64,000 nucleotides of DNA from Pseudooceanicola lipolyticus. GTDB lineage: Bacteria > Pseudomonadota > Alphaproteobacteria > Rhodobacterales > Rhodobacteraceae. The notes under the pieces were generated by a model that saw only the letters and a list, made by a program, of their open reading frames with translations, was not told where the DNA came from and did no database searches. Both the position numbers and the translations under genes were made by a program. Location: contig NZ_PGTB01000007.1 in NCBI RefSeq assembly GCF_002786325.1, forward strand, positions 21,062 through 85,061, written 5' to 3'. Positions 1-64,000 of this stretch are shown here, piece by piece; position 1 is the first letter of the stretch, and each line of letters starts with the position of its first letter.

Positions 1-1346
1 CTGCCTGGACCGGTGCAGGAGGCACCGCGTCAGGTTCGCGCGAGATCGAGCATATCGCGGTCTCGCTGGAGGCCGGTGACGAGATCACCCTGCGGGGGAT
101 CAGGGGCGGGGGTGAACCGGCGCGGATCGATACGTTGATCGTCACGGAGCGGGAGACCGAGCCGGAGCCAACCGGCGCGACCATCGGCCTCGGCCTCACC
201 GAGGCCGAGGCGCTGGACCTGTCGGGCGCCTACCAGGTGGAGGCGAATGCCAGCCCCGATTTCTCGGGCGGAGCGATGATCAAGGCAATCGGAACGGATG
301 CCGGCTTTGCCACCGGCACCTTCACCGGCGCAACCGGGGCCTACTGGTTGGATGTCGCTTGGCTCAATGAGAATGACGGTGTCTCGCAGTTCGCGGTCCT
401 GGTCGATGGGGTCGAAGTGGCGACCTGGACCGGTGCGGGCGGCGCAAGTTCCGGTGCGCTCGAGACCCGGCATATCGAGTTGACGCTCGAGACCGGCGAC
501 GAGATCGTCCTGCGCGGGGTCAAGAATGGCGGGGAACATGCGCGGATCGACGCAATCACCATCGGGGCCAGCGACGGCAACAACGCGCCGCAGGCGGTGG
601 ATGACAGTTTCGAGACCGAGGCCGGAACATCGCTCACCGTGGCCGCGCCGGGCATTCTCGACAACGACAGCGATCTCGACGGTGATCCGCTGACCATCGC
701 GCTGGTGACGGATGTCAGCAACGGGAGCCTCACGCTGAACGCGGATGGCAGCTTCAGCTACGCGCCCAATGCAGCCTTTGCGGGCACGGACAGCTTCACC
801 TACGAGGTCGATGACGGCAATGGTGGCAGCGACCAGGCCACGGTCATCATCGAGGTGGGGGACCTTCCCGACGGCGCCCTGATCGGGATCGGCGATACCG
901 AGGCCGAGGCGCTCGATCTCTCCGGCGCCTATCAGGTCGAGGCGATCCCCAATCCCGATGCCTCGGGCGGTGCGGTGATCAAGTCGACCGGCACGGGCTT
1001 TGCCACTGGCACCTTCATCGGTGCGAGCGGCGACTACCTCCTGGACGTGGCCTGGTACAACGAAAACGACGGCGTGTCGCAATTCGCCGTGCTGGTCGAC
1101 GGTGTCCAGGTTGCAGGCTGGCAAGGGGCAGGAGGCACCGCCTCGGCCGCACGTGAGATTGAGCAGATCGCGCTGTCGCTCGATTACGGCGATGAAATCA
1201 CCTTCCGCGGAAGCAAGGATGGTGGTGAGCACGCCCGTATCGACATGTTCACGCTGAGCGAGCAGATAGCCTCGGTATCGTCGGCCGGTGACAGCTTCGT
1301 TTTCAACAGCCCGCCCGATCCGGATCTGAATTGGCTGGAGTTCTAG
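1..1346 (+). CDS. C-terminal part of a secreted modular repeat protein (5' end outside window)
   Basis: The reading frame is open from base 3 to the TAG at 1344-1346, so this is the end of a larger protein. Two full copies of a beta-rich module of about 120 residues are visible (about 190-565 and 880-1245), plus the end of a third at 3-150. Each contains EAEALDLSGAYQVEA, then FATGTF, NENDGVSQFAVLVDG and a closing GGEHARID-like segment. Between the full copies (about 580-860) lies a cadherin-like/VCBS-type domain with NDSDLDGDPL and DGSFSYAPN, common in large secreted adhesins and polysaccharide-active enzymes. The ~120-residue module resembles carbohydrate-binding beta-sandwich modules, but I cannot name its family. 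No catalytic domain or RTX repeats fall inside the window. A cell-surface or extracellular role is inference. Confidence 0.8.
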   Translation, partial: AWTGAGGTASGSREIEHIAVSLEAGDEITLRGIRGGGEPARIDTLIVTERETEPEPTGATIGLGLTEAEALDLSGAYQVEANASPDFSGGAMIKAIGTDAGFATGTFTGATGAYWLDVAWLNENDGVSQFAVLVDGVEVATWTGAGGASSGALETRHIELTLETGDEIVLRGVKNGGEHARIDAITIGASDGNNAPQAVDDSFETEAGTSLTVAAPGILDNDSDLDGDPLTIALVTDVSNGSLTLNADGSFSYAPNAAFAGTDSFTYEVDDGNGGSDQATVIIEVGDLPDGALIGIGDTEAEALDLSGAYQVEAIPNPDASGGAVIKSTGTGFATGTFIGASGDYLLDVAWYNENDGVSQFAVLVDGVQVAGWQGAGGTASAAREIEQIALSLDYGDEITFRGSKDGGEHARIDMFTLSEQIASVSSAGDSFVFNSPPDPDLNWLEF

Positions 1347-1369
1347 GTGTATGACCCATTTAAGGACTA

Positions 1370-1399
1370 GGCCGTCCGCCATGACGGCCGCTTCTCTTT
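1370..1399 (+). terminator. Candidate intrinsic terminator after the repeat-protein gene
   Basis: A 7-bp GC-rich stem (GGCCGTC at 1370-1376, GACGGCC at 1383-1389) with a 6-base loop is followed by the T-rich GCTTCTCTTT. It begins 24 bases after the stop codon at 1346. Confidence 0.5.
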
Positions 1400-2222
1400 A
1401 ATGCTCATCTTGCCTCACTCGAGTTTCAGTGTTCGGCGGGCTAAGAAGCCGTCATCGGAAGATGTGAAATCCAGGAGTGATGCTGCCAGTTTCCCGAGCA
1501 GAATCGCACGGCCTTTCTTTCGCGAAGCGCCTCTTGAGGCGCAGAAAAAGCCAGATGCCGAAGGTTCTCACGGCATTTGCGGCCTTGGACGTAGATGTCA
1601 GTTCCGGCGCTGTTGGCAATCCTGCCGCGTTCCTTGTAGCTGTTGATGTGTCCGAGATCCGGCTCGATATACATGCAATTGTGCCCGCCGGCCCCGTCCA
1701 GGCCATTTGCCCTGATGTCGTCTTCGCTCTGGCGATTGCTTCATACTTCGGCGGAAAAGTAAGTGCCCCCGAGGCGGATGATGCTGATATAGATCAGTTT
1801 CTACACACCGGCCGCACGGCCAGCGTCGGTAACGTTGAGGTGCTGTAGGATGCGGTACTCAGCCGGGACCATGCCGAATACGATCCACGCATTGCATGAA
1901 TATGCAGTTCTTGCTGCGTCGATCCTATGATCAAAACCACCAGCCATGCTGGTTGCGGAAAATAGCGAAAAATCCCAGACCCTACCAGATTAAGCTGCTG
2001 GCCACCTGATGCGGAAGAGATACCCGGTCATCTGTGAGACCGCGCTCCAGCCGTCATGGCCAGTGGCAAGCTTCACTCAGAGTCGTGGCGGCGCTGAGAT
2101 CGGTCCAAAACCGGCAGGCCGTCGAGGGTGTCGAACGCTGCGACGCGTTTCATCAGACCGGGTTTTTGCTGCGGCTCCACAACTTTTGCGATGCCGAGCG
2201 GACGGTGAGCGGGACAGCCCCG
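1400..2222. other. Gene-poor stretch, no gene recognised
   Basis: Short open frames exist on both strands (for example 1477-1848 forward), but none has a recognisable domain, a convincing ribosome-binding site or the strong GC third-position bias of neighbouring genes. It may hold decayed sequence. Confidence 0.4.
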
Positions 2223-2462
2223 TCATTCAGAAACGGCATCCCTCAGCCATGAGACCTTTGCCTTTGCCTCTGCAAATGCTTGATCGAAGGTCCCGAAAGA
2301 AGCTGCGCCATAGCGCCCAATGCTATACCAACCTCGACCGTCTTCCGGGTCTCTCCGATACTCATCAAAACCGTAAGTGTTGTCAGGGCGACGAAAAATA
2401 TCGACGCAGATGGTTTCGCCATCCAGATTGATCGAGCGGATAACCTTGTTCTTGTGCGCCAT
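2223..2462 (-). CDS. Small conserved-looking hypothetical protein (79 aa)
   Basis: This is a 79-residue soluble protein with no signal peptide or membrane segment. It starts at the ATG at 2462-2460. The sequence is acidic and aromatic, with blocks such as LDGETICVDIFRRPD, YRRDPEDGRGW and KVSWLRDAV. It has the look of small conserved proteins of unknown function in Rhodobacterales; I recognise the style but cannot name a family. It stands alone in a gene-poor stretch. No Shine-Dalgarno sequence is obvious, so the start is only the most likely one. Confidence 0.6.
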   Translation of the reverse strand: MAHKNKVIRSINLDGETICVDIFRRPDNTYGFDEYRRDPEDGRGWYSIGRYGAASFGTFDQAFAEAKAKVSWLRDAVSE

Positions 2463-2967
2463 GACCAGCTTTCAAATCTTGGGTGATTTAAGTTGCCACG
2501 ATTATAAGTGCCAGCCGCGTGCTTTGGTAGGTATGGGCTGTACAGCGGTCCTGTGGCGCCGCGGCGCAGGAAGCGGTCGACCGGGCAGGGCACCGTGACT
2601 TTTCGGCCCAAAGCCGACCATCCCCGCTTAGTCGTTGAACGCCTGCTTTTATTCCATGTCCCACCGATTCCCGGTGTGCAGCGGGGGCGGATGGCCTTGG
2701 CACGAGTTCACCTGGCCGAATGCGGATCTTCCTGTGAACACTGAATTGGAGGGCAAGGTCGCTGCCCTCATACCGTTCGATCTCGGGCCAGGGCCTATGC
2801 ATCCCGCGCGCGACAAGGCGCCACCGGGTGCACTTGCCCTGTCTTGAACCTATACAAGCCATCGCAATTGCTCTAAACGCGGTTGGCTGTGCGCCCTTTT
2901 GGGCGCGAAACCTACCCGTTCGCCGGCCCGGATCACTCCGAGCAGTTCCCGAGAGTAAAGTTCCTCC
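2463..2967. other. Intergenic stretch with part of an interspersed repeat
   Basis: No coding frame with family resemblance is seen between the small hypothetical gene and the helicase gene. It contains a 16-base word (2604-2619) that recurs exactly at 6735-6750 in another gene-poor stretch. The helicase promoter should lie in the last 150 bases, but I cannot assign -35 and -10 boxes with confidence. Confidence 0.4.
2604..2619 (+). repeat. 16-base interspersed repeat, copy 1
   Basis: CGGCCCAAAGCCGACC occurs here and again exactly at 6735-6750, both in non-coding DNA. The flanks differ, so this may be the conserved core of a degenerate dispersed repeat. Confidence 0.4.
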
Positions 2968-4917
2968 ATGCATCCTGCACTTCGCGCGGCCCTCGATGAC
3001 CGTGGATACACCACGTTGACACCGGTTCAGACCTCGGTGCTCGACCCCGCTTTGAAAGGTCGTGACCTGCTGGTTTCGGCGCAAACCGGCTCGGGCAAGA
3101 CGCTGGGCTTCGGCCTTGCCATCGCGCCCACGCTTCTGGGGGACGGTGAGGTTTTCTCGCCGGGTGCCACACCGCTTGCCATTGTCATTGCCCCGACGCG
3201 CGAGCTGGCCTTGCAGGTCAAACGCGAACTCGGGTGGCTTTATGCAAAAACGGGGGCGGTCCTGGCCTCCTGCGTGGGAGGCATGGACATGCGCGACGAA
3301 CGCCGCGCGCTGGAACGCGGGGCGCATATCGTTGCCGCCACACCGGGGCGACTGCGCGACCATATCACCCGCGGCTCCATCGATCTCTCCGCCGTGCGCG
3401 CCGTCGTCCTCGACGAGGCCGACGAAATGCTCGACCTCGGATTTCGCGAGGAGCTGGAATTCATCCTGGACGAGTTGCCCTCCGAGCGGCAGACCTTGCT
3501 GTTCTCGGCCACCGTTCCGCCGACCATCGCCGCGCTCGCGAAAGGCTATCAGAACAACGCCGAACGGATCGTCGCCAGGTCCGAAACCCCGCAGCACGAC
3601 GATATCGAGTACCGCGCGATGATGGTGGCCGAACGCGATGTCGAGAACGCGGTGATCAACACGTTGCGGTATCACGAAGCCCCCAATGCGCTGGTCTTTG
3701 CCAACACGCGCGCGATGGTCAACCGGCTTGCGACGCGGCTGTCGAACCGCGGGTTCAACGCGGTGGCGCTGTCGGGCGAGCTGTCGCAATCCGAACGCAC
3801 CCACGCCTTGCAGGCGATGCGTGACGGGCGCGCGCGGGTCTGCGTCGCGACCGACGTGGCGGCGCGCGGCATCGACCTGCCAAGGCTCGATCTTGTCGTG
3901 CATGCCGAACTGCCATCCAACCAGGAGACCCTGCTGCACCGCTCCGGGCGCACCGGCCGGGCCGGGCGCAAGGGCGTGAGCGCGCTGATCGTGACGCCGC
4001 GCGTGCGCAAGAAGGCCGAACGCTTGCTGGGCTGGGCCAAGGTCACGGCCGAATGGGGCAGCGCGCCGTCCGCCGCCGAGGTCCGCGCGATGGATGAAGA
4101 GCGGCTGTTTTCCGACCCGACCTGGCAGGAACCGGCAACCGAGGAAGAGCAGGCGAGCGCGAAGCGGCTTCTCGATGCGTTTTCGCCCGAGCAGATCGTC
4201 GCCGGTTACCTGCGCGTGCTGCACACGCTGCGCGCCCCTCCCGAGGAACTGGCCGAACCGGGGGCCAAGCCCGAGCCCGTCAGGGAGTTCGGCCCCGCGA
4301 CCTGGTTTGCCGTGTCAGGTGGACGCGACGCGGGCGCCGAGCCGCGCCGCCTGTTGCCGATGCTCTGCAAGGCGGGCGGCCTGTCGAAAGACGACATCGG
4401 CGCAATCCGGGTGCAGCAAGACCGGAGTTTCGTGCAGATCCGCGACGAGGCCGTCGCGGGTTTCCTGGCGAACGTGGGCGAGAGCATGGTGCTGGAAAAG
4501 GGCGCGCAACTCACCCAACTGGCTGCGCCCCCCGACCTCGCGGCCAGGGGGGCGGGACCCAGGAAGGGCAACGCCGGACGCAAACCCCACGGCTCCAAAC
4601 CGCATCGCGGCAAGGCACCGGTGCCGGCCGGCCCTGAACCTGATCCGGCGACGACGCCCGAGCGAAAGCGCCCCCACCGGACCAGCGATGGCCGCAAGGA
4701 AGCGGTCGACCGCGCCCCTGTGGAGCCCGGTAGCGCCGCCAAGCCAAACCGTAAACCAAAGGGGCCGCCGCCGCCCAAGGGCAAGCCGAGCAGCAAGAAG
4801 AACCGCGCTCGCGCCGCAGCGGCCATGTCGGGCAAGGGGCCAGGAAAAACCCGCAACAAACCCGGCGCGCCAAAACGGCAGCCCAAAGGCCCCAAGCCGG
4901 CAGGTGGTGGATCCTAG
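2968..4917 (+). CDS. DEAD-box RNA helicase with DbpA-type RNA-binding domain
   Basis: This is an ATP-dependent RNA helicase, probably acting in ribosome assembly or in unfolding RNA under cold or stress. Motifs are in order: Q motif around TPVQ (18-21), Walker A AQTGSGKT (38-45), PTREL (76-80), DEAD (149-152), SAT (180-182), RGID (300-303) and HRSGRTGR (324-331). Residues about 444-505 match the DbpA C-terminal RNA-binding fold, which in E. coli DbpA binds 23S rRNA. Residues about 525-649 form a Lys/Arg/Pro-rich, low-complexity tail typical of alphaproteobacterial members, likely a non-specific RNA contact. The start at 2968 puts the Q motif at the normal distance. DeaD/CsdA-like is the alternative label. 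It is the only strong gene between 2463 and 5242. Confidence 0.93.
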   Translation: MHPALRAALDDRGYTTLTPVQTSVLDPALKGRDLLVSAQTGSGKTLGFGLAIAPTLLGDGEVFSPGATPLAIVIAPTRELALQVKRELGWLYAKTGAVLASCVGGMDMRDERRALERGAHIVAATPGRLRDHITRGSIDLSAVRAVVLDEADEMLDLGFREELEFILDELPSERQTLLFSATVPPTIAALAKGYQNNAERIVARSETPQHDDIEYRAMMVAERDVENAVINTLRYHEAPNALVFANTRAMVNRLATRLSNRGFNAVALSGELSQSERTHALQAMRDGRARVCVATDVAARGIDLPRLDLVVHAELPSNQETLLHRSGRTGRAGRKGVSALIVTPRVRKKAERLLGWAKVTAEWGSAPSAAEVRAMDEERLFSDPTWQEPATEEEQASAKRLLDAFSPEQIVAGYLRVLHTLRAPPEELAEPGAKPEPVREFGPATWFAVSGGRDAGAEPRRLLPMLCKAGGLSKDDIGAIRVQQDRSFVQIRDEAVAGFLANVGESMVLEKGAQLTQLAAPPDLAARGAGPRKGNAGRKPHGSKPHRGKAPVPAGPEPDPATTPERKRPHRTSDGRKEAVDRAPVEPGSAAKPNRKPKGPPPPKGKPSSKKNRARAAAAMSGKGPGKTRNKPGAPKRQPKGPKPAGGGS

Positions 4918-5242
4918 CAGGCGAAACACCGGTTCGGGGGTTCGATCGCGGCGCTCTCGGCCCATTGCTGCCGTTCGTTTGCCGCTGCGCTCTCCGGCGC
5001 AGTTCATCCGAAGAGGGCATCGAACGCCGGGTGCAGCATTGGTTGGCTAACCCGCACTGCCGCTCTCGCCAAGTGACGCGGCGTCTGCGCGACATTAAGG
5101 GCAGCCTTCCACCCCTTGCAGAACCGGTTCGCTCTCGCCTCACACTATCTGCATGTGCTTTTAGGTGTTCCGTCAAACTTGCCAATTGTACAAAAATCCA
5201 CTGAACTGCGAAACGAGCGACGATGCGAGGAGCGGCAAGACA
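4918..5242. other. Intergenic stretch after the helicase gene
   Basis: No gene or strong hairpin with a T-run is recognised. Base composition drops toward the right end, where the AT-rich unknown genes begin. Confidence 0.4.
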
Positions 5243-5713
5243 TTGATCAAACCAAGCAGCATCACGGAAAACGAAAACTTTCGACTATTCAAAAGGGTGT
5301 CGGCCGTATTGATTTCCATGATGGCCGTTGGTGGCGTCGTCTATTCTGGTATCGAACCAAGTCCATATGAGGAAGATAAAAATTTGTTCTTCCGGGCAAT
5401 GGAAACCAACGATATAGCATATCTAACTTTGATCTGCCCAACCGGGGCCGATTTCCTGTCTAAGAAAGATTATGCAAATCTTATCGCACATGTGAGAAAA
5501 AGCAGCCCAAGAGAATACAGAGAAAATCTTAGGAATGTCTTGAAGGATTGCGACGTATTAACCAGGGATATCGCTTGCGAAGTTTATCCATTACAAGAAT
5601 TTCAAGGGCGAGTGACTTTTCTAGACGAGATTTTCGCAAGTTATTGCGGGCGCGATTTCTTTAAAGATAGTGGGGTACATGTAAAAACATATCATGGTGC
5701 CATTTTACATTGA
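5243..5713 (+). CDS. AT-rich hypothetical protein with one membrane anchor
   Basis: I do not recognise this protein. I chose the TTG at 5243 because GAGGAG (5227-5232) lies 10 bases upstream; an in-frame start at 5165 is possible but lacks a good ribosome-binding site. The product is about 156 residues. It has a single hydrophobic segment near residues 20-40 (RVSAVLISMMAVGGVVYSG), then a polar domain with four cysteines (CPTG, KDCDVL, ACEVY, YCGRD). The segment looks like a signal anchor, which would put the polar domain in the periplasm. Codon use is AT-rich, unlike the helicase gene upstream, which suggests horizontal acquisition. Confidence 0.55.
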   Translation: MIKPSSITENENFRLFKRVSAVLISMMAVGGVVYSGIEPSPYEEDKNLFFRAMETNDIAYLTLICPTGADFLSKKDYANLIAHVRKSSPREYRENLRNVLKDCDVLTRDIACEVYPLQEFQGRVTFLDEIFASYCGRDFFKDSGVHVKTYHGAILH

Positions 5714-5860
5714 CTGTACTGGAGGCCGGAATTGAAAAATCAGAGTGAGGATATATTGCATTGGGTCTTGTCAGGGGTACTTGCCTTGAGCCAGGCAAGG
5801 CGCGCTCGATTTGAGCTGACAGCATAATGAAGGCGGTCTATTTGATTCTGTGAGTTATTT

Positions 5861-6283
5861 TTATCCGTTGCGCCTGCCTTTAAATATGTTGAATAGAGTC
5901 ATCGCTACGAATAACGGAAGCGTTACAACGATATACCATCTGAATAGATCGTACGCTGCCGCGAGGAATATTGACGAAAAATCTGATATGTGGCGAAAGT
6001 CGAAGTAGTAAGTGGCGGTAAGTACAAAGAGAAAAAAGAATGTATAGAAGATGTAGAGATTCCAGAAATCTCTTGCCCTAGTTATTATGAATACAATGAG
6101 TAATACGAGTATGGCTATTAAGGTTACTCCATAGGTCGCACGACGTATTGTGTAGCTGGCAGGTGTATAATCTTTGGCAAAAAGAAGCAGCCCGAAGAAT
6201 GTTAACTCTAGCAAAATGGCGGAATATAGAAGTGCTTTCCCCTTAGTAACGTTTGAACTCGCTTCGGTCGGCGCTCTCTTCAT
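5861..6283 (-). CDS. AT-rich hypothetical integral membrane protein (4 TM)
   Basis: About 140 residues with four hydrophobic stretches (around LLYSAILLELTFFGLLLFA, GVTLIAILVLLIVFIIT, LYIFYTFFFLFVLTA and WYIVVTLPLFVAMTLF) and a basic C-terminus ending KGRRNG. I see no known family. The ATG at 6283 follows a weak AAGG-like site; a GTG at 6292 in the same frame is an alternative start. Like the gene at 5243-5713 it is clearly AT-rich, so the two look acquired together. They converge, so they are not one operon. Confidence 0.6.
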   Translation of the reverse strand: MKRAPTEASSNVTKGKALLYSAILLELTFFGLLLFAKDYTPASYTIRRATYGVTLIAILVLLIVFIITRARDFWNLYIFYTFFFLFVLTATYYFDFRHISDFSSIFLAAAYDLFRWYIVVTLPLFVAMTLFNIFKGRRNG

Positions 6284-6918
6284 TCCCCGCACCCTTTTCG
6301 GTACCTTCGCCTATAACATCTTAGGCTTTTTCTAGCCTGACGGAGGATGCCGAACAACTACATCATAAAATGTATTTCCTAAGACGCCTGTCGCGGGCAC
6401 TGTCATACAAACGTGGCTTGAGGCGGGGCAGGACGCTGGCCAGCTTCCGTCCATGCCCCAACGCGCGCCTTTCCAATACTTAAAGGCCAGCCCGGAGGTC
6501 GTCCGGCTGCCTGGTTTTACTGTAGCTGCCGTACCGCGCTGCCTTCCTTCACCTTTCCGCCCTGTGTGTGGATCCTTCAGGAGCGATGGATTGACATTGG
6601 TGGAAGGTCCGCTTCCAAGTTCAGCTAAAGTCTCGTTCGCAAGTGTAGCGAACGATCGCTTCCCGCCCCTTCTATCGATGGACGCGAACGGCCCCTTGCG
6701 GACAGTCGAGCATGATGCCGGGCAACGCCGGGCCCGGCCCAAAGCCGACCTCCGTCTCGGGGGTTCGAGGCTGCGGGGGGCGGTCAGAGAGGACCGTCGC
6801 CGCGCCGGCGAACCGTTGCTGGTGGCGCACGGACAGATCGCGGGAGGGTCAGCCTATGAAACCGGCAGGCGATTGATCCGGATATCCCGTTGCACTTTGG
6901 ATGCCACGGGAGGGAATC
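6284..6918. other. Gene-poor stretch with interspersed repeat fragment
   Basis: Open frames on both strands overlap each other and show no family resemblance. The stretch contains the second copy of the 16-base word at 6735-6750. I see no RNA gene or complete mobile element in it. Confidence 0.4.
6735..6750 (+). repeat. 16-base interspersed repeat, copy 2
   Basis: Exact match to 2604-2619 (CGGCCCAAAGCCGACC), in the same orientation and also in non-coding DNA. Confidence 0.4.
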
Positions 6919-7206
6919 TTATTCAATTCGTCCCTTCAAGCACACGCTGCCAGACAGGCAAAGCTTGGCCCCTCCGTACCCGTGGTGGTCAACGATCAAC
7001 ACCGCGGACCCGTAGTGATACGGGTATTGGTAATCTTCGCAAACGAACACCCAGCCGTTGGAGAACACCGTGGCGACCTGATCATACTCGCATTCCTCGA
7101 TTTCGAGGTAGTCCACCTTGTAGGTCTCGGCAGCGCCAGCGTCGGATGCGCTCAGCACCATCAAGACAGGCGCAAGCGATGCGGCAATCGGGATGTATTT
7201 GTTCAT
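6919..7206 (-). CDS. Small secreted cysteine-containing protein
   Basis: The ATG at 7206 gives a 95-residue product with a clear Sec signal peptide: basic MNK, hydrophobic core IPIAASLAPVLMVLSA, and likely cleavage after DAGA before AETYKV. The mature part, about 70 residues, is acidic and tyrosine-rich with four cysteines (EECEYD, FVCEDY, KLCLSG, VCLKG), which could form two disulfides in the periplasm. A longer in-frame extension up to 7347 exists but would bury the signal peptide, so I reject it. I do not recognise a family. The gene stands alone with weak ribosome-binding signals. Confidence 0.55.
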   Translation of the reverse strand: MNKYIPIAASLAPVLMVLSASDAGAAETYKVDYLEIEECEYDQVATVFSNGWVFVCEDYQYPYHYGSAVLIVDHHGYGGAKLCLSGSVCLKGRIE

Positions 7207-7748
7207 TTTCTTTGCGGGTTGGACCAAATCCCAAAGCCGCGCCATCTCGCCAATCAGATCTTTCAAACCGTCTTGATCCACATTCCAAAGTTTAGTCCAC
7301 AATCGACGGAGAAACTCATACGAATGTTTGTTGCTGGATTGTGGCAAGGCGGTGGATATTCAAAGGCTGGGGCCTCTGCCCGAAATCTCTGAAAAGCGCT
7401 CGAATCGTCCAAGCGGCGCTGCAGCGAGGGTGTCGACTGCGGCATCGCCGCTTCGCCAGACCGGCCATTGGTGCAGCGCGCAGCACTTAGGGGCATCGGG
7501 GGTCGACAGCGTGCACAGAAGTCGCATCCGCCGCGGTCGCGCCAATCTCTGCATCTTGGCTGCTCAACTCAGCCGTACCATTCTCAAGCCAATTGATTCC
7601 CAATAAGGTCAATGGCCTAGTGTACGTGACCGTAGACGTCCCGGTGTGTTCTGCCGGGCAACGTTGCACCCGCCCAATGCAAGGGGGCACCTGACAGAGG
7701 TGAGCGCAGCTCCTGTCAGCGATATGCCTAAAGAACCAGGGAGCCACC
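7207..7748. other. Gene-poor stretch, no gene recognised
   Basis: Several short overlapping frames on both strands have no family resemblance. The right end carries AGGGAG at 7738-7743, the ribosome-binding site of the broken AraC gene. Confidence 0.35.
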
Positions 7749-7990
7749 GTGGAAAGTAAAGTCTCCATTTTTCCGATCACCCAAGCGACGACAGCCACGT
7801 TCACCGAGCTCTATTTCCGTCTTACGTTTTTCTTCTTCATCCAACGCGGCAGCAAATATGTTCTCTGCCCAACCCAAGGCGAGGTGATAGGCGAAGAAGG
7901 CGACCTGATGATCTTTCCGCCAGGCTCAATGGTCACCGTAGCGGAACGGCCGAGCCTCTGGTCGACCTGCTCCACCAGCTACGCCGTATC
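7749..7990 (+). pseudogene. AraC-family regulator fragment (N-terminal part only)
   Basis: A GTG start at 7749 follows a good Shine-Dalgarno (AGGGAG, 7738-7743). The first ~65 residues (for example YFRLTFFFFIQRGSKYVLC, GEVIGEEGDLMIFPPGSMV) resemble the cupin-like sensing domain at the N-terminus of AraC regulators. After about residue 66 (MVTVAERP) the resemblance stops and the frame runs on as low-quality sequence to 8243. No helix-turn-helix pair remains before the polymerase gene at 8108. I read it as a truncated, non-functional gene left beside the exopolysaccharide locus. Its original target is unknown. Confidence 0.6.
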
Positions 7991-8107
7991 TATAAAACTA
8001 CATGCGTTCATCGAGGCTCCGATCGAACCACATCGGCAAGACCATAATGCAGCCACGCAGATGCCAGGCGAAGATCCGTGCAGCGTGCAGCATCCGTCGA
8101 AATGGGC

Positions 8108-9454
8108 TCAAACACCAAATCGCTGCGCGATGGGAATGTCGCGGGTGGTGGTGTCGGAGGTGCTAGCGCACGGCAACGCTCGACACGATCGCAGCTCCGC
8201 AGCGTGCCTTCCCAGAATGACAAGCGCCGGCCACAGCATGTAGGCCTCGATTTCAATATTTTCCCCGAACGACAATAGGACCAAGGTCATCGAGATGCTC
8301 AGCGGCAGGTAGCCTCGGGGTGATCTGGCCGAGTCGACCAGCGACAGCAGCGTCTGCCATGCCAGGGGCACCAGGAGGGCGACAAAGCCGACCAGCCCCT
8401 TCACGAACAGCAGCCCCCACCAGGTGTGGTGGCTTCCGATCGGCATATATTCAACGAGATGCGGACCGGGCTGTACTGTGCCATGGCCGAACCAGAACGC
8501 TTCATTTTGCCAGCGCTCGCCCGCGATGCGCTGTAGGGTTTCACGGACACGGGTGCTGTCGGCGCGCGCGCCCTTGAAGGCGGCGATACCATCCTTGACC
8601 GATTGCAGCAGCGCAGCCCCAAGCACGGCCATGGTGGCGGAAATGGCAGCGAGAAGCTGCCAGGCCCAGCCTCGCAACAGCAACGGCACCAGGCGCGGTC
8701 CCAGCGTGCACGCAACCAGTCCGACAAGACCCATGCGCGATTTGGAAAGCAGCACCATCGCGGTGCCGGCGGCGATGCCAATCGCCCGCCACCGGATGTT
8801 TCGTTCTTCCATCGCAAAGCAGATCTGCAACACGCCCAGCAGCGCGGCAAAGGGCGACCATGGCGCGTAGAATTGCCAGCGTGGCGTCCAACTTGCCGGG
8901 TCCCAGGTGAAGAAATAGACCGAGAAATATTCGGGGCCGGGCCCGCCGATCGCTTTGAGTGGCGACGTGAACAGCTTTTCGGGCAGCCCGACATAGGGCG
9001 CGACGAACAGAACGGGCAGCAACGCAAGCGTCCACAAACCTACGATACACTGGGCGCGAATGATCACCTCGCGCCGGATCGGGAGGATGGCGCCGGCGAA
9101 GGGAAACAGCGCGAGCAGCGCCCACCCCTTGGCCCATCCGATCGAGGACTTGATGGTTTGTTTCAGCCCCAGGCCCCAGTCGAGATGACCGACCCAGAGC
9201 GCGACAAGCATAACCGTCATCCCTAAACACCATGCCATAACCACTGGCGGAACCGGGCCAGTGGCCTGGAGATCGCGGCGGATGGCCGGCCCGAGGTACA
9301 GGGACAGCGCCGCCAACCCGCCCAGCAACCAGGCCAGAACAGGCCCTGCCACGTAGAGCGCACCGACAAAGTACAGCGGCCAGGTCCAGACCAGTGTCCG
9401 GAAGATCATGGCCTCGGCCGGGTTGTGCGGCTGGATGTCAGTGCGCGCGTTCAT
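8108..9454 (-). CDS. Exopolysaccharide polymerase / O-antigen ligase-like membrane protein
   Basis: A polytopic inner-membrane protein of 448 residues with about ten hydrophobic segments and a large loop in the C-terminal half. The loop region GSHHTWWGLLFVKGLVG matches the conserved H-x-(7-9)-GL-G region of the Wzy_C/O-antigen ligase superfamily (ExoQ-like). The expected role is polymerising lipid-linked repeat units at the periplasmic face. I use the ATG at 9454 because it overlaps the stop of the chain-length gene (ATGA, 9454-9451), which implies translational coupling; an in-frame extension to 9574 would lie inside that gene. Whether it acts as polymerase or ligase cannot be told from sequence, but locus context favours polymerase. 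Confidence 0.85.
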   Translation of the reverse strand: MNARTDIQPHNPAEAMIFRTLVWTWPLYFVGALYVAGPVLAWLLGGLAALSLYLGPAIRRDLQATGPVPPVVMAWCLGMTVMLVALWVGHLDWGLGLKQTIKSSIGWAKGWALLALFPFAGAILPIRREVIIRAQCIVGLWTLALLPVLFVAPYVGLPEKLFTSPLKAIGGPGPEYFSVYFFTWDPASWTPRWQFYAPWSPFAALLGVLQICFAMEERNIRWRAIGIAAGTAMVLLSKSRMGLVGLVACTLGPRLVPLLLRGWAWQLLAAISATMAVLGAALLQSVKDGIAAFKGARADSTRVRETLQRIAGERWQNEAFWFGHGTVQPGPHLVEYMPIGSHHTWWGLLFVKGLVGFVALLVPLAWQTLLSLVDSARSPRGYLPLSISMTLVLLSFGENIEIEAYMLWPALVILGRHAAELRSCRALPCASTSDTTTRDIPIAQRFGV

Positions 9455-10932
9455 TCCGCGGCCATAAGGGGCGCGTGGATCGGCTGCACCGGGTTGTGCA
9501 ACAGCCGGGAGATCAATGATTTTCGAAGCCAGCCGAGAAGCAGGCCAAGCAAGAAACAAAATGTCGCGGCACAACCGGCTGCAACAGCCAGCAGACGTTT
9601 GGGGGAAGAGGGATCTGTAGGCAACGACGGGTCCTCCAATACCTGGACCAACGGATACGAGGCGTAGACATCGGTTTTGCTGGTCTGCGTTCGCGCCATT
9701 GCAGAAGCAAAAACAGCTTCGGCCACGGCGAAATCGCGCTGGAGGTCTTCCAGTTTCGCGGCCGGTTCGATCAGGCTCAGCTTGCGCGCTTCTGCGGCTT
9801 GCAATCGAATTGACATCGCCTGGTATTCTGCGGCCAGACCGGCGCGCTCGGCTTCCAGGGTCACAAGATCGCTCAACAACCCGGCGCGGCTGCCGACATG
9901 GCTGAGATCGAGATCTTCAAGCTCTGATGCCTTCAGCCCCGTCAGGGCGTGGGCCCGGTTGAAGGCCTCGTGTTTAGTGGCACGTTGGCCGGTCTCTGCC
10001 GCCAGCACTTCGGGGTGCTTGTTGCCATAGCGGCCGCGGGCCATGGACAGCGCAGCCGCCTGCTCCGACATCTGTTCGGTCAAGGTGGTGAATTCGGTGT
10101 CGGCATGAAGGCGGAGGGCCGCGGCCGCCAGATGGGGTTCGGTCCCGAGAGTGATTTTCAAAGCGGAGACAGCTTCGGTTTTTTCCTCCAGTTCGATCGC
10201 CAGTTCCGCCAGCGCCTGCGCCTGGCCATCGGTTTCAGAGACCAGTTCGTGATATTGAGCGGCCGAGATAAGACCGGTTTCGCGCTGAAGTCGCGAGATC
10301 TCATTGCGGGTGGAAAGCACCGATTGCCGGTATTCCTCGATCGCATCGCGCCCGCTGTCTTCGCGAGTGACCACCTCGTCATTGCGCAACGCCTCGATCT
10401 CGCTGAAAAACGCATCAAGCAAGGCCGCACCGCGCCGTTGGGCGTCTTCCGGCGAGTTGCCGGTGATCGAGATGTGAATAAGGCTGGTCTGGTCCACCAG
10501 CTCGATCCGCGCCTTGCCGAAATCTCGGGTCTTCATGTGCATGGCACCGGCCGCGGTATCCAGAATGCGACCGGCGCCAAGCAGACGCTTGTAGGTTTCG
10601 GTAGGGCTGACCGCATTATTGGAGAAGGCCGAATTGGCAAACGAGGATGCCTGCCCGATACGATCGAGGTTGACCGAAGCAGAGGCGCCCGATCCCGGCA
10701 GAATCAGAGACATGGTGCTGGTGTATTTCAGCGGCGCGGTTTGAAGGTAGCTGACGATCGGCGCCCATATGCAGAGGACGCCAATTGCAAACAGGCCGAC
10801 ATAGCGGGGCAGGCGCCCGGTATCATTGAGCCGCCCCCCGCAAAGCAGGCGGGCGGGTGACAGCTGGCGCAACGGCACTCGGACCAGACGCGGCAGAGAG
10901 AATTGATTCAATTTGAAATTCGGGCGTGGCAT
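9451..10932 (-). CDS. Polysaccharide chain-length / co-polymerase protein (Wzz/GumC type, no kinase domain)
   Basis: A 493-residue inner-membrane protein. One membrane segment lies near residues 45-65 and another near 455-475, flanking a long periplasmic region rich in predicted coiled coil (for example REDSGRDAIEEYRQSVLS, ISRLQRETGLI). This is the layout of polysaccharide co-polymerases, which set chain length and couple polymerisation to export. The cytoplasmic tail is only about 20 residues with no Walker motifs, so there is no BY-kinase domain here, and no separate kinase gene is seen in the locus. The gene is coupled to the polymerase gene by an ATGA overlap. A palindromic operator candidate lies 90 bases upstream of its start. 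Confidence 0.85.
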   Translation of the reverse strand: MPRPNFKLNQFSLPRLVRVPLRQLSPARLLCGGRLNDTGRLPRYVGLFAIGVLCIWAPIVSYLQTAPLKYTSTMSLILPGSGASASVNLDRIGQASSFANSAFSNNAVSPTETYKRLLGAGRILDTAAGAMHMKTRDFGKARIELVDQTSLIHISITGNSPEDAQRRGAALLDAFFSEIEALRNDEVVTREDSGRDAIEEYRQSVLSTRNEISRLQRETGLISAAQYHELVSETDGQAQALAELAIELEEKTEAVSALKITLGTEPHLAAAALRLHADTEFTTLTEQMSEQAAALSMARGRYGNKHPEVLAAETGQRATKHEAFNRAHALTGLKASELEDLDLSHVGSRAGLLSDLVTLEAERAGLAAEYQAMSIRLQAAEARKLSLIEPAAKLEDLQRDFAVAEAVFASAMARTQTSKTDVYASYPLVQVLEDPSLPTDPSSPKRLLAVAAGCAATFCFLLGLLLGWLRKSLISRLLHNPVQPIHAPLMAAE

Positions 10933-11022
10933 TTGCGTTTCTCCTTGCCCAGGGTTCTACACCTGGCGCCAGGATCATGCGCGGCTGCGGAAGGATGTCT
11001 GCAGGGGGCAATCGAGAATGGA

Positions 11023-11040
11023 ACTACCCCATCGGATAGG
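11023..11040 (-). promoter_or_regulatory. Candidate operator, site 1 (degenerate) upstream of the co-polymerase/polymerase operon
   Basis: ACTACCC-CATC-GGATAGG matches the consensus CCTATCC-N4-GGATAGG at 12 of 14 arm positions, with a perfect right half. It lies 90 bases upstream of the start at 10932 and directly after the response-regulator stop codon. Three better copies lie at 11822, 13567 and 18085. Confidence 0.6.
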
Positions 11041-11652
11041 TCAGAACAGGCCCTTGTCACGCGCGATCATCGCGGCCTGCGTCCGGTTTGACGCGCCGAT
11101 CTTGCGATACAGCGTTTTCACATGCAGCTTGACCGTCGGTTCACGAATATCCAGATCGCGCGCGATTTCTTTGTTCGATTTGCCCTCTGTCAAACCTTGC
11201 AGGACCTCGATCTCGCGCTGCGAGAGGGATTTCGCCAAGGGATGTTCCGGCTCGTTCTCCGCGGCGCGAAGAAAATCCAGTGGCGCATATTGTTCGCCCA
11301 TGGCCATGAAGCGGACGGCGTTGATCAGCGACTTGGCAGACAGCGTTTTCGGCAGGAACCCCGCGGCTCCGCTGGCCAGCACCTCTTCGGCAACTTCGCG
11401 TTTTGCGGTGCCCGAAATGATCGCAACGCGCTGTCCGCCATCCATACCCATGATGCGTTCAAGCCCGGCTAGACCGTTCATCCCGGGCATGGAATAGTCC
11501 AGCAGGACCAGGTCGAACGAGTCCTTGGCTACCAGTTCCTCGGCGCTGGCCAGATCTGGCGCAGTCACCGTTTCGATGCCGCCCTCGCTTTCCAGGAACA
11601 GGACCAGCGTATCGCGCAGCAACTCGTGGTCGTCGGCGATCAGTATTCGCAT
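11041..11652 (-). CDS. NarL/FixJ-family response regulator, probable exopolysaccharide regulator
   Basis: A cytoplasmic two-component regulator of 203 residues. The receiver domain (1-120) has the acidic pair DDHE at 7-10, phospho-acceptor Asp52 in LLDYSMPG and Lys102 in FLPKTLS. A LuxR-type helix-turn-helix follows at about 139-195 (LSQREIEVLQGLTEGKSNKEIA, then TVKLHVKTLYRKIGA; quoted in two pieces). The ATG at 11652 has a strong Shine-Dalgarno (GGAGGGAG); an in-frame extension to 11907 would run through the divergent promoter and is rejected. It lies inside the exopolysaccharide locus next to palindromes of the size such dimers bind. The hybrid kinase at 14212-16803 is the natural phosphate donor through its HPt domain. 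That pairing is inference. Confidence 0.92.
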   Translation of the reverse strand: MRILIADDHELLRDTLVLFLESEGGIETVTAPDLASAEELVAKDSFDLVLLDYSMPGMNGLAGLERIMGMDGGQRVAIISGTAKREVAEEVLASGAAGFLPKTLSAKSLINAVRFMAMGEQYAPLDFLRAAENEPEHPLAKSLSQREIEVLQGLTEGKSNKEIARDLDIREPTVKLHVKTLYRKIGASNRTQAAMIARDKGLF

Positions 11653-11821
11653 TTCGCTCCCTCCTGTCGCACCGGACTTCTGTGAAAAGTTGCGTTGCTG
11701 GATCAGCATATGTGTGTCTCCGGAATTCGGCATCAACAAATCGAAGAACTTGACTCGATTTTCAGATGTCGCAGTAAGCACGAACAAATTGGCAAAAACA
11801 GGGCGCCCACGGATACCGCGG

Positions 11822-11837
11822 CTATCCAACCGGATAG
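11822..11837. promoter_or_regulatory. Candidate operator, site 2 between response regulator and sugar transferase genes
   Basis: Perfect 6-bp inverted repeat CTATCC-AACC-GGATAG. Its centre falls exactly midway between the divergent start codons at 11652 and 12007 (169 bases to each), so one site could serve both promoters and autoregulate the regulator. Confidence 0.7.
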
Positions 11838-12006
11838 GTGCCTGCAATCCGATCTCAAACATTGCGATCCCTTGGGAGGAAAAGGCTAGTTGATCAGCCC
11901 CGATCACTCCTCCTTTGACCCCGCTTACTGTCCTCTCGGGCTTTTGAAAGCTTGGGTGAATTCATTGCAAGTAACTGGAAACGCAATCAAATGAGGAGCG
12001 TTCCCA

Positions 12007-13422
12007 GTGACCTATCTCAGCGACTTTCAGTTCTCCGGCCCGGCACCCACTGCCGACACCGCGCGCGCGTCCAAGCGGGTCGAAGCCCCGTCTTTCGGCC
12101 ATGTCACCCTATTCGGGCTGCCCGTTGTCTCGGCTTCGACGCCGGCCGTTGTGGAACGGCTTCTGGCACCCGGACGACGCAGCCGGGTTGCATTTCTGAA
12201 CGCCCATTGCGGGAATGTGATGGCGCGCAACCCGGACTATGCGGATGCGCTGCATACGGCGGATATGGTGCTGCCCGATGGCATCGGGGTCGAACTGGCA
12301 GCGCGCATGGGAGGGGACACGATCCGTGAAAATCTCAATGGGACAGATTTCGTTCCCGCGCTGTTGGCCGAGGCGGGGAGGCGGGGCCTGAGTGTCTTCC
12401 TGTTCGGTGGTCGGCCCGGCGTCGCCAAGGATGCCGCCGACAAGTTGTGTTTGAAGATTCCAGGTCTGCGCGTGGTCGGAACGCGCGACGGGTTTGAGGG
12501 CTCGGCCGATACCGGCGCCGCGATCGCGGCGATCAACCGGGCGCGTCCCGACATCGTCCTTGTCGCCATGGGTGTGCCCCAGCAAGATCTGTGGTTGGCG
12601 CGCAATGCGCGGCACCTCGATGCACGCATCACATTGGGTGTCGGCGCGCTGTTCGATTTTCTCTCCGGCCGTGTCCGACGTGCCCCGAAGATTGTGCGCA
12701 AAGTGAAATGCGAGTGGATTTGGCGATTGGCGATGGAGCCGCGTCGAATGGCCAAACGCTATCTGATCGGCAATTTCTCATTTCTCGCCCGCTCTGCAAT
12801 CCACGCCATCGCCAGGACCGATCGGATCGCTGTCGCGCGCCGGGGTCTTGACCTGACGATTGCCCTGACTGCCCTGGCTGTTTTGCTGCCGTTTTTTATC
12901 TGCCTGGCCCTTGCGATCCGGCTGGACAGCCGCGGGCCGGTCCTGTTCCGACAGACCCGGATCGGGCGCGACGGTCAACCATTCGAGATGCTGAAATTCC
13001 GGTCGATGTATGCGGATGCCGAAGCGCAGCGCGCGGCTCTCTTGCTGCATTCGGATCGCGACGGCGTGTGTTTCAAATCGCGTAGCGATCCGCGGATCAC
13101 GCGGATCGGCAGGATTATGCGCCGCTTCTCGATCGACGAATTGCCGCAAATCCTGAACGTGCTGCGTGGCGAGATGGCAGTTGTCGGCCCACGGCCGGCC
13201 TTGCCAGAGGAAGTTCTGGCCTATCACGACCGCGCGCGCGAACGCCTTGAGGCGAAACCCGGACTGACCGGTATTTGGCAGGTTTCAGGCCGTGCCGAGA
13301 TCGGTTTTGAGAAGATGATCGACATGGACCTCGCTTATGTCCGGTCGCGGACGATCGTTCTCGACCTCATGCTTGTCTTGCTGACATTCCGCGCAGTGGT
13401 CGGAGGTCGTGGCGCCTATTGA
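12007..13422 (+). CDS. Fused GT26 glycosyltransferase and polyprenyl-phosphate sugar-1-phosphate transferase
   Basis: A 471-residue two-domain enzyme. Residues ~55-235 match the WecG/TagA/CpsF family (GT26): FLNAHCGNVMARN, DMVLPDGIGVELAARM, FLFGGRPGVA and MGVPQQDLWLARN. One hydrophobic span at ~280-305 leads to a bacterial sugar transferase domain (WcaJ/ExoY type): RIGRDGQPFEMLKFRSM, RRFSIDELPQILNVL, VGPRPALPEE and KPGLTGIWQVSGR. The C-terminal part would load the first sugar phosphate onto undecaprenyl phosphate, and the N-terminal part would add the second sugar, so one polypeptide may carry out the first two steps of repeat-unit assembly at the inner membrane. The ATG at 12007 follows GAGGAG. 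It is transcribed divergently from the response regulator, with a shared operator candidate between them. Confidence 0.92.
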   Translation: MTYLSDFQFSGPAPTADTARASKRVEAPSFGHVTLFGLPVVSASTPAVVERLLAPGRRSRVAFLNAHCGNVMARNPDYADALHTADMVLPDGIGVELAARMGGDTIRENLNGTDFVPALLAEAGRRGLSVFLFGGRPGVAKDAADKLCLKIPGLRVVGTRDGFEGSADTGAAIAAINRARPDIVLVAMGVPQQDLWLARNARHLDARITLGVGALFDFLSGRVRRAPKIVRKVKCEWIWRLAMEPRRMAKRYLIGNFSFLARSAIHAIARTDRIAVARRGLDLTIALTALAVLLPFFICLALAIRLDSRGPVLFRQTRIGRDGQPFEMLKFRSMYADAEAQRAALLLHSDRDGVCFKSRSDPRITRIGRIMRRFSIDELPQILNVLRGEMAVVGPRPALPEEVLAYHDRARERLEAKPGLTGIWQVSGRAEIGFEKMIDMDLAYVRSRTIVLDLMLVLLTFRAVVGGRGAY

Positions 13423-13564
13423 CGACGCCAGCCGGCGGTGAAGGTGCGTGGATCACCTCCAGCCCTGGAACGAGGGGCAAGGGGACAAACCCTAAGTCGT
13501 CGGACTGAAAACCTCGCTTGGTCAGACCTATCGCTTCACGGGCGGTAAGTTGCCCGCACACCGC

Positions 13565-13586
13565 CACCTATACGATCGGATAGGTG
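13565..13586. promoter_or_regulatory. Candidate operator, site 3 upstream of the SUOX-like/kinase operon
   Basis: CCTATAC-GATC-GGATAGG (13567-13584) matches the 14 arm positions of the consensus at 13. Outer CACCTAT/ATAGGTG arms extend the symmetry to 13565-13586. The site ends 76 bases before the ATG at 13663. Confidence 0.65.
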
Positions 13587-13662
13587 CCCTGCACCGATGC
13601 GCCGATGACGCGGCACCGACAGCCGTGGCATAAACCACTTGGTCACATTCGGAGAACTTCAC

Positions 13663-14178
13663 ATGTCTTGCTTCAACCTGCCAAAGCTTGTCTTGGCTTC
13701 TCTTTTTCTCATCGCCCCTTTACGCCTTTATGCTGCGGAACTCGCTGCGCCGGAGGGCGAAGTCATTCTGGTCATCAGTGGCGACATCGGCGTGACCAAC
13801 GTTGGAGATACTGCGCAGTTCGACCGGGACATGCTGGAACAGCTCGGCGTGGTTACGATCGAGACCACCACGATATGGACAGAGGGACTGCAAACTTTTA
13901 CTGGCGTGCCGTTGGCCCAACTGATGGACGTGGTGCAGGCCCGCGGGAAAACCCTCAGCGCAACCGCCATCAATGATTACGCCGTGGACATACCCGCCGA
14001 AAATTGGGGTGAAACATGGCCGATCGTCAGTTTTCTTCACAATGACGAACCCATGTCGATTCGCGACAAGGGACCCCTCTGGATCGTCTACCCCTACGAC
14101 TCGAACCCCGATTTTCAGACCGAAGTGATTTATTCTCGTAGTATTTGGCAACTGGATCGGATCATCGTGAAGGACTGA
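13663..14178 (+). CDS. Secreted SUOX-like (molybdopterin-binding fold) protein, possible sensor partner
   Basis: A 171-residue protein with a Sec signal peptide (MSCFNLPKLVLASLFLIAP, likely cut near LYAAELA), so periplasmic. The mature part matches the small oxidoreductase molybdopterin-binding domain proteins of Rhodobacterales: EVILVISGDIG, FTGVPLAQLMD, INDYAVDIPAE and KGPLWIVYPYD. These stand-alone domains lack the conserved cysteine that ligates molybdenum in sulfite oxidases, and I see none here apart from Cys3 in the signal peptide, so catalysis is doubtful. It precedes a hybrid histidine kinase by about 30 bases, so it may be a ligand-binding partner of the kinase's periplasmic domain. 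The ATG at 13663 has GGAG upstream; an in-frame start at 13639 is less likely. Confidence 0.8.
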   Translation: MSCFNLPKLVLASLFLIAPLRLYAAELAAPEGEVILVISGDIGVTNVGDTAQFDRDMLEQLGVVTIETTTIWTEGLQTFTGVPLAQLMDVVQARGKTLSATAINDYAVDIPAENWGETWPIVSFLHNDEPMSIRDKGPLWIVYPYDSNPDFQTEVIYSRSIWQLDRIIVKD

Positions 14179-14211
14179 GCTTCGAAGACATCGGGTTAAA
14201 GGGAGGTGCGC

Positions 14212-16803
14212 TTGGCTGGCACTGAATCAAACTGGCGACAGCGCACCGTTTGGACGCGCACCTCCGCAATCGTCCTTTTGCTGGTGTTTTGCATGGGGAC
14301 AGTGGCCAGTATGGCTTGGCTCGTGCTGCGCGAAATCGATGAATTGAGCACTGCCAACTCGGACAACCTGCAATGGAGTCTGGCACAGGCAGATGTCGAG
14401 TTCCTGAAATTCGAACTGGCCGTGAACGAGGCCTTGCGGAATCCGGAAAATCTCCGCGAGGTTCGGCGGCGGTTCGATATCTTCTACAGCCGAATGCAGA
14501 CGCTGCAGCGTGGGGAGGTGTTTCAGGCGCTGAGGTCCGAACCCGAATTCGAACAGTCCCGTCAAGGAATTGAAAACTTTCTCTCTACAAGCGTGTCGCA
14601 GATTGACGGTACCGATCAGGCTCTGGTCGATGCGCTTCCTGCAATGGCGTCAGCTGCCAAGCAGGCCGCCGCGGACGTTCGCCAGATTTCGCTGTCAGGC
14701 TTGGCGGCCTTTGCCAAGCTCTCCGATCAGCGCCGCGAGGAAGTTGTGCAGAGCTTGGTCCGTGTGTCCATTGTGTTGGCCGTGCTTTTGGGCGGTCTGT
14801 CTCTTTTGGCTTATTCATTCAACCGGCTTTACCGGTCTGCCGAGCAGAATGCGCTGGCTGCGCAACGCGCAAGCACGCGCAGTCGCACGGTTGTCGAAGC
14901 CGCAGCCGATGCGATCATAGTTTGTGACGACGACGGTCACGTCGTTGAGATGAACGCGGCCTCCCAAAATCTGTTCGGGTATTCCCGCGACGAAACGTTC
15001 GGATGCCCGGCGCTTGAGTTGTTTCAACCGCCAAGCGTTCGGGGCGCAGTTCTCGATAGGCTGATCAAGGCGACAGAAGACACAGAGAACCCTGAGGCTC
15101 ACCAACGTCAGGTCGAAACCATTGCCGTTGATCGGGCAGGGCGCGAATTCCCTGTCGAAATTTCGATGGCCAAGGCCGAAGCGGCGGGGGAACGGGTATT
15201 TGTCGCGCATATCCGGGATATTTCCAACCGCAAGGCCGCCGAGAAAGGGCTGACCGAGGCGCGCGACCGGGCACTGGCGGGCGAAAAGGCCAAAGCCGAG
15301 TTCCTGGCCTTGATGAGCCATGAAATGCGTACGCCGCTGAATGGGTTGCTAGGCACCATGGACCTGCTGCGCGACCACAAGTTGACCGAGCGACAAACCG
15401 ATTTGCTGGATCATATGCAGTCGTCAGGGCACTTGCTTTTGGGCTTGGTGAACGATGTCTTGGACCTGTCGAAATTCGAGGCAGGCAAGCAGCGGGCAGA
15501 AACGCGGCCCTTCAATATCACACGTCTGCTGGATGGCGTGGTTGAAACGACAATGAGCCTGGCCGCGGCAAGTGGAAATTCAGTCGCTTGGTCTTGGCAA
15601 GGAGAACCGGATGCACAGGTTCTCGGCGATTCCAGACGTCTGCGGCAGGTGCTTCTGAATCTGGTGAGCAATGCGATCAAATTTACCCGTGCGGGAACGA
15701 TCGATATCGAGGTGGAGCGTCTGCCGGGGCAGGAGGATCTGGTCGAATTTCGGGTGATCGATACGGGGATCGGCATCGCCCCGGAAAATCTGGCACGCAT
15801 ATTCAAGGATTTCGAAACGCTGGATTCTTCTTATGCACGGCGGGCCGGGGGAACCGGTCTGGGACTTGGCATCTCCAAGCGTTTCGTCGGCCTGATGGGG
15901 GGCGAGATCGGCGTCGAAAGCGAACCGGGCGAGGGCAGCATGTTCTGGCTGCGCGTCCCGCTTCCCGTCGAGGAGCAGGGGTCGTCGGATACGACCAACA
16001 CTGCCAAAAAGACCCCGGATGCCGACGGGGTCGCCCGGCCTTTGTCCATTCTTCTGGTCGAGGACAACGAAATAAACAGATTTGTTGCCCGCGCCATGAT
16101 CGAAGCCGAGGGTCATACCGTGACCGAAGCCGTTAACGGCAAAGCCGGCGTCGAATGGGCGCAGGCGCAGGAATTCGATGTGATCTTGATGGATATCTCT
16201 ATGCCCGTGATGGACGGGCAGGAGGCTGCCCGGGCCATCCGCGCGGGCAATGGCGCTTCGGCCAATAGCCCGATCGTGGCGGTCACGGCCCATGCGCTGC
16301 CAGAAGAGATCGCCGGATTTAAGGCGGCGGGGATGAAACACTGCATCAGCAAACCGATCGACCGCAAAGCTTTGCTTGGGCTGCTGAATGAGGTGGCAAT
16401 CCGGACGGAGCATCCGGAACCAGGCCCCACGGCGCAGGAGGCTTTGCTGCTGGACACGAATATTCTGAATGAATTGCGGGACACGCTTGGAGCAACCCAG
16501 ACCGCACGGCTGATCGGAAAATGTATCAACGAGCTTGATACCTCCATTCAGGAGTTAACGGAAACCGCCACGGATGATCGAGCGTTGGGTTCCACCGCGC
16601 ACAAATGCGCCGGATCGTGCAGCTCTTTCGGGATGGTCGCGATGCGGCGGGCGCTGGGGCGGATCGAAACTCAAGCGGCCAACGGGTCCGTCAAGCGGCA
16701 AGACCTACAGGCGCTCGCGTCGGTCTGGGAAGACAGCAAGCTGGCTCTGCAGGTTTGGGAGGCGACTGGAGAACCCGTCAGTCGACTAACGCGCCCAGCG
16801 TGA
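14212..16803 (+). CDS. Hybrid sensor histidine kinase (TM-sensor-TM-PAS-HisKA-HATPase-REC-HPt)
   Basis: An inner-membrane kinase of about 863 residues. In numbering from a GTG at 14206: membrane span ~19-41, periplasmic sensor ~42-187, membrane span ~188-210, PAS ~225-340, HisKA with His372 in MSHEMRTPLNG, HATPase with N box (LLNLVSNAIKF) and G boxes (DTGIGI, GTGLGLGI), receiver with Asp663 in LMDISMP, and a C-terminal HPt with His799 in STAHKCAGS. It therefore carries a full phosphorelay up to the HPt and needs a separate response regulator, for which the NarL-type protein at 11041-11652 is the obvious candidate. I prefer the TTG at 14212 because GGGAGG at 14201-14206 is its Shine-Dalgarno; the GTG at 14206 overlaps that site. 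The 3' end overlaps the convergent wza-like gene by 26 bases. Confidence 0.93.
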   Translation: MAGTESNWRQRTVWTRTSAIVLLLVFCMGTVASMAWLVLREIDELSTANSDNLQWSLAQADVEFLKFELAVNEALRNPENLREVRRRFDIFYSRMQTLQRGEVFQALRSEPEFEQSRQGIENFLSTSVSQIDGTDQALVDALPAMASAAKQAAADVRQISLSGLAAFAKLSDQRREEVVQSLVRVSIVLAVLLGGLSLLAYSFNRLYRSAEQNALAAQRASTRSRTVVEAAADAIIVCDDDGHVVEMNAASQNLFGYSRDETFGCPALELFQPPSVRGAVLDRLIKATEDTENPEAHQRQVETIAVDRAGREFPVEISMAKAEAAGERVFVAHIRDISNRKAAEKGLTEARDRALAGEKAKAEFLALMSHEMRTPLNGLLGTMDLLRDHKLTERQTDLLDHMQSSGHLLLGLVNDVLDLSKFEAGKQRAETRPFNITRLLDGVVETTMSLAAASGNSVAWSWQGEPDAQVLGDSRRLRQVLLNLVSNAIKFTRAGTIDIEVERLPGQEDLVEFRVIDTGIGIAPENLARIFKDFETLDSSYARRAGGTGLGLGISKRFVGLMGGEIGVESEPGEGSMFWLRVPLPVEEQGSSDTTNTAKKTPDADGVARPLSILLVEDNEINRFVARAMIEAEGHTVTEAVNGKAGVEWAQAQEFDVILMDISMPVMDGQEAARAIRAGNGASANSPIVAVTAHALPEEIAGFKAAGMKHCISKPIDRKALLGLLNEVAIRTEHPEPGPTAQEALLLDTNILNELRDTLGATQTARLIGKCINELDTSIQELTETATDDRALGSTAHKCAGSCSSFGMVAMRRALGRIETQAANGSVKRQDLQALASVWEDSKLALQVWEATGEPVSRLTRPA

Positions 16804-17992
16804 ACACACCAATCAATCGCCCGATTTCTCCCAGGTTGGTGACCCCGCTGTCATAACAGGCGATGGCATCTCCGGGGAGCACATAGGGGTCATAGTCATC
16901 ACGATCCGCGCGGGTGCGCAGTTCTTCGACGCGCCGTTCGATCACGACGGAAACACCCGTGACGGGATTGCGTGAGAATAGCGCTGCCGATCGGTCTGCA
17001 CTGGTGGCTCGGGCGCCGCCAACACAGTTCGCGTCGATCACTGCCTGCAAATAGCGGGTTCCATATGGCACCTCGCGCACGCCTTGCGAAACCGCCGCCG
17101 CGGCGTTGTTGTTCGCGGGCTGGGTCAGGTTCGACATGTAAAGCGATACGCCCGGCGGACTGACCGGGCTCGGCGTCATCAGTTCGTCCTGAAAACACTG
17201 CCGTGACGGAACATAAACCTCGTCTCCGGTCACCAGCATGATGTCATCGAAATGTCGCCCGTCGACGGCGCCACGGAGGTCGACAATATGATTGGTTCCT
17301 GCCCGGGTGATGCGCACGGCGGACAGGTCCGCATCGGGGCGCACTCCGCCGGCACTGCGCAGCGCGACCGACAGGTTGCGGCCTTCCGTCGAGGCGCCCA
17401 AGGCGGCCTGCCGGCGCGAGTCCACCTGATCGCCCTGAACCCCGCCGATATCGCTGGCCTGCGGATCGAAGACGGCACCGGAAACCCCGATGCGTACGGG
17501 GGCAAAATCCATCACCAGCAGAGACAGGGCTGGTTCGTCGACATAGAAGCCACCCGCGACAAGCTTGCGGCGGATCTCGGCCGCGACCTGCTCGGTCCGC
17601 CGGCCCTGTGCCGGGATCGGGTCGAGAAACGGTATCTTCAGCATCCCGTCACGAGAAACGACGAACTCACCGGTGAAGGTCTCGTCATTGGGCACGCGCA
17701 GATCGATCAGATCGCCGCGTGACAGCAGCTCGCCGCGCAAAGCGTCGGGCAGATAGGTGCGAAGCTTACCAGCACCCGCCGAACCGCTGTAAGGTTTGCA
17801 CCGCGATGCGTTCATCAGGGCCGAGCGCAAAGTCGGACTGTCGGCGGCGGGGCGTTCCAGATCCCTATATTGCGCCTGGTAGGACTCGCCGCGCGACACT
17901 GCCTCGATATTGGCGGGGGTTTTGCCCCCACACGCGGCCAAGGCAATTATCGCCAGTGTGCTTGCCGCATTCCGGGCACTGGTGCGGGCCAT
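16778..17992 (-). CDS. Polysaccharide export outer-membrane lipoprotein (Wza type)
   Basis: A 404-residue lipoprotein forming the outer-membrane exit channel for the polysaccharide. The signal sequence ends in the lipobox LAAC, with Cys21 as the lipidated residue. A polysaccharide-biosynthesis/export domain follows (LLSRGDLIDLRVPNDETFTG, MLKIPFLDPIPAQG), then SLBB-like segments (VRIGVSGAVFDP, RNLSVALRSAGGVRPDADL, DDIMLVTGDEVYVPS). The ATG at 17992 is chosen because it gives a proper lipoprotein signal; an in-frame start at 18070 does not. The gene is transcribed toward the kinase gene, with overlapping 3' ends. An operator candidate (18085-18102) lies 92 bases upstream. Confidence 0.9.
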   Translation of the reverse strand: MARTSARNAASTLAIIALAACGGKTPANIEAVSRGESYQAQYRDLERPAADSPTLRSALMNASRCKPYSGSAGAGKLRTYLPDALRGELLSRGDLIDLRVPNDETFTGEFVVSRDGMLKIPFLDPIPAQGRRTEQVAAEIRRKLVAGGFYVDEPALSLLVMDFAPVRIGVSGAVFDPQASDIGGVQGDQVDSRRQAALGASTEGRNLSVALRSAGGVRPDADLSAVRITRAGTNHIVDLRGAVDGRHFDDIMLVTGDEVYVPSRQCFQDELMTPSPVSPPGVSLYMSNLTQPANNNAAAAVSQGVREVPYGTRYLQAVIDANCVGGARATSADRSAALFSRNPVTGVSVVIERRVEELRTRADRDDYDPYVLPGDAIACYDSGVTNLGEIGRLIGVFTLGALVD

Positions 17993-18084
17993 GAATTTAC
18001 TGCTCCGGGTTTTTCTCGTCTTGGTTGATCGCGAATCTAAACGCAGTGGTGACACTACGTCCACAAGCACGCGCGGCTAGGCGT

Positions 18085-18102
18085 CCTATCCAACAGGATA
18101 GG
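18085..18102. promoter_or_regulatory. Candidate operator, site 4 (perfect) between exporter and flippase genes
   Basis: Perfect 7-bp inverted repeat CCTATCC-AACA-GGATAGG. It sits in the divergent promoter region, 92 bases from the exporter start (17992) and 111 from the flippase start (18214). It is the best match among the four sites. Confidence 0.75.
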
Positions 18103-18213
18103 CCGATAGTCCGTTGCTTCTTTGCACTGTCCGCGCGCGCCTCGGACAGGCTGAGCCATCTGGTTTAGGCATGACCCAGCCGGAATAGGCCCCTCAGTCT
18201 CGGAAGTGCCACC

Positions 18214-19452
18214 ATGTTCAAGACCAATCGCATCGGTCCCTTTCTTCGCCACCTGATGGCCTATCTGCTGTCGGAAATGGCTGCCAAGGCGTCACGGCTG
18301 CTGGTTGTCATCGCCGTCGCGCGTTCGATGGATGCGGCGGCCATCGGGGTTGCCGCAATTGCACTGGCCGCCGCAGATATTTTCAAGTCTCTGACTGAAA
18401 ACGGCGCAGGCCAGCGCATCATCGCCGCACCTGCGGACCGGCTGGACGCGACCTGCCGGACAGCCAGCCGCATTTTCTGGGTGTGGTGCCTCGGGCTGTT
18501 CGCAATTCAGCTGGTGATCGGCGCGGTGATCTGGCGGATCAGCGGCGAAGCCACGCATTTTGTTTTACTCGCAATCCTGGCGGGGGAATACCTCTTCATG
18601 CCGGCCGGCCTGGTGCAATGCGCGCTGGCGATGCGGGCCGGAAAGCTGCGCCAGACTGCGGCGATCTCTGCCGGTCAGGTGGTCAGTGCCAATACCGCGT
18701 CGGCGGTGCTGGCCTTCGTTTTTCCGGGGCCTCTTGCCCTGGTCCTGCCTCGGCTGTTGGCGGCCCCGGTCTGGTTGGTCTGCATGCGCCGTTTGCATCC
18801 CTGGCGCCCGGACCCGCGCGTTGCTCTGGCCCCGGTTACCCCCTTTATCAGGTATGGTTGGGCGGTTCTGGGCGTTGAAGTGGTCAAGGCGCTACGGCTG
18901 CAAGCCGACAAGCTGGTCATCGGCGCTATGGCCGGGACGGAAGTGCTGGGGCTCTATTTCATGGCGTTCAACGCCGGTCTCGGCCTGGCGAATTCCTTCG
19001 CCCAGGCGTTTGCGATCGCCTTGTTCCCGCATCTCTGTTCGGCCGAGAACCGCGACCGCGCCCTGCGCGGGGCGCTTGGGCTCAGCACGGCGGTGATTTC
19101 CGTCATCGTGGTTCTTCAGGCTTTGGCTGCGCCCTACTATGTGCCTGTCCTTTTCGGCGACGGCTGGGACGGGATCGCCGAGGTGGTGTCGATCCTTTGC
19201 CTGGCAGCCATCCCTGCGGTGATCTGGAGCGGTGCGGCACAATGGCTGCGCAGCCAGGAACGGCCGCAATTCGAATTTGTCGTCACCGTCGTGGTCACGC
19301 TGGCGCTGGTCGCGAACACGGTCCTGATGATCCCTCACGGGCTTACCGCCGTGGCCTGGGGCTATCTGATCATCGCCACTGTGACCCAGATTGGCGCAGC
19401 TGTTCCGACCCTTGCGTCGGCTTTCCGCAACCCCATTGCAAAGGTCGCCTGA
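18214..19452 (+). CDS. Polysaccharide flippase-like membrane protein (Wzx/MOP type)
   Basis: A 412-residue protein with about ten to twelve hydrophobic segments and short charged loops, in the style of the oligosaccharide flippase family that moves lipid-linked repeat units across the inner membrane. Supporting parts include the N-terminal LLSEMAAKASRLLVVIAVAR and the mid-protein LQADKLVIGAMAGTEVLGLYF, which resembles the conserved 'D..ig...g...lG.Y' region of these transporters. It is the first gene of a four-gene run: the next start codon is one base past its stop. Family identity is good. The substrate is inferred from the locus. Confidence 0.87.
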   Translation: MFKTNRIGPFLRHLMAYLLSEMAAKASRLLVVIAVARSMDAAAIGVAAIALAAADIFKSLTENGAGQRIIAAPADRLDATCRTASRIFWVWCLGLFAIQLVIGAVIWRISGEATHFVLLAILAGEYLFMPAGLVQCALAMRAGKLRQTAAISAGQVVSANTASAVLAFVFPGPLALVLPRLLAAPVWLVCMRRLHPWRPDPRVALAPVTPFIRYGWAVLGVEVVKALRLQADKLVIGAMAGTEVLGLYFMAFNAGLGLANSFAQAFAIALFPHLCSAENRDRALRGALGLSTAVISVIVVLQALAAPYYVPVLFGDGWDGIAEVVSILCLAAIPAVIWSGAAQWLRSQERPQFEFVVTVVVTLALVANTVLMIPHGLTAVAWGYLIIATVTQIGAAVPTLASAFRNPIAKVA

Positions 19453-19453
19453 T

Positions 19454-20368
19454 ATGCCCCGGTTTTCGATCATCATGCCCTGCTACAACGCGGCGGAAAC
19501 GCTGATGGATACGCTGGATAGCCTGCGTTCGCAGAGCTTTTCAGATTGGGAAATGCTGTGCATCGATGACGGTTCGACCGATGCAACCACAAGGTTGCTG
19601 ACCGATGCGGCGGCACAGGATCCGCGCATACGTCTATTGGACAATCCGGAACGGGGGCCAAGCGCGGCGCGGAATGTGGCGATCACAGAGGCAAATGGTG
19701 ACCTCCTGGCTTTTTGCGATGCCGACGATCTGTGGATGGCAGACAAGTTGAACCGTATGAACGCGGCCTTTGCCGATGGCACGGTGGCTGCCGCCTATGC
19801 CCGGATCGCGTTTTTTGACGGTGCGCGGACGCGTTCGCAATCGACCGTGCGCGCCGGTGATCTGACGGTGCCGGCATTGCTGGGCGAAAATCCGGTGTGC
19901 ACCATGTCCAACCTGGTGGTGCGCCGCGACGTCTTTGCCGCCACCGGCGGGTTCAACACCAAAATGGTTCACAACGAGGATCTGGAATGGTTGGTCCGGT
20001 TGATTGCGCAGGGATACCGGCTGAGCGGGATTGACGAATGCCTGGTGCGATATCGCACCAGCGTGACCGGATTGTCCGCTGATCTGGAGGCCATGCAATC
20101 CGGTCGACAAGCGGCGCTGGCAACCGCGGCGCATTACGGATTTTCCACCAACCCCTGCGCAGAGGCGGTCTATTATCGCTATCTCGCGCGTCGGGCGTTG
20201 CGCGTCGGAGCGCCGGGTCGGGACGCGTTGCGCTTTGCCCTGGCCGGCATTGCAACCAGCCCTCGGGGCTTTTTTTCCGACTTCCGCCGCGGCGGTCTCA
20301 CGCTGTTGGGGGCCGTTGTCGGCTCGGCAATGCCGGCACCTCTCCACCGCGCTCTTTTTGCAAGCTGA
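19454..20368 (+). CDS. Family 2 glycosyltransferase
   Basis: A 304-residue GT-A fold transferase, probably on the cytoplasmic face of the inner membrane. The N-terminus FSIIMPCYNAAETL, nucleotide-binding CIDDGSTDATTRLL and metal-binding FCDADDLW are classical GT2 features. The acceptor-side region has HNEDLEWLVRLIAQG, where the ED pair is the likely catalytic position. The ATG at 19454 is one base after the flippase stop; a longer frame from 19391 would overlap that gene heavily. It is a paralogue of the next gene: both have a YLARRA segment near the same place. The sugar transferred cannot be read from the sequence. Confidence 0.9.
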   Translation: MPRFSIIMPCYNAAETLMDTLDSLRSQSFSDWEMLCIDDGSTDATTRLLTDAAAQDPRIRLLDNPERGPSAARNVAITEANGDLLAFCDADDLWMADKLNRMNAAFADGTVAAAYARIAFFDGARTRSQSTVRAGDLTVPALLGENPVCTMSNLVVRRDVFAATGGFNTKMVHNEDLEWLVRLIAQGYRLSGIDECLVRYRTSVTGLSADLEAMQSGRQAALATAAHYGFSTNPCAEAVYYRYLARRALRVGAPGRDALRFALAGIATSPRGFFSDFRRGGLTLLGAVVGSAMPAPLHRALFAS

Positions 20369-20381
20369 AAGGAACCAAGCC

Positions 20382-21365
20382 ATGCCCAAGGCCACGATCG
20401 TCGTCCCGGCATATAACGTTGCCACCACCCTGGCGGACACCCTTGCAAGCCTATGTGCCCAGACCTTTGCCGATTTCGAGATCATCGTCGTCGATGATGG
20501 CTCGTCGGACCGCACAGTCGCTGTTGCGCGCAGTCTGGGCGACCGACGCATTCGGGTCGTACAGCAGCCCAACCGTGGCCTGGCTGGCGCCCGCAACAGC
20601 GGCATTGCGCAAGCGCGCGGCGAATATATCGGCTTTTGTGATGCGGATGATTTGTGGCGCCCGACCAAGCTGGCGGCGCATGTCGCCCACCTGAATTCCA
20701 ACCCGGTCGTAGGCCTGAGCTTTTCCGGCTCTGAGCTGATCGACGACGCGGGCAATCCGCTCGGGCTGGCTCAGCGTCCGCGCCTGAAGCGGATCACGGC
20801 GGCGCATGTGTTTCTGCGCAACCCGGTTGGCAACGGGTCGGCCGCGGTGATGCGCCGAGCGGCGTTGGACGACATCGCATGGCGCCCCGCCCGCGAAACG
20901 CAGCGGGACTGGTGGTTCGATGAAAGCTTCCGTCAGTCCGAGGATATCGAATGCTGGCTGCGCCTGGCGCTGACGACCGACTGGCAGATCGAAGGCGTCG
21001 ACGGGCTGCTGACCCGCTATCGCATCAGTTCAGGAGGGTTGTCGGCCGGCACCGACACCCAGCTTGCGACCTGGGAGCGCATGGTCGAGAAGCTTAGCCC
21101 GATCGCGCCGCAATTCATGGCGGCGCATACGCCGGCGGCGCGCGCCTATCAGTTGCGTTATCTCGCGCGTCGGGCAATCAGTTCGGGTGATGTCCCATCG
21201 GCCTGGCGCAACGTTCAGGCTTCGATGCGCTGTTCGCTCCACCCGCTGCTGAGCGAACCACTCAAGACGCTCAGCACCCTGATTGCGACCAGTGTGTTGG
21301 CGGCCTTCGGTCCGGCACCGGTTGCTGCCTTGCGTCGCATTTCCGCCAGCAGAACCCGCGCCTGA
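20382..21365 (+). CDS. Family 2 glycosyltransferase (paralogue of the preceding one)
   Basis: A 327-residue GT2 enzyme with ATIVVPAYNVATTL at the N-terminus, VVDDGSSDRTVAVAR for nucleotide binding, FCDADDLW as the metal-binding motif and SEDIECWLRLAL as the likely catalytic region. It starts at 20382 after the Shine-Dalgarno GAAAGGAACC, which recurs almost identically before the next gene. It follows its paralogue by 13 bases in the same operon, so both probably extend the same repeat unit with different sugars. The paralogy suggests a local duplication followed by divergence. Confidence 0.9.
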   Translation: MPKATIVVPAYNVATTLADTLASLCAQTFADFEIIVVDDGSSDRTVAVARSLGDRRIRVVQQPNRGLAGARNSGIAQARGEYIGFCDADDLWRPTKLAAHVAHLNSNPVVGLSFSGSELIDDAGNPLGLAQRPRLKRITAAHVFLRNPVGNGSAAVMRRAALDDIAWRPARETQRDWWFDESFRQSEDIECWLRLALTTDWQIEGVDGLLTRYRISSGGLSAGTDTQLATWERMVEKLSPIAPQFMAAHTPAARAYQLRYLARRAISSGDVPSAWRNVQASMRCSLHPLLSEPLKTLSTLIATSVLAAFGPAPVAALRRISASRTRA

Positions 21366-21387
21366 TTTCATGAAAGGAACCAATGCC

Positions 21388-22365
21388 ATGTTGCGTATCG
21401 CCCATCTGATAGACGACACCCAGCCCGGTGGTGTCATGCGCTATCTCGATTTCCTCGCCACCAGCAGCGAACTCACCGGTTTGGCCGATCACCAGGTGAT
21501 CCCGGTTTCGCGCATCAGGCCCGCGGCAAAGCCGATCGAGGCCGATCTCATCGTGTCGCACTTGACCATCACCTGGCGTGGGCTGCCGGGGCTGATGCTG
21601 CTGCGCGCCAGTTATCCGGGCACGCCAATCTATCATGTCGAACACAGCTATTGCGGAGGGTTTGCCGCTGCAAATGTCACCGCGCATGGCCGGTTTCGAA
21701 GCCTGCTGGGCAGTGGATACAGCCTGTTCGACCGGGTTGTGGCCGTCAGTACGGTCCAGGCCGACTGGATGCGCCGGTTGGACCTGATCGCGGCGAAGAG
21801 GTTGACGGTGATACCACCTTGCGTGGACCTCGGCGCGTTCCGGCAAATATCGGCGCCAATTGGCCCGGTCCGCCGGATCGGGGCGATCGGCCGGTTTGAT
21901 CGCCAGAAGGGCTTTGACATCCTGATCCAAGCTTTTCGCTCCGTCCCCGGCGAAGACCTGGAATTGCTGATTTTCGGCGATGGACCCGAAGCGGAACGGC
22001 TGCACCAACTCGGGGCAGCGGATCATCGGGTGCGCTTTCCCGGCTTCGCAGCCAATCCCGCCGATGCCATAGCGCGATGTGACGCCGTCGTGATGCCGTC
22101 GCGCTGGGAGCCGTTTGGCCTGGTTGCGCTGGAAGCCAGGTCAGCGCAGCGCCCATTGATGGTGACGGCAGTTGACGGTCTTCGCGATCATGTCGCCATG
22201 GGGGCGATCCCGGTCCGCGGTCTTGCGGTGGAAAACTGGACCGAAGCGTTAAGCGATCTCGTGGAGCACCAGAATGCCCTGACTTTGTCCGGGGAGGCGG
22301 TAGCATCGATCGTGGAACCGGAGGTGCGCACGCGTCGCGGCTGGTGCGACTTGTTGAGCGGCTAA
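21388..22365 (+). CDS. Family 4 glycosyltransferase
   Basis: A 325-residue GT-B transferase. The N-terminus IAHLIDDTQPGGVMRYLDF fits the GT4 acceptor-domain start, and the C-terminal half carries GAIGRFDRQKGFDILIQAF and MPSRWEPFGLVALEA, the nucleotide-sugar-binding part with the E-x7-E type glutamates. It is the last gene of the four-gene operon. The ATG at 21388 has the same GAAAGGAACC ribosome-binding site as the gene before it; an in-frame ATG at 21370 overlaps that site and is less likely. With the two GT2 enzymes and the GT26 domain, the locus encodes enough transferases for a repeat unit of about four or five sugars. Confidence 0.9.
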   Translation: MLRIAHLIDDTQPGGVMRYLDFLATSSELTGLADHQVIPVSRIRPAAKPIEADLIVSHLTITWRGLPGLMLLRASYPGTPIYHVEHSYCGGFAAANVTAHGRFRSLLGSGYSLFDRVVAVSTVQADWMRRLDLIAAKRLTVIPPCVDLGAFRQISAPIGPVRRIGAIGRFDRQKGFDILIQAFRSVPGEDLELLIFGDGPEAERLHQLGAADHRVRFPGFAANPADAIARCDAVVMPSRWEPFGLVALEARSAQRPLMVTAVDGLRDHVAMGAIPVRGLAVENWTEALSDLVEHQNALTLSGEAVASIVEPEVRTRRGWCDLLSG

Positions 22366-22452
22366 ATTGACCGTTTCAAACGCTTCAGGTCGATATGTAG
22401 ACGATAGGCGTGGTCGCTGGCCCATGACTATATGGGGCCAACTTCGATACTG

Positions 22453-23358
22453 GGGTCAGGATTTATTTAATCCCGCGTAGGGGCGTGCTTCACGGTTCGA
22501 AAACCGCGCGGTGCAAAGTCTGATCTCTTCTGGCTGGCAGATGCGCAGATGGCGCGTCTTGAGCCCCATCTTCCGAAGCCCCACGGCAAGCCGCGCGTCG
22601 ATGATCGGCGTGTGTTGAGCGGGATTATCTTCATCATCCGCAATGGCTTGCGGAGGTGCGATGCGCCTGAGACCTATGGCCCGCACAAGACGCTCTACAA
22701 CCGTTGGAAGCGGTGGCGAGACAAGGGCGTCTTCGCGCAGATCATGGCGGGCCTGGCGGCCGCGCACGGTGAGGAGAAGACGGTCCTGATCGACATAAGT
22801 AGGTGAACGCCATGCGTTCGAGTGAGCCTGCGCAAGCATCTGAAGGCGCACCGGACCGCGACAAGCATGGCCGCGAAAAAGGGAGCGTGGACGCCTGATG
22901 GGCCGAACCAAGGGCGGCATGAACACCAAACTGCATACCATCTGCGACAGACAGGGGCGGCCGCTCAACTTGTTTGTCACGCCGGTCAGGTCAGCGACGA
23001 CATCGGCGCGCGGGCATTGCACGGCGACCTGCCGGATGTCGATTGGCTACTCGGAGACCGCGGCTATGACGCCGACTGGTTCCGAGAAGCATTGAAAGAC
23101 AAAGGGATACGCCCGTGTATCTCCGGTCGAAAACAGCGCAAGAAAACTGTAAAGTTCCCTCTCGGGACATTGCTGCCGCGATTCCCTGCCGGGCGGTGGA
23201 CAAGCGCCGATACAAACGACGCAACCGCATCGAAACCATGTTCGGCAGACTGAAGGACTGGCGACGCGTGGCAACCCGATACGACAGATGCCCAAAGGTC
23301 TTCCTCTCGGCAATCGCACTCGCCGCAACCGTCATCTATTGGCTATGTGTCCTGACCC
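22453..23358 (+). mobile_element. Decayed IS5-type insertion sequence
   Basis: About 906 bases bounded by inverted GGGTCAGGA (22453-22461) and its complement (23350-23358). The interior encodes a frameshifted IS5-family (IS427-like) transposase. I cannot identify a clean target duplication. It sits at the end of the exopolysaccharide locus and before the RTX gene; a scrap of the same element lies at 25335-25440 in the same orientation. Confidence 0.75.
22522..23358 (+). pseudogene. IS5-family transposase, broken by several frameshifts
   Basis: Transposase pieces appear in succession in three different frames: MARLEPHLPKPHGKPRVDD through GPHKTLYNRWKRW (to a stop at 22804-22806), then LKAHRTATS, GRTKGGMNTKLH, WLLGDRGYDADWF, and RIETMFGRLKDWRRVATRYD. 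The DDE acidic residues are recognisable in the GDRGYDADWF and RIETMFGRLK blocks. Members of this group normally need at most one programmed frameshift, whereas at least three are needed here, so the copy is inactive. The usual start region (S-D-L-F-W-L before DAQMARL) is present in frame, but no start codon precedes it. Confidence 0.8.
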
Positions 23359-23583
23359 TAAAGCCAAACACCGCGACAACAAATCAGCTGACAATCCTCA
23401 GTGACATGATAGCAAGTCATATGAAGCCGACAATCCAAGAATGGAGAAAAACCGACGCTGCACATGTTTCGCGGAAAGGTATCGGCCGGAAAAACGACCA
23501 TTGCGGCCGAGCCGTCCCAACTCATTGAGGGGAGACCGCTCTCCTTCAACGGGGCAGCTTTTTTAAGTTAGTATCTCTGATGG

Positions 23584-25260
23584 TCAAAGCGAGAAATCGG
23601 TATCACTTAGAGCTATTGCACCTGTCAAGATAACGCGGAAATCTGCTTCCGAATTGCCGTCCAAATCGGCCAGGATGATCGTCTTGTCTTGTTGAACTTT
23701 CCTTACGTAGCGCAACTCACCTGTGCTGTCGGAAAACTGGTTCCGCCCGATAAACGTTAGCTCCTGATTGCCGGGGGTGTCGTCGTCGGCGTCGAGTGCG
23801 GTCAGGTCGATCAAGTCCACGCCGGTCCCGAACTTTTTCAGCAAGTCTGGCGCCTTGGGATTGCTCTCCTTGGCGTGGCCGAACACGAACACGTCCCGCC
23901 CCGCACCGCCGATCATCACATCGGCCCCCTTACCACCCTTTAGAAGGTCGGCCCCGCCGCCGCCCACCAAGGTGTCGGCGCCTGAGCCGCCTATTACTTT
24001 GTCCTTGCCATTGCCGCCGTTCAGAATGTCGCGCCCCGCACCGCCAAGCAGGGTATCGTCGCCTGCCTCACCCCTAAGCGTGTCATTTCCACCTTTGCCC
24101 AGGATCACGTTATCGTAGCGATCCCCAATCAGCTTGTCTGGGTCCCTGGTCCCGACCAGCCTCGACGGCACAGGTGTCGCAACGGTTACGGCGACGCCGC
24201 TGCCATCGTTGCTGCTGTTGGAGCTCTCGTTGTTGCCTTCCTTGCTTTCGGCAATCTTGTCATCGTAGTCGGCAATGACGCCGATGTAGTAGGTTTGGCC
24301 TTCAACAACCCAGTTTGGCAAAGTGACCGACGCGCTCACGTCATTGTAGTACTTTCCCGCTGTATGGCTGGCAAAGGATTTTGTGGTCAGCAACGTGTCT
24401 GCAGTGGATATGATGGAATTCGTCGAAAGATAAACGCCCGCCACGGACCCAGCCGCGTTGGCGTCGCCTATGTTATGGACGTCGAATGTTACGGTCGTGG
24501 TGTCACCCGCAGCTGGGGAGGTGTCGGCGACTTTCACATCCTCTGCCGTTAGGTCAGGCGAACCCGTGGACCCTGTGGGTATGGTTACGGCGACGCCGCT
24601 GCCATCGTTGCTGCTGCTGGAACTCTCGTTGTTGCCTTCCTTGCTTTCGGCAATCTTGTCATCGTAGTCGGCAATGACGCCGATGTAGTAGGTTTGGCCT
24701 TCAACAACCCAGTTTGGCAAAGTGACCGACGCGCTCACGTCATTGTAGTACTTTCCCGCTGTATGGCTGGCAAAGGATTTTGTGGTCAGCAACGTGTCTG
24801 CAGTGGATATGATGGAATTCGTCGAAAGGTAAACGCCCGCCACGGACCCAGCCGCGTTGGCGTCGCCTATGTTATGGACGTCGAATGTTACGGTCGTGGT
24901 GTCACCCGCAGCTGGGGAGGTGTCGGCGACTTTCACATCCTCTGCCGTCAGGTCAGGCGCGCCTGCCGCCAGATCGAGGGCAGCTGCCGAGGCGCCAGAC
25001 AGTTCAATTTTGTAGTCAAGAACATCGTTTGGCATTACGGCGCGCAACGCATCGCGGTCGTTCTTGCCCTCGACTGCGATACCATCAATGTTCCCTTGGA
25101 AAAGTTTTGAAACAAGATCGGGGATAGGTATCGGGGGTACTACAGGCACTGCTCCTGTGTCAGAAACCAAGTCTTCGGTGATGGCTCCATATATCGCAAG
25201 TTTCGCGTCCTTCAGTGATCTGACGCTTAACTTGCTCGGTCCGAAAATGAACAAAGCCAC
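23584..25260 (-). CDS. RTX-type secreted protein with duplicated CARDB domains
   Basis: A 558-residue acidic protein, probably exported by a type I secretion system. An N-terminal ~100-residue region is unique. Two CARDB (cell-adhesion-related) domains of ~125 residues follow at about 102-227 and 235-360, each starting APDLTAEDVKVAD or SPDLTAEDVKVAD and almost identical. Next come four to five calcium-binding RTX nonapeptide rows (GKGGNDTLRGEAGDDTLLG, GGNGKDKVIGGSGADTLVG) and a serralysin-like C-terminal domain (GAGRDVFVF, VDLIDLTALD, DFRVILTG) that usually carries the secretion signal. There is no protease or lipase domain. The GTG start at 25260 follows GGGGGGAGG. Function is unknown; adhesion is a guess from CARDB. 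The gene lies between two copies of the same IS sequence, which suggests transfer. Confidence 0.85.
   Translation of the reverse strand: MALFIFGPSKLSVRSLKDAKLAIYGAITEDLVSDTGAVPVVPPIPIPDLVSKLFQGNIDGIAVEGKNDRDALRAVMPNDVLDYKIELSGASAAALDLAAGAPDLTAEDVKVADTSPAAGDTTTVTFDVHNIGDANAAGSVAGVYLSTNSIISTADTLLTTKSFASHTAGKYYNDVSASVTLPNWVVEGQTYYIGVIADYDDKIAESKEGNNESSSSSNDGSGVAVTIPTGSTGSPDLTAEDVKVADTSPAAGDTTTVTFDVHNIGDANAAGSVAGVYLSTNSIISTADTLLTTKSFASHTAGKYYNDVSASVTLPNWVVEGQTYYIGVIADYDDKIAESKEGNNESSNSSNDGSGVAVTVATPVPSRLVGTRDPDKLIGDRYDNVILGKGGNDTLRGEAGDDTLLGGAGRDILNGGNGKDKVIGGSGADTLVGGGGADLLKGGKGADVMIGGAGRDVFVFGHAKESNPKAPDLLKKFGTGVDLIDLTALDADDDTPGNQELTFIGRNQFSDSTGELRYVRKVQQDKTIILADLDGNSEADFRVILTGAIALSDTDFSL
24184..24959 (-). 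repeat. 399-bp tandem duplication inside the RTX/CARDB gene
   Basis: Two copies (24184-24560 and 24583-24959) are offset by exactly 399 bases, or 133 codons. I count only about four differences over 377 bases, for example GTTGGAGCTC against GCTGGAACTC near the left ends. The period keeps the frame and duplicates one whole CARDB domain. Confidence 0.9.
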
Positions 25261-25334
25261 GACTGCCTCCCCCCCTCAGCATGCGCGTGGCAATAATATC
25301 ACAATTTTCAGCATTTTGATATCGCGGTCCCGCG

Positions 25335-25440
25335 CGCACAAGACGCTCTAAAACCGTTGGAAGCGGTGGAGCGACAGGGGCGTCTTCGCGCGGATCATGG
25401 CCGGCCTGGCGGCCGTGCACGGGTCGCGGAAAAGGGGGTC
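25335..25440 (+). mobile_element. Fragment of the IS5-type element
   Basis: Bases 25335-25422 match 22682-22769 of the complete element with scattered changes (CACAAGACGCTCTA, AACCGTTGGAAGCGGTGG, GGGCGTCTTCGCGC). A second short match (CGCGGAAAAGGGGG) corresponds to ~22871 of the element, implying an internal deletion of about 95 bases. Neither IS end is present. Same orientation as the larger copy on the far side of the RTX gene. Confidence 0.75.
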
Positions 25441-25473
25441 GGATGCATTGGGGTCCGGACCCCCTTTCAGAGA

Positions 25474-26460
25474 TCAGATTTCCACGACCACCTTGCCGAT
25501 AGCTTTGCCGCTTTGCAGCCGGCCATAGGCCTGCCCGGTCTTGGCAAAGGTGAAGGACGGCTGATCCAGCAGCGGTTTCACCGCACCGGCGTCAGCCAGT
25601 TGCGCAAGCTCGGCAAGGATCTTGCCGTGAACCTCGCGGCCATGGTCATGCAGCATCGGCAGCAGCATGAAGACGATGTGCAGCGACAGCCCTTTGAAAT
25701 GCGCCGGGGACAGGTCGATTTCCGACAGCGCGACCGTGGTGACAACCTGCGCATTCAACGCCGCCGCCGCGAAGGAATTGGTCAGGTTGGCGCCGCCGAC
25801 GCTGTCGAAGACGGCATCGAACCCCGCGCCGCCGGTGTGGCTGCCCACGTACGCCTCGATCTCTTCGGACTTGAAGTCGATCGGCCGCGCGCCGAAGCCT
25901 TCGATCACCGCAAGCTGATCGGCACCGGTTCCGGTGGCCGAGACCTCGGCCCCGAGATGGCGCGCCAGCTGCACGGCGATATGCCCCACGCCGCCGGCGC
26001 CGCCCTGAACCAGCACCTTCTGCCCCGCGGTCACGCCGGCACGGTCCAGCCCCTCCCAGGCGGTGATGCCGACCAGCGGCAAGGCCGCGGCTTCGCGCAT
26101 GGAGTGCGATTTCGGCTTGTGGGCGATCAGCCGGGCATCGGCGGGAATGAATTCGGCCAGCGCCCCTTGCAGGTCGGCAAGACCGCCGGCGCAGCCATAG
26201 ACCTCGTCCCCTACCTGGTAGCCGGTCACGCCATCGCCGATCTCTTCCACGATGCCGGCGAAATCCATGCCAAGAATGGCCGGCAGCGCGGGCGACAGGG
26301 GCAGGTCGCGGCCCATGTTCTTGATCATCGTGTCGATCGTGTTGACGCTGGTCGCCTTGACGCGAACCAGGACCTGGCCGGGGCCCGCCATCGGACGCGG
26401 GAGATCGGTTTCGTCGAAGGACGCGTCAGGCCCGTAGGCGTTCAGGGTCATGGCTTTCAT
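25474..26460 (-). CDS. Zinc-independent MDR oxidoreductase (quinone oxidoreductase type)
   Basis: A 328-residue NAD(P)H-dependent oxidoreductase of the medium-chain dehydrogenase/reductase superfamily. The catalytic GroES-like half carries PGQVLVRVKATSVNTID and LGMDFAGIVEEIG. The Rossmann half carries VLVQGGAGGVGHIAVQLA and FDAVFDSVGG. The zinc-binding cysteines of alcohol dehydrogenases are absent, which fits the quinone/enone reductase branch. Substrate is unknown. It runs alone, divergent from the acetoin-dehydrogenase-type operon. A perfect GC palindrome (25450-25463) just past its stop may act as a terminator, and the IS scrap begins right after that. Confidence 0.88.
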   Translation of the reverse strand: MKAMTLNAYGPDASFDETDLPRPMAGPGQVLVRVKATSVNTIDTMIKNMGRDLPLSPALPAILGMDFAGIVEEIGDGVTGYQVGDEVYGCAGGLADLQGALAEFIPADARLIAHKPKSHSMREAAALPLVGITAWEGLDRAGVTAGQKVLVQGGAGGVGHIAVQLARHLGAEVSATGTGADQLAVIEGFGARPIDFKSEEIEAYVGSHTGGAGFDAVFDSVGGANLTNSFAAAALNAQVVTTVALSEIDLSPAHFKGLSLHIVFMLLPMLHDHGREVHGKILAELAQLADAGAVKPLLDQPSFTFAKTGQAYGRLQSGKAIGKVVVEI

Positions 26461-26600
26461 TGGTCAGCTCCTGTGTGTTGTTTGGATCCGAGATACAGGC
26501 CAATCGATCCGGAGATAATGGCTCAGATTATGAGTTCAGTTTTTTGATTTGGAATATAATTGAGGTGAGCGCGGCCCCCTGCCTCACGCGGCAACCCGAC

Positions 26601-26629
26601 CTGTCTCAACCTGACTCACGATGAGACAG
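26601..26629. promoter_or_regulatory. Dyad upstream of acoA, candidate AcoR-type binding site
   Basis: Perfect 8-bp inverted repeat CTGTCTCA (26601-26608) and TGAGACAG (26622-26629) with a 13-base spacer, so half-site centres are 21 bases (two helical turns) apart. It lies 116 bases before the acoA start and about 140 bases from the MDR start. A Fis-type HTH dimer such as the regulator at 30680-32512 could bind it; that link is inference. Confidence 0.6.
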
Positions 26630-26745
26630 ATAAGCTCTCGCGGCGCCTTGGCAGGCGTCGGAAGATTGCCCGAACCTCTGCCCCGATGAACCCTCTGCCC
26701 AGTGTTCGAGGCGGCAATCCCGCCGCACATGACAGGGAGGAGTTC

Positions 26746-27735
26746 ATGGCACCTACACGCGACGAACAGCATTGGATGTATCGCAACATGGTCACGAGCC
26801 GTCGGTTCGAAGAGACCATCGCGAAGATCTATTTCGAAGGAAAGACGCCCGCGTTCAACATGGCAAACGGGCCGATCCCGGGCGAGATGCACCTGTCCGA
26901 CGGGCAGGAGCCGGTGGCGGTGGGGGTCTGTGCACACCTGACTCCCGAGGATGTGGTCACGGCCACCCACCGCCCCCACCATCAGGCGATCGCCAAAGGC
27001 GTGGATCTGAACAAGATGGCGGCCGAGATCTTTGGCAAGGCAACCGGGCTTTCCGGCGGACGCGGCGGGCATATGCATCTGTTCGATGCGGATGTGAACT
27101 TTGCCTGCTCGGGTATCATCGCGCAGGGCATGGGGCCGGCCGTGGGCGCCGCGCTCAGCCGCAAGATGCAGGGCAAGCCGGGCGTGGCCGTGGCCTTTGT
27201 CGGCGAAGGCGCGGTGAACCAGGGCGGCTGGCACGAGGCGATGAACCTCGCCGCCGTGTGGAATCTGCCCTTCGTCTGCGTGATCGAGGACAACGCCTGG
27301 GGCATCTCGGTGGCCAAGTCCGCGGCAACCGCGGTGCCCACCAACGATGTGCGCGCGGCGGCCTATGGCATTCCCGGCACCCGTGTCGAGGGCAATGACC
27401 CCTTCGCCATTTACGCGGCCGCCGGCGAGGCCATCGCCCGCGCCCGAAACGGCGAGGGCCCGTCGCTGATCGAGGTGGAGACCTATCGGCTTGCCGGGCA
27501 CTTCATGGGCGACGCCGAGGGCTATCGTCCGGAAGGCGAAAAGGATGGCCTGTTCGAGAAGGACCCGATCCCTGCAATGCGCGCCCGTTTGCTCGCCGAT
27601 GGTGCGGCCAGCGAGGCGGAGCTTGCCGCCATCGAGCGCGAGGCCGAGGCCCGCGTCGAAACGGCCATCACGTTCGCCCGCGACAGCGCGGAACCGGCGC
27701 CCGAAGACGCGCTGACCGCCGTCTTTGCAGCCTGA
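26746..27735 (+). CDS. acoA: Acetoin dehydrogenase-type E1 component, alpha subunit (TPP-dependent)
   Basis: A 329-residue alpha subunit of a thiamine-diphosphate-dependent 2-oxo acid/acetoin dehydrogenase E1, a cytoplasmic heterotetramer with the product of the next gene. The thiamine-binding signature GEGAVNQG begins at residue 153 and runs to EDNAWGIS near 181-188. GGRGGHMHLFD near 105-114 is also conserved in this family. The ATG at 26746 has GGGAGGAG upstream and gives the standard N-terminus; a longer in-frame start at 26686 is unneeded. Acetoin is the likely substrate because the operon faces an AcoR-like regulator, but other 2-oxo acids or diketones cannot be excluded. Confidence 0.85.
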   Translation: MAPTRDEQHWMYRNMVTSRRFEETIAKIYFEGKTPAFNMANGPIPGEMHLSDGQEPVAVGVCAHLTPEDVVTATHRPHHQAIAKGVDLNKMAAEIFGKATGLSGGRGGHMHLFDADVNFACSGIIAQGMGPAVGAALSRKMQGKPGVAVAFVGEGAVNQGGWHEAMNLAAVWNLPFVCVIEDNAWGISVAKSAATAVPTNDVRAAAYGIPGTRVEGNDPFAIYAAAGEAIARARNGEGPSLIEVETYRLAGHFMGDAEGYRPEGEKDGLFEKDPIPAMRARLLADGAASEAELAAIEREAEARVETAITFARDSAEPAPEDALTAVFAA

Positions 27736-27749
27736 AGGGAGGAAAACCA

Positions 27750-28778
27750 ATGACCAAATCGAACGAGAGAAAACTGACCATCGCCCGCGCCATGGCCGAG
27801 GCCACGGCGCAGGAAATGCGGCTGGACCCCAGCGTCTTTGTCATGGGCGAGGACATCGCAGCCCTTGGTGGCGTCTATGGCAACACCCGCGGCCTGCTTG
27901 AGGAATTCGGCCCCGAGCGTATCCGCGACACGCCGATCTCCGAGACCGCCTTCATCGGTGCCGCCGTCGGTGCCGCACAGGACGGGATGCGCCCGGTGGT
28001 GGAACTGATGTTCGTGGACTTCTTCGGCGTCTGTTTCGACGCGATTTACAACCTGATGGCCAAGAACATCTATTTCTCCGGCGGCAACCTGAAGGTGCCG
28101 ATGGTGCTGATGACCTCGACCGGCGGCGGCTATTCCGACGGCGGGCAGCATTCGCAATGCCTTTACGGCACGTTTGCGCATCTGCCGGGAATGAAGGTGG
28201 TGGCGCCGTCCAACGCCTATGACGCCAAGGGGTTGATGACCGCCGCGATGCGCGACGACAGTCCGGTGGTCTACATGTACCACAAGGGCTTGCAGGGCAT
28301 GGGCTGGCTGGGCACCGAGCCCGCCGCCACGGTGCACGTGCCCGAGGAACGCTATACGCTCGAGATCGGCAAGGCCAAGGTCGTGCGCCAGGGCAAGGAC
28401 GTCACCATTGTCAGCCTCGGTATGGGAGTGCACAACGCGCTGAAGGCCGCGAAGAAACTCGAGGCCGATGGCGTCAGTGCCGAGGTCGTGGACCTTGTCA
28501 GCCTGGTGCCGCTCGACCGCGACACGATCCGGGCCAGCGTCGCCAAGACCGGCCGGCTGATTGTCGTGGACGAGGATTACCAGAGTTATGGCGTCTCGGG
28601 CGAGGTGATCGCCAGCGTGACCGAGCATGACATCTCGGTCCTGAAGGCCGCGCCCAAGCGGGTTGCCTTCCCCGACGTGCCGATCCCGTTCGCCCGCGTG
28701 ATGGAGCAGCACTGCTTGCCGAATCCGGTCAAGATCGTCGCCGCGTGGCGCGACATGTCGGCGATGCAGCCCGCCTGA
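27750..28778 (+). CDS. acoB: Acetoin dehydrogenase-type E1 component, beta subunit
   Basis: A 342-residue transketolase-like beta subunit completing the E1 heterotetramer. Typical blocks are VFVMGEDIAALGGVYG, RIRDTPISETAFIGAAVGAA, MVLMTSTGGGYSDGGQHSQ and VEVVDLVSLVPLDRDT-like sequence (here EVVDLVSLVPLDRDT), with the C-terminal transketolase domain after ~200. It starts 14 bases after acoA with GGGAGG as ribosome-binding site. The GGGYSDGGQHSQ loop is characteristic of E1 beta proteins that work on acetoin or branched substrates. Confidence 0.87.
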   Translation: MTKSNERKLTIARAMAEATAQEMRLDPSVFVMGEDIAALGGVYGNTRGLLEEFGPERIRDTPISETAFIGAAVGAAQDGMRPVVELMFVDFFGVCFDAIYNLMAKNIYFSGGNLKVPMVLMTSTGGGYSDGGQHSQCLYGTFAHLPGMKVVAPSNAYDAKGLMTAAMRDDSPVVYMYHKGLQGMGWLGTEPAATVHVPEERYTLEIGKAKVVRQGKDVTIVSLGMGVHNALKAAKKLEADGVSAEVVDLVSLVPLDRDTIRASVAKTGRLIVVDEDYQSYGVSGEVIASVTEHDISVLKAAPKRVAFPDVPIPFARVMEQHCLPNPVKIVAAWRDMSAMQPA

Positions 28779-28851
28779 TCCCCACCTCACCACTCACGGA
28801 GCCCACCGGGGGCAGGCGGTGCCTGTCCCCGAACAGAGAAGGACAATCCAC

Positions 28852-29085
28852 ATGGCAACAGACATCACCATCCCCACGGACCTCTGGGAAGAAGACGAGG
28901 ACTGCGTCATCACCGGCTGGCTCGTCGATGACGGCGCGGCGGTCGAGGAGGGCGCGCTGGTGGCCGAAATCATGACCGCCAAGGTGCAATACGAGGTGCA
29001 CGCCCCGGCCGCTGGCAGCGTCAGGATCACCGAAGAGGCTGACGCGGTCGTCGCCAAGGGCGCGGTCATCGGGCGGATCGAATGA
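28852..29085 (+). CDS. Stand-alone lipoyl domain protein
   Basis: A 77-residue biotin/lipoyl-attachment domain that would be the swinging arm of the complex. The modified lysine is Lys44 in EIMTAKVQYEV, where the usual ETDKA-type turn is replaced by MTAKV. The ATG at 28852 follows GAGAAGGACAAT; an in-frame ATG at 28819 lies upstream of that site. The stop overlaps the next start (ATGA, 29082-29085). In most complexes this domain is fused to the E2 catalytic domain; here it is a separate polypeptide, with no peripheral subunit-binding domain in either piece. Confidence 0.88.
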   Translation: MATDITIPTDLWEEDEDCVITGWLVDDGAAVEEGALVAEIMTAKVQYEVHAPAAGSVRITEEADAVVAKGAVIGRIE

Positions 29086-29762
29086 GCGGCGCGGCCAAGA
29101 TCGTTCCGCTGAAAGGCGTGCGCGGCATGATCGCCGACCGGATGGTGGAAAGCCTGCAAACGGCGGCGCAGCTGACCCATCACGGCAGCGCCGATGCCTC
29201 GGCGCTCCTGGCCGAAAAGGCGCGGCTGGCGGAGGCCGGGACGAAGGTCTCGGTCGAAGATCTGCTGATGCTGGCCGTGGTGCGAGCGCTCCGGTCGGTG
29301 CCCGATGCCAATGGCCGGGTCGAGGGGCGCGAGGTCAAGCTGTCGGAGGCGGTCGATCTGTCGGTCGCCATCGCGCTGCCGGGCAATCTGCTGGTGGCCC
29401 CGGCGATTTTCGGCGCCGAGAAGATGGGGGTGAGCGCGCTGCGCGCTGCCCGGCAGGACCTGGCCAGGCGGGCGAAGGCCAACAAGCTGAGCGTGACCGA
29501 GATGACCGGTGGCACCTTCACCGTCTCGAACCTTGGGCTGACGCGGGTCGAGCATTTCACACCTATCATCAACGCGCCGCAAATCTGCATTCTCGGCATC
29601 GGCCGCGTGACCGACCGCGCCGTGCGCGCGCCGGACAGCGGGATCGCGCTGCGCCCCCATGTCGGCCTGTCGCTGACCTTCGATCACCGCGCGCTTGACG
29701 GCGCCCCGGCGGGCGACTTGCTGACGGCGATCTGCGAAGAAATCGAGGCGATACGGGCATGA
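29082..29762 (+). CDS. 2-oxo acid dehydrogenase E2 catalytic (acyltransferase) domain, lipoyl-less
   Basis: A 226-residue protein consisting only of the chloramphenicol-acetyltransferase-like catalytic domain of an E2. It opens with VPLKGVRGMIADRM, the normal start of this domain, and has TGGTFTVSNLGL and the active-site motif HRALDG near residues 202-207 (His and Asp present). It lacks a lipoyl domain and an E1/E3-binding domain, and pairs with the free lipoyl protein just upstream. Start and stop overlap both neighbours by 4 bases, so the three genes are translationally coupled. E3 (dihydrolipoamide dehydrogenase) is not in the window and must come from elsewhere. Confidence 0.88.
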   Translation: MSGAAKIVPLKGVRGMIADRMVESLQTAAQLTHHGSADASALLAEKARLAEAGTKVSVEDLLMLAVVRALRSVPDANGRVEGREVKLSEAVDLSVAIALPGNLLVAPAIFGAEKMGVSALRAARQDLARRAKANKLSVTEMTGGTFTVSNLGLTRVEHFTPIINAPQICILGIGRVTDRAVRAPDSGIALRPHVGLSLTFDHRALDGAPAGDLLTAICEEIEAIRA

Positions 29763-30457
29763 GCACTGCACTGCGGGTGGTGCCGACGGTGGCCGAGGGT
29801 CTGGCGTTGGAGGCGGAGGCTTTCGACGGCACCGGCCCGCCGGTGCGGCTCTGGATGGCGCAAGCTCGGGCGCTGGTTTGTCCGGCGGCCTTTCGACGCA
29901 AGCGCGGCTTTGACGCCGCCGCGCGGACCACGGCCGCGCGGAACTGGCCGCTGCATTTGCGGCCAACCGGCGGAGGAGCCGTGCCGCAGGGGCCGGGGGT
30001 GCTGAACCTCGCGCTGGCTTTCACCGCTGGGCCCGAATTTGGCATCGAAGCGGGCTACCACCTGGTCACCGATGTCATCCGCCACGCGCTTGGCCCCTTC
30101 GGCCGCAGCCTCGCCACCGGCGCCACGCCGGACAGCTTCTGCGACGGCGCCTGGAACCTCTCGGTGGCGGGGCGGAAGCTCGTCGGCACCGCGCAGCGTA
30201 TCCGCCCCGCCAGCGGGGGGCGGCGCCGCGTTCTTGTGCACGCGCTAATCCTCTTGGAGGGCGATCTTTCGGCCGGCGTCGAGGCGGTAAACGGGCTGCA
30301 TGCGGACCTTGGCCTGCCGCGGGTGACGGACCAGGCCCATACGACCCTTGCGCATGTCTTTGGGCCGGAGGCAGCCGAGCCTGCACAGCTTGCCAGACAC
30401 CTCGCGGCCCACGCGGCGCAAGCGCTCGCCCCGCCGCCGGCGATCTTCGCCGCCTGA
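29759..30457 (+). CDS. Lipoate-protein ligase family protein
   Basis: A 232-residue member of the LplA/BPL superfamily. Signature parts are LRPTGGGAVPQGPGVLNL (the family RRxxGGGAV-x-H motif, with a Gln/Gly turn in place of the His) and VAGRKLVGTAQR (the catalytic Lys in the GxKxxGxAQR motif). It overlaps the E2 gene by 4 bases and ends the operon, so it probably attaches lipoate to Lys44 of the free lipoyl protein. It lacks the C-terminal accessory domain of E. coli LplA, so it could also act as an octanoyl/lipoyl transferase. The dedicated function is inferred from gene order. Confidence 0.82.
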   Translation: MSTALRVVPTVAEGLALEAEAFDGTGPPVRLWMAQARALVCPAAFRRKRGFDAAARTTAARNWPLHLRPTGGGAVPQGPGVLNLALAFTAGPEFGIEAGYHLVTDVIRHALGPFGRSLATGATPDSFCDGAWNLSVAGRKLVGTAQRIRPASGGRRRVLVHALILLEGDLSAGVEAVNGLHADLGLPRVTDQAHTTLAHVFGPEAAEPAQLARHLAAHAAQALAPPPAIFAA

Positions 30458-30679
30458 ATTCACCACCGCTTGGAGCAGGGCGCGACGCCGATGCGGAGCA
30501 GGGGATAGGCAGGTCAGAGGCATTGCCGCCCCCTCCGCCGGCCGATTTTGCCAATCGGTGGGGCGTGGCGAGGCCACCGCCTCCGACAAGGCGACACCCT
30601 ATATCCGGTGGTGCCGGAGGGGCCGTGGCCGCCGAAGCTCTCCTAAAAGGCCGGGTTCAACTGTTTCCGAGACTGCCGG

Positions 30680-32512
30680 TCAGGATGGCCGGATCAACCT
30701 GTGCCGCTTGATCTTGCGGTTGATGGTCGCGCGGCTCATGCCGAGGCGCCGCGCGGCTTCGCTGACGTTCCAGCCGCTGGATGTCAGGGCATCGCGGATC
30801 TGCGTGGCCTCGTCATAGACCAGCCGAGGTGCCCGCGCGGCGGGGGGCGCGGCAGCAATCGCCGCACCCGCGGCGATCGAGGTCGGGCGCAGGTCGACCG
30901 GGGTGAGGCGGTCATTCGATGCGGTCATCAGCGCGCGCGACAGGGCCGCACTCAATTCACGGACATTGCCAGGAAAGGGGTGCGCGCGGATCATCGCGGC
31001 GGCCTCGTCGCTGAGGTCGACCTGACGGCCGGCGATCTTGGTGGCGAGAACCTGTGCCAGCATCTCGGGATGCGCGCGCTCTCTGAGCGGTGGCAGCGCA
31101 ACCCGCGCCCCGGCGATCAGGTAGTAGAGGTCATCGCGGAAGCGCCCCTCTGCCACCGCATCGAGCAAGGGCTGGCGGCTCAGGCCAACGATCCTTGGCT
31201 GCGCGCCATCTTCCCCCTGCCGGTCGGCCTCCACCTCGTCCAATTGCCTGCGGAGCTCCGCCTGCGCCTCGGACGGCATCTCGGCAATGTTGTCCAGCAG
31301 CACCGACGCCCTGTCCTGCGCCGCTTCGGGCATCAGCGACAGGATCCGCGCCTGCGACAGAACACTGCGCAGAGCGTCGATATCCGCCGCCGTGCCGCCC
31401 ATCGTGGCGCAATCGATCTTGAGCACGGGCGAGGTGCCTGCCAGTGCCGCGATCAGCGCCGACTTGCCCGTGCCGGTCTCGCCCTCGACAAGGAAGGGCA
31501 TCGCCGCACGAAACAGCATCTTCGCCTCTGCGCAACGCGCCGCCATCAGCTTGCAGCCCGTCGCGAGTTCCAGCAGCGAGGGCGGCAGCCGACGTCGCCG
31601 GGGCGGCGAGGCGGGGCGGGCGGTGCGGGGCAGGGGAGCGGCTGTTTTCGGCAGCACAGCAGACAGCGTCATCGCCCGGCCCGTCGTCGTGGGTATCGAA
31701 AGCACACGCTCCGGCACCTTCGCCAGCGTGTCGCTGTCCATATCGAAAACCGCCTGGAAGGGCTGCCCCTTCAGCTTCCCGGGCGCGCGGTCACCGACGA
31801 TCCGCTGCACCGCGGATGTCGCGCCAAGGATGATCCCGGCTTCATCGACCGCGATCAGCCCGCCTCCCGACAGCGGCTGCCCCTCAGCGCCGGAGGACAC
31901 TGATATGATCATGCTGTCCGCGAAATGCTGTTCGAACAGCTGGTGCTGGATGCGCTCGGCCGCGGTGTCGAGAAACTGGCGGGCAAAATAATGCTCCGCC
32001 GCGTTCCCGTTTTCGAAGGTGACGAGGTTTACCGCCCCAACGAGCGCCCCCTCGGCATCGAAGATCGGCGCGCCGGTGCAGGCAAAGGGCTTGAGCCGCG
32101 CATAGAAATGATCGGCCCCGCCAACGGTAAAGGCACGGCCCGCGCGCAGGGCCATCGCGACGCCGTTCGTCCCGGCCACCCGTTCATCCCAGCAGGACCC
32201 CAGCGCGATGCCGTTCCAGTCTTCGGCGCCCCGCCACGGTCCGGCCATTTCCAGCCGCACCAGAACGCCATCGGCATCCGTAACGACCAGACACCGTTTG
32301 CCATCGCCTGCGAACGATGCCAGCTGGCGGAAAAAGCCCTGCCTGCCGCCGGTCCGTTCGGTTATCTGCTCAAGCCGCGGCGCGATCTCGCTGGCTTGCA
32401 GGCGCAGAATCGGCCGCGCCGCATCCCGGGTGAGCCTGTGCTGCCGCTCGCAGCGGTCCCACGAGGCCGCGATCTGCTCGCGGGTGAAAGCGTCTGGCAT
32501 GTCTCCGATCAT
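30680..32512 (-). CDS. acoR: AcoR-like Fis-family regulator with degenerate sigma-54 activator domain
   Basis: A 610-residue cytoplasmic regulator. A GAF sensor (about 40-200, with GSCWDERVAGTNGVAMAL typical of AcoR) is followed by a PAS-like segment (~215-290), an AAA+ domain (~320-545) and a Fis-type HTH (566-607, NVSEAARRLGMSRATINRKI). The AAA+ domain keeps Walker A GETGTGKS (344-351), RFRDDLYY (457-464) and GNVREL (515-520). It lacks any GAFTGA loop, and the Walker B region reads LLDNIAEMP (405-413) where LDEIGEMP is usual, so the catalytic glutamate is Asn. It is therefore unlikely to drive sigma-54 promoters in the classical way. ATG at 32512 follows GGAGGA. It faces the aco-type operon. 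Confidence 0.88.
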   Translation of the reverse strand: MIGDMPDAFTREQIAASWDRCERQHRLTRDAARPILRLQASEIAPRLEQITERTGGRQGFFRQLASFAGDGKRCLVVTDADGVLVRLEMAGPWRGAEDWNGIALGSCWDERVAGTNGVAMALRAGRAFTVGGADHFYARLKPFACTGAPIFDAEGALVGAVNLVTFENGNAAEHYFARQFLDTAAERIQHQLFEQHFADSMIISVSSGAEGQPLSGGGLIAVDEAGIILGATSAVQRIVGDRAPGKLKGQPFQAVFDMDSDTLAKVPERVLSIPTTTGRAMTLSAVLPKTAAPLPRTARPASPPRRRRLPPSLLELATGCKLMAARCAEAKMLFRAAMPFLVEGETGTGKSALIAALAGTSPVLKIDCATMGGTAADIDALRSVLSQARILSLMPEAAQDRASVLLDNIAEMPSEAQAELRRQLDEVEADRQGEDGAQPRIVGLSRQPLLDAVAEGRFRDDLYYLIAGARVALPPLRERAHPEMLAQVLATKIAGRQVDLSDEAAAMIRAHPFPGNVRELSAALSRALMTASNDRLTPVDLRPTSIAAGAAIAAAPPAARAPRLVYDEATQIRDALTSSGWNVSEAARRLGMSRATINRKIKRHRLIRPS

Positions 32513-32610
32513 GTCTCCTCCGCCCCGGATGTTACGCCAAGGCCGCCATGATCTCCAAAACCAATCTTCAGGTTTGCCCGCCGTGCCGGTCAACTCGTGG
32601 ATCGCATCCA

Positions 32611-32934
32611 TCATCTTGGCTCGGGATCGACGTCGTTGGCCGCCGCTGCCACCGGGCCGAGGTCTGCCTGGTCGTTCGGCACCGCGACGCTGTGTCTCCG
32701 CCATTTGGCCTGGGTTTCGAGCATCGGGTGACCCACCTTTTCCGGCGGCATCCCGGAGAGGTCAGTCTGCGCGAGATGGATCAACTGGAACCTGCCGGAC
32801 GGCAGGCCTTCGACGGCGAAACCGCACCGTTTGCCGTCGCCCTGCAACGCCTGCGGGGCGCCTCTGACGCCCGTCAAACGCGGTTCCGAATGACTCCACC
32901 CGGCGACGGTGATGCGGGTCCGATCTGAGCCCAC
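32611..32934 (-). CDS. Possible small hypothetical protein upstream of acoR
   Basis: An open frame of 107 codons with strong GC bias at third positions (better than the opposite-strand frame over the same bases), starting at a GTG at 32934 without a clear ribosome-binding site. The product is polar, with no signal peptide, membrane segment or recognised domain. It reads in the same direction as the regulator gene and ends 98 bases before it. It may be a real gene, an upstream leader, or chance; I could not decide. Nothing else is seen between 32513 and 32610. Confidence 0.3.
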   Translation of the reverse strand: MGSDRTRITVAGWSHSEPRLTGVRGAPQALQGDGKRCGFAVEGLPSGRFQLIHLAQTDLSGMPPEKVGHPMLETQAKWRRHSVAVPNDQADLGPVAAAANDVDPEPR

Positions 32935-33090
32935 AACCCATCACTCACAGGGTATCAAATATTCGCGCTGAAGGAAAAAAAATTCTGGGAATAGACGGTT
33001 AGGCATCCCATCTTTAAGATAGAGACCAGCCGCCAGTGGCTTTTCATTACGTTCGGCGGCGTCGCCAATCCCGTGAATGGAGAAACCACG

Positions 33091-35025
33091 ATGGAGGTAT
33101 TTTCACGGTTCTTCGAGGATTTCGACAAGCGCAAAGTCGAGGAACTGTCGCTGCAAAACTATTTGCTTGGCTGTCGAGATTCGCCCCAGATGCGCGCCAC
33201 AACTGCCGAGCGGATGGCCGCCGCCATTGGCGAGCCCGAGCTTGTCGACACCAGTCGCGATCAGCGGTTGGGCCGGATTTTTCAGAACCGCACCATCCGG
33301 CGATACCCGGCCTTTTCGGAGATGTACGGGGTGGAGGAGACGATCGAGCGCATCGTCGGTTTCTTCCAACGTGCGGCGCAGGGTTTGGAGGAGCGCAAGC
33401 AGATCCTCTACCTGTTGGGGCCGGTAGGCGGCGGCAAGTCGACCCTGGCCGAGACACTCAAGCGACTTGTCGAACGCGAGCCGATCTATGTGCTGAAGGC
33501 GGGCGATCAGATCAGCCCGGTCTTTGAATCGCCGCTTGGCCTGTTCGACGAGGCGCGGTTCGGCAAGTTGCTGGCGGATAAGTACAACATCCCCGGACAT
33601 CTGCTGCGATACCCGATCTCGCCCTGGGCGGTGAAGCGGCTGGAGGAATTCGACGGTGACATTTCCAAGTTCACCGTCGCGCGGATCTACCCATCGGTGC
33701 TGCGGCAGGCTTGCGTCGCCAAGACCGAGCCCGGAGACGAGAACAACCAGGACGTCTCGACGCTCACCGGCAAGCTCGACATTCGTCAACTGGAACATTT
33801 CAGCCAGAACGACCCCGATGCCTACAGCTATTCCGGCGGGCTCAACCGGACCACGCAGGGGCTTTTGGAATTCGTCGAGATGTTTAAGGCACCCATCAAG
33901 GTGCTGCACCCGCTGCTGACGGCCACGCAGGAAGGCAGCTATATGGGCACCGAGAATATCGGCGCCATGCCCTATCAGGGGATCGTACTGGCGCATTCGA
34001 ACGAATCCGAATGGCTGCAATTCAAGGCGAACCGCAACAACGAGGCCTTCCTTGACCGGATCACGGTCGTCAAGGTGCCCTATTGCCTGCGGGCGACCGA
34101 AGAGGCGCAGGTTTATCAAAAACTGATCGCCGACAGTACGCTGCGAGAAGCGCCCTGCGCGCCCGAGACGCTGACGATGATGGCGCGGTTCAGCGTGTTA
34201 ACCCGCTTGCGCGAACACGAGAACTCGACCCCCTATTCGAAGCTGCGGATCTACGATGGCGAAAGCATCAAAGACACCGATCCCAAGGCCAAGTCCAAAC
34301 AGGAATATAGTGACAAGGCGGGTGTCGACGAAGGCATGACCGGCATCTCGACCCGTTTCGCCTTCAAGGTTCTGTCCGAGACATTCAATCATGACACCAA
34401 GGAAATCGCGGCGGATCCGGTGCACCTGATGTATGTGCTGGAAAATGCCATCCTGCGCGAGCAGTTCCCCGAAGAGGTCGAGGGGCGCTATCTGGATTTC
34501 GTCAAATCCGAGCTGGCCCCGCGCTATGCCGATTTCATTGGCGAGGAGATCCAGAAAGCATATCTCGAGTCCTATTCCGACTATGGTCAGAATTTGTTCG
34601 ATCGCTATATCGCCTATGCCGATGCCTGGATCGAAGATCAGGATTATCGGGATCCCGACACCGGTCAGATGTTTGACCGCGACGTGCTGGAACACGAACT
34701 GGAGAAAATCGAGAAACCGGCCGGCATCGCCAATCCCAAGGATTTCCGCAACGAGGTGGTCAAATTCGTGCTGCGGGCTCGGGTCGAAAATGACGGCCGC
34801 AATCCGGATTGGCGCAAATATGCCAAGCTGCGCCGGGTGATCGAGAAACGCATGTTCAGCAAGGTCGAAGACCTGCTGCCGGTGATCAGCTTCGGCGCCA
34901 AACGCGACCGCGAAACCGATTCCAAGCATACGGAATTCGTGGAGCGGATGCAGGCGCGGGGCTATACCCAGCACCAGGTGCAACGCCTGGTTGAATGGTA
35001 CATGCGGGTCAGCAGGGCGGGATAG
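33091..35025 (+). CDS. prkA: PrkA-family serine protein kinase (YeaG)
   Basis: A 644-residue cytoplasmic kinase. The N-terminal AAA+ part has Walker A GPVGGGKS (about residues 110-117) and the family blocks YPAFSEMYGVEETIERIV and LGLFDEARFG. The C-terminal PrkA kinase-like domain ends with a helical part (DLLPVISFGAKRDRE, TQHQVQRLVEWYMRV). The length is normal for YeaG. In E. coli YeaG and YeaH act together in the sustained nitrogen-starvation and stationary-phase response. The ATG at 33091 follows GGAGAAA; an in-frame start at 33073 is less likely. It heads a three-gene operon with yeaH and spoVR. I see no sigma-54 or EcfG-type promoter that I would trust in the 150 bases upstream. Confidence 0.95.
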   Translation: MEVFSRFFEDFDKRKVEELSLQNYLLGCRDSPQMRATTAERMAAAIGEPELVDTSRDQRLGRIFQNRTIRRYPAFSEMYGVEETIERIVGFFQRAAQGLEERKQILYLLGPVGGGKSTLAETLKRLVEREPIYVLKAGDQISPVFESPLGLFDEARFGKLLADKYNIPGHLLRYPISPWAVKRLEEFDGDISKFTVARIYPSVLRQACVAKTEPGDENNQDVSTLTGKLDIRQLEHFSQNDPDAYSYSGGLNRTTQGLLEFVEMFKAPIKVLHPLLTATQEGSYMGTENIGAMPYQGIVLAHSNESEWLQFKANRNNEAFLDRITVVKVPYCLRATEEAQVYQKLIADSTLREAPCAPETLTMMARFSVLTRLREHENSTPYSKLRIYDGESIKDTDPKAKSKQEYSDKAGVDEGMTGISTRFAFKVLSETFNHDTKEIAADPVHLMYVLENAILREQFPEEVEGRYLDFVKSELAPRYADFIGEEIQKAYLESYSDYGQNLFDRYIAYADAWIEDQDYRDPDTGQMFDRDVLEHELEKIEKPAGIANPKDFRNEVVKFVLRARVENDGRNPDWRKYAKLRRVIEKRMFSKVEDLLPVISFGAKRDRETDSKHTEFVERMQARGYTQHQVQRLVEWYMRVSRAG

Positions 35026-35037
35026 CGGTGTTCGACC

Positions 35038-36354
35038 ATGACACAGTTCATCGACAGGCGTCGCAACCCAAAGGACCGTAGCCTCGGGAACCGACGCCGT
35101 TTCATCCGGCGGGTGCAAGGCGCGGTCAAGGAGGCCGTCGACAGTGCGGTCAGAAAGCGCGGGATCGCGGATGTCGACCGCGGCGATAGCGTCAGCATTC
35201 CTGCCAAAGGCATAAAAGAGCCGACTTTCCATCATGCCCGCGAAGGCGGACACCGCGAACATGTTCTGCCGGGCAACAAGAATTTCCGCCCCGGCGACCG
35301 GATCGACAAGCCGCAGGGCGCCGGGGGCGGCGCCGGAAAAGGCGGCGCGCCGGAAGGCGAGGCCGAGGATGATTTTCTTTTCGTTTTGTCCCGGGACGAA
35401 TTCCTGGATGTCTTTTTTGAAGATCTGAAACTTCCCGACATGGTCAAGCGGTCGCTCAAGCGGGTCGAGGCGGTCCGGCCCCGGCGGTCCGGGATCTCGG
35501 TCACCGGGACGCCCGCCAATCTCAGTGTGGGCCGCAGCATGCGCAATGCGATCGGACGCCGCTTTGCGCTTGGGCGTCCGCGCAACGAGGAAATCCAGCG
35601 CCTGCGGGACCGGATCGGAGACCTTGCCTCGCCAGGCGTGCCTGAGCAGCGGGATGCAGGGGAAATGGTGGGCCTGAAACGGCAATTGGACGATCTCCTG
35701 AAAAGGCGACAGCTGGTGCCTTTCCTCGACCCGCTCGACCTGCGCTATCGCTATTACGAGATGCGACCGGAACCGACCGCGCATGCGGTGATGTTCTGCC
35801 TGATGGATGTGTCGGCCTCGATGGGCGAACGGGAAAAGGATCTTGCCAAGCGGTTCTTCGCGCTTTTGCACCTGTTCCTGAAGCGATGCTACGAAAAGGT
35901 CGAACTGGTCTTCATCCGCCACACGCACGAAGCCAAGGAGGTTGATGAAGACACGTTCTTTCATTCCAAGGAAAGTGGCGGCACGGTTGTCAGTACCTCG
36001 CTTGCCGAGATGCAGCGCCTGATCGCGGCGCGTTACCCTCCGGCGGAATGGAACATCTATGCGGCACAGGCGTCGGATGGCGAAAATTATCCCGGCGACT
36101 CGGATAAATGCGTCAATATCCTGGACGCCGAGCTGCTGCGGATCTGCCAATATTTCGCCTATGTCGAAATCATCGAACCGGACGAAGCGCTGATCCTGAA
36201 AAGCCCGGACAGCGGGACCGAGCTTTGGCAGTCGTATTTGCGCGTCGCAAAGGAATGGCCGAATTTCGCGCTTAAACGGGTGGCGGCGCCCGCGGACATT
36301 TACCCGGTGTTTCGCGAACTCTTTTCGGCCCAATCGGAGCGCCGCGATGGCTGA
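35038..36354 (+). CDS. yeaH: YeaH/YhbH family protein (DUF444, VWA-like)
   Basis: A 438-residue cytoplasmic protein of the DUF444 family. A basic N-terminus (RRRNPKDRSLGNRRRFIRR) is followed by the glycine-rich GGGAGKGGAPEG stretch and a von Willebrand A-like domain with a MIDAS-type DVSASMGE motif near residue 258. The family is always found with PrkA and SpoVR and is thought to be a substrate or partner of PrkA; its biochemical role is not known. It starts 12 bases after prkA and overlaps spoVR by 8 bases. Length is normal. Confidence 0.94.
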   Translation: MTQFIDRRRNPKDRSLGNRRRFIRRVQGAVKEAVDSAVRKRGIADVDRGDSVSIPAKGIKEPTFHHAREGGHREHVLPGNKNFRPGDRIDKPQGAGGGAGKGGAPEGEAEDDFLFVLSRDEFLDVFFEDLKLPDMVKRSLKRVEAVRPRRSGISVTGTPANLSVGRSMRNAIGRRFALGRPRNEEIQRLRDRIGDLASPGVPEQRDAGEMVGLKRQLDDLLKRRQLVPFLDPLDLRYRYYEMRPEPTAHAVMFCLMDVSASMGEREKDLAKRFFALLHLFLKRCYEKVELVFIRHTHEAKEVDEDTFFHSKESGGTVVSTSLAEMQRLIAARYPPAEWNIYAAQASDGENYPGDSDKCVNILDAELLRICQYFAYVEIIEPDEALILKSPDSGTELWQSYLRVAKEWPNFALKRVAAPADIYPVFRELFSAQSERRDG

Positions 36355-37843
36355 GCCTGCCGCCACAGACAAATTGTTGTTCGAAGGCAGCGAATGGACA
36401 TTCGATGCCATCCGGCGGACCTATGACGCAATCGAGGCGGTCGCGCTGGAAGATCTCGGGCTTGATCTTTACCCGAACCAGATCGAGATCATCTCGGCAG
36501 AACAGATGCTGGACGCTTATTCCTCGTCGGGCATGCCGTTGATGTACGGGCACTGGTCGTTCGGAAAAAAGTTCATTTTTCATGAAAGCCGCTACAGCCG
36601 CGGGCTCGGCGGGCTGGCCTATGAGATCGTCATCAACTCCAACCCCTGCGTCAGCTACTGTCTGGACGAGAACACGATGGCAATGCAGGCGCTGGTCATG
36701 GCGCATGCGGCCTGTGGCCACAATCATTTCTTCAAGAACAACCATCTGTTCCGGCAATGGACCGATCCCGAAGGCATAATCGATTATCTCGACTATGCCC
36801 GGGAATTCATTCGCCGCTGCGAGGAAAAGCACGGCTCGACGGAGGTGGAAGAGTTGCTCGATGCGGCCCATGCGCTGATGCCGACCAGCGTGTTTCGTCA
36901 CCGGCGACCGCCGCAACGGTCGCGACGCGCGGAACAGCAGCTGCGCCGCAGACGGCAGGAAGAAGAGGAGCGGGCGGTTCACTATATCTGGTCCGGTCTG
37001 GAACGATCGCGCGGCAAGGAGGACGCGCAGGACCTTGCACAGGAACGCCGGCGCAAGATGCGCCTGCCGGAAGAAAACCTGCTCTATTTCATCGAAACCT
37101 ACAGTCCGGTGCTGAAATCATGGCAAAGAGAGATCCTGCGCATCGTCCGCAACATCGCGCAGTATTTCTATCCGCAGACCCAAACGAAAATCATGAACGA
37201 GGGATGCGCCACATTCGTTCACGACCACATCCTCAAGCGGCTGCACGCGGCGGGTCGCATCGATGACGGGGCGATGTTGGAAATCCTCGTCAACCACACC
37301 GGTGTCTTGACGCAACCCGACTTCGATTCGCCGAACTATAGCGGGCTCAATCCCTATGCGATCGGCTTTGCCATCATGCGCGATGTCGTCCGGATCTGTA
37401 CGGAACCGACCGAAGAGGATCGCATCTGGTTCCCGGAAATTGCGGGATGCGGCGATTGGCGGAACGTGCTCAGGGACGCGTGGGAAAAGTTCCGCGACGA
37501 AAGCTTTGTCCAGCAATTCCTTAGCCCGAAGGTGATACGCGATTTCCGGATGTTCGGCCTGACCGAAGCGGAAGGCAAGTCCTGGTATACGGTATCGGCC
37601 ATTCATGACGAAGCCGGCTATCGCAGGGTGCGCGATCTGCTCGCGCATTCGGTGGATCCCGCGGTACGGCAACCGGTGATACAGGTCACAGACGTTGACC
37701 TGCTTGGCGATCGCGCGTTGCAGCTTGAGTTCCGTCCGCTCGAAGGCATCCCGCTGGCGGAAGAAGACAAGCAGAAGACGCTCGAATATTGCCGCCAGCT
37801 GTGGGGATATGAGGTCCACATGAAAGACGTCGGGCCGGGGTAA
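36347..37843 (+). CDS. spoVR: SpoVR family protein (YcgB)
   Basis: A 498-residue protein of the SpoVR/YcgB family. It shows the conserved blocks GMPLMYGHWSFGKKF, YSRGLGGLAYEIVINSNPC and MNEGCATFVHD. The histidine- and glutamate-rich core (ALVMAHAACGHNHFF, YCLDENTMAMQALVM) may bind metal. In Bacillus SpoVR affects spore cortex; in non-sporulating bacteria the family belongs to the PrkA stress module and its function is unknown. The start overlaps yeaH by 8 bases. The gene ends 104 bases before the NfeD gene, so the module probably stops here. Confidence 0.94.
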   Translation: MAEPAATDKLLFEGSEWTFDAIRRTYDAIEAVALEDLGLDLYPNQIEIISAEQMLDAYSSSGMPLMYGHWSFGKKFIFHESRYSRGLGGLAYEIVINSNPCVSYCLDENTMAMQALVMAHAACGHNHFFKNNHLFRQWTDPEGIIDYLDYAREFIRRCEEKHGSTEVEELLDAAHALMPTSVFRHRRPPQRSRRAEQQLRRRRQEEEERAVHYIWSGLERSRGKEDAQDLAQERRRKMRLPEENLLYFIETYSPVLKSWQREILRIVRNIAQYFYPQTQTKIMNEGCATFVHDHILKRLHAAGRIDDGAMLEILVNHTGVLTQPDFDSPNYSGLNPYAIGFAIMRDVVRICTEPTEEDRIWFPEIAGCGDWRNVLRDAWEKFRDESFVQQFLSPKVIRDFRMFGLTEAEGKSWYTVSAIHDEAGYRRVRDLLAHSVDPAVRQPVIQVTDVDLLGDRALQLEFRPLEGIPLAEEDKQKTLEYCRQLWGYEVHMKDVGPG

Positions 37844-37947
37844 TGGCCCGATGACCCGCAGCCGGTAGACCCCGCCACAAGCTTGCCATCTGCACGGCGT
37901 TTTGCGCTGGCGGCGGTTGGGCGTATACTGGCGGTAGGGAGGCTGTC

Positions 37948-39405
37948 GTGCAACGTCTCTGGATATTGCGTCGCCTCGCTGCGGTTCTGGCGATTGCAAT
38001 GGCGATTGCTTGCGTCGCGACGGCGCAGAACACAAACGAAGATAAATCCGGTTCGGTCGTGATGGCCGCGTCGATCGAGGGTCCGATCGGGCCTGCGACC
38101 GTCAAGCATGTCCATCGGGTTGTCGGAATTGCCCAGGAGCGCCGCGCCGCGGCGCTGTTGCTGCGCCTGAATACGCCCGGCGGTCTTGCGGACGCGATGC
38201 GCCAGGTGATTTCAGAGATCCTGCAATCCACAGTGCCCGTGGTCGGATATGTGGCGCCTTCGGGGGCACATGCGGCAAGCGCCGGCACCTACATTCTGTA
38301 CGCGACCCATGTCGCCGCAATGGCGCCGGGCACCAATCTGGGCGCGGCCACGCCGGTGCAGCTCGGCGGACTGCCAGACGGATTTCCGGGCTCTGAGCGC
38401 GAGCCGGCCAAGGAGGAGACCAACCGCCCTGACGACGCAGATGCCGAAGGCGACCAGTCAGAGGCGCGCAAACCGGGTGTTCTGGGCGCCGACGACGCGA
38501 TGACGGCAAAGGCCACGAATGATGCGGTGGCGCTGATCCGCAGCCTTGCAGAACTGCACGGGCGCAATGCCGATTGGGCCGAAACTGCGGTGCGCGAAGC
38601 CGCCAGCCTCTCCGCGGCGGCCGCGCTGGAGCGGAACGTGATCGATTTCATGGCATCGGACACCGACGCGCTGCTGAACGCCGTGCACGGACGAACCGTC
38701 ACCGTGGCCGGGTCCGAGCACCGGATCGAGGTGAAGGGCCTGCCGGTCGAGACGATCGAGATGGATGCCGTGACGCGCATTCTGAGCGTTTTGTCCAACC
38801 CGAATGTCGCGCTGATCCTGATGATGGTCGGTGTCTACGGGTTGATCTTCGAGTTCTGGAATCCGGGGGCGCTGGTGCCCGGTGTTGTCGGCGCAATCAG
38901 TCTGACGCTTGGACTCTACGCGCTCAACCAGTTGCCGCTCGACTATGCCGGGCTTGCGCTGATCGGTCTCGGCATCGCCTTCATGGTGGTCGAAGCCCTG
39001 ACGCCGACCTTCGGTGTTCTGGGCATCGGCGGTTTGGTGGCCTTCGTGTTCGGATCCTCGATGCTGATCGATACCGACGCCCCGCAATTCCAGATCTCGG
39101 TTTGGCTGATCGGCACCATGGCCGCGCTGAGCGGCGCAGTGCTGGTGCTGCTCTTGGGATTCACCTTTCGTGCCTATCGACGCGCCCCGGTGAGCGGTCA
39201 CGCGCGGATGGTCGGGGCGCCCGCGCGCGTGATCGAATGGTCTGGCGGAAAAGGCTATGTCTGGACCGAGGGAGAGCGCTGGCAGGCCAGGGGGGACGCG
39301 GTGCTAACACCGGGCCAAACGGTGACGGTGCGGGCGGTTCACGGGCTTACGTTGGTCGTCGAGACCTCCTCAAGGGAAATCGCGCAGCCAGCGGGAAAGG
39401 GATAG
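37948..39405 (+). CDS. NfeD-family membrane serine protease (ClpP-like domain fused to NfeD)
   Basis: A 485-residue membrane protein. A signal segment (residues ~8-25) leads to a ClpP-fold protease domain whose nucleophile region is APSGAHAASAGTYI (probable catalytic Ser in HAASAG), with a candidate partner lysine in AMTAKATNDAV, as in the NfeD1b/STOPP proteases. Five or so membrane spans follow (NVALILMMVGVYGLIFEF, LALIGLGIAFMVVEAL), then a soluble OB-fold NfeD domain ends the protein. These proteases pair with SPFH proteins, and one is encoded 2 bases downstream. GTG start at 37948 with GGGAGG upstream. The acidic insert EREPAKEETNRPDDADAEG in the protease domain is longer than I expect. 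Confidence 0.9.
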   Translation: MQRLWILRRLAAVLAIAMAIACVATAQNTNEDKSGSVVMAASIEGPIGPATVKHVHRVVGIAQERRAAALLLRLNTPGGLADAMRQVISEILQSTVPVVGYVAPSGAHAASAGTYILYATHVAAMAPGTNLGAATPVQLGGLPDGFPGSEREPAKEETNRPDDADAEGDQSEARKPGVLGADDAMTAKATNDAVALIRSLAELHGRNADWAETAVREAASLSAAAALERNVIDFMASDTDALLNAVHGRTVTVAGSEHRIEVKGLPVETIEMDAVTRILSVLSNPNVALILMMVGVYGLIFEFWNPGALVPGVVGAISLTLGLYALNQLPLDYAGLALIGLGIAFMVVEALTPTFGVLGIGGLVAFVFGSSMLIDTDAPQFQISVWLIGTMAALSGAVLVLLLGFTFRAYRRAPVSGHARMVGAPARVIEWSGGKGYVWTEGERWQARGDAVLTPGQTVTVRAVHGLTLVVETSSREIAQPAGKG

Positions 39406-39407
39406 AT

Positions 39408-40157
39408 ATGGAAGTCTTTGTTTTCGAATGGATTCTACAGCTTGTTGGCGTCGTCCTCGTCGTCTTTATTCTCTACAATGCGATCTTCATCTTTCGCGAA
39501 TACGAACGTGGCGTGATGTTCACCCTGGGACGCTTCACCAGGGTCTGCGGGCCCGGCTTCGTGATGATGATACCGATCGTACAGCAGGCGGTGCGCACCG
39601 ATCTGCGCATGTTCGTCGAAGACGTGCCCAGCCAGGACGTGATCAGCCGGGACAATGTGTCGGTCAAGGTCAACGCGGTGATCTATTTCCGCATCATAGA
39701 CCCGGAACGCGCGATCATAAATGTCGCCGATTTCAGGACCGCGGTCAGCCAACTTGCACAGACGACGCTGCGCTCGGTCCTGGGCAAGCACGAACTGGAC
39801 GAGATGCTTGCCGAGCGCGACCGCCTCAATGCCGACATTCAGGAAATCCTGGACCGGCAGACCGACGCCTGGGGGATCAAGGTGACAAATGTCGAGATCA
39901 AGCATGTCGACATCGATGAAAGCATGGTCCGGGCCATTGCCAAGCAGGCCGAAGCAGAGCGACTGCGCCGCGCGCGGGTGATCAACGCGGAGGGCGAGCA
40001 GCAGGCGGCCGGCAAGCTGGTGGAGGCGGGCAAGATGCTGGCCGAGCAAGCCAATGCCATGCAGCTTCGCTATTTCAACGCGCTGAACGACATCGCCACC
40101 GACAAGACCACGACGATAGTCTTTCCCTTGCCGACGGATCTCCTTCCCAAGGCATAG
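39408..40157 (+). CDS. Slipin (SPFH/stomatin-like membrane protein)
   Basis: A 249-residue protein with an N-terminal membrane hairpin or anchor (EWILQLVGVVLVVFILYNA) and an SPFH domain (YERGVMFTLGRF, GPGFVMMIPIVQ, VNAVIYFRIIDP), then a C-terminal coiled coil (AEAERLRRARVINAEGEQQ). Slipins form membrane scaffolds and associate with the NfeD protease encoded just upstream. ATG at 39408, two bases past the NfeD stop, with GGGAAAGG as ribosome-binding site. Roles in membrane quality control or microdomain organisation are known for the family. The specific function here is inference. Confidence 0.93.
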   Translation: MEVFVFEWILQLVGVVLVVFILYNAIFIFREYERGVMFTLGRFTRVCGPGFVMMIPIVQQAVRTDLRMFVEDVPSQDVISRDNVSVKVNAVIYFRIIDPERAIINVADFRTAVSQLAQTTLRSVLGKHELDEMLAERDRLNADIQEILDRQTDAWGIKVTNVEIKHVDIDESMVRAIAKQAEAERLRRARVINAEGEQQAAGKLVEAGKMLAEQANAMQLRYFNALNDIATDKTTTIVFPLPTDLLPKA

Positions 40158-40255
40158 GGTGCCGCGGGAGCGGGCCTACATGACACGCGCACCAGCAACG
40201 CCAGTCGTCGGCGCGCCCGGTGGCGCGCCGGCCATTCTTGCCGGTCCCGCTGCGA

Positions 40256-41371
40256 TCAGTCCAGCGACCTGTCCAGCACCCGCAGGCGGCTGTCCCATTC
40301 GCCGCGATCAACGTAGCAACCGTGCAGGTGACGAAAGCCGGTGGACGGGTCAAAGGCCTCGCGGCCGTGCAGGACGCGGCGATTGTCGAAGACGACCATT
40401 TCGCCGCCGGTAAGTTTCAGCGCGATGCCGTAGGCGGGGTCGCGCGTCATCGCCATGAAACGCTGATAGGCGCGGTAGAACGGCTTCAGAGTTGCGGGCG
40501 CAAGGTCGACGATATCCGCCAGATGGGCGTTGAAACAGATCTCGCAGACCGCCCCGCGCCCATCCAGCGTGATGATCGTCTTGCGCGAACGAATATCCGT
40601 GTGGCGGTCCTGGAACCGGAAGGGCACGGACAATGTCGTCAGAAGCGCGAAGGCGTCCGGATCACCGGCCCGCAGATCCTCGGCCACGGCGACGCCGTCG
40701 CAGAAGGTCGAACCGCCGCCCTCGGCCTCGTTGGCAAGACAATGCAGGAACTGGTAGCCCGGCGGCAGTTCCTGATTGGTCAGGTCGGTATGCAGCGGCA
40801 GCGCATCCGAGGTATAGGCGAGGTTGTTGGGGTCCGGCCTGGAGACAACTTCGAAGGTCAGTCCGAAATTGGTCTCGCGCAGGTGGCCAACCCGACGTGC
40901 CAGCGCGATGCCGGCCTCGGTGCTGTTGGCCAGCCCGGTCACGATCGAGAGGCCGTAGCGCTTGGTGTCGCGCAGCCACGCCGCCAGGGCGGCGTCAGAA
41001 TCGAGGACTCGATCGGCATCGTGACGGGGCACGCCATCCTTGCCGAGATCGGCCTTCCAGGCGACGGGCACAAGCTCGGCCGGATCGTGCCGCGCTTGCC
41101 CGGGGCGATGCGCCTTGATCCAGTCGAGGTCGAAACGGCTGGGCGTCGCGCCAGCGGTCCAAGTGACGAGCAGCGCATCCTGCATCACTTTGATTTCGTG
41201 GGGAACGAGGTCGAGCGGAACCTTGGTAAGGTCGAAAATGCGCTCGCCGGTCTGCGGGTGAAAACCCGAGGGATCGGTATCGCGCAGCCAGATATAGGGG
41301 AAGTCGCCAACGGTTCCGTCGGGCCAACGCAATTCGAGGCCGTCGGCCCCGGTGCTGAGGGTCGGTTGCAT
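40256..41371 (-). CDS. Gamma-butyrobetaine hydroxylase-like 2-oxoglutarate/Fe(II) dioxygenase
   Basis: A 371-residue cytoplasmic dioxygenase. The N-terminal GBBH-like domain (DUF971; LELRWPDGTVGDFPYIWLRD) lacks the cysteine cluster that binds zinc in the human enzyme: the WLRDNC position reads WLRDTD. The TauD/TfdA catalytic part has the iron ligands HTD (ALPLHTDLTNQ) and a distal His in FRHLHGCYVDR. The layout fits gamma-butyrobetaine or trimethyllysine hydroxylases, which act on quaternary amines in the carnitine pathway; the exact substrate is not readable. ATG at 41371 with GGAG upstream. It is separated from, and on the opposite strand to, the TRAP transporter operon, so a shared substrate is only a possibility. 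Confidence 0.87.
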   Translation of the reverse strand: MQPTLSTGADGLELRWPDGTVGDFPYIWLRDTDPSGFHPQTGERIFDLTKVPLDLVPHEIKVMQDALLVTWTAGATPSRFDLDWIKAHRPGQARHDPAELVPVAWKADLGKDGVPRHDADRVLDSDAALAAWLRDTKRYGLSIVTGLANSTEAGIALARRVGHLRETNFGLTFEVVSRPDPNNLAYTSDALPLHTDLTNQELPPGYQFLHCLANEAEGGGSTFCDGVAVAEDLRAGDPDAFALLTTLSVPFRFQDRHTDIRSRKTIITLDGRGAVCEICFNAHLADIVDLAPATLKPFYRAYQRFMAMTRDPAYGIALKLTGGEMVVFDNRRVLHGREAFDPSTGFRHLHGCYVDRGEWDSRLRVLDRSLD

Positions 41372-41689
41372 CTGTGTCTCCGGTGCAGGGGGGTGGTCAG
41401 GCGTCGCGGGTCAGCGGCGCCGCGGCGGCGGCCACCAGGCGTGGGCCTTCGCATGCGGATGGCCCGGACTTCTGCCGAGGACTGTGCACATGGGTTCCGG
41501 TTGTATCTGCGCCGACCCATATGGAATATCACCCCGTCCGCCAAGGCAAGCAATTCCTGGGGCCGATGCCGCGCGATCGCGGCGCAAGGTAAGGTGCCGC
41601 GTTCTAAATCGGCCTGTCCGGGCTTGGCCCGGCTGGTCTTTTGGCCCACCCGTGCCGTTGCGCACAGGGCGGTTGCGCCTCCATTCAGA
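41372..41689. other. Intergenic stretch, no gene recognised
   Basis: 318 bases between two genes on the minus strand. Short frames on both strands lack family resemblance and RNA-like structure was not recognised. It should contain the promoter of the dioxygenase gene. Confidence 0.4.
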
Positions 41690-42598
41690 CTAATGCTGGC
41701 GCGCTCCCGGCGGCGTGGCCTGTTTGCCGCGCCAAAGAATGAACAGACCGGACAGCACGATTAAACCCGCCCCCAGCATCATCGACGGGCTCACCTGCTC
41801 GCCAAAAACCACGACCCCCAGCGCTATTCCAAACAGCAGGCGGGTGTATCTGAAGGGGGTGACGGCAGAAACATCTCCGGTGCGCATCGCTTTCATCAGG
41901 CAGGAATAGGCCGCGACGCCGGCCAGCACGGCGCCGGACAGGAACAGCCAGGCGTCAGGGGTTGGCATCACGAAAGGGGCGGCCTGCCAGCCCGAAAACA
42001 AGATGCCGGCAGCAAGGATGGACAGAAAGCCATACAGCCCGAGAATCGACGTGTTGAGCGAGGCGGGGGCGGCGCGGCTGGCCAGGTCGCGCCCGGCAAA
42101 CCCGAGCATGCCGAGAATCGCCAATAGCGACAGCAGGGAAAAACTGTCCGCACCTGGCTGGACGATGACCACGACCCCCAGCAATCCGATCAACACCGCC
42201 GTCCATCGGCGCCAGCCGACCTTCTCGCCAAAGACCAGGGCGGCGCCCGCGACCACGACCAGCGGCGCCGCCTGCAGGATCACCGTTGTGACCGAGAGCG
42301 GGGTCAAGGACAGGGCAAGCACGAAAAACAGCCTGCCGACGATCTCGAAGACCACGCGAAAACGCATCGGTCGCGAAACCACGTCAGGCACGAACAGCGG
42401 CCGTTTCTGAATCAGCAACAGACCGGCAAAAACAAAAGCCCCGCCCAAGCCGAAAAGGATCAATATCTGACCGACCGGCAATGTCAGGGCGGCCGCTTTT
42501 ACAAAAGCGTCCTCGACGGCGAAAACCGCCATTGCGGTGATCATCCAAACGCTGCCGATCAGATTGGCCCTGCGGTCATTTGCAATGCGAGCTGTCAT
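41690..42598 (-). CDS. EamA-family (DMT superfamily) transporter
   Basis: A 302-residue inner-membrane protein with ten hydrophobic segments in two repeats of five, the normal EamA arrangement. The first repeat starts near GSVWMITAMAVFAVEDAF and the second near NTSILGLYGFLSILAAGI. These proteins export small metabolites such as amino acids; the substrate is unknown. The ATG at 42598 is chosen because the first membrane span begins shortly after; a longer in-frame start at 42802 adds a basic, non-conserved extension running into the divergent promoter region. Confidence 0.87.
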   Translation of the reverse strand: MTARIANDRRANLIGSVWMITAMAVFAVEDAFVKAAALTLPVGQILILFGLGGAFVFAGLLLIQKRPLFVPDVVSRPMRFRVVFEIVGRLFFVLALSLTPLSVTTVILQAAPLVVVAGAALVFGEKVGWRRWTAVLIGLLGVVVIVQPGADSFSLLSLLAILGMLGFAGRDLASRAAPASLNTSILGLYGFLSILAAGILFSGWQAAPFVMPTPDAWLFLSGAVLAGVAAYSCLMKAMRTGDVSAVTPFRYTRLLFGIALGVVVFGEQVSPSMMLGAGLIVLSGLFILWRGKQATPPGARQH

Positions 42599-42981
42599 TA
42601 TTAATCCCAGGCCGGTTTCCAGTCTGGCCGCCAAGATGACAGCGCCATTCCGCGAAACATGTCGGGCCGGGATGCCGCACGGCCCGCGATCGGTCAATGC
42701 GCAAGCGCTTGATACCTGAACGATTCGGTGATTCCGCCTGGACGCCTGGACGCTGCCGGATTCGGCCCTTGCAGACGCTGAGGGGCCGCGTTGCGACGGC
42801 ATGCAGCATGGCTGTTGGCCTCAACGCGGTGGAGCAGAAACCAATACAAGGCAAGTAAGCTGGCGATGGTCCAAGGTGAAACTTGCGGTTCGGCGTCCAA
42901 TCGGTAAGGTCGACCTGTGTTTGGATGAAAATGCAACGAATAATGCGCCATTCCAGACGCAATACCTAGGGAGGAAAATCT
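42599..42981. other. Divergent promoter region between EamA and TRAP genes
   Basis: 383 bases with no coding frame that resembles a gene. A strong Shine-Dalgarno (AGGGAGG) precedes the TRAP start at 42982. I could not pick out a convincing operator. Confidence 0.4.
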
Positions 42982-44106
42982 ATGACTTCGAAGACATTCG
43001 ACCGCCGGTCGTTTCTGAAAAAGAGTGCACTGGCCGGGACTGCCGCAACCGGTGCCACGCTGGCAGCGCCAGCGGTTCTGGCGCAGTCCCCCATCGTGAT
43101 GAAGATGCAGACTTCCTGGCCTGCCTCGGACATCTGGGACGAGTTCGCCAAGGATTATGCCCAGAGAGTCGACGAGATGTCGGGGGGACGTCTGAAAATC
43201 GATGTGCTGCCCGCGGGCGCGGTTGTGGCCGCGTTCCAGGTGCTCGATGCGGTGAATGACGGCGTGATCGACGCCGCGCATTCAGTGCCGGTTTACTGGT
43301 ACGGCAAGAACAAGGCGGCCTCGCTGTTCGGCACCGGTCCCGTCTTCGGCGGCTCGGCCACGACGATGCTGGCCTGGTTCTACGAGGGCGGCGGCGCCGA
43401 GCTCTACCGCGAGCTGACGCAGGACATCATGGGGCTCGACGTGATCGGCTATCTTGGCTTTCCGATGTTCGCGCAGCCCTTCGGCTGGTTCAAGGGCGAG
43501 GTCAGCACGCCGGCCGACCTGCAGGGCTTCAAATACCGGACCGTGGGCCTGGCCGCCGACCTGATGGCCAAGCTTGGCATGTCGGTCGCCCAGCTTCCGG
43601 GCGGCGAGATCGTCCCGGCGATGGAGCGCGGCGTGATCGACGCGTTCGAGTTCAACAACCCGACCTCCGACCGCCGTTTCGGGGCGCAGGATGTGGCGAC
43701 CAACTACTACCTGTCCTCGTATCACCAGGCTTCGGAAAGCTTCGAGTTCCTGTTCTCGCGCACCTTTGTCGAGGATCTCGATCCCGACTTGCAGGCGATC
43801 CTGAAATATGGCGTCGAGGCCGCTTCGACAGCCAACACCGCAAAGGCCATGCGCCAGTACTCCACCGACCTGAAAGAGCTTCAGGAAGGCGGCGTGACCG
43901 TACGCCGGACGTCGAAAGAGATCCTCGACGCACAGCTGGCGGCCTGGGACCAGCTGATCCCCGAGCTGGAGCAGGACGAGTTCATGAAGCGCTGCCTCGA
44001 CAGCCAGCGGGAATGGGTCGAAAAGGTCGCCTACTACGAGCTCATGAACGCGCCGGATTACGCGCTTGCCTACGACCACTACTTCCCCGGCAAGCTCTCG
44101 CTCTGA
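42982..44106 (+). CDS. TRAP transporter substrate-binding protein (DctP family), Tat-exported
   Basis: A 374-residue periplasmic binding protein. The N-terminus has a twin-arginine signal (RRSFLKK at 8-14, hydrophobic core, cleavage near AVLA-QSP). The mature part shows the DctP pattern: KMQTSWPASDIWDEF, GRLKIDVLPAGAVV, VIDAAHSVPVYWYGKN, and GFKYRTVGLAADLMAKLGM with the conserved Arg that usually salt-bridges a carboxylate ligand. ERGVIDAFEFNNPTSD also fits the branch that binds 2-oxo acids. Tat export suggests a folded or metal-linked ligand-binding site. It heads an operon with both permeases, an amidase and a small membrane peptide; a hairpin follows the gene. Confidence 0.93.
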   Translation: MTSKTFDRRSFLKKSALAGTAATGATLAAPAVLAQSPIVMKMQTSWPASDIWDEFAKDYAQRVDEMSGGRLKIDVLPAGAVVAAFQVLDAVNDGVIDAAHSVPVYWYGKNKAASLFGTGPVFGGSATTMLAWFYEGGGAELYRELTQDIMGLDVIGYLGFPMFAQPFGWFKGEVSTPADLQGFKYRTVGLAADLMAKLGMSVAQLPGGEIVPAMERGVIDAFEFNNPTSDRRFGAQDVATNYYLSSYHQASESFEFLFSRTFVEDLDPDLQAILKYGVEAASTANTAKAMRQYSTDLKELQEGGVTVRRTSKEILDAQLAAWDQLIPELEQDEFMKRCLDSQREWVEKVAYYELMNAPDYALAYDHYFPGKLSL

Positions 44107-44128
44107 GGCGAACCGATAATCATCGAAG

Positions 44129-44154
44129 ACCCCGGCGCGGTTCCGTGCCGGGGT
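44129..44154 (+). terminator. Intercistronic hairpin after the DctP-type gene
   Basis: An 8-bp stem (ACCCCGGC 44129-44136, GCCGGGGT 44147-44154) with a 10-base loop lies between the binding-protein gene and the small permease gene. No T-run follows, so it more likely stabilises the upstream mRNA or attenuates than fully terminates. Confidence 0.6.
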
Positions 44155-44179
44155 AAGCGTATGGAAGGGGGAGCTCCGA

Positions 44180-44764
44180 ATGATCGGGTTTATCCGTTTT
44201 GCTGACAATCTCTCGGCAGCGTTCGGCAAGGTATTCGCCTGGCTGATCATCCTGATGTCCGTCGGGACCGGGTACGAAGTTTTTGTGCGTTACGTGCTGA
44301 ATGCACCGACGGCATGGGCGCTGGACGTGTCGTTCATCATGTACGGCACGCTTTTCATGATGGGTGGCGCCTATACACTCTCGCGCGGGGGGCATGTGCG
44401 GGGCGACTTCCTGTACCGCCTCTGGCAGCCCAGGACCCAGGCCAAGGTCGACCTGGTGCTGTATTTCCTGTTCTTCTTTCCCGGCATCCTCGCGCTGATC
44501 TTCGCGGGATGGAAATACGCCGCGCGGTCCTGGCAATACACCGAAGTCTCGATCAACAGCCCCGCCGGCGTCCCGATCTACCAGTTCAAAACGGTGATGG
44601 TGGCCGCGGGTATCCTCTTGTTCGTCCAGGGCATTGCGCAGGTCTGCCGCTGCATCGTGGCGATCCGCACCAATGAATGGCTCGAAGCCGAAGAGGACGT
44701 GTTCGAGACCGAAGACCTGCTGATCCGGCAAGCTCACGAGGCCGAAAGGGACACACACACATGA
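44180..44764 (+). CDS. TRAP transporter small permease (DctQ family)
   Basis: A 194-residue inner-membrane protein with four hydrophobic segments (FAWLIILMSVGTGYEVFVRYVL, VSFIMYGTLFMMGGAYTLS quoted as separate spans, VDLVLYFLFFFPGILALIF, VMVAAGILLFVQGIAQV). The RYVLNAPTAWALDVS segment is the family signature (R-Y-x-F-x-x-xxxWxeEls). It overlaps the large permease gene by 4 bases. The C-terminal tail is longer than usual and acidic. Confidence 0.92.
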   Translation: MIGFIRFADNLSAAFGKVFAWLIILMSVGTGYEVFVRYVLNAPTAWALDVSFIMYGTLFMMGGAYTLSRGGHVRGDFLYRLWQPRTQAKVDLVLYFLFFFPGILALIFAGWKYAARSWQYTEVSINSPAGVPIYQFKTVMVAAGILLFVQGIAQVCRCIVAIRTNEWLEAEEDVFETEDLLIRQAHEAERDTHT

Positions 44765-46179
44765 CCGACCCCCAAGTCGCCTTGATGATGCTGGCGCTGT
44801 TCATCGTATTCGTTTTCCTCGGTTTTCCGATCGCCTTCACGCTGATGGCCATGGGCATCGGTTTCGGCTATTACGCCTATTTCGACGCCCGTCGGATGTG
44901 GCGCGATTTCGACCGGCTGGACGAGACCGCGACCACCTGGGACAGCTGGACGACCTGGATCGACGGGTTCCTAAACAACCGAATATTCGACCTCTTCGTG
45001 AACCAGACCTATACGGTGATGTCGAACGAGGTGCTGACCGCGGTGCCGCTGTTTCTGTTCATGGGCTACATCGTCGAGCGCGCCAATATCGTCGACAAGC
45101 TGTTTTCGACCCTCAACATCGCGTCGAAAAACGTACCCGGTTCGATGGGCGTTGCGGCACTGATCACCTGCGCGCTGTTTGCCACCGCGACCGGCATTGT
45201 CGGTGCGGTTGTGACCCTGATGGGCCTGCTGGCGCTGCCGCAGATGCTGAAGGCTCGCTATAACCCGTCGTTTGCAAGCGGCATTATCTGCGCCGGCGGT
45301 ACGCTCGGCATCCTGATCCCACCCTCGATCATGTTGATCGTCTATGCCGCCGCCTCGGGCGTCTCGATCGTGCGCCTCTATGCCGCGGCGCTGCTGCCGG
45401 GGCTGACACTGGTCGGGCTGTATCTGGTCTACGTCATCGGCCGGTCGATCCTTCAGCCGTCCTCGGCGCCGCGGCCCAGCGATGACGAGGTGCCCGACGT
45501 TCCGGTGGGACAGCTGCTGCTGATGATCCTGACCTCGTTCATGCCGCTTGCCTTCCTCATCCTGGCGGTCCTCGGCTCGATCCTTTTCGGGCTGGCCACG
45601 CCCACCGAGGCAGCGTCGATCGGGGCGCTGGGCGGCATCTTTCTGGCCGTGGTGTACCGCGCGATGACCTGGCAGCGGCTGCGCGAAAGCGTCTATCTCA
45701 CGGTGCGCACCACCGCGATGGTCTGCTGGCTTTTCGTCGGCTCCTATACCTTCTCGGCGGTATTTTCCTATCTCGGCGGTGAGCACATCATCTCGGAATT
45801 CGTGCAGTCGCTGAACCTGACGCCGCTGATGTTCCTGATCCTCGCGCAGCTCATCATCTTCCTGCTCGGCTGGCCGCTGGAATGGTCCGAGATCATCATC
45901 ATCTTCGTGCCGATCTTCCTGCCGCTGCTGGCGATCTTCGAGGTTGACCCGCTGTTTTTCGGCATCCTCGTGGCGCTGAACCTCCAGACCAGTTTTCTGA
46001 CACCACCGATGGCGATGTCCGCCTACTATCTGAAGGGGATCGCGCCACCCGAGGTCCGGCTGACCCAGATCTTCTCGGGCGTGATGCCGTTCCTGTTCTG
46101 CGTCATCGTCTCGATGGTGCTGATGTACATCTTCCCGCAGATCGTCTTCCACCTGCCGGAGCTGTTCTATGGCCGCTGA
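44761..46179 (+). CDS. TRAP transporter large permease (DctM family)
   Basis: A 472-residue inner-membrane permease with about a dozen spans, the ion-coupled transport subunit. Conserved parts include VLTAVPLFLFMGYIVERANI, ALITCALFATATGIVGAVV, AGGTLGILIPPSIMLIVYA and ATPTEAASIGALGGIFLA (partial quotes). The ATG at 44761 overlaps the small permease stop. A ~40-residue insert (FDARRMWRDFDRLDETATT) after the first span is seen in the branch of DctM proteins that goes with 2-oxo-acid/lactate-type binding proteins. Its end overlaps the amidase gene by 11 bases. Confidence 0.93.
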   Translation: MTDPQVALMMLALFIVFVFLGFPIAFTLMAMGIGFGYYAYFDARRMWRDFDRLDETATTWDSWTTWIDGFLNNRIFDLFVNQTYTVMSNEVLTAVPLFLFMGYIVERANIVDKLFSTLNIASKNVPGSMGVAALITCALFATATGIVGAVVTLMGLLALPQMLKARYNPSFASGIICAGGTLGILIPPSIMLIVYAAASGVSIVRLYAAALLPGLTLVGLYLVYVIGRSILQPSSAPRPSDDEVPDVPVGQLLLMILTSFMPLAFLILAVLGSILFGLATPTEAASIGALGGIFLAVVYRAMTWQRLRESVYLTVRTTAMVCWLFVGSYTFSAVFSYLGGEHIISEFVQSLNLTPLMFLILAQLIIFLLGWPLEWSEIIIIFVPIFLPLLAIFEVDPLFFGILVALNLQTSFLTPPMAMSAYYLKGIAPPEVRLTQIFSGVMPFLFCVIVSMVLMYIFPQIVFHLPELFYGR

Positions 46180-47521
46180 CGCCAGTGATGCGGGACAACA
46201 GCTGCTGGCGCTTGGCGCCAGCGAGCTGCGAGACCGGCTCGCTTCGGGCGCGCTGGATGCGGTGACATTGGTCGAGTCCTGCCTGGCCCGGATCGCGGCG
46301 CGCGACCCCGAGGTGCACGCCTGGGCGCATGTCGACCCCGACTTCGCCCGCCATCAGGCGCGGGCGATGGATGCGCATCGCAGGTCGGGGCGCCCGCTCG
46401 GCGCGCTGCACGGTCTGCCGGTGGGGGTGAAGGACATCATCGACACCGCGCGGATGCCGACCGGGAACGGATGTGCGCTGGACGCCGGCCGGGTGCCGGC
46501 CAAGGATGCCTGGATCATCCAGCGTCTCAAATCGGCCGGCGCGATCATTCTGGGCAAGACCGTGTCCACCGAACTTGCCTACCTGCACCCCGGGGCCACC
46601 CGGAATCCGCATAATCTCGACCATACGCCGGGTGGCTCGTCCTCGGGGTCCGCCGCCGCGGTGGCGGACGGAATGGTGCCGCTTGCGATCGGAACCCAGA
46701 CCGGCGGCTCGGTGATCCGCCCGGCCGCGTTCTGTGGTGTCACCGGGTTCAAGCCGAGCTTCGGGGCGATCCCGCGCAACGGCGTGCTGATGCAGTCGCA
46801 CACGCTCGACACGCTCGGGGTCTTTGCAAGCGATCCCACCGGAGCGGCGATTTTGGCCGAGGTGATCTTTGGCTATGACCCTGCCGATACGGCGACCTCA
46901 CCCGCGCCATTTCCGGCATTGGAGCGCACCGCCGCCAGCGCGCCGCCGCTGCCGCCGGTCTTCGCCATTGTGCGCCCGCCCGGCTGGGAGCGCGCCGATG
47001 ACGACCTGAAACAGGCCATTGCCGGGCTGGAAGAGGCCCTGGGCGAGCAGGCCTTTTCCGTGGACCTGCCGGAGATCTTCGCCGAAGCCGCCGCGCAGCG
47101 CGAACGCATCAACCTCGCCGAGATGTCCCGCTATTATTATCATTACGAGCGTGACGGGGCGGCGCAGCTCTCCGACGTGGTGCTGAAGGCCATCCGCAGC
47201 GGCGCCACCATGCCCGCCCGCGATTATCTCGCCGCGCTCGACTGGCCGCGGATCCTCGGCGTGGCGCTGGAGGAAATCTTCTCCCGCTGCGACGCAATTC
47301 TGTGTCCCGCGGCACCGGGTCCGGCACCAGCCGGGTTGGAAAGCACCGGCGACGCGATCTTCAACGGGCTCTGGACGCTCTGCGGCACCCCAGCCGTGAC
47401 CGTGCCGATCCTGACCGCAAGCAACGGCCTGCCGATGGGGGTGCAACTTGTCGCCGGGCGCGGGGACGACGCGCGGCTGATGCGCACCGCCCGGTGGCTT
47501 TATGACTGGGCCGACGGCTGA
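46169..47521 (+). CDS. Amidase signature family hydrolase
   Basis: A 450-residue cytoplasmic hydrolase of the amidase signature family with the Ser-cisSer-Lys triad: Lys in LPVGVKDIIDTA, cis-Ser in GGSSSGSAAAVADG, nucleophile Ser in TQTGGSVIRPAAFCG. It overlaps the large permease gene by 11 bases, so the TRAP transporter probably imports an amide-containing or related compound that this enzyme hydrolyses. The exact substrate is unknown. Another amidase lies at the right edge of the window, in an unrelated operon. Confidence 0.9.
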   Translation: MAADASDAGQQLLALGASELRDRLASGALDAVTLVESCLARIAARDPEVHAWAHVDPDFARHQARAMDAHRRSGRPLGALHGLPVGVKDIIDTARMPTGNGCALDAGRVPAKDAWIIQRLKSAGAIILGKTVSTELAYLHPGATRNPHNLDHTPGGSSSGSAAAVADGMVPLAIGTQTGGSVIRPAAFCGVTGFKPSFGAIPRNGVLMQSHTLDTLGVFASDPTGAAILAEVIFGYDPADTATSPAPFPALERTAASAPPLPPVFAIVRPPGWERADDDLKQAIAGLEEALGEQAFSVDLPEIFAEAAAQRERINLAEMSRYYYHYERDGAAQLSDVVLKAIRSGATMPARDYLAALDWPRILGVALEEIFSRCDAILCPAAPGPAPAGLESTGDAIFNGLWTLCGTPAVTVPILTASNGLPMGVQLVAGRGDDARLMRTARWLYDWADG

Positions 47522-47538
47522 AAAGGAACGAAACAGAC

Positions 47539-47700
47539 ATGTTACGCCTTCTCTATCTCATCGCCTTCCTCATCTTTGCGGCGTTTGTGGGTATCCTCGC
47601 CTATAGCGTCCCAAGCCCCGATCTGATCGCTGTGGTGGTGTTCACCCTCGCTCTCGTGGGGTGGGACTGCTACCGAACCACCCGCGGTCCGCGCAATTAG
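47539..47700 (+). CDS. 53-residue membrane peptide at the end of the TRAP-amidase operon
   Basis: ATG at 47539 with a good ribosome-binding site (AAGGAACG, 8-10 bases upstream) and a TAG stop at 47698-47700. The product begins MLRLLYLIAFLIFAAFVGIL and has two hydrophobic segments joined by SVPSPDL, ending in a basic DCYRTTRGPRN tail. Size and layout resemble small two-span inner-membrane peptides with LapA-like or DUF1049-like character, but I cannot assign a family. It follows the amidase stop by 17 bases in the same direction, so it is probably co-transcribed. Confidence 0.6.
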   Translation: MLRLLYLIAFLIFAAFVGILAYSVPSPDLIAVVVFTLALVGWDCYRTTRGPRN

Positions 47701-47794
47701 ATGCGATGCCGGGCCCGATGCGCGGCGCCGTCTTTCCCGTGCGCCAAGTCGAGGTGACGTGCCGCCGGCGACGGGGTCGGCCGTTGGCGTCCGG

Positions 47795-48511
47795 TCATTC
47801 CACCGCCTTGGCCTGATTGACCCGCGCCGACAGCGCCGCGTGGTTCTCCACCCGCTCGGAATAGCGGTCGACAAGATGTTCGCGGATGTCGCGGGTCAGC
47901 AGGGTGAAGCGCATCAACTCCTCCATCACATCGACGATGCGGTTGTAATAGGGCGAGGGTTTCATCCGGCCATGTTCGTCGAATTCGTCCCAGGCCTTGG
48001 CCACCGAGGACTGGTTGGGAATGGTCAGCAGCCGCATCCAGCGGCCCAGGATGCGCAGCTGGTTCACCGTGTTGAACGATTGCGACCCGCCGCAGACCTG
48101 CATCACCGCCAGCGTCTTGCCCTGGGTGGGGCGCACGCCGCCAAGCGACAGCGGGATCCAGTCGATCTGGCTCTTCATGATGCCGGTCACCGCGCCGTGG
48201 CGCTCGGGAGAGGACCAGACCATGCCCTCGCACCAGCTGACCAGGTCGCGGAGTTCGGCGACCTTTGGATGCTCGACCGGGGCGCTGTCGGGCAGGGGCA
48301 GGCCGCGCGGATCGAAAAGGCGCACCTCGGCCCCGAAGCGGGTCAGGATGCGCGCGGCTTCCTCGGCGGCAAAGCGCGAGAAGCTGCGTTCGCGCAGCGA
48401 GCCGTAGAGGATCAGGATGCGGGGCGCGTGGTGGCTGCGGTCGGCTGGAAACAGCGCCTCGGGGTCGATCGGCGCGAAGGCGGCCTCTGAGAGTTGCGGG
48501 GTGTCGGTCAT
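47795..48511 (-). CDS. arsH: ArsH, NADPH-dependent FMN reductase / organoarsenical oxidase
   Basis: A 238-residue flavoprotein. The FMN-binding loop [20 protein letters not shown], the segment [22 protein letters not shown] and the ArsH-specific C-terminus ([43 protein letters not shown]; quoted in pieces) identify it. ArsH oxidises trivalent organoarsenicals such as methylarsenite to less toxic pentavalent forms. ATG at 48511 overlaps by 4 bases the stop of a 34-codon frame that follows acr3, so it is coupled to the arsenite-exporter operon. A far longer open frame on this strand extends up to 49324 but is not conserved. Confidence 0.94.
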
Positions 48512-48612
48512 AGACAGTCTCCGTTTGCGTCGATGACCACCGGCTCGGCACCGCTGGCGCCCCGGGCGGCCCGCACGGCGCCGCAGTTGGGGGTGGGAAG
48601 GATGACGATCAT
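48508..48612 (-). CDS. Possible 34-residue peptide between acr3 and arsH
   Basis: ATG at 48612 lies 4 bases after the acr3 stop with GGAG upstream; the TGA overlaps the arsH start codon as ATGA. The product starts [18 protein letters not shown] and ends DANGDCL, with Cys10 and Cys33. It is too short for an arsenate reductase (ArsC), although a CG-R-type turn near residue 10 recalls one. It may be a translational coupler, a relic, or a real peptide with an As(III)-binding cysteine pair. Confidence 0.35.
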
Positions 48613-48615
48613 CGC

Positions 48616-49662
48616 TCAGGCTCCGGTTTCGGGAAAGCGCGCCCGCGTGCGGTTGGCGAAAGCCACAAGCGACAGCATCACCGGCACCTCGACCAGCACG
48701 CCCACCACGGTGGCCAGCGCGGCGCCGGAGTTGAGCCCGAAAAGGCTGATGGCGACGGCGACGGCAAGCTCGAAAAAGTTCGAGGTGCCGATCATCGCGC
48801 AAGGGGCGGCGATGCGGTGCGGCACCTTGAGGAGCCAAGCCGCGCCATAGGCCAGCGCGAAGATTCCGTAGCTCTGGATCAGGATCGGCACCGCGATCAG
48901 CACGATCACCCCGGGGCGCGAAAGCAGGGTCTCGCCCTGAAGGCCGAACAGGATCGCCACCGTCGCGATCAGGCCGAGCATCGAGAGCGGCTTGATGCGG
49001 GCGGTAAAGGCCGCGATCGCCGCCTCGGATCCCAGTGCGCGGCGGGTCAGCAGCCCCGCCAGCAGCGGCAGGACGACATAGAGCACCGTGGCCAAGACCA
49101 GCGTGTCCCATGGCACGGTGATCTCGGTCACGCCCAGCAGCAGCGCCACGATCGGGGCGAAGGCCACCACCATGATCAGATCGTTCACCGACACCTGCAC
49201 CAGCGTGTAGGTGGCGTCGCCGCGGGTGAGCTGGCTCCAGACGAAGACCATCGCGGTGCAGGGGGCCGCGCCGAGCAGGATCAGACCGGCGATATATTGC
49301 GCGGCATCCTCGGGCGCGATCCATGCGGCGAAGATATGTTCGAAGAACAGCACCGCGAGGAAGGCCATGGTGAAGGGTTTGATCAGCCAGTTCACCACCA
49401 GCGTGACCAGCAGGCCCCTGGGCTGCCTGGCCACCCCGGCGACGGCACCGAAATCGACATTGACCATCATCGGGTAGACCATCGCCCAGATCAGCACCGC
49501 GACCACCAGGTTGATCGAGGCGACCTCGGTCGCGGCGATGGCGGTGACGAGGCCCGGCGCCACGCTGCCGATGGCGAGGCCAACCACCATGGCAAGCGCG
49601 ACCCAGAGGGTCAAAAGACGTTCAAAGCGGCCCATCGGGGCCGGGGCGGCGGTGTCGGACAT
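48616..49662 (-). CDS. ACR3-family arsenite efflux permease
   Basis: A 348-residue inner-membrane protein with ten hydrophobic spans, belonging to the ACR3 (ArsB-type in function) arsenite/antimonite exporter family. The conserved region [20 protein letters not shown] contains the essential cysteine in span 4, and [13 protein letters not shown] and [19 protein letters not shown] are also family blocks. It is the first gene of the minus-strand ars operon, divergent from arsR. No arsenate reductase gene is nearby, so the operon handles As(III) or organoarsenicals directly or relies on a reductase elsewhere. ATG at 49662 with GGAG upstream. Confidence 0.93.
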
Positions 49663-49690
49663 GCAAGGTCTCCGAGCTGAGGCTGTGGTA

Positions 49691-49779
49691 TTAATCCGTC
49701 ATTTCGCGGATTTAAGGATTAAGGGCTGGGTAGGCGCATGCTCACAGCTTGTCAATACTCCTCATTTCGCGTAATTACG
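49691..49779. promoter_or_regulatory. Candidate ArsR operators in the ars divergent promoter
   Basis: TCATTTCGCG occurs twice, at 49699-49708 and 49762-49771. The first lies within the nested dyads AATCCG/CGGATT (49693-49712) and TTAATCC/GGATTAA (49691-49723). The second abuts the perfect palindrome CGTAATTACG (49770-49779), which ends 4 bases before the arsR start. Placement fits repression of both directions. Confidence 0.6.
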
Positions 49780-49783
49780 AATT

Positions 49784-50107
49784 ATGGACCAGAGCTCTGC
49801 CATCGACGCCTTCAGCGCGCTTGCCCACGACACCCGGCTGGAGATCTTCCGCCTGCTGGTGCGGCGTGGCCCCGAGGGCACGCCGGCGATGGAGGTCGGA
49901 CGGCTTCTTGGGCTGAAGCCCTCGACCCTGTCCGGGCATCTTGCAACGCTGAAGCGCGCCGGGCTGGTCAGCGCCGAACGGCAGCATCGCGAGGTGTTTT
50001 ACGCGCCCCGGTTCGACGCGGTGAACGGATTGGTGCGCTTTCTGCTCGACGATTGCTGCGGCGGCGATGAAAGCGCCTGCGCCGGGCTCGTCCTGCCCAG
50101 ATTATAA
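49784..50107 (+). CDS. arsR: ArsR-family metalloregulator
   Basis: A 107-residue winged-helix repressor: SALAHDTRLEIFRLLVRRG is the ArsR N-terminal helix and GLKPSTLSGHLATLKRAGLV the recognition helix pair. Classical ELCVCDL cysteines in the recognition helix are absent; instead a C-terminal cluster (DDCCGGDESAC) provides three cysteines, as in alphaproteobacterial ArsR variants that bind As(III) near the C-terminus. It sits divergently from acr3-arsH with operator-like repeats between. ATG at 49784. Loss of DNA binding on As(III) binding is the expected control; that is family knowledge. Confidence 0.93.
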   Translation: MDQSSAIDAFSALAHDTRLEIFRLLVRRGPEGTPAMEVGRLLGLKPSTLSGHLATLKRAGLVSAERQHREVFYAPRFDAVNGLVRFLLDDCCGGDESACAGLVLPRL

Positions 50108-50308
50108 GCGCCGCCGCGGCCGGCGCGGGCCGGTCACAATGCCAATCGGGGGCAGGGCGCAACGCCTTTCGGCCTGCGCTTGCGGCGCCACCGATCCCGC
50201 CCAAACAGGCCGGTCTTGCGATGATCCCGTCCTGCAACCGATCTTGGGCCCGGCCCCGAACAGGCACGCTGGGCAGACCTGGCGCTGCCGTGTGTTCAGG
50301 ATGCGGGA

Positions 50309-51994
50309 TCAGGCCAGCAGGTCATAATCATAGGCGGCAAGCACGGCCGGGTTCTGGAAGGCGAAATAGTCGACGCTTTCGGCGATATGGTTGGTCTCGG
50401 AATCGCGGCTTTTCTCCTCTTCCACCGAGACCGCAAAGCCGGTGGCTGTCGCGCCATCGCCGCGCGCCCATGCGGTGTCTTTGCCGTCAAAGCTCGACAG
50501 GGCGGCGATGGCATTCCCGCCACCGGGCAGGGCGGCGCCCAGGTCGACCACGGCCTCGGCGTCGGTGACACCGGCCCGCCGGCCGGCCACCCAGTCGAAC
50601 CCGTCGACGTTGCCGCTGCCGGCCTCGATGGCGACCCAGCCGAGCGTTTCGGCCACATGCCCGCCGGAGTTGCGCGCCTCTTCCTCCTGCATCGTCAATT
50701 GAAACCCCTCCGCCGTGGCGCCCTGTTGACGCGTGGTGACGAAATCGGAGCCGTTAAAGCTCTGCACCTGGCTGAGAATGACCGGCGCATTGCCGAAGTC
50801 GCCCGCAAAGGTGACGGTTTCGAAGCCCTGCGGCGACAGTTTGCTGCTGGTCTGCGTGCCGGCTTCCAACACCGTGCCATCCGGCAGAATCCAGCTCCCG
50901 GCCTCGACCACCAGATAATTGACGGTTTCATTGGCGTGCCAGCCGTCGAGGTAATTCGGTTCCTGCAAGTGCAGCGTCAGCTCCTGGCCGCTGACGTCGC
51001 TGATCCGCACGTTCACCGGCTGCCCGCCATTCTGGGTGGCGACGAAGGCGACAACCACCGGGTTGTCATAGCTGTGCTGCAGCGTCACCGTTGTGGCGCG
51101 GTGGTTCAGCGTCACCTGACCGGTTTCGGCAATCGCGGGCGTCAGCAGGGCGGAGGTGTCAATAACCGCGTCGGCAAAGTGGATTTCCTCGATCCCGTCC
51201 AGACTGTCGGTCCCGTCATCGCCATCGCCCGGATCGACATCCTGCACCTGGATCAGGCCCTGCGCCGTCACCGAAACCGCGTATCCCGCGCGGTTGCCGG
51301 CGTACTCCGCCCGGTCGCCGCTGCTGTGGGCGCCGCCGTGCAACATGTCATCTCCCGGCCCGCCGGTGAGACTGTCGTCGCCGGAACCGGCCCAGATCAC
51401 GTCATTCCCGCGCCCCGCCGTCACCACGTCGTCGCCGTCCAGCGCCATCAGGGTTTCGTCGATCTGCAGGCCGGCCATCAGGTCATTGCCCGCGGTGCCG
51501 TAGAAGATACCGTCGGCCGGCGGCGTCACATCCGCGACGATGTTGCCCCAGCTTGCGAAACCGATGAAGTCGTCGCTGTTCATCCCCGCCGGTAGCAAGG
51601 CCGAGGGCGTGCCGCCGGCGGCGTGCAGCAGGGCGCCGATGAAGGCGTTGGAATTCTCTTCGAACAGGCTGTAGTCGTAGTTGCTGCCATCGATCAGGCG
51701 CGCGTATTTGACCATGAACGCCCAGGCGTCATCATCGGTCAGCTGCGGAAAGTCGAGCGGCGTGCTGACCCGCTGCTCGGGGGTATCGCCATCACGGTCA
51801 TCGGCCGAGTCTGGCAGCGCGACATTGACCTCGATTGCCATCTCGCCAAAGGGCCAGAAGCTGTTCTCGGGACCCGACCGCAAGACGTATTCGTCGCCGT
51901 TGATGTCCCTGAACACCAGGTAAAGATGCTGGAACGGCAAGGAAAACCCGAGCGAATCCACGTTGCTTGTTTCGATGAATATTTCGCCGCTCAT
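50309..51994 (-). CDS. RTX-type secreted protein with three C-terminal beta modules
   Basis: A 561-residue acidic protein. The N-terminal ~150 residues are unique and tryptophan/aspartate-rich. A short RTX block follows (YGTAGNDLMAG, ALDGDDVVTAGRGNDVIWAG, SGDDSLTGGPGDDMLHGG), with calcium-binding nonapeptides. From about residue 280 come three copies of a ~85-residue beta module: VVVAFVATQNGGQPVNVRI...YLVVEAG, VILSQVQSFNGSDFVTTR...WVAIEAG and AIAALSSFDGKDTAWARG...YFAFQN. The repeats resemble H-type-lectin-like modules found in secreted RTX proteins, but I cannot fix the family. Export by type I secretion is likely; no transporter gene is in the window. ATG at 51994 preceded by a G-rich ribosome-binding site; a longer frame to 52252 is rejected. 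Confidence 0.8.
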   Translation of the reverse strand: MSGEIFIETSNVDSLGFSLPFQHLYLVFRDINGDEYVLRSGPENSFWPFGEMAIEVNVALPDSADDRDGDTPEQRVSTPLDFPQLTDDDAWAFMVKYARLIDGSNYDYSLFEENSNAFIGALLHAAGGTPSALLPAGMNSDDFIGFASWGNIVADVTPPADGIFYGTAGNDLMAGLQIDETLMALDGDDVVTAGRGNDVIWAGSGDDSLTGGPGDDMLHGGAHSSGDRAEYAGNRAGYAVSVTAQGLIQVQDVDPGDGDDGTDSLDGIEEIHFADAVIDTSALLTPAIAETGQVTLNHRATTVTLQHSYDNPVVVAFVATQNGGQPVNVRISDVSGQELTLHLQEPNYLDGWHANETVNYLVVEAGSWILPDGTVLEAGTQTSSKLSPQGFETVTFAGDFGNAPVILSQVQSFNGSDFVTTRQQGATAEGFQLTMQEEEARNSGGHVAETLGWVAIEAGSGNVDGFDWVAGRRAGVTDAEAVVDLGAALPGGGNAIAALSSFDGKDTAWARGDGATATGFAVSVEEEKSRDSETNHIAESVDYFAFQNPAVLAAYDYDLLA

Positions 51995-52243
51995 GATCCC
52001 CCCCCAACCGGCGCCAATGCGCCCGACGCTACGCCACGGGTCGAGGATACACCAAAACCCGCCCCAGGCCGAGCGCGCCGGGTTGGCTGGTGCCGGCACG
52101 CCTTGGTTGGGCCGGGGCGGGCAGGGCGACCCGGTGGGAGGTATTCGCGCCATTCGGGACAGGATGTCGCGGTGATGCCTCTTGCCCGGTGCCCTGTGTG
52201 CCACATCTCCTGGCCCGAGGATCGCTGACCTAAAGGGCCTGAG

Positions 52244-52729
52244 ATGGTGCATGACACGGGAACACGCATGGTCGGGCCGAAGGCTGGACGCGGATCAGAA
52301 AGCCTGCCCACTGACGCAGAGGGTCTGACCGTCTATTTCGATGGCAGCTGCCCGCTCTGCAGCGCCGAGGTCGCGCATTACGCGGCACAGCGCGGCGGAG
52401 ACACGCTTGCATTTGTGGATGTCTCGAAAGAGGACAGCGCCATCGGCGCGGACCTGGCGCCGGGCGATGCGATGCGCCGCTTTCACGTGCGCAGGGCAGA
52501 CGGCCGCCTGCTTTCGGGCGCCCGGGCGTTTATCGCCATCTGGGAAACCTTGCCGCGATGGTGCTGGGCGGCGCGGATCGCGGCTGTGCCGGGCATGCCT
52601 TACATGCTGGAAGGGGCCTATCGGCTGTTTCTGCCGATCCGGCCGGTCCTGTCGAAACTCGCCTCGGTTCTGGGCGCCAGGCCGGCCAATAGCTGCCCCC
52701 GTGACGATGGTGCGGAGCGCCCTTGGTGA
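52244..52729 (+). CDS. DCC-family thiol-disulfide oxidoreductase-like protein (DUF393)
   Basis: A 161-residue protein with the DUF393 signature YFDGSCPLCSAEV, in which the DxxCPxC motif near residues 33-39 is the likely redox site. The remainder (FVDVSKEDS, RRFHVRRADGRLLSGARAFIAIWE, LFLPIRPVLSKLASVLGAR; quoted in part) fits the family. The physiological substrate of this family is generally not known. An ATG at 52268 would also keep the whole domain and is an alternative start. The gene is divergent from the RTX gene, so they share a 250-base intergenic region. Confidence 0.82.
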   Translation: MVHDTGTRMVGPKAGRGSESLPTDAEGLTVYFDGSCPLCSAEVAHYAAQRGGDTLAFVDVSKEDSAIGADLAPGDAMRRFHVRRADGRLLSGARAFIAIWETLPRWCWAARIAAVPGMPYMLEGAYRLFLPIRPVLSKLASVLGARPANSCPRDDGAERPW

Positions 52730-52819
52730 TCATCGCGCTTGCCGGGCGCGGGTGAGGCCCTGAATGATCCGGCGCCCTGTCCGGGGCGTAAACCCTGGGA
52801 CAACAGCAGGAGGTTGGAC

Positions 52820-53002
52820 ATGTTGAACAAGCTGCTTCCGAACAGGCCCGAGGGTTTGCCCGAGCGCCCCGAGCCCCGGCCGGACAGCGCCGGGCCCATG
52901 CGGATGACCGCGCTCGACCTGCGGTCGCAGGACCCGTCCGCCGCGCGGGATCGGGCCGCGCATCGGCGCAGCACCTGGCTCTACGAAGATCTGCTGAACT
53001 GA
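52820..53002 (+). CDS. Small hypothetical protein (60 aa)
   Basis: ATG at 52820 with the strong Shine-Dalgarno AGGAGG. The product is short, proline- and arginine-rich (NRPEGLPERPEPRPDSAGP) and ends RRSTWLYEDLLN. No domain recognised. It follows the DUF393 gene by 90 bases and a strong terminator hairpin follows, so it probably ends that transcription unit. Confidence 0.5.
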   Translation: MLNKLLPNRPEGLPERPEPRPDSAGPMRMTALDLRSQDPSAARDRAAHRRSTWLYEDLLN

Positions 53003-53066
53003 GCGCGCCAGGACCGCGCGGCAGACGTGGCCGGCGGTAAACGACAAAGACAAAGACATAGATCAC

Positions 53067-53089
53067 GCCGGGCCACTGCCCGGCTTTTT
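53067..53089 (+). terminator. Intrinsic terminator before the gbsR-cyd operon
   Basis: A 7-bp stem GCCGGGC (53067-53073) and GCCCGGC (53078-53084) with a CACT loop is followed by TTTTTC. It ends the small-gene transcription unit and insulates the cyd operon. Confidence 0.85.
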
Positions 53090-53152
53090 CATGCGCCCGC
53101 GCTGGCTGTGCAAATTGACGCAGGGGATGGACCGCGCGGATTGCGGGTCTAT

Positions 53153-53176
53153 CTGAATTTTCAGAAATAACTGAAA
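53153..53176. promoter_or_regulatory. Candidate operator upstream of the GbsR-type regulator
   Basis: Three related half-sites form CTGAA-TT-TTCAG-AAATAA-CTGAAA: an inverted pair with a 2-base gap and a second inverted pair (TTTCAG/CTGAAA) with a 6-base gap. The cluster ends 24 bases before the ATG at 53201, a position suited to autoregulation. Confidence 0.55.
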
Positions 53177-53200
53177 TTACCGCAAGCCGAGGGCAACTCG

Positions 53201-53746
53201 ATGAAAATCCCGCCACTCCAACAGGAATTTGTACTTCACTTTGGTGAAATGGGCAGCCGCTGGGGCATCAACCGCACCGTCGGGCAGATCTATGCCCTGC
53301 TGTTCCTGTCCGCCGACGCATTGAACGCCGACCAGATCACCGAGGCGCTGGGCATCAGCCGGTCCAACGCCTCGATGGGGCTGAAGGAATTGCAGGCCTG
53401 GCGGCTGGTGCGCCTGAAACATGTGCCCGGCGACCGCAAGGACCATTTCACCACGCCCGACGACCTGTGGGAGATCGTCCGCATCCTGATCGAAGAACGC
53501 AAGAAGCGCGAGATCGATCCGACGCTGACCAAGCTGCGCGCGCTGGAGATGCAGGGGCCGGCAGGGGATGACTATTCCGAGGCCCGCATCTCGGAACTGC
53601 GCGAGATGATCGAGATGATGACGGGTTTTTACGAAGACATGGCCCGGCTGGAAACCGAGAAGCTGGTGCGCCTGATGACCTATGGCAGCCGGATCGCGGG
53701 CCTGATCGACAAGGTGGGCGGCGTCTTCCCGTCCAAGAATCGCTAA
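53201..53746 (+). CDS. GbsR/MarR-family transcriptional regulator of the cyd operon
   Basis: A 181-residue winged-helix protein. The start MKIPPLQQEFVLHFGEMGSRWG and the DNA-binding region (LNADQITEALGISRSNASMGLKEL, quoted as LNADQITEALG and SRSNASMGLKEL) fit the GbsR branch of MarR regulators. A long C-terminal helical part (SELREMIEMMTGFYEDMARL) likely dimerises. It precedes cydA by 18 bases, so it is co-transcribed with the cytochrome bd genes and probably controls them together with itself through the operator candidate upstream. The ligand is unknown. Confidence 0.88.
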   Translation: MKIPPLQQEFVLHFGEMGSRWGINRTVGQIYALLFLSADALNADQITEALGISRSNASMGLKELQAWRLVRLKHVPGDRKDHFTTPDDLWEIVRILIEERKKREIDPTLTKLRALEMQGPAGDDYSEARISELREMIEMMTGFYEDMARLETEKLVRLMTYGSRIAGLIDKVGGVFPSKNR

Positions 53747-53764
53747 AACAAAGGAAACGACGGA

Positions 53765-55201
53765 ATGGAAGCGTTCGACACACTTCTGCTCAGCCGCATC
53801 CAGTTTGCGGCAAATATCTCATTTCACATCCTGTTCCCGACGATCACCATCGCCCTGGGCTGGGTGCTGTTGTTCTTTCGCCTGCGCTTTGCCCGCACCG
53901 GCGACGATAAATGGATGGCCGCCTACCGGTTCTGGGTGAAGGTCTTTGCCCTGAGCTTTGCCATGGGCGTGGTCTCGGGCATCACCATGTCCTTTCAGTT
54001 CGGCACCAACTGGCCGGGCTTCATGGAAACGGTGGGCAACATCGCCGGGCCGCTGCTGGCCTATGAGGTGCTGACCGCCTTCTTCCTCGAGGCGGCCTTT
54101 GTCGGGATCATGCTGTTCGGATTTTCCCGCGTGCCGGCCTGGCTGCACATCACCGCGACCGCGCTGGTGGCCATCGGCACCACCTTGTCCACCTTCTGGA
54201 TCATCGTGCTGAACAGCTGGATGCACACGCCGCAGGGCTATGAAATGGTCGATGGCGTCGCCTATGCCACCAACTGGTGGGAGGTCATCTTCAACCCCTC
54301 GATGCCGTATCGCTTTGCCCATATGGTGCTGGCCTCGTTCCTGACGGTCTCCTTCCTGGTGGCCGGTGTTTCGGCCTTCCGCTGGATAATCGGCGACCGT
54401 TCGCGCGACGTGCGCGCGACGCTCAAGACCGGCGTCGCCATCGCCGCGCTGCTGATCCCGATGCAGATCTTCATGGGCGACATGCACGGGCTGAACACGC
54501 TGGAATACCAGCCGCAGAAGGTTGCCGCGATGGAGGGCAACTGGGAGACCGGGCCAAACGTGCCTTTGTTGCTGTTCGCGCTGCCGGATGAACAGGCGCG
54601 CGACAACCGGTTCGAGATCGGCGTGCCCAACGGTGCCTCGATCATTCTCAAGCATTCGCCCGAGGGCGTGGTGCCCGGCCTGAACGATTTCGTGGCCGCG
54701 GACGGCACCCCCCAGCACCCTCCGGTTGCGCCTGTCTTCTGGTCCTTCCGGGTCATGGTCGGCACCGGGTTTGCCATGCTTGCGCTCAGCTGGAGCGCCG
54801 TCTTCTTCATGTGGCGTCGCCGCAGCCGGCACCAGGGCCGGATCGGCGGTCACTGGATGGCGGTCGAGGGCCTGCCCAAACCGCTGCTCTGGGCGCTGGT
54901 GCCGATGGCCTTCTCGGGCTGGGTCGCCACGCTGGCCGGCTGGTACACCACCGAGATCGGCCGCCAGCCCTGGCTGGTGCAAGGGGTCATGACCACCGAC
55001 ATGGCGGTGGCCGATGTGCCGGCGCCGATGGTGGTGGGCACGCTGGTCGCCTATCTGGCGATCTATGCCGCGCTGCTGATCGCCTATATCGGCGTGATTG
55101 CCTACCTCGCCCGCAAGGCCGCGCGGGGGGGCGACGCCCGCGCCGACAGCATGATCCATTCGGGCAAGGCGCCTGTCGTCGCCCTGAACCCCGCGGAGTA
55201 A
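53765..55201 (+). CDS. cydA: Cytochrome bd-type quinol oxidase subunit I
   Basis: A 478-residue inner-membrane haem protein reducing O2 with quinol. Visible ligand candidates are His18-20 in NISFHILFP for the b595/d side, His in MPYRFAHMV for b558, and the EVLTAFFLEAAFVGIM segment with the conserved glutamate of the proton channel. The GRQPW motif is present (IGRQPWLVQG). The quinol-binding Q-loop between spans 6 and 7 is short, which places it in the cyanide-insensitive (CIO) branch. Operon with its regulator upstream and cydB 4 bases downstream. No cydX-like tiny gene was found after cydB. Confidence 0.95.
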   Translation: MEAFDTLLLSRIQFAANISFHILFPTITIALGWVLLFFRLRFARTGDDKWMAAYRFWVKVFALSFAMGVVSGITMSFQFGTNWPGFMETVGNIAGPLLAYEVLTAFFLEAAFVGIMLFGFSRVPAWLHITATALVAIGTTLSTFWIIVLNSWMHTPQGYEMVDGVAYATNWWEVIFNPSMPYRFAHMVLASFLTVSFLVAGVSAFRWIIGDRSRDVRATLKTGVAIAALLIPMQIFMGDMHGLNTLEYQPQKVAAMEGNWETGPNVPLLLFALPDEQARDNRFEIGVPNGASIILKHSPEGVVPGLNDFVAADGTPQHPPVAPVFWSFRVMVGTGFAMLALSWSAVFFMWRRRSRHQGRIGGHWMAVEGLPKPLLWALVPMAFSGWVATLAGWYTTEIGRQPWLVQGVMTTDMAVADVPAPMVVGTLVAYLAIYAALLIAYIGVIAYLARKAARGGDARADSMIHSGKAPVVALNPAE

Positions 55202-55205
55202 GCCG

Positions 55206-56219
55206 ATGTTGCCTGACTTCACCAACCCGGCCGAATGGCTGCCCTGGGCCTTCGCCTCGCTGATGGGGCTGTCGATCCTGGTCTATGTCGTTCTGGACGG
55301 GTTCGACCTGGGCGTCGGCATCCTGTTTCCGCTGGCAACCCCGGACGAGCAGGACCGCATGATCGGATCGATCGGGCCGTTCTGGGACGCCAACGAAACC
55401 TGGCTGGTGCTGGCGGTGGGCCTGCTGCTGGTGGCCTTCCCGACCGCGCATGGCATGATCCTGTCCTCGCTCTACCTGCCGGTCTTCGCGATGCTGATCG
55501 GGCTGATCCTGCGCGGCGTCGCCTTCGAGTTCCGCGCCAAGGCGCGGGCCCGGCACAAGGCGCTGTGGAACCGGCTGTTCTTTGCCGGATCGCTGGTCAC
55601 CGCGCTGGCGCAGGGGTTTATGCTGGGGCTTTACATCATGGGGCTGGAAAAGACGCCACAGACCTACCTGTTCGCCACGGTGACCTCGGTTTTCCTGACC
55701 GTGGGCTATGGCTTTATCGGGGCAACCTGGCTGGTGCACAAAACCACCGGTGACTTGCAGGCCAAGGCGCTGAACTGGGCGCGGGGCACCCTGTGGGGCG
55801 TCATTGCCGGGATCGGCGCGGTGTCGCTTGCGACGCCGCTGGTCAGTGACCGCATCCTTGGCAAATGGTTCAGCTTTCCGAATATCCTGTGGCTGGCGCC
55901 GCTGCCCCTGCTGTCCGGCGCGCTGGTTGTCGCGCTTTGGCTGATGCTGCGCCGGATGCCCTTTGCCGGCGACCGCTGGAACTGGCTGCCCTTCGCGACC
56001 TCGAGCGGCATCTTCGCACTGGCCTATCTTGGGCTTGCCTACAGCTTCTACCCTTACGTGGTGCCCGAGCGGCTGACGCTTTACGAGGCCGCCGCCGCGC
56101 CCGAAAGCCTGATGATCATCCTGGTCGGAGCCTGTTTCGTCGTGCCGATCATCATTGGCTATTCGGTGCTGGCCTACGTGATCTTCCGCGGCAAGGCGAC
56201 CGCGCTGCGCTATGAATGA
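55206..56219 (+). CDS. cydB: Cytochrome bd-type quinol oxidase subunit II
   Basis: A 337-residue inner-membrane protein with eight hydrophobic spans. Family blocks present are LVYVVLDGFDLGVGILFPLA, GPFWDANETWLVLAVG, LRGVAFEFRAKA and YSFYPYVVPERLTLYEAA. It pairs with CydA to form the haem-bearing oxidase. ATG at 55206, four bases after the cydA stop; length is normal. The gene ends the operon; the next gene is on the other strand. Confidence 0.95.
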   Translation: MLPDFTNPAEWLPWAFASLMGLSILVYVVLDGFDLGVGILFPLATPDEQDRMIGSIGPFWDANETWLVLAVGLLLVAFPTAHGMILSSLYLPVFAMLIGLILRGVAFEFRAKARARHKALWNRLFFAGSLVTALAQGFMLGLYIMGLEKTPQTYLFATVTSVFLTVGYGFIGATWLVHKTTGDLQAKALNWARGTLWGVIAGIGAVSLATPLVSDRILGKWFSFPNILWLAPLPLLSGALVVALWLMLRRMPFAGDRWNWLPFATSSGIFALAYLGLAYSFYPYVVPERLTLYEAAAAPESLMIILVGACFVVPIIIGYSVLAYVIFRGKATALRYE

Positions 56220-56258
56220 GGCGCGTGCCGAGCGTGGAACGGGCGGCGATTTGCCCCG

Positions 56259-56948
56259 TTAACTGGCCCCGCTCGGCTTGTTGATATGGGCCCAGAGAAG
56301 CTCGGCGCCCTTGTCGGCGTCCAGTGCAAGGGCGGCCTGGGCGATCTGTTCGTGGTCCGCGGCGCTGTGTTGCAGCCGCTGCCGCAAGGCATCCGAATCC
56401 GTGATCCGGAGATAGGCGTGGATGCGGAAGCGGCGCGTCATGTCATAGCGATCCCGCACCAGGTCGATCAAAGCCGGGGACTCCGCATTGGCGATCAGGC
56501 TCATGTGAAAGGCGCGGTTGCGGTCATCCCAAGTGCGGATTGCGCGCGCGGGATTGTCAAGCATCGCGGCCTCGGCTTCCTTGAGAAGGAAATGCGAACT
56601 GACGATCCCGGCCCGCCATTCCGGCGTCTGATGTGCAACCGACCAGCGAAAGGCGAGGGATTCGAGTTCGGCGCGCAGCCGCGTATTGTCGAGCAGCACC
56701 TCGGAGGTCATGTCGGAAACGAAGAAACCGCGCTGTTCGATGGCGTCCACGTACCCTTCGCCGCACAATTGCGACAGCGCCTCGCGGGCCGAAGCGGCGC
56801 TGATATCGTAGGTCTGCCTGACCCAGGCGACCTTGAGCTTTTCGCCGGGCGGCAGCCGCCCCGCAGAGATGTCCGCGCGCAAGGCATCCGTTGCCTTGTG
56901 GATCACGCCGCCCGCATCGGGTTCCATATTCAGCGAGTCTATGTTCAT
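56259..56948 (-). CDS. GntR-family regulator (FadR/FCD subfamily)
   Basis: About 229 residues: an N-terminal winged helix (ATDALRADISAGRLPPGEKL, SAASAREALSQLCGEGYVD) and a C-terminal FCD ligand domain with the metal/ligand histidines of this group (RNRAFHMSLI, HEQIAQAA). FCD regulators usually sense small carboxylates. I prefer the ATG at 56948 because AAGG lies 5 bases upstream; the ATG at 56966 in the same frame is the alternative. It is divergent from the SDR-TAXI genes and two related palindromes fill the gap, so it probably represses them and itself. Confidence 0.9.
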   Translation of the reverse strand: MNIDSLNMEPDAGGVIHKATDALRADISAGRLPPGEKLKVAWVRQTYDISAASAREALSQLCGEGYVDAIEQRGFFVSDMTSEVLLDNTRLRAELESLAFRWSVAHQTPEWRAGIVSSHFLLKEAEAAMLDNPARAIRTWDDRNRAFHMSLIANAESPALIDLVRDRYDMTRRFRIHAYLRITDSDALRQRLQHSAADHEQIAQAALALDADKGAELLWAHINKPSGAS

Positions 56949-56968
56949 TTCGCCTTGTGATCCCATAA

Positions 56969-57020
56969 AATATCAGATATTATTCCCTCTTGTAGGATTA
57001 ATCCGGATATAGCTGATAAT
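56969..57020. promoter_or_regulatory. Candidate GntR operators (two sites)
   Basis: Site A is the 13-base palindrome AATATCAGATATT (56969-56981). Site B, read on the minus strand at about 57006-57019, is ATTATCAGCTATA. They share TATCAG-TAT and lie about 38 bases apart, covering both divergent starts. Palindrome size and place fit a GntR dimer. Confidence 0.55.
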
Positions 57021-57816
57021 GTACCGAACGATCGTCGTCGGCTCAAGTGGGGAAATCGGCCTTGCGGTGATGCGTGCGGCAATCGCGCGGGGCGATCAGG
57101 CCTTTGGTCTGGACCTGTCCCCGACCGATATTCCCGGCAGTGCCGGCACCGGCCAGATCGATCTTAGGAACGATTCCAGCGTGCAGGCGGGCTTTGCCGC
57201 TGCGGTAAAGCAGCTTGGCGGGGTTGACGTGGTTGTAAACGCCGCGGGGCTGATGGCGCGCGGTTCGCTTCTGGAGACCAGCGTGGCCGAGTTCCTGCGC
57301 ACGATCGACACCAATCTGGGTGGCGCGTTCCGGTTGACCCAGGCGGCCGCGCGGATCATGCAGCCCCAGGGGGGCGGGGCGATCATCCACATATCCTCGA
57401 TCCATGCGCTGCGCGGCGCCCCCAACCGGGTGGCCTATGCCGCGTCCAAGGGGGGGCTTTCGGCCTTTATCCACGCGGTCGCGAGCGAGCTTGGGCCAGC
57501 CGGGATCACCATCAACGCGGTTGCCCCGGGTCCCACCGGCCGGGGCATGGGATCGGCCCCGCAGGACCGTGCCCGCGCGCTCGAGCGGACGCCGCTGCAG
57601 CGTGCCGCAGATGCGGAGGAGGTGGCCAGCGCGGTTTTGTTCCTGACTTCGCAGGCCGGCCGCTTTATTACCGGCCATGTGCTGCCGATTGACGGCGGTG
57701 CAAGTTCCACTTTCTTTTCTGCCTCGCAGCACGCGGGGCTGGACAAGATGCGCCCGGACAGCGAAGGGCCAGGCCAGGCGCACAATATTTCTGTTATGGA
57801 GGAGACAAACCAATGA
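57019..57816 (+). CDS. Short-chain dehydrogenase/reductase (SDR)
   Basis: A 265-residue classical SDR oxidoreductase. The nucleotide-binding glycine motif is GSSGEIG near residues 8-14, NAAG is present (VVNAAGLMA), and the catalytic Ser, Tyr and Lys are visible in HISSIHA and VAYAASKGG. The C-terminus (GHVLPIDGGAS) matches the family, followed by an extra tail of ~30 residues. Its stop overlaps the TAXI binding-protein start (ATGA). Co-expression with a transporter suggests it oxidises or reduces the imported compound; substrate unknown. The start lies directly beside operator site B. Confidence 0.88.
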   Translation: MYRTIVVGSSGEIGLAVMRAAIARGDQAFGLDLSPTDIPGSAGTGQIDLRNDSSVQAGFAAAVKQLGGVDVVVNAAGLMARGSLLETSVAEFLRTIDTNLGGAFRLTQAAARIMQPQGGGAIIHISSIHALRGAPNRVAYAASKGGLSAFIHAVASELGPAGITINAVAPGPTGRGMGSAPQDRARALERTPLQRAADAEEVASAVLFLTSQAGRFITGHVLPIDGGASSTFFSASQHAGLDKMRPDSEGPGQAHNISVMEETNQ

Positions 57817-58769
57817 AGACGTTTATGAGGTCGATGGCGGTCGGCACCGCCCTATCCGCCGTGATGATGACGGCGGCCAGCGCCGAGACCAGGATCACCT
57901 ATAAATCGGCCAAGACCGGGTCGTCCTATTACCAGATGGGCGTGGAATTGGCCGAAGCGGTGAAGCGCGGCACCGATGGCGATGTGATCATGACCATCGA
58001 GGAAAGCCAGGGCTCGGTCCAGAACGTGATGGAAGTGCGCGCCCGCGGCGGTGATTACGTGTTCACCACGCCGCCCTCGCTTGCCACCGCCGCCGCTGCC
58101 GCCACCGGACCCTTCGCGGACAAGGGGCACGAAAACTTTTCCGAGATTCGCGCCTTGTTCCCGATCCCGTCGTTGACGATGCATTTCGTCATGTCGGCGG
58201 AAACCGGCGCGACAAAGCTTGCCGATATCGAGGGCACCAGCGTGCTTCTCGGCAAAGGTTCCTTCGGTGCCACCGAAGGTGAGAAATACATCGACCTGTT
58301 CGGCCTGGCCGGAAAGGTCGAGATCGCCGATGCCGAGTTGTCGAATGCGGTGGCGGCGCTGAAAAACGGCCAGATCGACGGGTTTGTGACCGCCGGGTCC
58401 TGGCCCGCGCCCAACGTGATCGAGGCGGCGGCGTCGACCCCGGTCACGGTGCTGAGCATGTCCGAGGAGGAGATCGCCAAGACCGGCCGTACCGCGATGA
58501 CGATCCCCGCCGGAACCTATGCCGGGCAGAGCGCCGACATCCACACGACCTCGCTGCCGGTGATGGCCTTCACCACCACCGCGATGGACGAGGACACCGC
58601 CTATCTGCTGACCAAGACCTTTTGGGAGAGCAAGGCGGAAATGGCCGGGGTGGCGCCGTGGTGGGACGGCGTGAATGTCGACATGCTGAACCAGGACGGG
58701 ATCGCGTTCCATCCCGGTGCCGTGCGGTATTATGACGAGCAGGGGATCGCCCTGCCGGCTGCCAACTAA
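57813..58769 (+). CDS. TAXI-family TRAP transporter substrate-binding protein
   Basis: A 318-residue periplasmic binding protein with a Sec signal peptide (MKTFMRSMAVGTALSAVMM, cleavage near ASA-ETR). It has the TAXI pattern TYKSAKTGSSYYQMGVELAEAV and VMEVRARGGDYVF, then the typical ENFSEIRALFPIPSL stretch. TAXI proteins bind various ligands, including glutamate and carboxylates; the ligand here is unknown. It overlaps the SDR gene by 4 bases and is followed by a strong hairpin before the permease gene. Confidence 0.9.
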   Translation: MKTFMRSMAVGTALSAVMMTAASAETRITYKSAKTGSSYYQMGVELAEAVKRGTDGDVIMTIEESQGSVQNVMEVRARGGDYVFTTPPSLATAAAAATGPFADKGHENFSEIRALFPIPSLTMHFVMSAETGATKLADIEGTSVLLGKGSFGATEGEKYIDLFGLAGKVEIADAELSNAVAALKNGQIDGFVTAGSWPAPNVIEAAASTPVTVLSMSEEEIAKTGRTAMTIPAGTYAGQSADIHTTSLPVMAFTTTAMDEDTAYLLTKTFWESKAEMAGVAPWWDGVNVDMLNQDGIAFHPGAVRYYDEQGIALPAAN

Positions 58770-58782
58770 CCGCGATCTTGCG

Positions 58783-58808
58783 GGGCCGGACGCCCGGGTG
58801 TCCGGCCC
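58783..58808 (+). terminator. Intercistronic hairpin after the TAXI binding-protein gene
   Basis: A 9-bp perfect stem GGGCCGGAC (58783-58791) and GTCCGGCCC (58800-58808) with an 8-base loop, followed only by GTTT. It would leave more binding protein than permease; the other TRAP operon has a similar hairpin at the same place. Confidence 0.7.
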
Positions 58809-58829
58809 GTTTGCACATCCTGTTCAGCC

Positions 58830-60680
58830 ATGAGAGATCCGCGCATGGATTCCGTCGCCCATCACCGGCGTGCCGGCAGCAATTGGCTTGCCTTCGCCGA
58901 CCGCCTCAGCCGGCCGTTCTGGCTCGTCCTGGCTGCCATCGTCGTGGTCTATCACGTCGGCCTGGTTTTCTACGGCCTGGTGCCCAACCTGGTCAGCCGC
59001 CCGGTGCATATGGCGCTGATCCTGCCCTTTGTCCTCGCCGCCGCGCCGGGCACGGCCGGCCAGAAGGCCAGCGGTGCCGTGCTTGCGATCATCGGATCGG
59101 CGGCGGCGTTGTGGATCGCGTTTCATCACAACGCGCTTGGCGACCAATACGGGTTTCTCGAAAGCGGATGGCAAATGGCCATTGCCATCTGTCTGTTGCT
59201 GGTCGTTCTCGAAGCCGCGCGGCGGGCCATCGGCTGGCCGCTGCCGCTGGTTGCCGGTGTGGCGCTGCTGTACGGGCTGTTCGGGCAGCATATTCCGGGG
59301 CAGTTCGGCCATTCCGGCATCCCGTTGGAAAGCTTTCTGGGCACGCTGACCATCGCCGAGGGCGGCATCTGGGGGTCGCTCACCGGGGTTTCGGTGGGGG
59401 TTGTGGCGATCTTCGTGATTTTTGGCGCGGTGCTGAACGCGGGTGAGGCCGGGCAGGGCTTCATGAATGTCGCCTCGGCTGCGGCCGGTCGCCTGAAGGG
59501 CGGCGCGGCGAAAGTGTCGGTCATATCCTCGGCGCTGTTCGGCTCGATCTCCGGATCGGCCTCGGCCAATGTGGCATCGACCGGCGCGGTTACCCTGCCG
59601 GCGATGGAAAAGCTGGGCTATCCCAAGCGCCTGGCCGCAGCGGTCGAGGCCGTTGCCTCGTCCGGCGGGCAGATCATGCCGCCGCTGATGGGCGCCGGCG
59701 CCTTCGTGATGGTCGAACTGACGGGCACGCCCTATACCGCGATCATCGCGGCGGCGATCCTGCCGGCGATTCTGTTCTTTGTCGCCGTCTGGGTCGGCAT
59801 CGATGCCTATGCGCGCCACACCGAACTGAAAAGCGTCGCCAAAGAGGATCGCCCGGCCGCGCGCGACGTGTTCGTGACCTCGCTGTTCTTCCTGGTGCCC
59901 TTCACGGTGCTGCTGCTGGGCATGTTCCTGGTCGGCTTCACGCCGGAATATTCCGCCGCATTGGCGATTTTCGCGGGGGCGGCGCTGCTTTTCGTCAATG
60001 GCCAGCTGCAATCCAGGCGCGAGCAGATCCTATCGCGCTTTGCAGCGGCCATCCTGAATGCGGCCAAGCAGGTGTCGATGATCGCGGCGATCATCCTCTG
60101 CGCCTCGATCATCATCGGGGTGCTGTCGATCACCGGGCTGGGGGTCAAGCTGACCTCGCTGATCCTGGAAGGATCGGGCGGGCTGTTATGGCCCTCGCTG
60201 CTGCTGACGGCGCTGGCCTGTCTGCTGCTGGGCATGGAGGTGCCGACCACCGCGGCCTATGTCATCTGTGTGTCAGTCGCGGGTCCGGCCCTGACCCAGC
60301 TGGGACTCGAGCCGCTGCAGGCGCATCTTTTCGTCTTCTGGTTCGCCCTGCTGTCGACGATCACGCCACCGGTCTGCGGCGCGGTGTTCATCGCGGCGGG
60401 GATGATCGGCGAGAATTGGCTGCGGGTGGCCATCACCGCAATGGCGCTGGGCGTCGGTCTTTACATCATCCCGCTGGGCATGATCGCCAACCCGGCCATC
60501 CTCAGCCTGGCCGAAACGCCGCTGCAGGCTTTGATCGCGTTCCTGCAGATCGCCATCGGTCTCAGCGCGATATCCTTCGGCCTGATCGGAACCCGCCGCA
60601 TCCTGCCATCGCTGGCGCTGATCGCGCTGGGCTTTGCGGTGATCTTCGGGCCGGGGCTGCTGTTGTCGCAAGGCGCCTGA
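58830..60680 (+). CDS. TRAP transporter fused permease (TAXI type, DctQ-DctM)
   Basis: A 616-residue inner-membrane protein with about sixteen hydrophobic spans, the fused small and large permease of TAXI-TRAP systems. Family blocks: SVGVVAIFVIFGAVLNAGEAG, SVISSALFGSISGSASANVASTG (part quoted), GAVTLPAMEKLGYPKRLAAAVEA (part) and SSGGQIMPPLMGAGAFVMVE. ATG at 58830 with a weak ribosome-binding site and a TRAP-specific N-terminal basic tail (DSVAHHRRAG). It completes the transporter with the binding protein at 57813-58769. Confidence 0.92.
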   Translation: MRDPRMDSVAHHRRAGSNWLAFADRLSRPFWLVLAAIVVVYHVGLVFYGLVPNLVSRPVHMALILPFVLAAAPGTAGQKASGAVLAIIGSAAALWIAFHHNALGDQYGFLESGWQMAIAICLLLVVLEAARRAIGWPLPLVAGVALLYGLFGQHIPGQFGHSGIPLESFLGTLTIAEGGIWGSLTGVSVGVVAIFVIFGAVLNAGEAGQGFMNVASAAAGRLKGGAAKVSVISSALFGSISGSASANVASTGAVTLPAMEKLGYPKRLAAAVEAVASSGGQIMPPLMGAGAFVMVELTGTPYTAIIAAAILPAILFFVAVWVGIDAYARHTELKSVAKEDRPAARDVFVTSLFFLVPFTVLLLGMFLVGFTPEYSAALAIFAGAALLFVNGQLQSRREQILSRFAAAILNAAKQVSMIAAIILCASIIIGVLSITGLGVKLTSLILEGSGGLLWPSLLLTALACLLLGMEVPTTAAYVICVSVAGPALTQLGLEPLQAHLFVFWFALLSTITPPVCGAVFIAAGMIGENWLRVAITAMALGVGLYIIPLGMIANPAILSLAETPLQALIAFLQIAIGLSAISFGLIGTRRILPSLALIALGFAVIFGPGLLLSQGA

Positions 60681-60695
60681 CCCGCGCGCGTCCCC

Positions 60696-60718
60696 GCGCC
60701 CCGCAGAAAATGGGGCGC
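60696..60718. terminator. Hairpin between convergent permease and dpaL genes
   Basis: Perfect 7-bp stem GCGCCCC (60696-60702) and GGGGCGC (60712-60718) with a 9-base loop, lacking T-runs. It lies 16 bases after the permease stop and could serve either strand as a processing or termination element. Confidence 0.35.
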
Positions 60719-60819
60719 CGGCGCCGGCCGGCCCGAGGCTTGCGGGTCGTTCTACGGCCCGCCGATCCGGCCCAGACCGCGCCGGTTGGTCAGCAGCCGG
60801 TCGGGCGCAACTGCCGCCG

Positions 60820-62061
60820 TCATCGCATGCCCTGCCGGATCGCATCGCCGCTGGCGCCGACCAGATCGGCGTAGAGCGCGGCATCGGTATCGCCCTCGGT
60901 GCCGAACAGCAGCACACGCGATGTGGCATCGAGCCCCAGCATCGCCCGCGCTTCCGGGTCTTTCATCGCCACCGCCAGGCCGGCCAGTCCGGCCACGGCG
61001 GATTCCCCTGCAACCAGGGCCGCGTCTGTGGGCTGGGGATAGGCCAGCCATTTCATCGCGGCGATGGCCTGCGCGTCCGTCACGGCGATCGCGGCATCGC
61101 CGTGGTCTTTCAGGATCTCCCAGGCAAGTGCCGACACTTCGCCACAGGCCAGGCCCGCCATCAGCGTATCCAAATCGCCTTCGACGGCGGTAGGGGCACC
61201 GGCCTGGACCGTCGCCAGGACGCAGGCGGATTTGTCCGGGTCGCACAGCACGATGGTCGGGCGGTCAGGTCCGAATTTGCGCACCACATGCGCGGTCACC
61301 GCGGCGGCCATGCCGCCGACGCCGGTCTGCAGAAAAATGTGGGTCGGCGGTGTGTCCAGCGCGTCGATCGCTTCGGCGGCCATCAGTTCATAGCCCTGCA
61401 TGACGTCCCTGGGCACCTCCATATAGCCCGGATAAGAGGTGTCGGAGACCACGAACCAGCCCTCGCGGGTGGCGGTGTCCTGTGCTTCGCGCACCGAGTC
61501 GTCATAGTTGCCGGCACAGCGGCGCACCTCGGCGCCATAGGCCGCAATGGCGGATTTGCGCGCCTCGGACACGGTGGCATGAATGAAGATCACGCAGGCA
61601 CAGCCGAAGCTCTGCGCACCCCAGGCGACCGAGCGGCCGTGATTGCCATCGGTGGCGCAGCAGACGGTGATCCCGGCGACAATCTCGGGATGCGCCCGGC
61701 CGGTGACTTCGGACATCTCAACCGCGCGGCCCAGGGTTTCGGACAGCTGCGCCTGCAGCAGCCGTGCCACCGCATAGGCGCCGCCAAGCGCCTTGAAACT
61801 GCCAAGGCCAAAGCGGCTGCCCTCGTCCTTGAAATGGATATCGGCCACGCCGATGGACTGCGCCAGCGCCGGCAGCGGCACCAGCGGGGTTTCGGCATAG
61901 CCCGGCCAACCCGAGATGGTCGCGCGGGCGGCGGACAGGCCCGCCGCACTGAGGATCGCATCCTGTGCGGCGGTCCAGGTGGCGGTCTTGGATGCCAAAG
62001 GATTCAGGCACAGCGTAAAGGCTTCGGGTGTGCCTTCGAAGCGGGTGATCTGGCGCGTCAT
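60820..62061 (-). CDS. dpaL: Diaminopropionate ammonia-lyase-like PLP enzyme
   Basis: A 413-residue PLP-dependent lyase of the threonine-synthase fold. The Schiff-base lysine lies in RFGLGSFKALGGAYA, and TVCCATDGNHGRSVAWGA plus the C-terminal GTEGDTDAALY phosphate-binding part match diaminopropionate ammonia-lyases (YgeX), which split 2,3-diaminopropionate to pyruvate and ammonia. Length is normal. ATG at 62061 with GGAGGA upstream. It lies downstream of an RpiR-type regulator and an amidase on the same strand, with a gene remnant in between, so it may serve the same catabolic route. Confidence 0.87.
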   Translation of the reverse strand: MTRQITRFEGTPEAFTLCLNPLASKTATWTAAQDAILSAAGLSAARATISGWPGYAETPLVPLPALAQSIGVADIHFKDEGSRFGLGSFKALGGAYAVARLLQAQLSETLGRAVEMSEVTGRAHPEIVAGITVCCATDGNHGRSVAWGAQSFGCACVIFIHATVSEARKSAIAAYGAEVRRCAGNYDDSVREAQDTATREGWFVVSDTSYPGYMEVPRDVMQGYELMAAEAIDALDTPPTHIFLQTGVGGMAAAVTAHVVRKFGPDRPTIVLCDPDKSACVLATVQAGAPTAVEGDLDTLMAGLACGEVSALAWEILKDHGDAAIAVTDAQAIAAMKWLAYPQPTDAALVAGESAVAGLAGLAVAMKDPEARAMLGLDATSRVLLFGTEGDTDAALYADLVGASGDAIRQGMR

Positions 62062-62127
62062 CGTGTCCTCCGTTGGTCCTGCCGCTGGCAAGAAAACCCC
62101 AGGCGGCCCCGCCGTCCGGGCTGGGAG

Positions 62128-62420
62128 TCAAAGGTGTTCCTCCGCCTCTTCGAACGAGGCGAGCATGAAGTCGAGCATCGCGATCTCTTCGGCGCCATGG
62201 CTTTCCTCGATCAACGCGCGCGGCGGGCGGCGCCGCTGCGGCGAACGTGGCCCGTATCTCGGGCAAGATGGCCCGCGTGTCCAGCTTGGCCGCCGATGCC
62301 AACAGCCCCTTGTCAGACGCTTCGATCACCCGGCGCTTCAAGCGGCCAAGATCGGTGGCCGGGCCGCAGCCCGCGATATCGCCTCGGCCAGACCTGATGC
62401 GGCAAATTTCAGGCCGCTGC
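62128..62420 (-). pseudogene. Probable remnant of a small gene between rpiR and dpaL
   Basis: Two coding-like frames follow each other on the minus strand. One reads KRRVIEASDKGLLASAAKL and AILPEIRATFAAAAPP; after a +1 shift near 62225, another reads ALIEESHGAEEIAMLDFML and EEAEEHL to a stop at 62128. Neither frame has a good start. The family is unknown. It fills the 368-base gap before dpaL. Confidence 0.35.
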
Positions 62421-62429
62421 GGCCGCGCC

Positions 62430-63296
62430 TCAGTCCTGGAAGGCGTCGAACCGGTCCTGCAATTTGCGCATCCGGTTCAGGCGATCCGACACCGCATCGC
62501 CAAGATGCGCAATGATGTCGTCCAGCAACAGCCCGGTCGCGCAGGAAAACGGCGCCTGGCTGTCCCAGAACAGTCGTGAATCCGTGCGCAGCGGCAGCAC
62601 GATATCGGTGTAGTCGCGCGCCCAATAGCAGTGTGAATCACAGATCAGCACGATCGAGACGTCGTCTTCCACCGCGGCCGACAGCAGCGCATGGCTGAGC
62701 CGGGTATAGCGGCGCATCTCGAACAGGACGATGCAGCGATCCGCCTCGTTGCCGGCGAATACCTCGGCAAAGGTGCCGTCGCAGCCATCCTGCTGATGCA
62801 CCCCATCGCGCAGGTAGGTCAGCCGCTCGGCAAAGCTGGAGGCGATGCCGCGGATGGTCTGGAAGCCGGCAACATGCACCTGGGTGGCGCCCGAAATCGT
62901 CTTGACGGCTTTGCTCCAGACCGGTGTGCCGCGCAATTCATAGGCGCTTTGCAGGCCGTTCACCTCAAGCTCGAAACTGTCCCAGTTGCCGGCTTCCTCG
63001 CTGGTGTCGCGGATGCGCTCTAGCCGGTTCGAAACCAGCACCGGGCCGGAATCGATCTCGTTGCGCAGATCGCCCTTCAACTCGTTCAGCCCCTGATAGC
63101 CCAGGGTGCGCAGAAATCGCCCGACGGTCATCTGGCTGACCCCGACCGTTTCCGCGATCGAGGCGGCGGTTTCAAAGGCCAGCCGGTCGAAATTGATCAG
63201 CATGTAATTGGCCACCGCCTTCTCGGCCTTGGTGAAACGCTGGAAGTTCTGGCTCAGCCGTTCGCGCAGGCCGATGTCATTATTCGCGTCGTTCAT
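62430..63296 (-). CDS. MurR/RpiR-family regulator
   Basis: A 288-residue regulator. The N-terminal helix-turn-helix (HTH_6) covers residues ~8-80 (FTKAEKAVANYMLINFDRL, SIAETVGVSQMTVGRFLRTLGYQG in part). The C-terminal half is a SIS sugar-isomerase-like domain (HVAGFQTIRGIASSFAERL, IVLICDSHCYWARDYTD), which normally senses phosphosugars but is also used for other metabolites. Its start overlaps the stop of the upstream amidase gene as ATGA (63296-63293), so the two are coupled. It probably controls the amidase and dpaL genes; that is inference from order. Confidence 0.9.
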   Translation of the reverse strand: MNDANNDIGLRERLSQNFQRFTKAEKAVANYMLINFDRLAFETAASIAETVGVSQMTVGRFLRTLGYQGLNELKGDLRNEIDSGPVLVSNRLERIRDTSEEAGNWDSFELEVNGLQSAYELRGTPVWSKAVKTISGATQVHVAGFQTIRGIASSFAERLTYLRDGVHQQDGCDGTFAEVFAGNEADRCIVLFEMRRYTRLSHALLSAAVEDDVSIVLICDSHCYWARDYTDIVLPLRTDSRLFWDSQAPFSCATGLLLDDIIAHLGDAVSDRLNRMRKLQDRFDAFQD

Positions 63297-64000
63297 GCCG
63301 GACTCCCTGCCAGACGATGGAACCAGGGCTGTGCCGCCTCGACCTGGCCGGCCAGCCGGAACAGGACATCCTCCCGCCCGAAGCCGGCCGAGGCCATCAC
63401 CCCGACGGGAAGCCCGTCTTCGGTCCAGTGCAGCGGCAGCGACATGCTGGGTTGCCCCGTCACATTGAACATCTGGGTGAAGGGTGAAAAGGCCGCAAGC
63501 GCCTCGCGATAGCCGGCAAGGTCGTCGGTATCGGTGCGCTGCGTGTTCAGCAGGGGCGGCGGATGCCCAAGCGTCGGGCTGAGCACCACGTCATACCGCT
63601 CGTGAAAGGCGGCCATGCGGCGGCTCTGGGCATGTATCGCGGCAAGCGCGCGGGGATAATCCTCGATCCGCATCTGGCGGCAGGCCTCGACGGCGCTCCA
63701 GCTGACGGCATCGACATCGTCGGGACCAATCTTGCGCCCCCGCGCACTGCCCAGCGCTTCGATCATGCGGGAAACATTGCTGGCGACCAGGATCCAGACC
63801 GCTTCGCCAAGCGGCGCCCAATCGCCGGGCAGGTCGGCTTCCTCGACATCGTGGCCCAGCGAGTCGAGCAACCTGGCGGCCTGGCGCGCCGCGGTCTGGC
63901 AGGCCGGGTCGACCGGCCGGCCCGAGGGTGGTGCCAGCTGAAGCGCGACCCGCAGGCGGCCGGGGTCGGTGGCGACCTCTTCGGTATAGGGCCGGGTGCG
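63293..64000 (-). CDS. Amidase signature family hydrolase, C-terminal part (5' end outside window)
   Basis: The frame is open to the right edge of the window. About 235 residues are visible and match the C-terminal third of amidase signature enzymes: TEEVATDPGRLRVALQLAP, ADLPGDWAPLGEAVWILVASN, YDVVLSPTLGHPPP and FNVTGQPSMSLPLHWTEDGLPVG in part. The catalytic Lys-Ser-Ser region would lie beyond the window. Its stop overlaps the RpiR-type regulator start. Together with the TAXI transporter and dpaL it hints at uptake and breakdown of an amide-containing nitrogen source. Confidence 0.88.
   Translation of the reverse strand, partial: RTRPYTEEVATDPGRLRVALQLAPPSGRPVDPACQTAARQAARLLDSLGHDVEEADLPGDWAPLGEAVWILVASNVSRMIEALGSARGRKIGPDDVDAVSWSAVEACRQMRIEDYPRALAAIHAQSRRMAAFHERYDVVLSPTLGHPPPLLNTQRTDTDDLAGYREALAAFSPFTQMFNVTGQPSMSLPLHWTEDGLPVGVMASAGFGREDVLFRLAGQVEAAQPWFHRLAGSPA

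Follow-up and report, generated by a model that had tools for sequence, protein, structure and literature searches.

The 64-kb stretch of DNA analyzed here (the window) contains an exopolysaccharide locus in which a palindrome, CCTATCC-N4-GGATAGG, recurs between genes, raising the question of which protein reads it and which signal this protein would obey. An initial annotation had reported four copies in four promoter regions of this single locus, an invariant right half (GGATAGG) and no copy elsewhere in the window. Our scan (up to three mismatches) recovered the four copies, all of them intergenic, each in its own promoter region and all with the same right half, and revealed no fifth match. 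Three copies lie exactly where they had been placed, whereas the second, previously given as 11822-11837, had been cut short by one base at each end and spans 11821-11838. At three mismatches, the count in the window is unremarkable by itself (mean of 1.51 in shuffled sequences, four being reached in 5 of 100 shuffles); it becomes striking only at zero or one mismatch and at the genome scale. We propose, with a probability of roughly 0.7, that the palindrome serves as operator for the response regulator of this locus, through which a phosphorelay starting from a PruR-like protein and a hybrid kinase would activate both the sensor and the exopolysaccharide operons (Table 1).

Table 1. Features of the locus, with their positions in the window
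Feature	Positions	Strand	Basis or remark
Conserved frame, possibly polymerase	8108-9574	-	kept beside GNVR gene
Chain-length (co-polymerase) protein, GNVR	9451-10932	-	PF13807 (weak), TIGR03007 (partial), both below cutoff
-10-like TAGAAC, GNVR promoter	10954-10959	-	+82 of putative operator 1; class peak +82/+83
Weak extra half-site GACATCC (4/7)	10993-10999	-	+42 of putative operator 1; class peak +42/+43
Putative operator 1	11023-11040	-	2 mismatches; directly after regulator stop codon, faces chain-length (GNVR) gene
NarL/LuxR-type response regulator, REC + GerE, 203 aa	11041-11652	-	Pfam PF00072, PF00196
Putative operator 2	11821-11838	.	1 mismatch; between divergent regulator and sugar-transferase genes
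Fused WecG/TagA glycosyltransferase + bacterial sugar transferase (initiating enzyme)	12007-13422	+	PF03808, PF02397
Putative operator 3	13567-13584	+	1 mismatch; upstream of PruR-kinase pair
-10-like CATAAA	13629-13634	+	+63 of putative operator 3; class peak +61 to +63
PruR-family protein, predicted to bind pterin, 171 aa, presumed periplasmic	13663-14178	+	PDB matches
Hybrid sensor kinase, DTB type	14206-16803	+	WX7E region, PAS, HisKA, HATPase, REC, Hpt
Polysaccharide exporter, Poly_export/Wza type	16778-17992	-	PF02563
Putative operator 4	18085-18102	+	0 mismatches; between divergent exporter and flippase genes
Extra half-site ACTGTCC (5/7)	18126-18132	+	+42 of putative operator 4; class peak +42
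GAC of -35-like element	18145-18147	+	+61 of putative operator 4
Flippase, Wzx type	18214-19452	+	PF13440
GT2 glycosyltransferase, first downstream	19391-20368	+	PF00535
GT2 glycosyltransferase	20235-21365	+	PF00535
GT1/GT4-type glycosyltransferase	21283-22365	+	PF13692, PF00534

In the genome that carries the window (5.23 Mb), the palindrome occurs at 11 places with at most two mismatches. The three places with at most one mismatch all lie inside the exopolysaccharide locus, and the eight with two mismatches include one in the locus and seven elsewhere. Since a reversed control pattern gives eight places at up to two mismatches, these seven are regarded as background. Conservation was computed on the best 80 of 530 loci at which a relative of the regulator is encoded (63-80% identity, 1,521,094 bases), whose record titles name what we take to be genera of Rhodobacteraceae/Roseobacteraceae, or unclassified Rhodobacteraceae and Alphaproteobacteria. 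These loci represent fewer than 80 independent genomes (L099 and L152 come from one assembly, L156 and L159 from another). They contain 53 exact copies, 128 copies with at most one mismatch and 174 with at most two, distributed over 44, 59 and 65 of the 80 loci, respectively, compared to means of 0, 0.2 and 3.0 (maxima of 0, 2 and 15) for 60 palindromes with permuted arms searched in the same loci. According to the record titles of these best 80 of 530 loci, the module that carries the palindrome is spread across more than 20 genera. None of the 174 sites found in them lies inside the seven tracked genes and 14 are located more than 600 bases from every tracked gene start. Thus, no comparable density of the palindrome was found in coding sequences. 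Furthermore, the palindrome is strongly kept in relatives while the flanks diverge, with identities across loci of 0.74-0.94 for the arms, a value inflated because sites were picked by their match, versus 0.26-0.44 for the flanks.

Gap counts, which are free of this bias, cover only those loci at which the genes on both sides of the gap were identified, and retain sites with at most two mismatches. Among the best 80 of 530 loci, a site is present in 41 of the 42 gaps between the sugar-transferase and PruR genes (27 of them with an exact copy), in 34 of 42 regulator/chain-length gaps, in 34 of 42 exporter/flippase gaps and in 25 of 44 regulator/sugar-transferase gaps, the weakest class. Where no sugar-transferase gene was found, 17 of 23 regulator/PruR gaps have a site. 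By comparison, no site was detected in the control junctions PruR/kinase (0/65), kinase/exporter (0/39) and chain-length/polymerase (0/30). Since these junctions are shorter (medians of 142, 111 and 63 bases compared to 249-821 for the promoter gaps), the fairer comparison is with the permuted palindromes. With sites kept in all four orthologous promoter gaps and absent from the 134 control junctions, the shared control of the operons of the locus that had been put forward initially is supported.

Among the 174 sites of the best 80 of 530 loci, C7 and G12, on the inner side of the arms, never vary, conservation drops outward and the spacer of the dyad shows a preference for G-W-W-C. An A before and a T after the dyad are favored at the PruR promoter and partly elsewhere, the fullest form, clearest at the PruR promoter, being ACCTATCCGWWCGGATAGGT. 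Register profiles were computed with the dyad as positions 1-18, a single site within 260 bases being retained for each locus and class. In these profiles, CCTATCC-like half-sites recur at +21/22, with a further recurrence at +42/43 in the promoters of the chain-length and flippase genes; the score of the flippase-class peak at +42 is 5.13, versus at most 3.24 among 60 null maxima. The dyad opens a longer array of phased elements, which the initial annotation had missed.

Two layouts of the -10 box were found downstream of these arrays. In the long one, -10 peaks at +82/83 exceed the null maximum in the chain-length class (2.14 versus 1.86), in the flippase class (2.34 versus 2.00), in the long group (2.24 versus 1.70 for the largest null) and, after redundancy reduction, in the same group (25 sequences; 2.34 at +82 versus 2.10), the peak of the flippase set alone being lost after reduction (2.35 versus a null of 2.50). 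In the short one, the PruR peak (+61 to +63) is below the null before reduction (1.87 versus 1.92) and above it after reduction (30 sequences; 2.15 at +62 versus 2.02), while the pooled short group goes from 1.71 versus 1.66 to 1.69 versus 1.73. The long layout is therefore well supported and the short one marginal. The exporter and regulator directions alone have no significant -10 in these profiles, and the sugar-transferase direction falls outside the layout, with a half-site peak at +63 and no -10 peak above the null. In both layouts, the last half-site begins about 40 bp before the -10, and the layouts are two helical turns apart. Agreement with the -35 consensus is low (in the flippase class, a score of 1.79 at +59 for a maximum of 4.5), and 65% of the 34 flippase-class sites have GAC at +61. 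In the window itself, the extra half-sites and the -10 boxes are weak.

This arrangement bears on the sign of the control. The same regulator could act on the same operator as a repressor, or in a dual manner, and be relieved by the sensor. Conservation of the sites is silent on this point, the -10 register of the short group is marginal, the sugar-transferase direction does not follow the layout and divergent gaps with one dyad fit either sign. However, the -10 peaks are not covered by the dyad but follow it by about 60-80 bp, and the array ends just before a -35 that agrees poorly with the consensus; we thus consider repression unlikely, although it deserves some weight. Because the site and the end of the array lie just upstream of the -35, the regulator is probably an activator.

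The NarL-type regulator encoded in the locus had been proposed as the natural candidate ligand, and the distribution of the palindrome supports this proposal. The comparison included 37 genomes of the same family (among them that of the window) within a set of 61. With a close relative of the regulator defined by an E value below 1e-50, a cut set after the values were known (next best in the family: 3.7e-34), the palindrome (at most one mismatch) is present in 17 of the 19 genomes that encode such a relative compared to only two of the 18 that do not (Fisher p = 1.7e-6). The reversed control pattern is found in 4 of 19 and 4 of 18 genomes, respectively (p = 1.0); counts at one mismatch are noisy, this control occurring at 12 places in the 61 genomes, all in the 37 genomes of the family. 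Because the palindrome tracks the regulator across the genomes of the family, this regulator is its best candidate ligand. Of the 17 positive genomes, 12 have a site near the regulator or exopolysaccharide genes (6 kb off in G035). In the other five (G001, G013, G020, G024 and G026), the sites are remote from the regulator, which counts against the proposal, as does an unlinked exopolysaccharide locus (L193, in G074) that has only a three-mismatch site. G006 has its exopolysaccharide genes on one contig and its regulator-PruR-kinase module on another, the former with an exact and a one-mismatch palindrome and the latter with a one-mismatch palindrome. The exporter has an orthologue in seven of the 61 genomes, all of which also have a relative of the regulator.

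The best 80 of 530 loci, a sample that overlaps the genome set (locus L083 corresponds to genome G018 and L153 to G015), link the site to the gene encoding the PruR-like protein as well: a site with at most two mismatches is present at 60 of the 65 loci where this gene was found versus 5 of the 15 where it was not, some of the latter being short contigs. Among these best 80 of 530 loci, 15 have no site at this threshold, five of them with a PruR gene beside the regulator gene. Modules with a related regulator and no site at up to two mismatches include L073, L077 and L079, where PruR is present, and L069, where it was undetected. Solitary exact matches were also observed off the module (G001 C7, G003 C1, G068 C72 and G071 C106), next to genes that share no theme; a rough uniform-base estimate predicts one such match in about 270 Mb, somewhat fewer than the four observed. 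They were left out of the target list, although some may be real targets.

The regulator itself resembles members of the NarL/FixJ family such as 1a04 (NarL), its best sequence match in the PDB (E = 1e-21), in its REC and GerE architecture and its conserved phosphorylation Asp (D52, invariant in 17 of 17 aligned relatives). Among the regulators of the best 80 of 530 loci, 79 share the recognition-helix sequence EPT-V/I-KLH and one, L154, departs from it with KLY. NarL sites have a 7-2-7 arrangement of heptamers, whereas the dyad of the window is 7-4-7 and accompanied by phased half-sites. The palindrome could also be bound by another regulator encoded elsewhere, for example a LuxR-type protein involved in quorum sensing. 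Indeed, CTGNCC-N4-GGNCAG boxes look similar to it, and LuxR/CviR boxes are dyads of comparable size with the same inner CC-N4-GG, as in CTGNCCNNNNGGNCAG, a string that occurs alongside CviR in three papers and that we take to be the CviR consensus. However, the arms of the palindrome are of the CCTAT type, of the conserved genes that were tracked, only that of the response regulator was found to encode a DNA-binding domain, and modules split from the exopolysaccharide genes keep the site together with the regulator-PruR pair. Furthermore, Pfam finds only REC and GerE in the regulator, hence a receiver and no autoinducer-binding domain, so that the candidate ligand is a response regulator and not an acyl-homoserine-lactone receptor. 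From these tracked genes and modules, we give little credence to binding by another protein.

Action of the inverted repeat as RNA, in a terminator or attenuator hairpin, is highly improbable. Copy 1 directly follows the stop codon of the regulator gene and compensating changes occur in 4 of 46 two-mismatch sites (about one expected), but the other 42 do not compensate, conservation peaks at the inner CC/GG instead of extending outward, the -10 peaks lie downstream of the sites, the gap between the converging kinase and exporter genes, where a terminator would be expected, is devoid of them (0/39), and phased half-sites without partner arms suit binding by a protein. Chance or a repeat-element artefact has virtually no standing: the window count at three mismatches is modestly above that of shuffles, but permuted palindromes gave 0, 0.2 and 3.0 where 53, 128 and 174 were observed in the best 80 of 530 loci, all places with at most one mismatch in the own genome are in the locus and the control junctions have none.

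The signal to which the regulator would respond is suggested by the two genes that accompany it. The predicted pterin-binding nature of the product of the small gene before the kinase had escaped the initial annotation. This protein matches PDB entries 7kos (4e-42, residues 25-169), which is named Pterin Binding Protein, 7rkb (6e-41) and 7kp2 (3e-19); it has no Pfam match (search done on the longer frame 13639-14178). Its gene is located directly upstream of the kinase gene, in the same orientation, and the two are adjacent at 65 of the best 80 of 530 loci. The WX7E motif of the kinase is WSLAQADVE (residues 57-65), with further WX7E strings at 38 and 581, and the protein matches the TorS model with an E value of 3e-117, below the curated cutoff. 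Crude patterns applied to the 69 kinases of the best 80 of 530 loci detected WX7E within the first 240 residues in 62 of them (some being expected by chance), HisKA in 59, the receiver Asp in 58 and Hpt in 62.

PruR-DTB systems are already in print, with an example from Ruegeria pomeroyi (PMC13259868). In the passages of that paper available to us (PMC13259868), a PruR homologue is encoded directly upstream of a kinase with WX7E, PAS, HisKA, HATPase and REC, as in the window, where the kinase also carries an Hpt domain. Judged by these described sequence features, together with TorS/BaeS-like cytoplasmic kinase domains, all of which were found, the PruR-like protein and the kinase constitute a PruR-DTB system, for which a pterin is perhaps the signal. 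The terms 'response regulator' and 'exopolysaccharide' do not occur in the main text of this paper, and its passages on 'DTB' and 'output' name no DTB-type target, operator or response regulator (PMC13259868); the locus of the window supplies a candidate for each. It also resembles the PruA-PruR-DcpA system of Agrobacterium tumefaciens described in the same passages (PMC13259868), in which PruR and a membrane partner with WX7E control adhesive surface polysaccharides, but DcpA works via c-di-GMP, whereas a kinase, a DNA-binding regulator and a candidate operator are found here.

The genes bordering the palindromes include the parts of a Wzx/Wzy-type locus: initiating sugar transferase, flippase, exporter and co-polymerase (the last with matches below cutoffs). 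The frame that may encode the polymerase has no Pfam or NCBIfam match. In modules devoid of a full exopolysaccharide locus, sites adjoin glycosyltransferase genes (L100, L104, L179 and L185) or a gene encoding a receiver-SpoIIE phosphatase (L123 and L153). Another one is located about 1 kb from a gene encoding a GGDEF-EAL protein (L138), and in G035 a site is flanked by a mannose-nucleotide gene on one side and a glycosyltransferase gene on the other.

From the computed sites, conservation, register and domains, we infer binding, activation, operon extents, phosphotransfer and a pterin signal, as follows. The PruR-like protein and the DTB-type hybrid kinase would form the sensor, with phosphate passing from HisKA to REC, then to Hpt and finally to D52 of the regulator. 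Dimers of the phosphorylated regulator would bind the dyad and load further subunits on the half-sites about 21 and 42 bp downstream, the last of which lies immediately before a poor -35, where activators usually bind. The promoter with a dyad and one half-site would drive pruR and the kinase gene, creating a positive feedback, and those with a dyad and two half-sites would drive the chain-length and flippase-glycosyltransferase operons. From the divergent gaps, dyads would act on the regulator, sugar-transferase and exporter genes as well. Because dyads would thus serve all these promoters, the whole exopolysaccharide assembly would be switched as a single unit. The initial reading of a shared operator therefore extends, with support, to a regulon that is conserved and has a putative pterin-binding protein in its sensor. 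We see even odds for a broader proposal, limited to Rhodobacteraceae/Roseobacteraceae: this would be the missing output arm of PruR-DTB systems, in which a periplasmic or extracellular pterin acts via a phosphorelay on a direct positive switch of exopolysaccharide genes through a 20-bp dyad and its phased half-sites, without requiring c-di-GMP and with control of its own sensor.

In the open-licence literature searched, the titles listed revealed no account of an operator with both arm strings and nothing on point concerning Roseobacter regulons, and a search on Salipiger gave no paper. A search for exopolysaccharide and LuxR-type palindromic control in Rhodobacteraceae gave, in the abridged records returned, quorum sensing only, and no joint account of a pterin binding protein, a histidine kinase and exopolysaccharide was found. 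The proposed operator and output arm thus appear undescribed within this literature, and their parts are of known kinds. Bacteria of this group are common marine surface colonizers and, to our knowledge, what turns on extracellular polysaccharide in them is poorly mapped. Overall, this work ties a concrete candidate operator, regulator, sensor pair and list of putative target promoters to PruR-DTB systems, and makes the control of polysaccharide production by pterins, which it suggests, directly testable.

In the flippase-class promoters (those of the exporter-flippase gap), a further TTGC element is conserved between the half-sites. In dyad numbering it stands at +30, and the pattern TTG[AC] finds it there in 41% of 34 loci. 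The proposed layout of a dyad followed by half-sites gives no account of this element. In the polymerase position, the window carries a well-conserved frame (62-82% identity among relatives) for which neither Pfam nor NCBIfam has a matching model.

Among the loci of relatives encoding related regulators, L069, L073, L077 and L079 (regulators of 52-59% identity, adjoining a DTB-like kinase) are devoid of the palindrome. The recognition helix of these four regulators carries EVT, not EPT, but EVT is also found in that of the L074, L075, L076, L078 and L080 regulators, whose loci do have sites. It is possible that the four use a different operator.

Other loci show an operator copy beside the regulator gene together with various neighbours. 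At L158, the exact operator is flanked by the regulator gene and a convergent gene encoding a large Hint/RTX-repeat protein. At L123 and L153, the operator lies directly past the regulator stop and a receiver-SpoIIE phosphatase gene is located downstream of the regulator, possibly representing a partner-switching branch of the regulon. At L138, an exact operator immediately 3′ of the regulator gene is followed, about 1 kb further, by a GGDEF-EAL protein gene, which could possibly link the regulon to c-di-GMP.

Coordinates of the features in the window and at loci of relatives (locus positions)
Feature	Sequence	Position	Strand	Remark
Frame in polymerase position	window	8108-9574	-	
TTGC at +30 of dyad	window	18114-18117		example in flippase-class promoter
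Protein combining CARDB domains with RTX calcium-binding repeats and a serralysin-type C-terminal region	window	23584-25260	-	close to exopolysaccharide cluster end
Operator	L123	10617		
Receiver-SpoIIE phosphatase	L123	10893-12170		
Operator	L153	10616		
Receiver-SpoIIE phosphatase	L153	10734-12005		
Operator	L138	10616		
GGDEF-EAL protein	L138	11656-12987		
Operator	L158	10617		
Hint/RTX-repeat protein	L158	10952-13411
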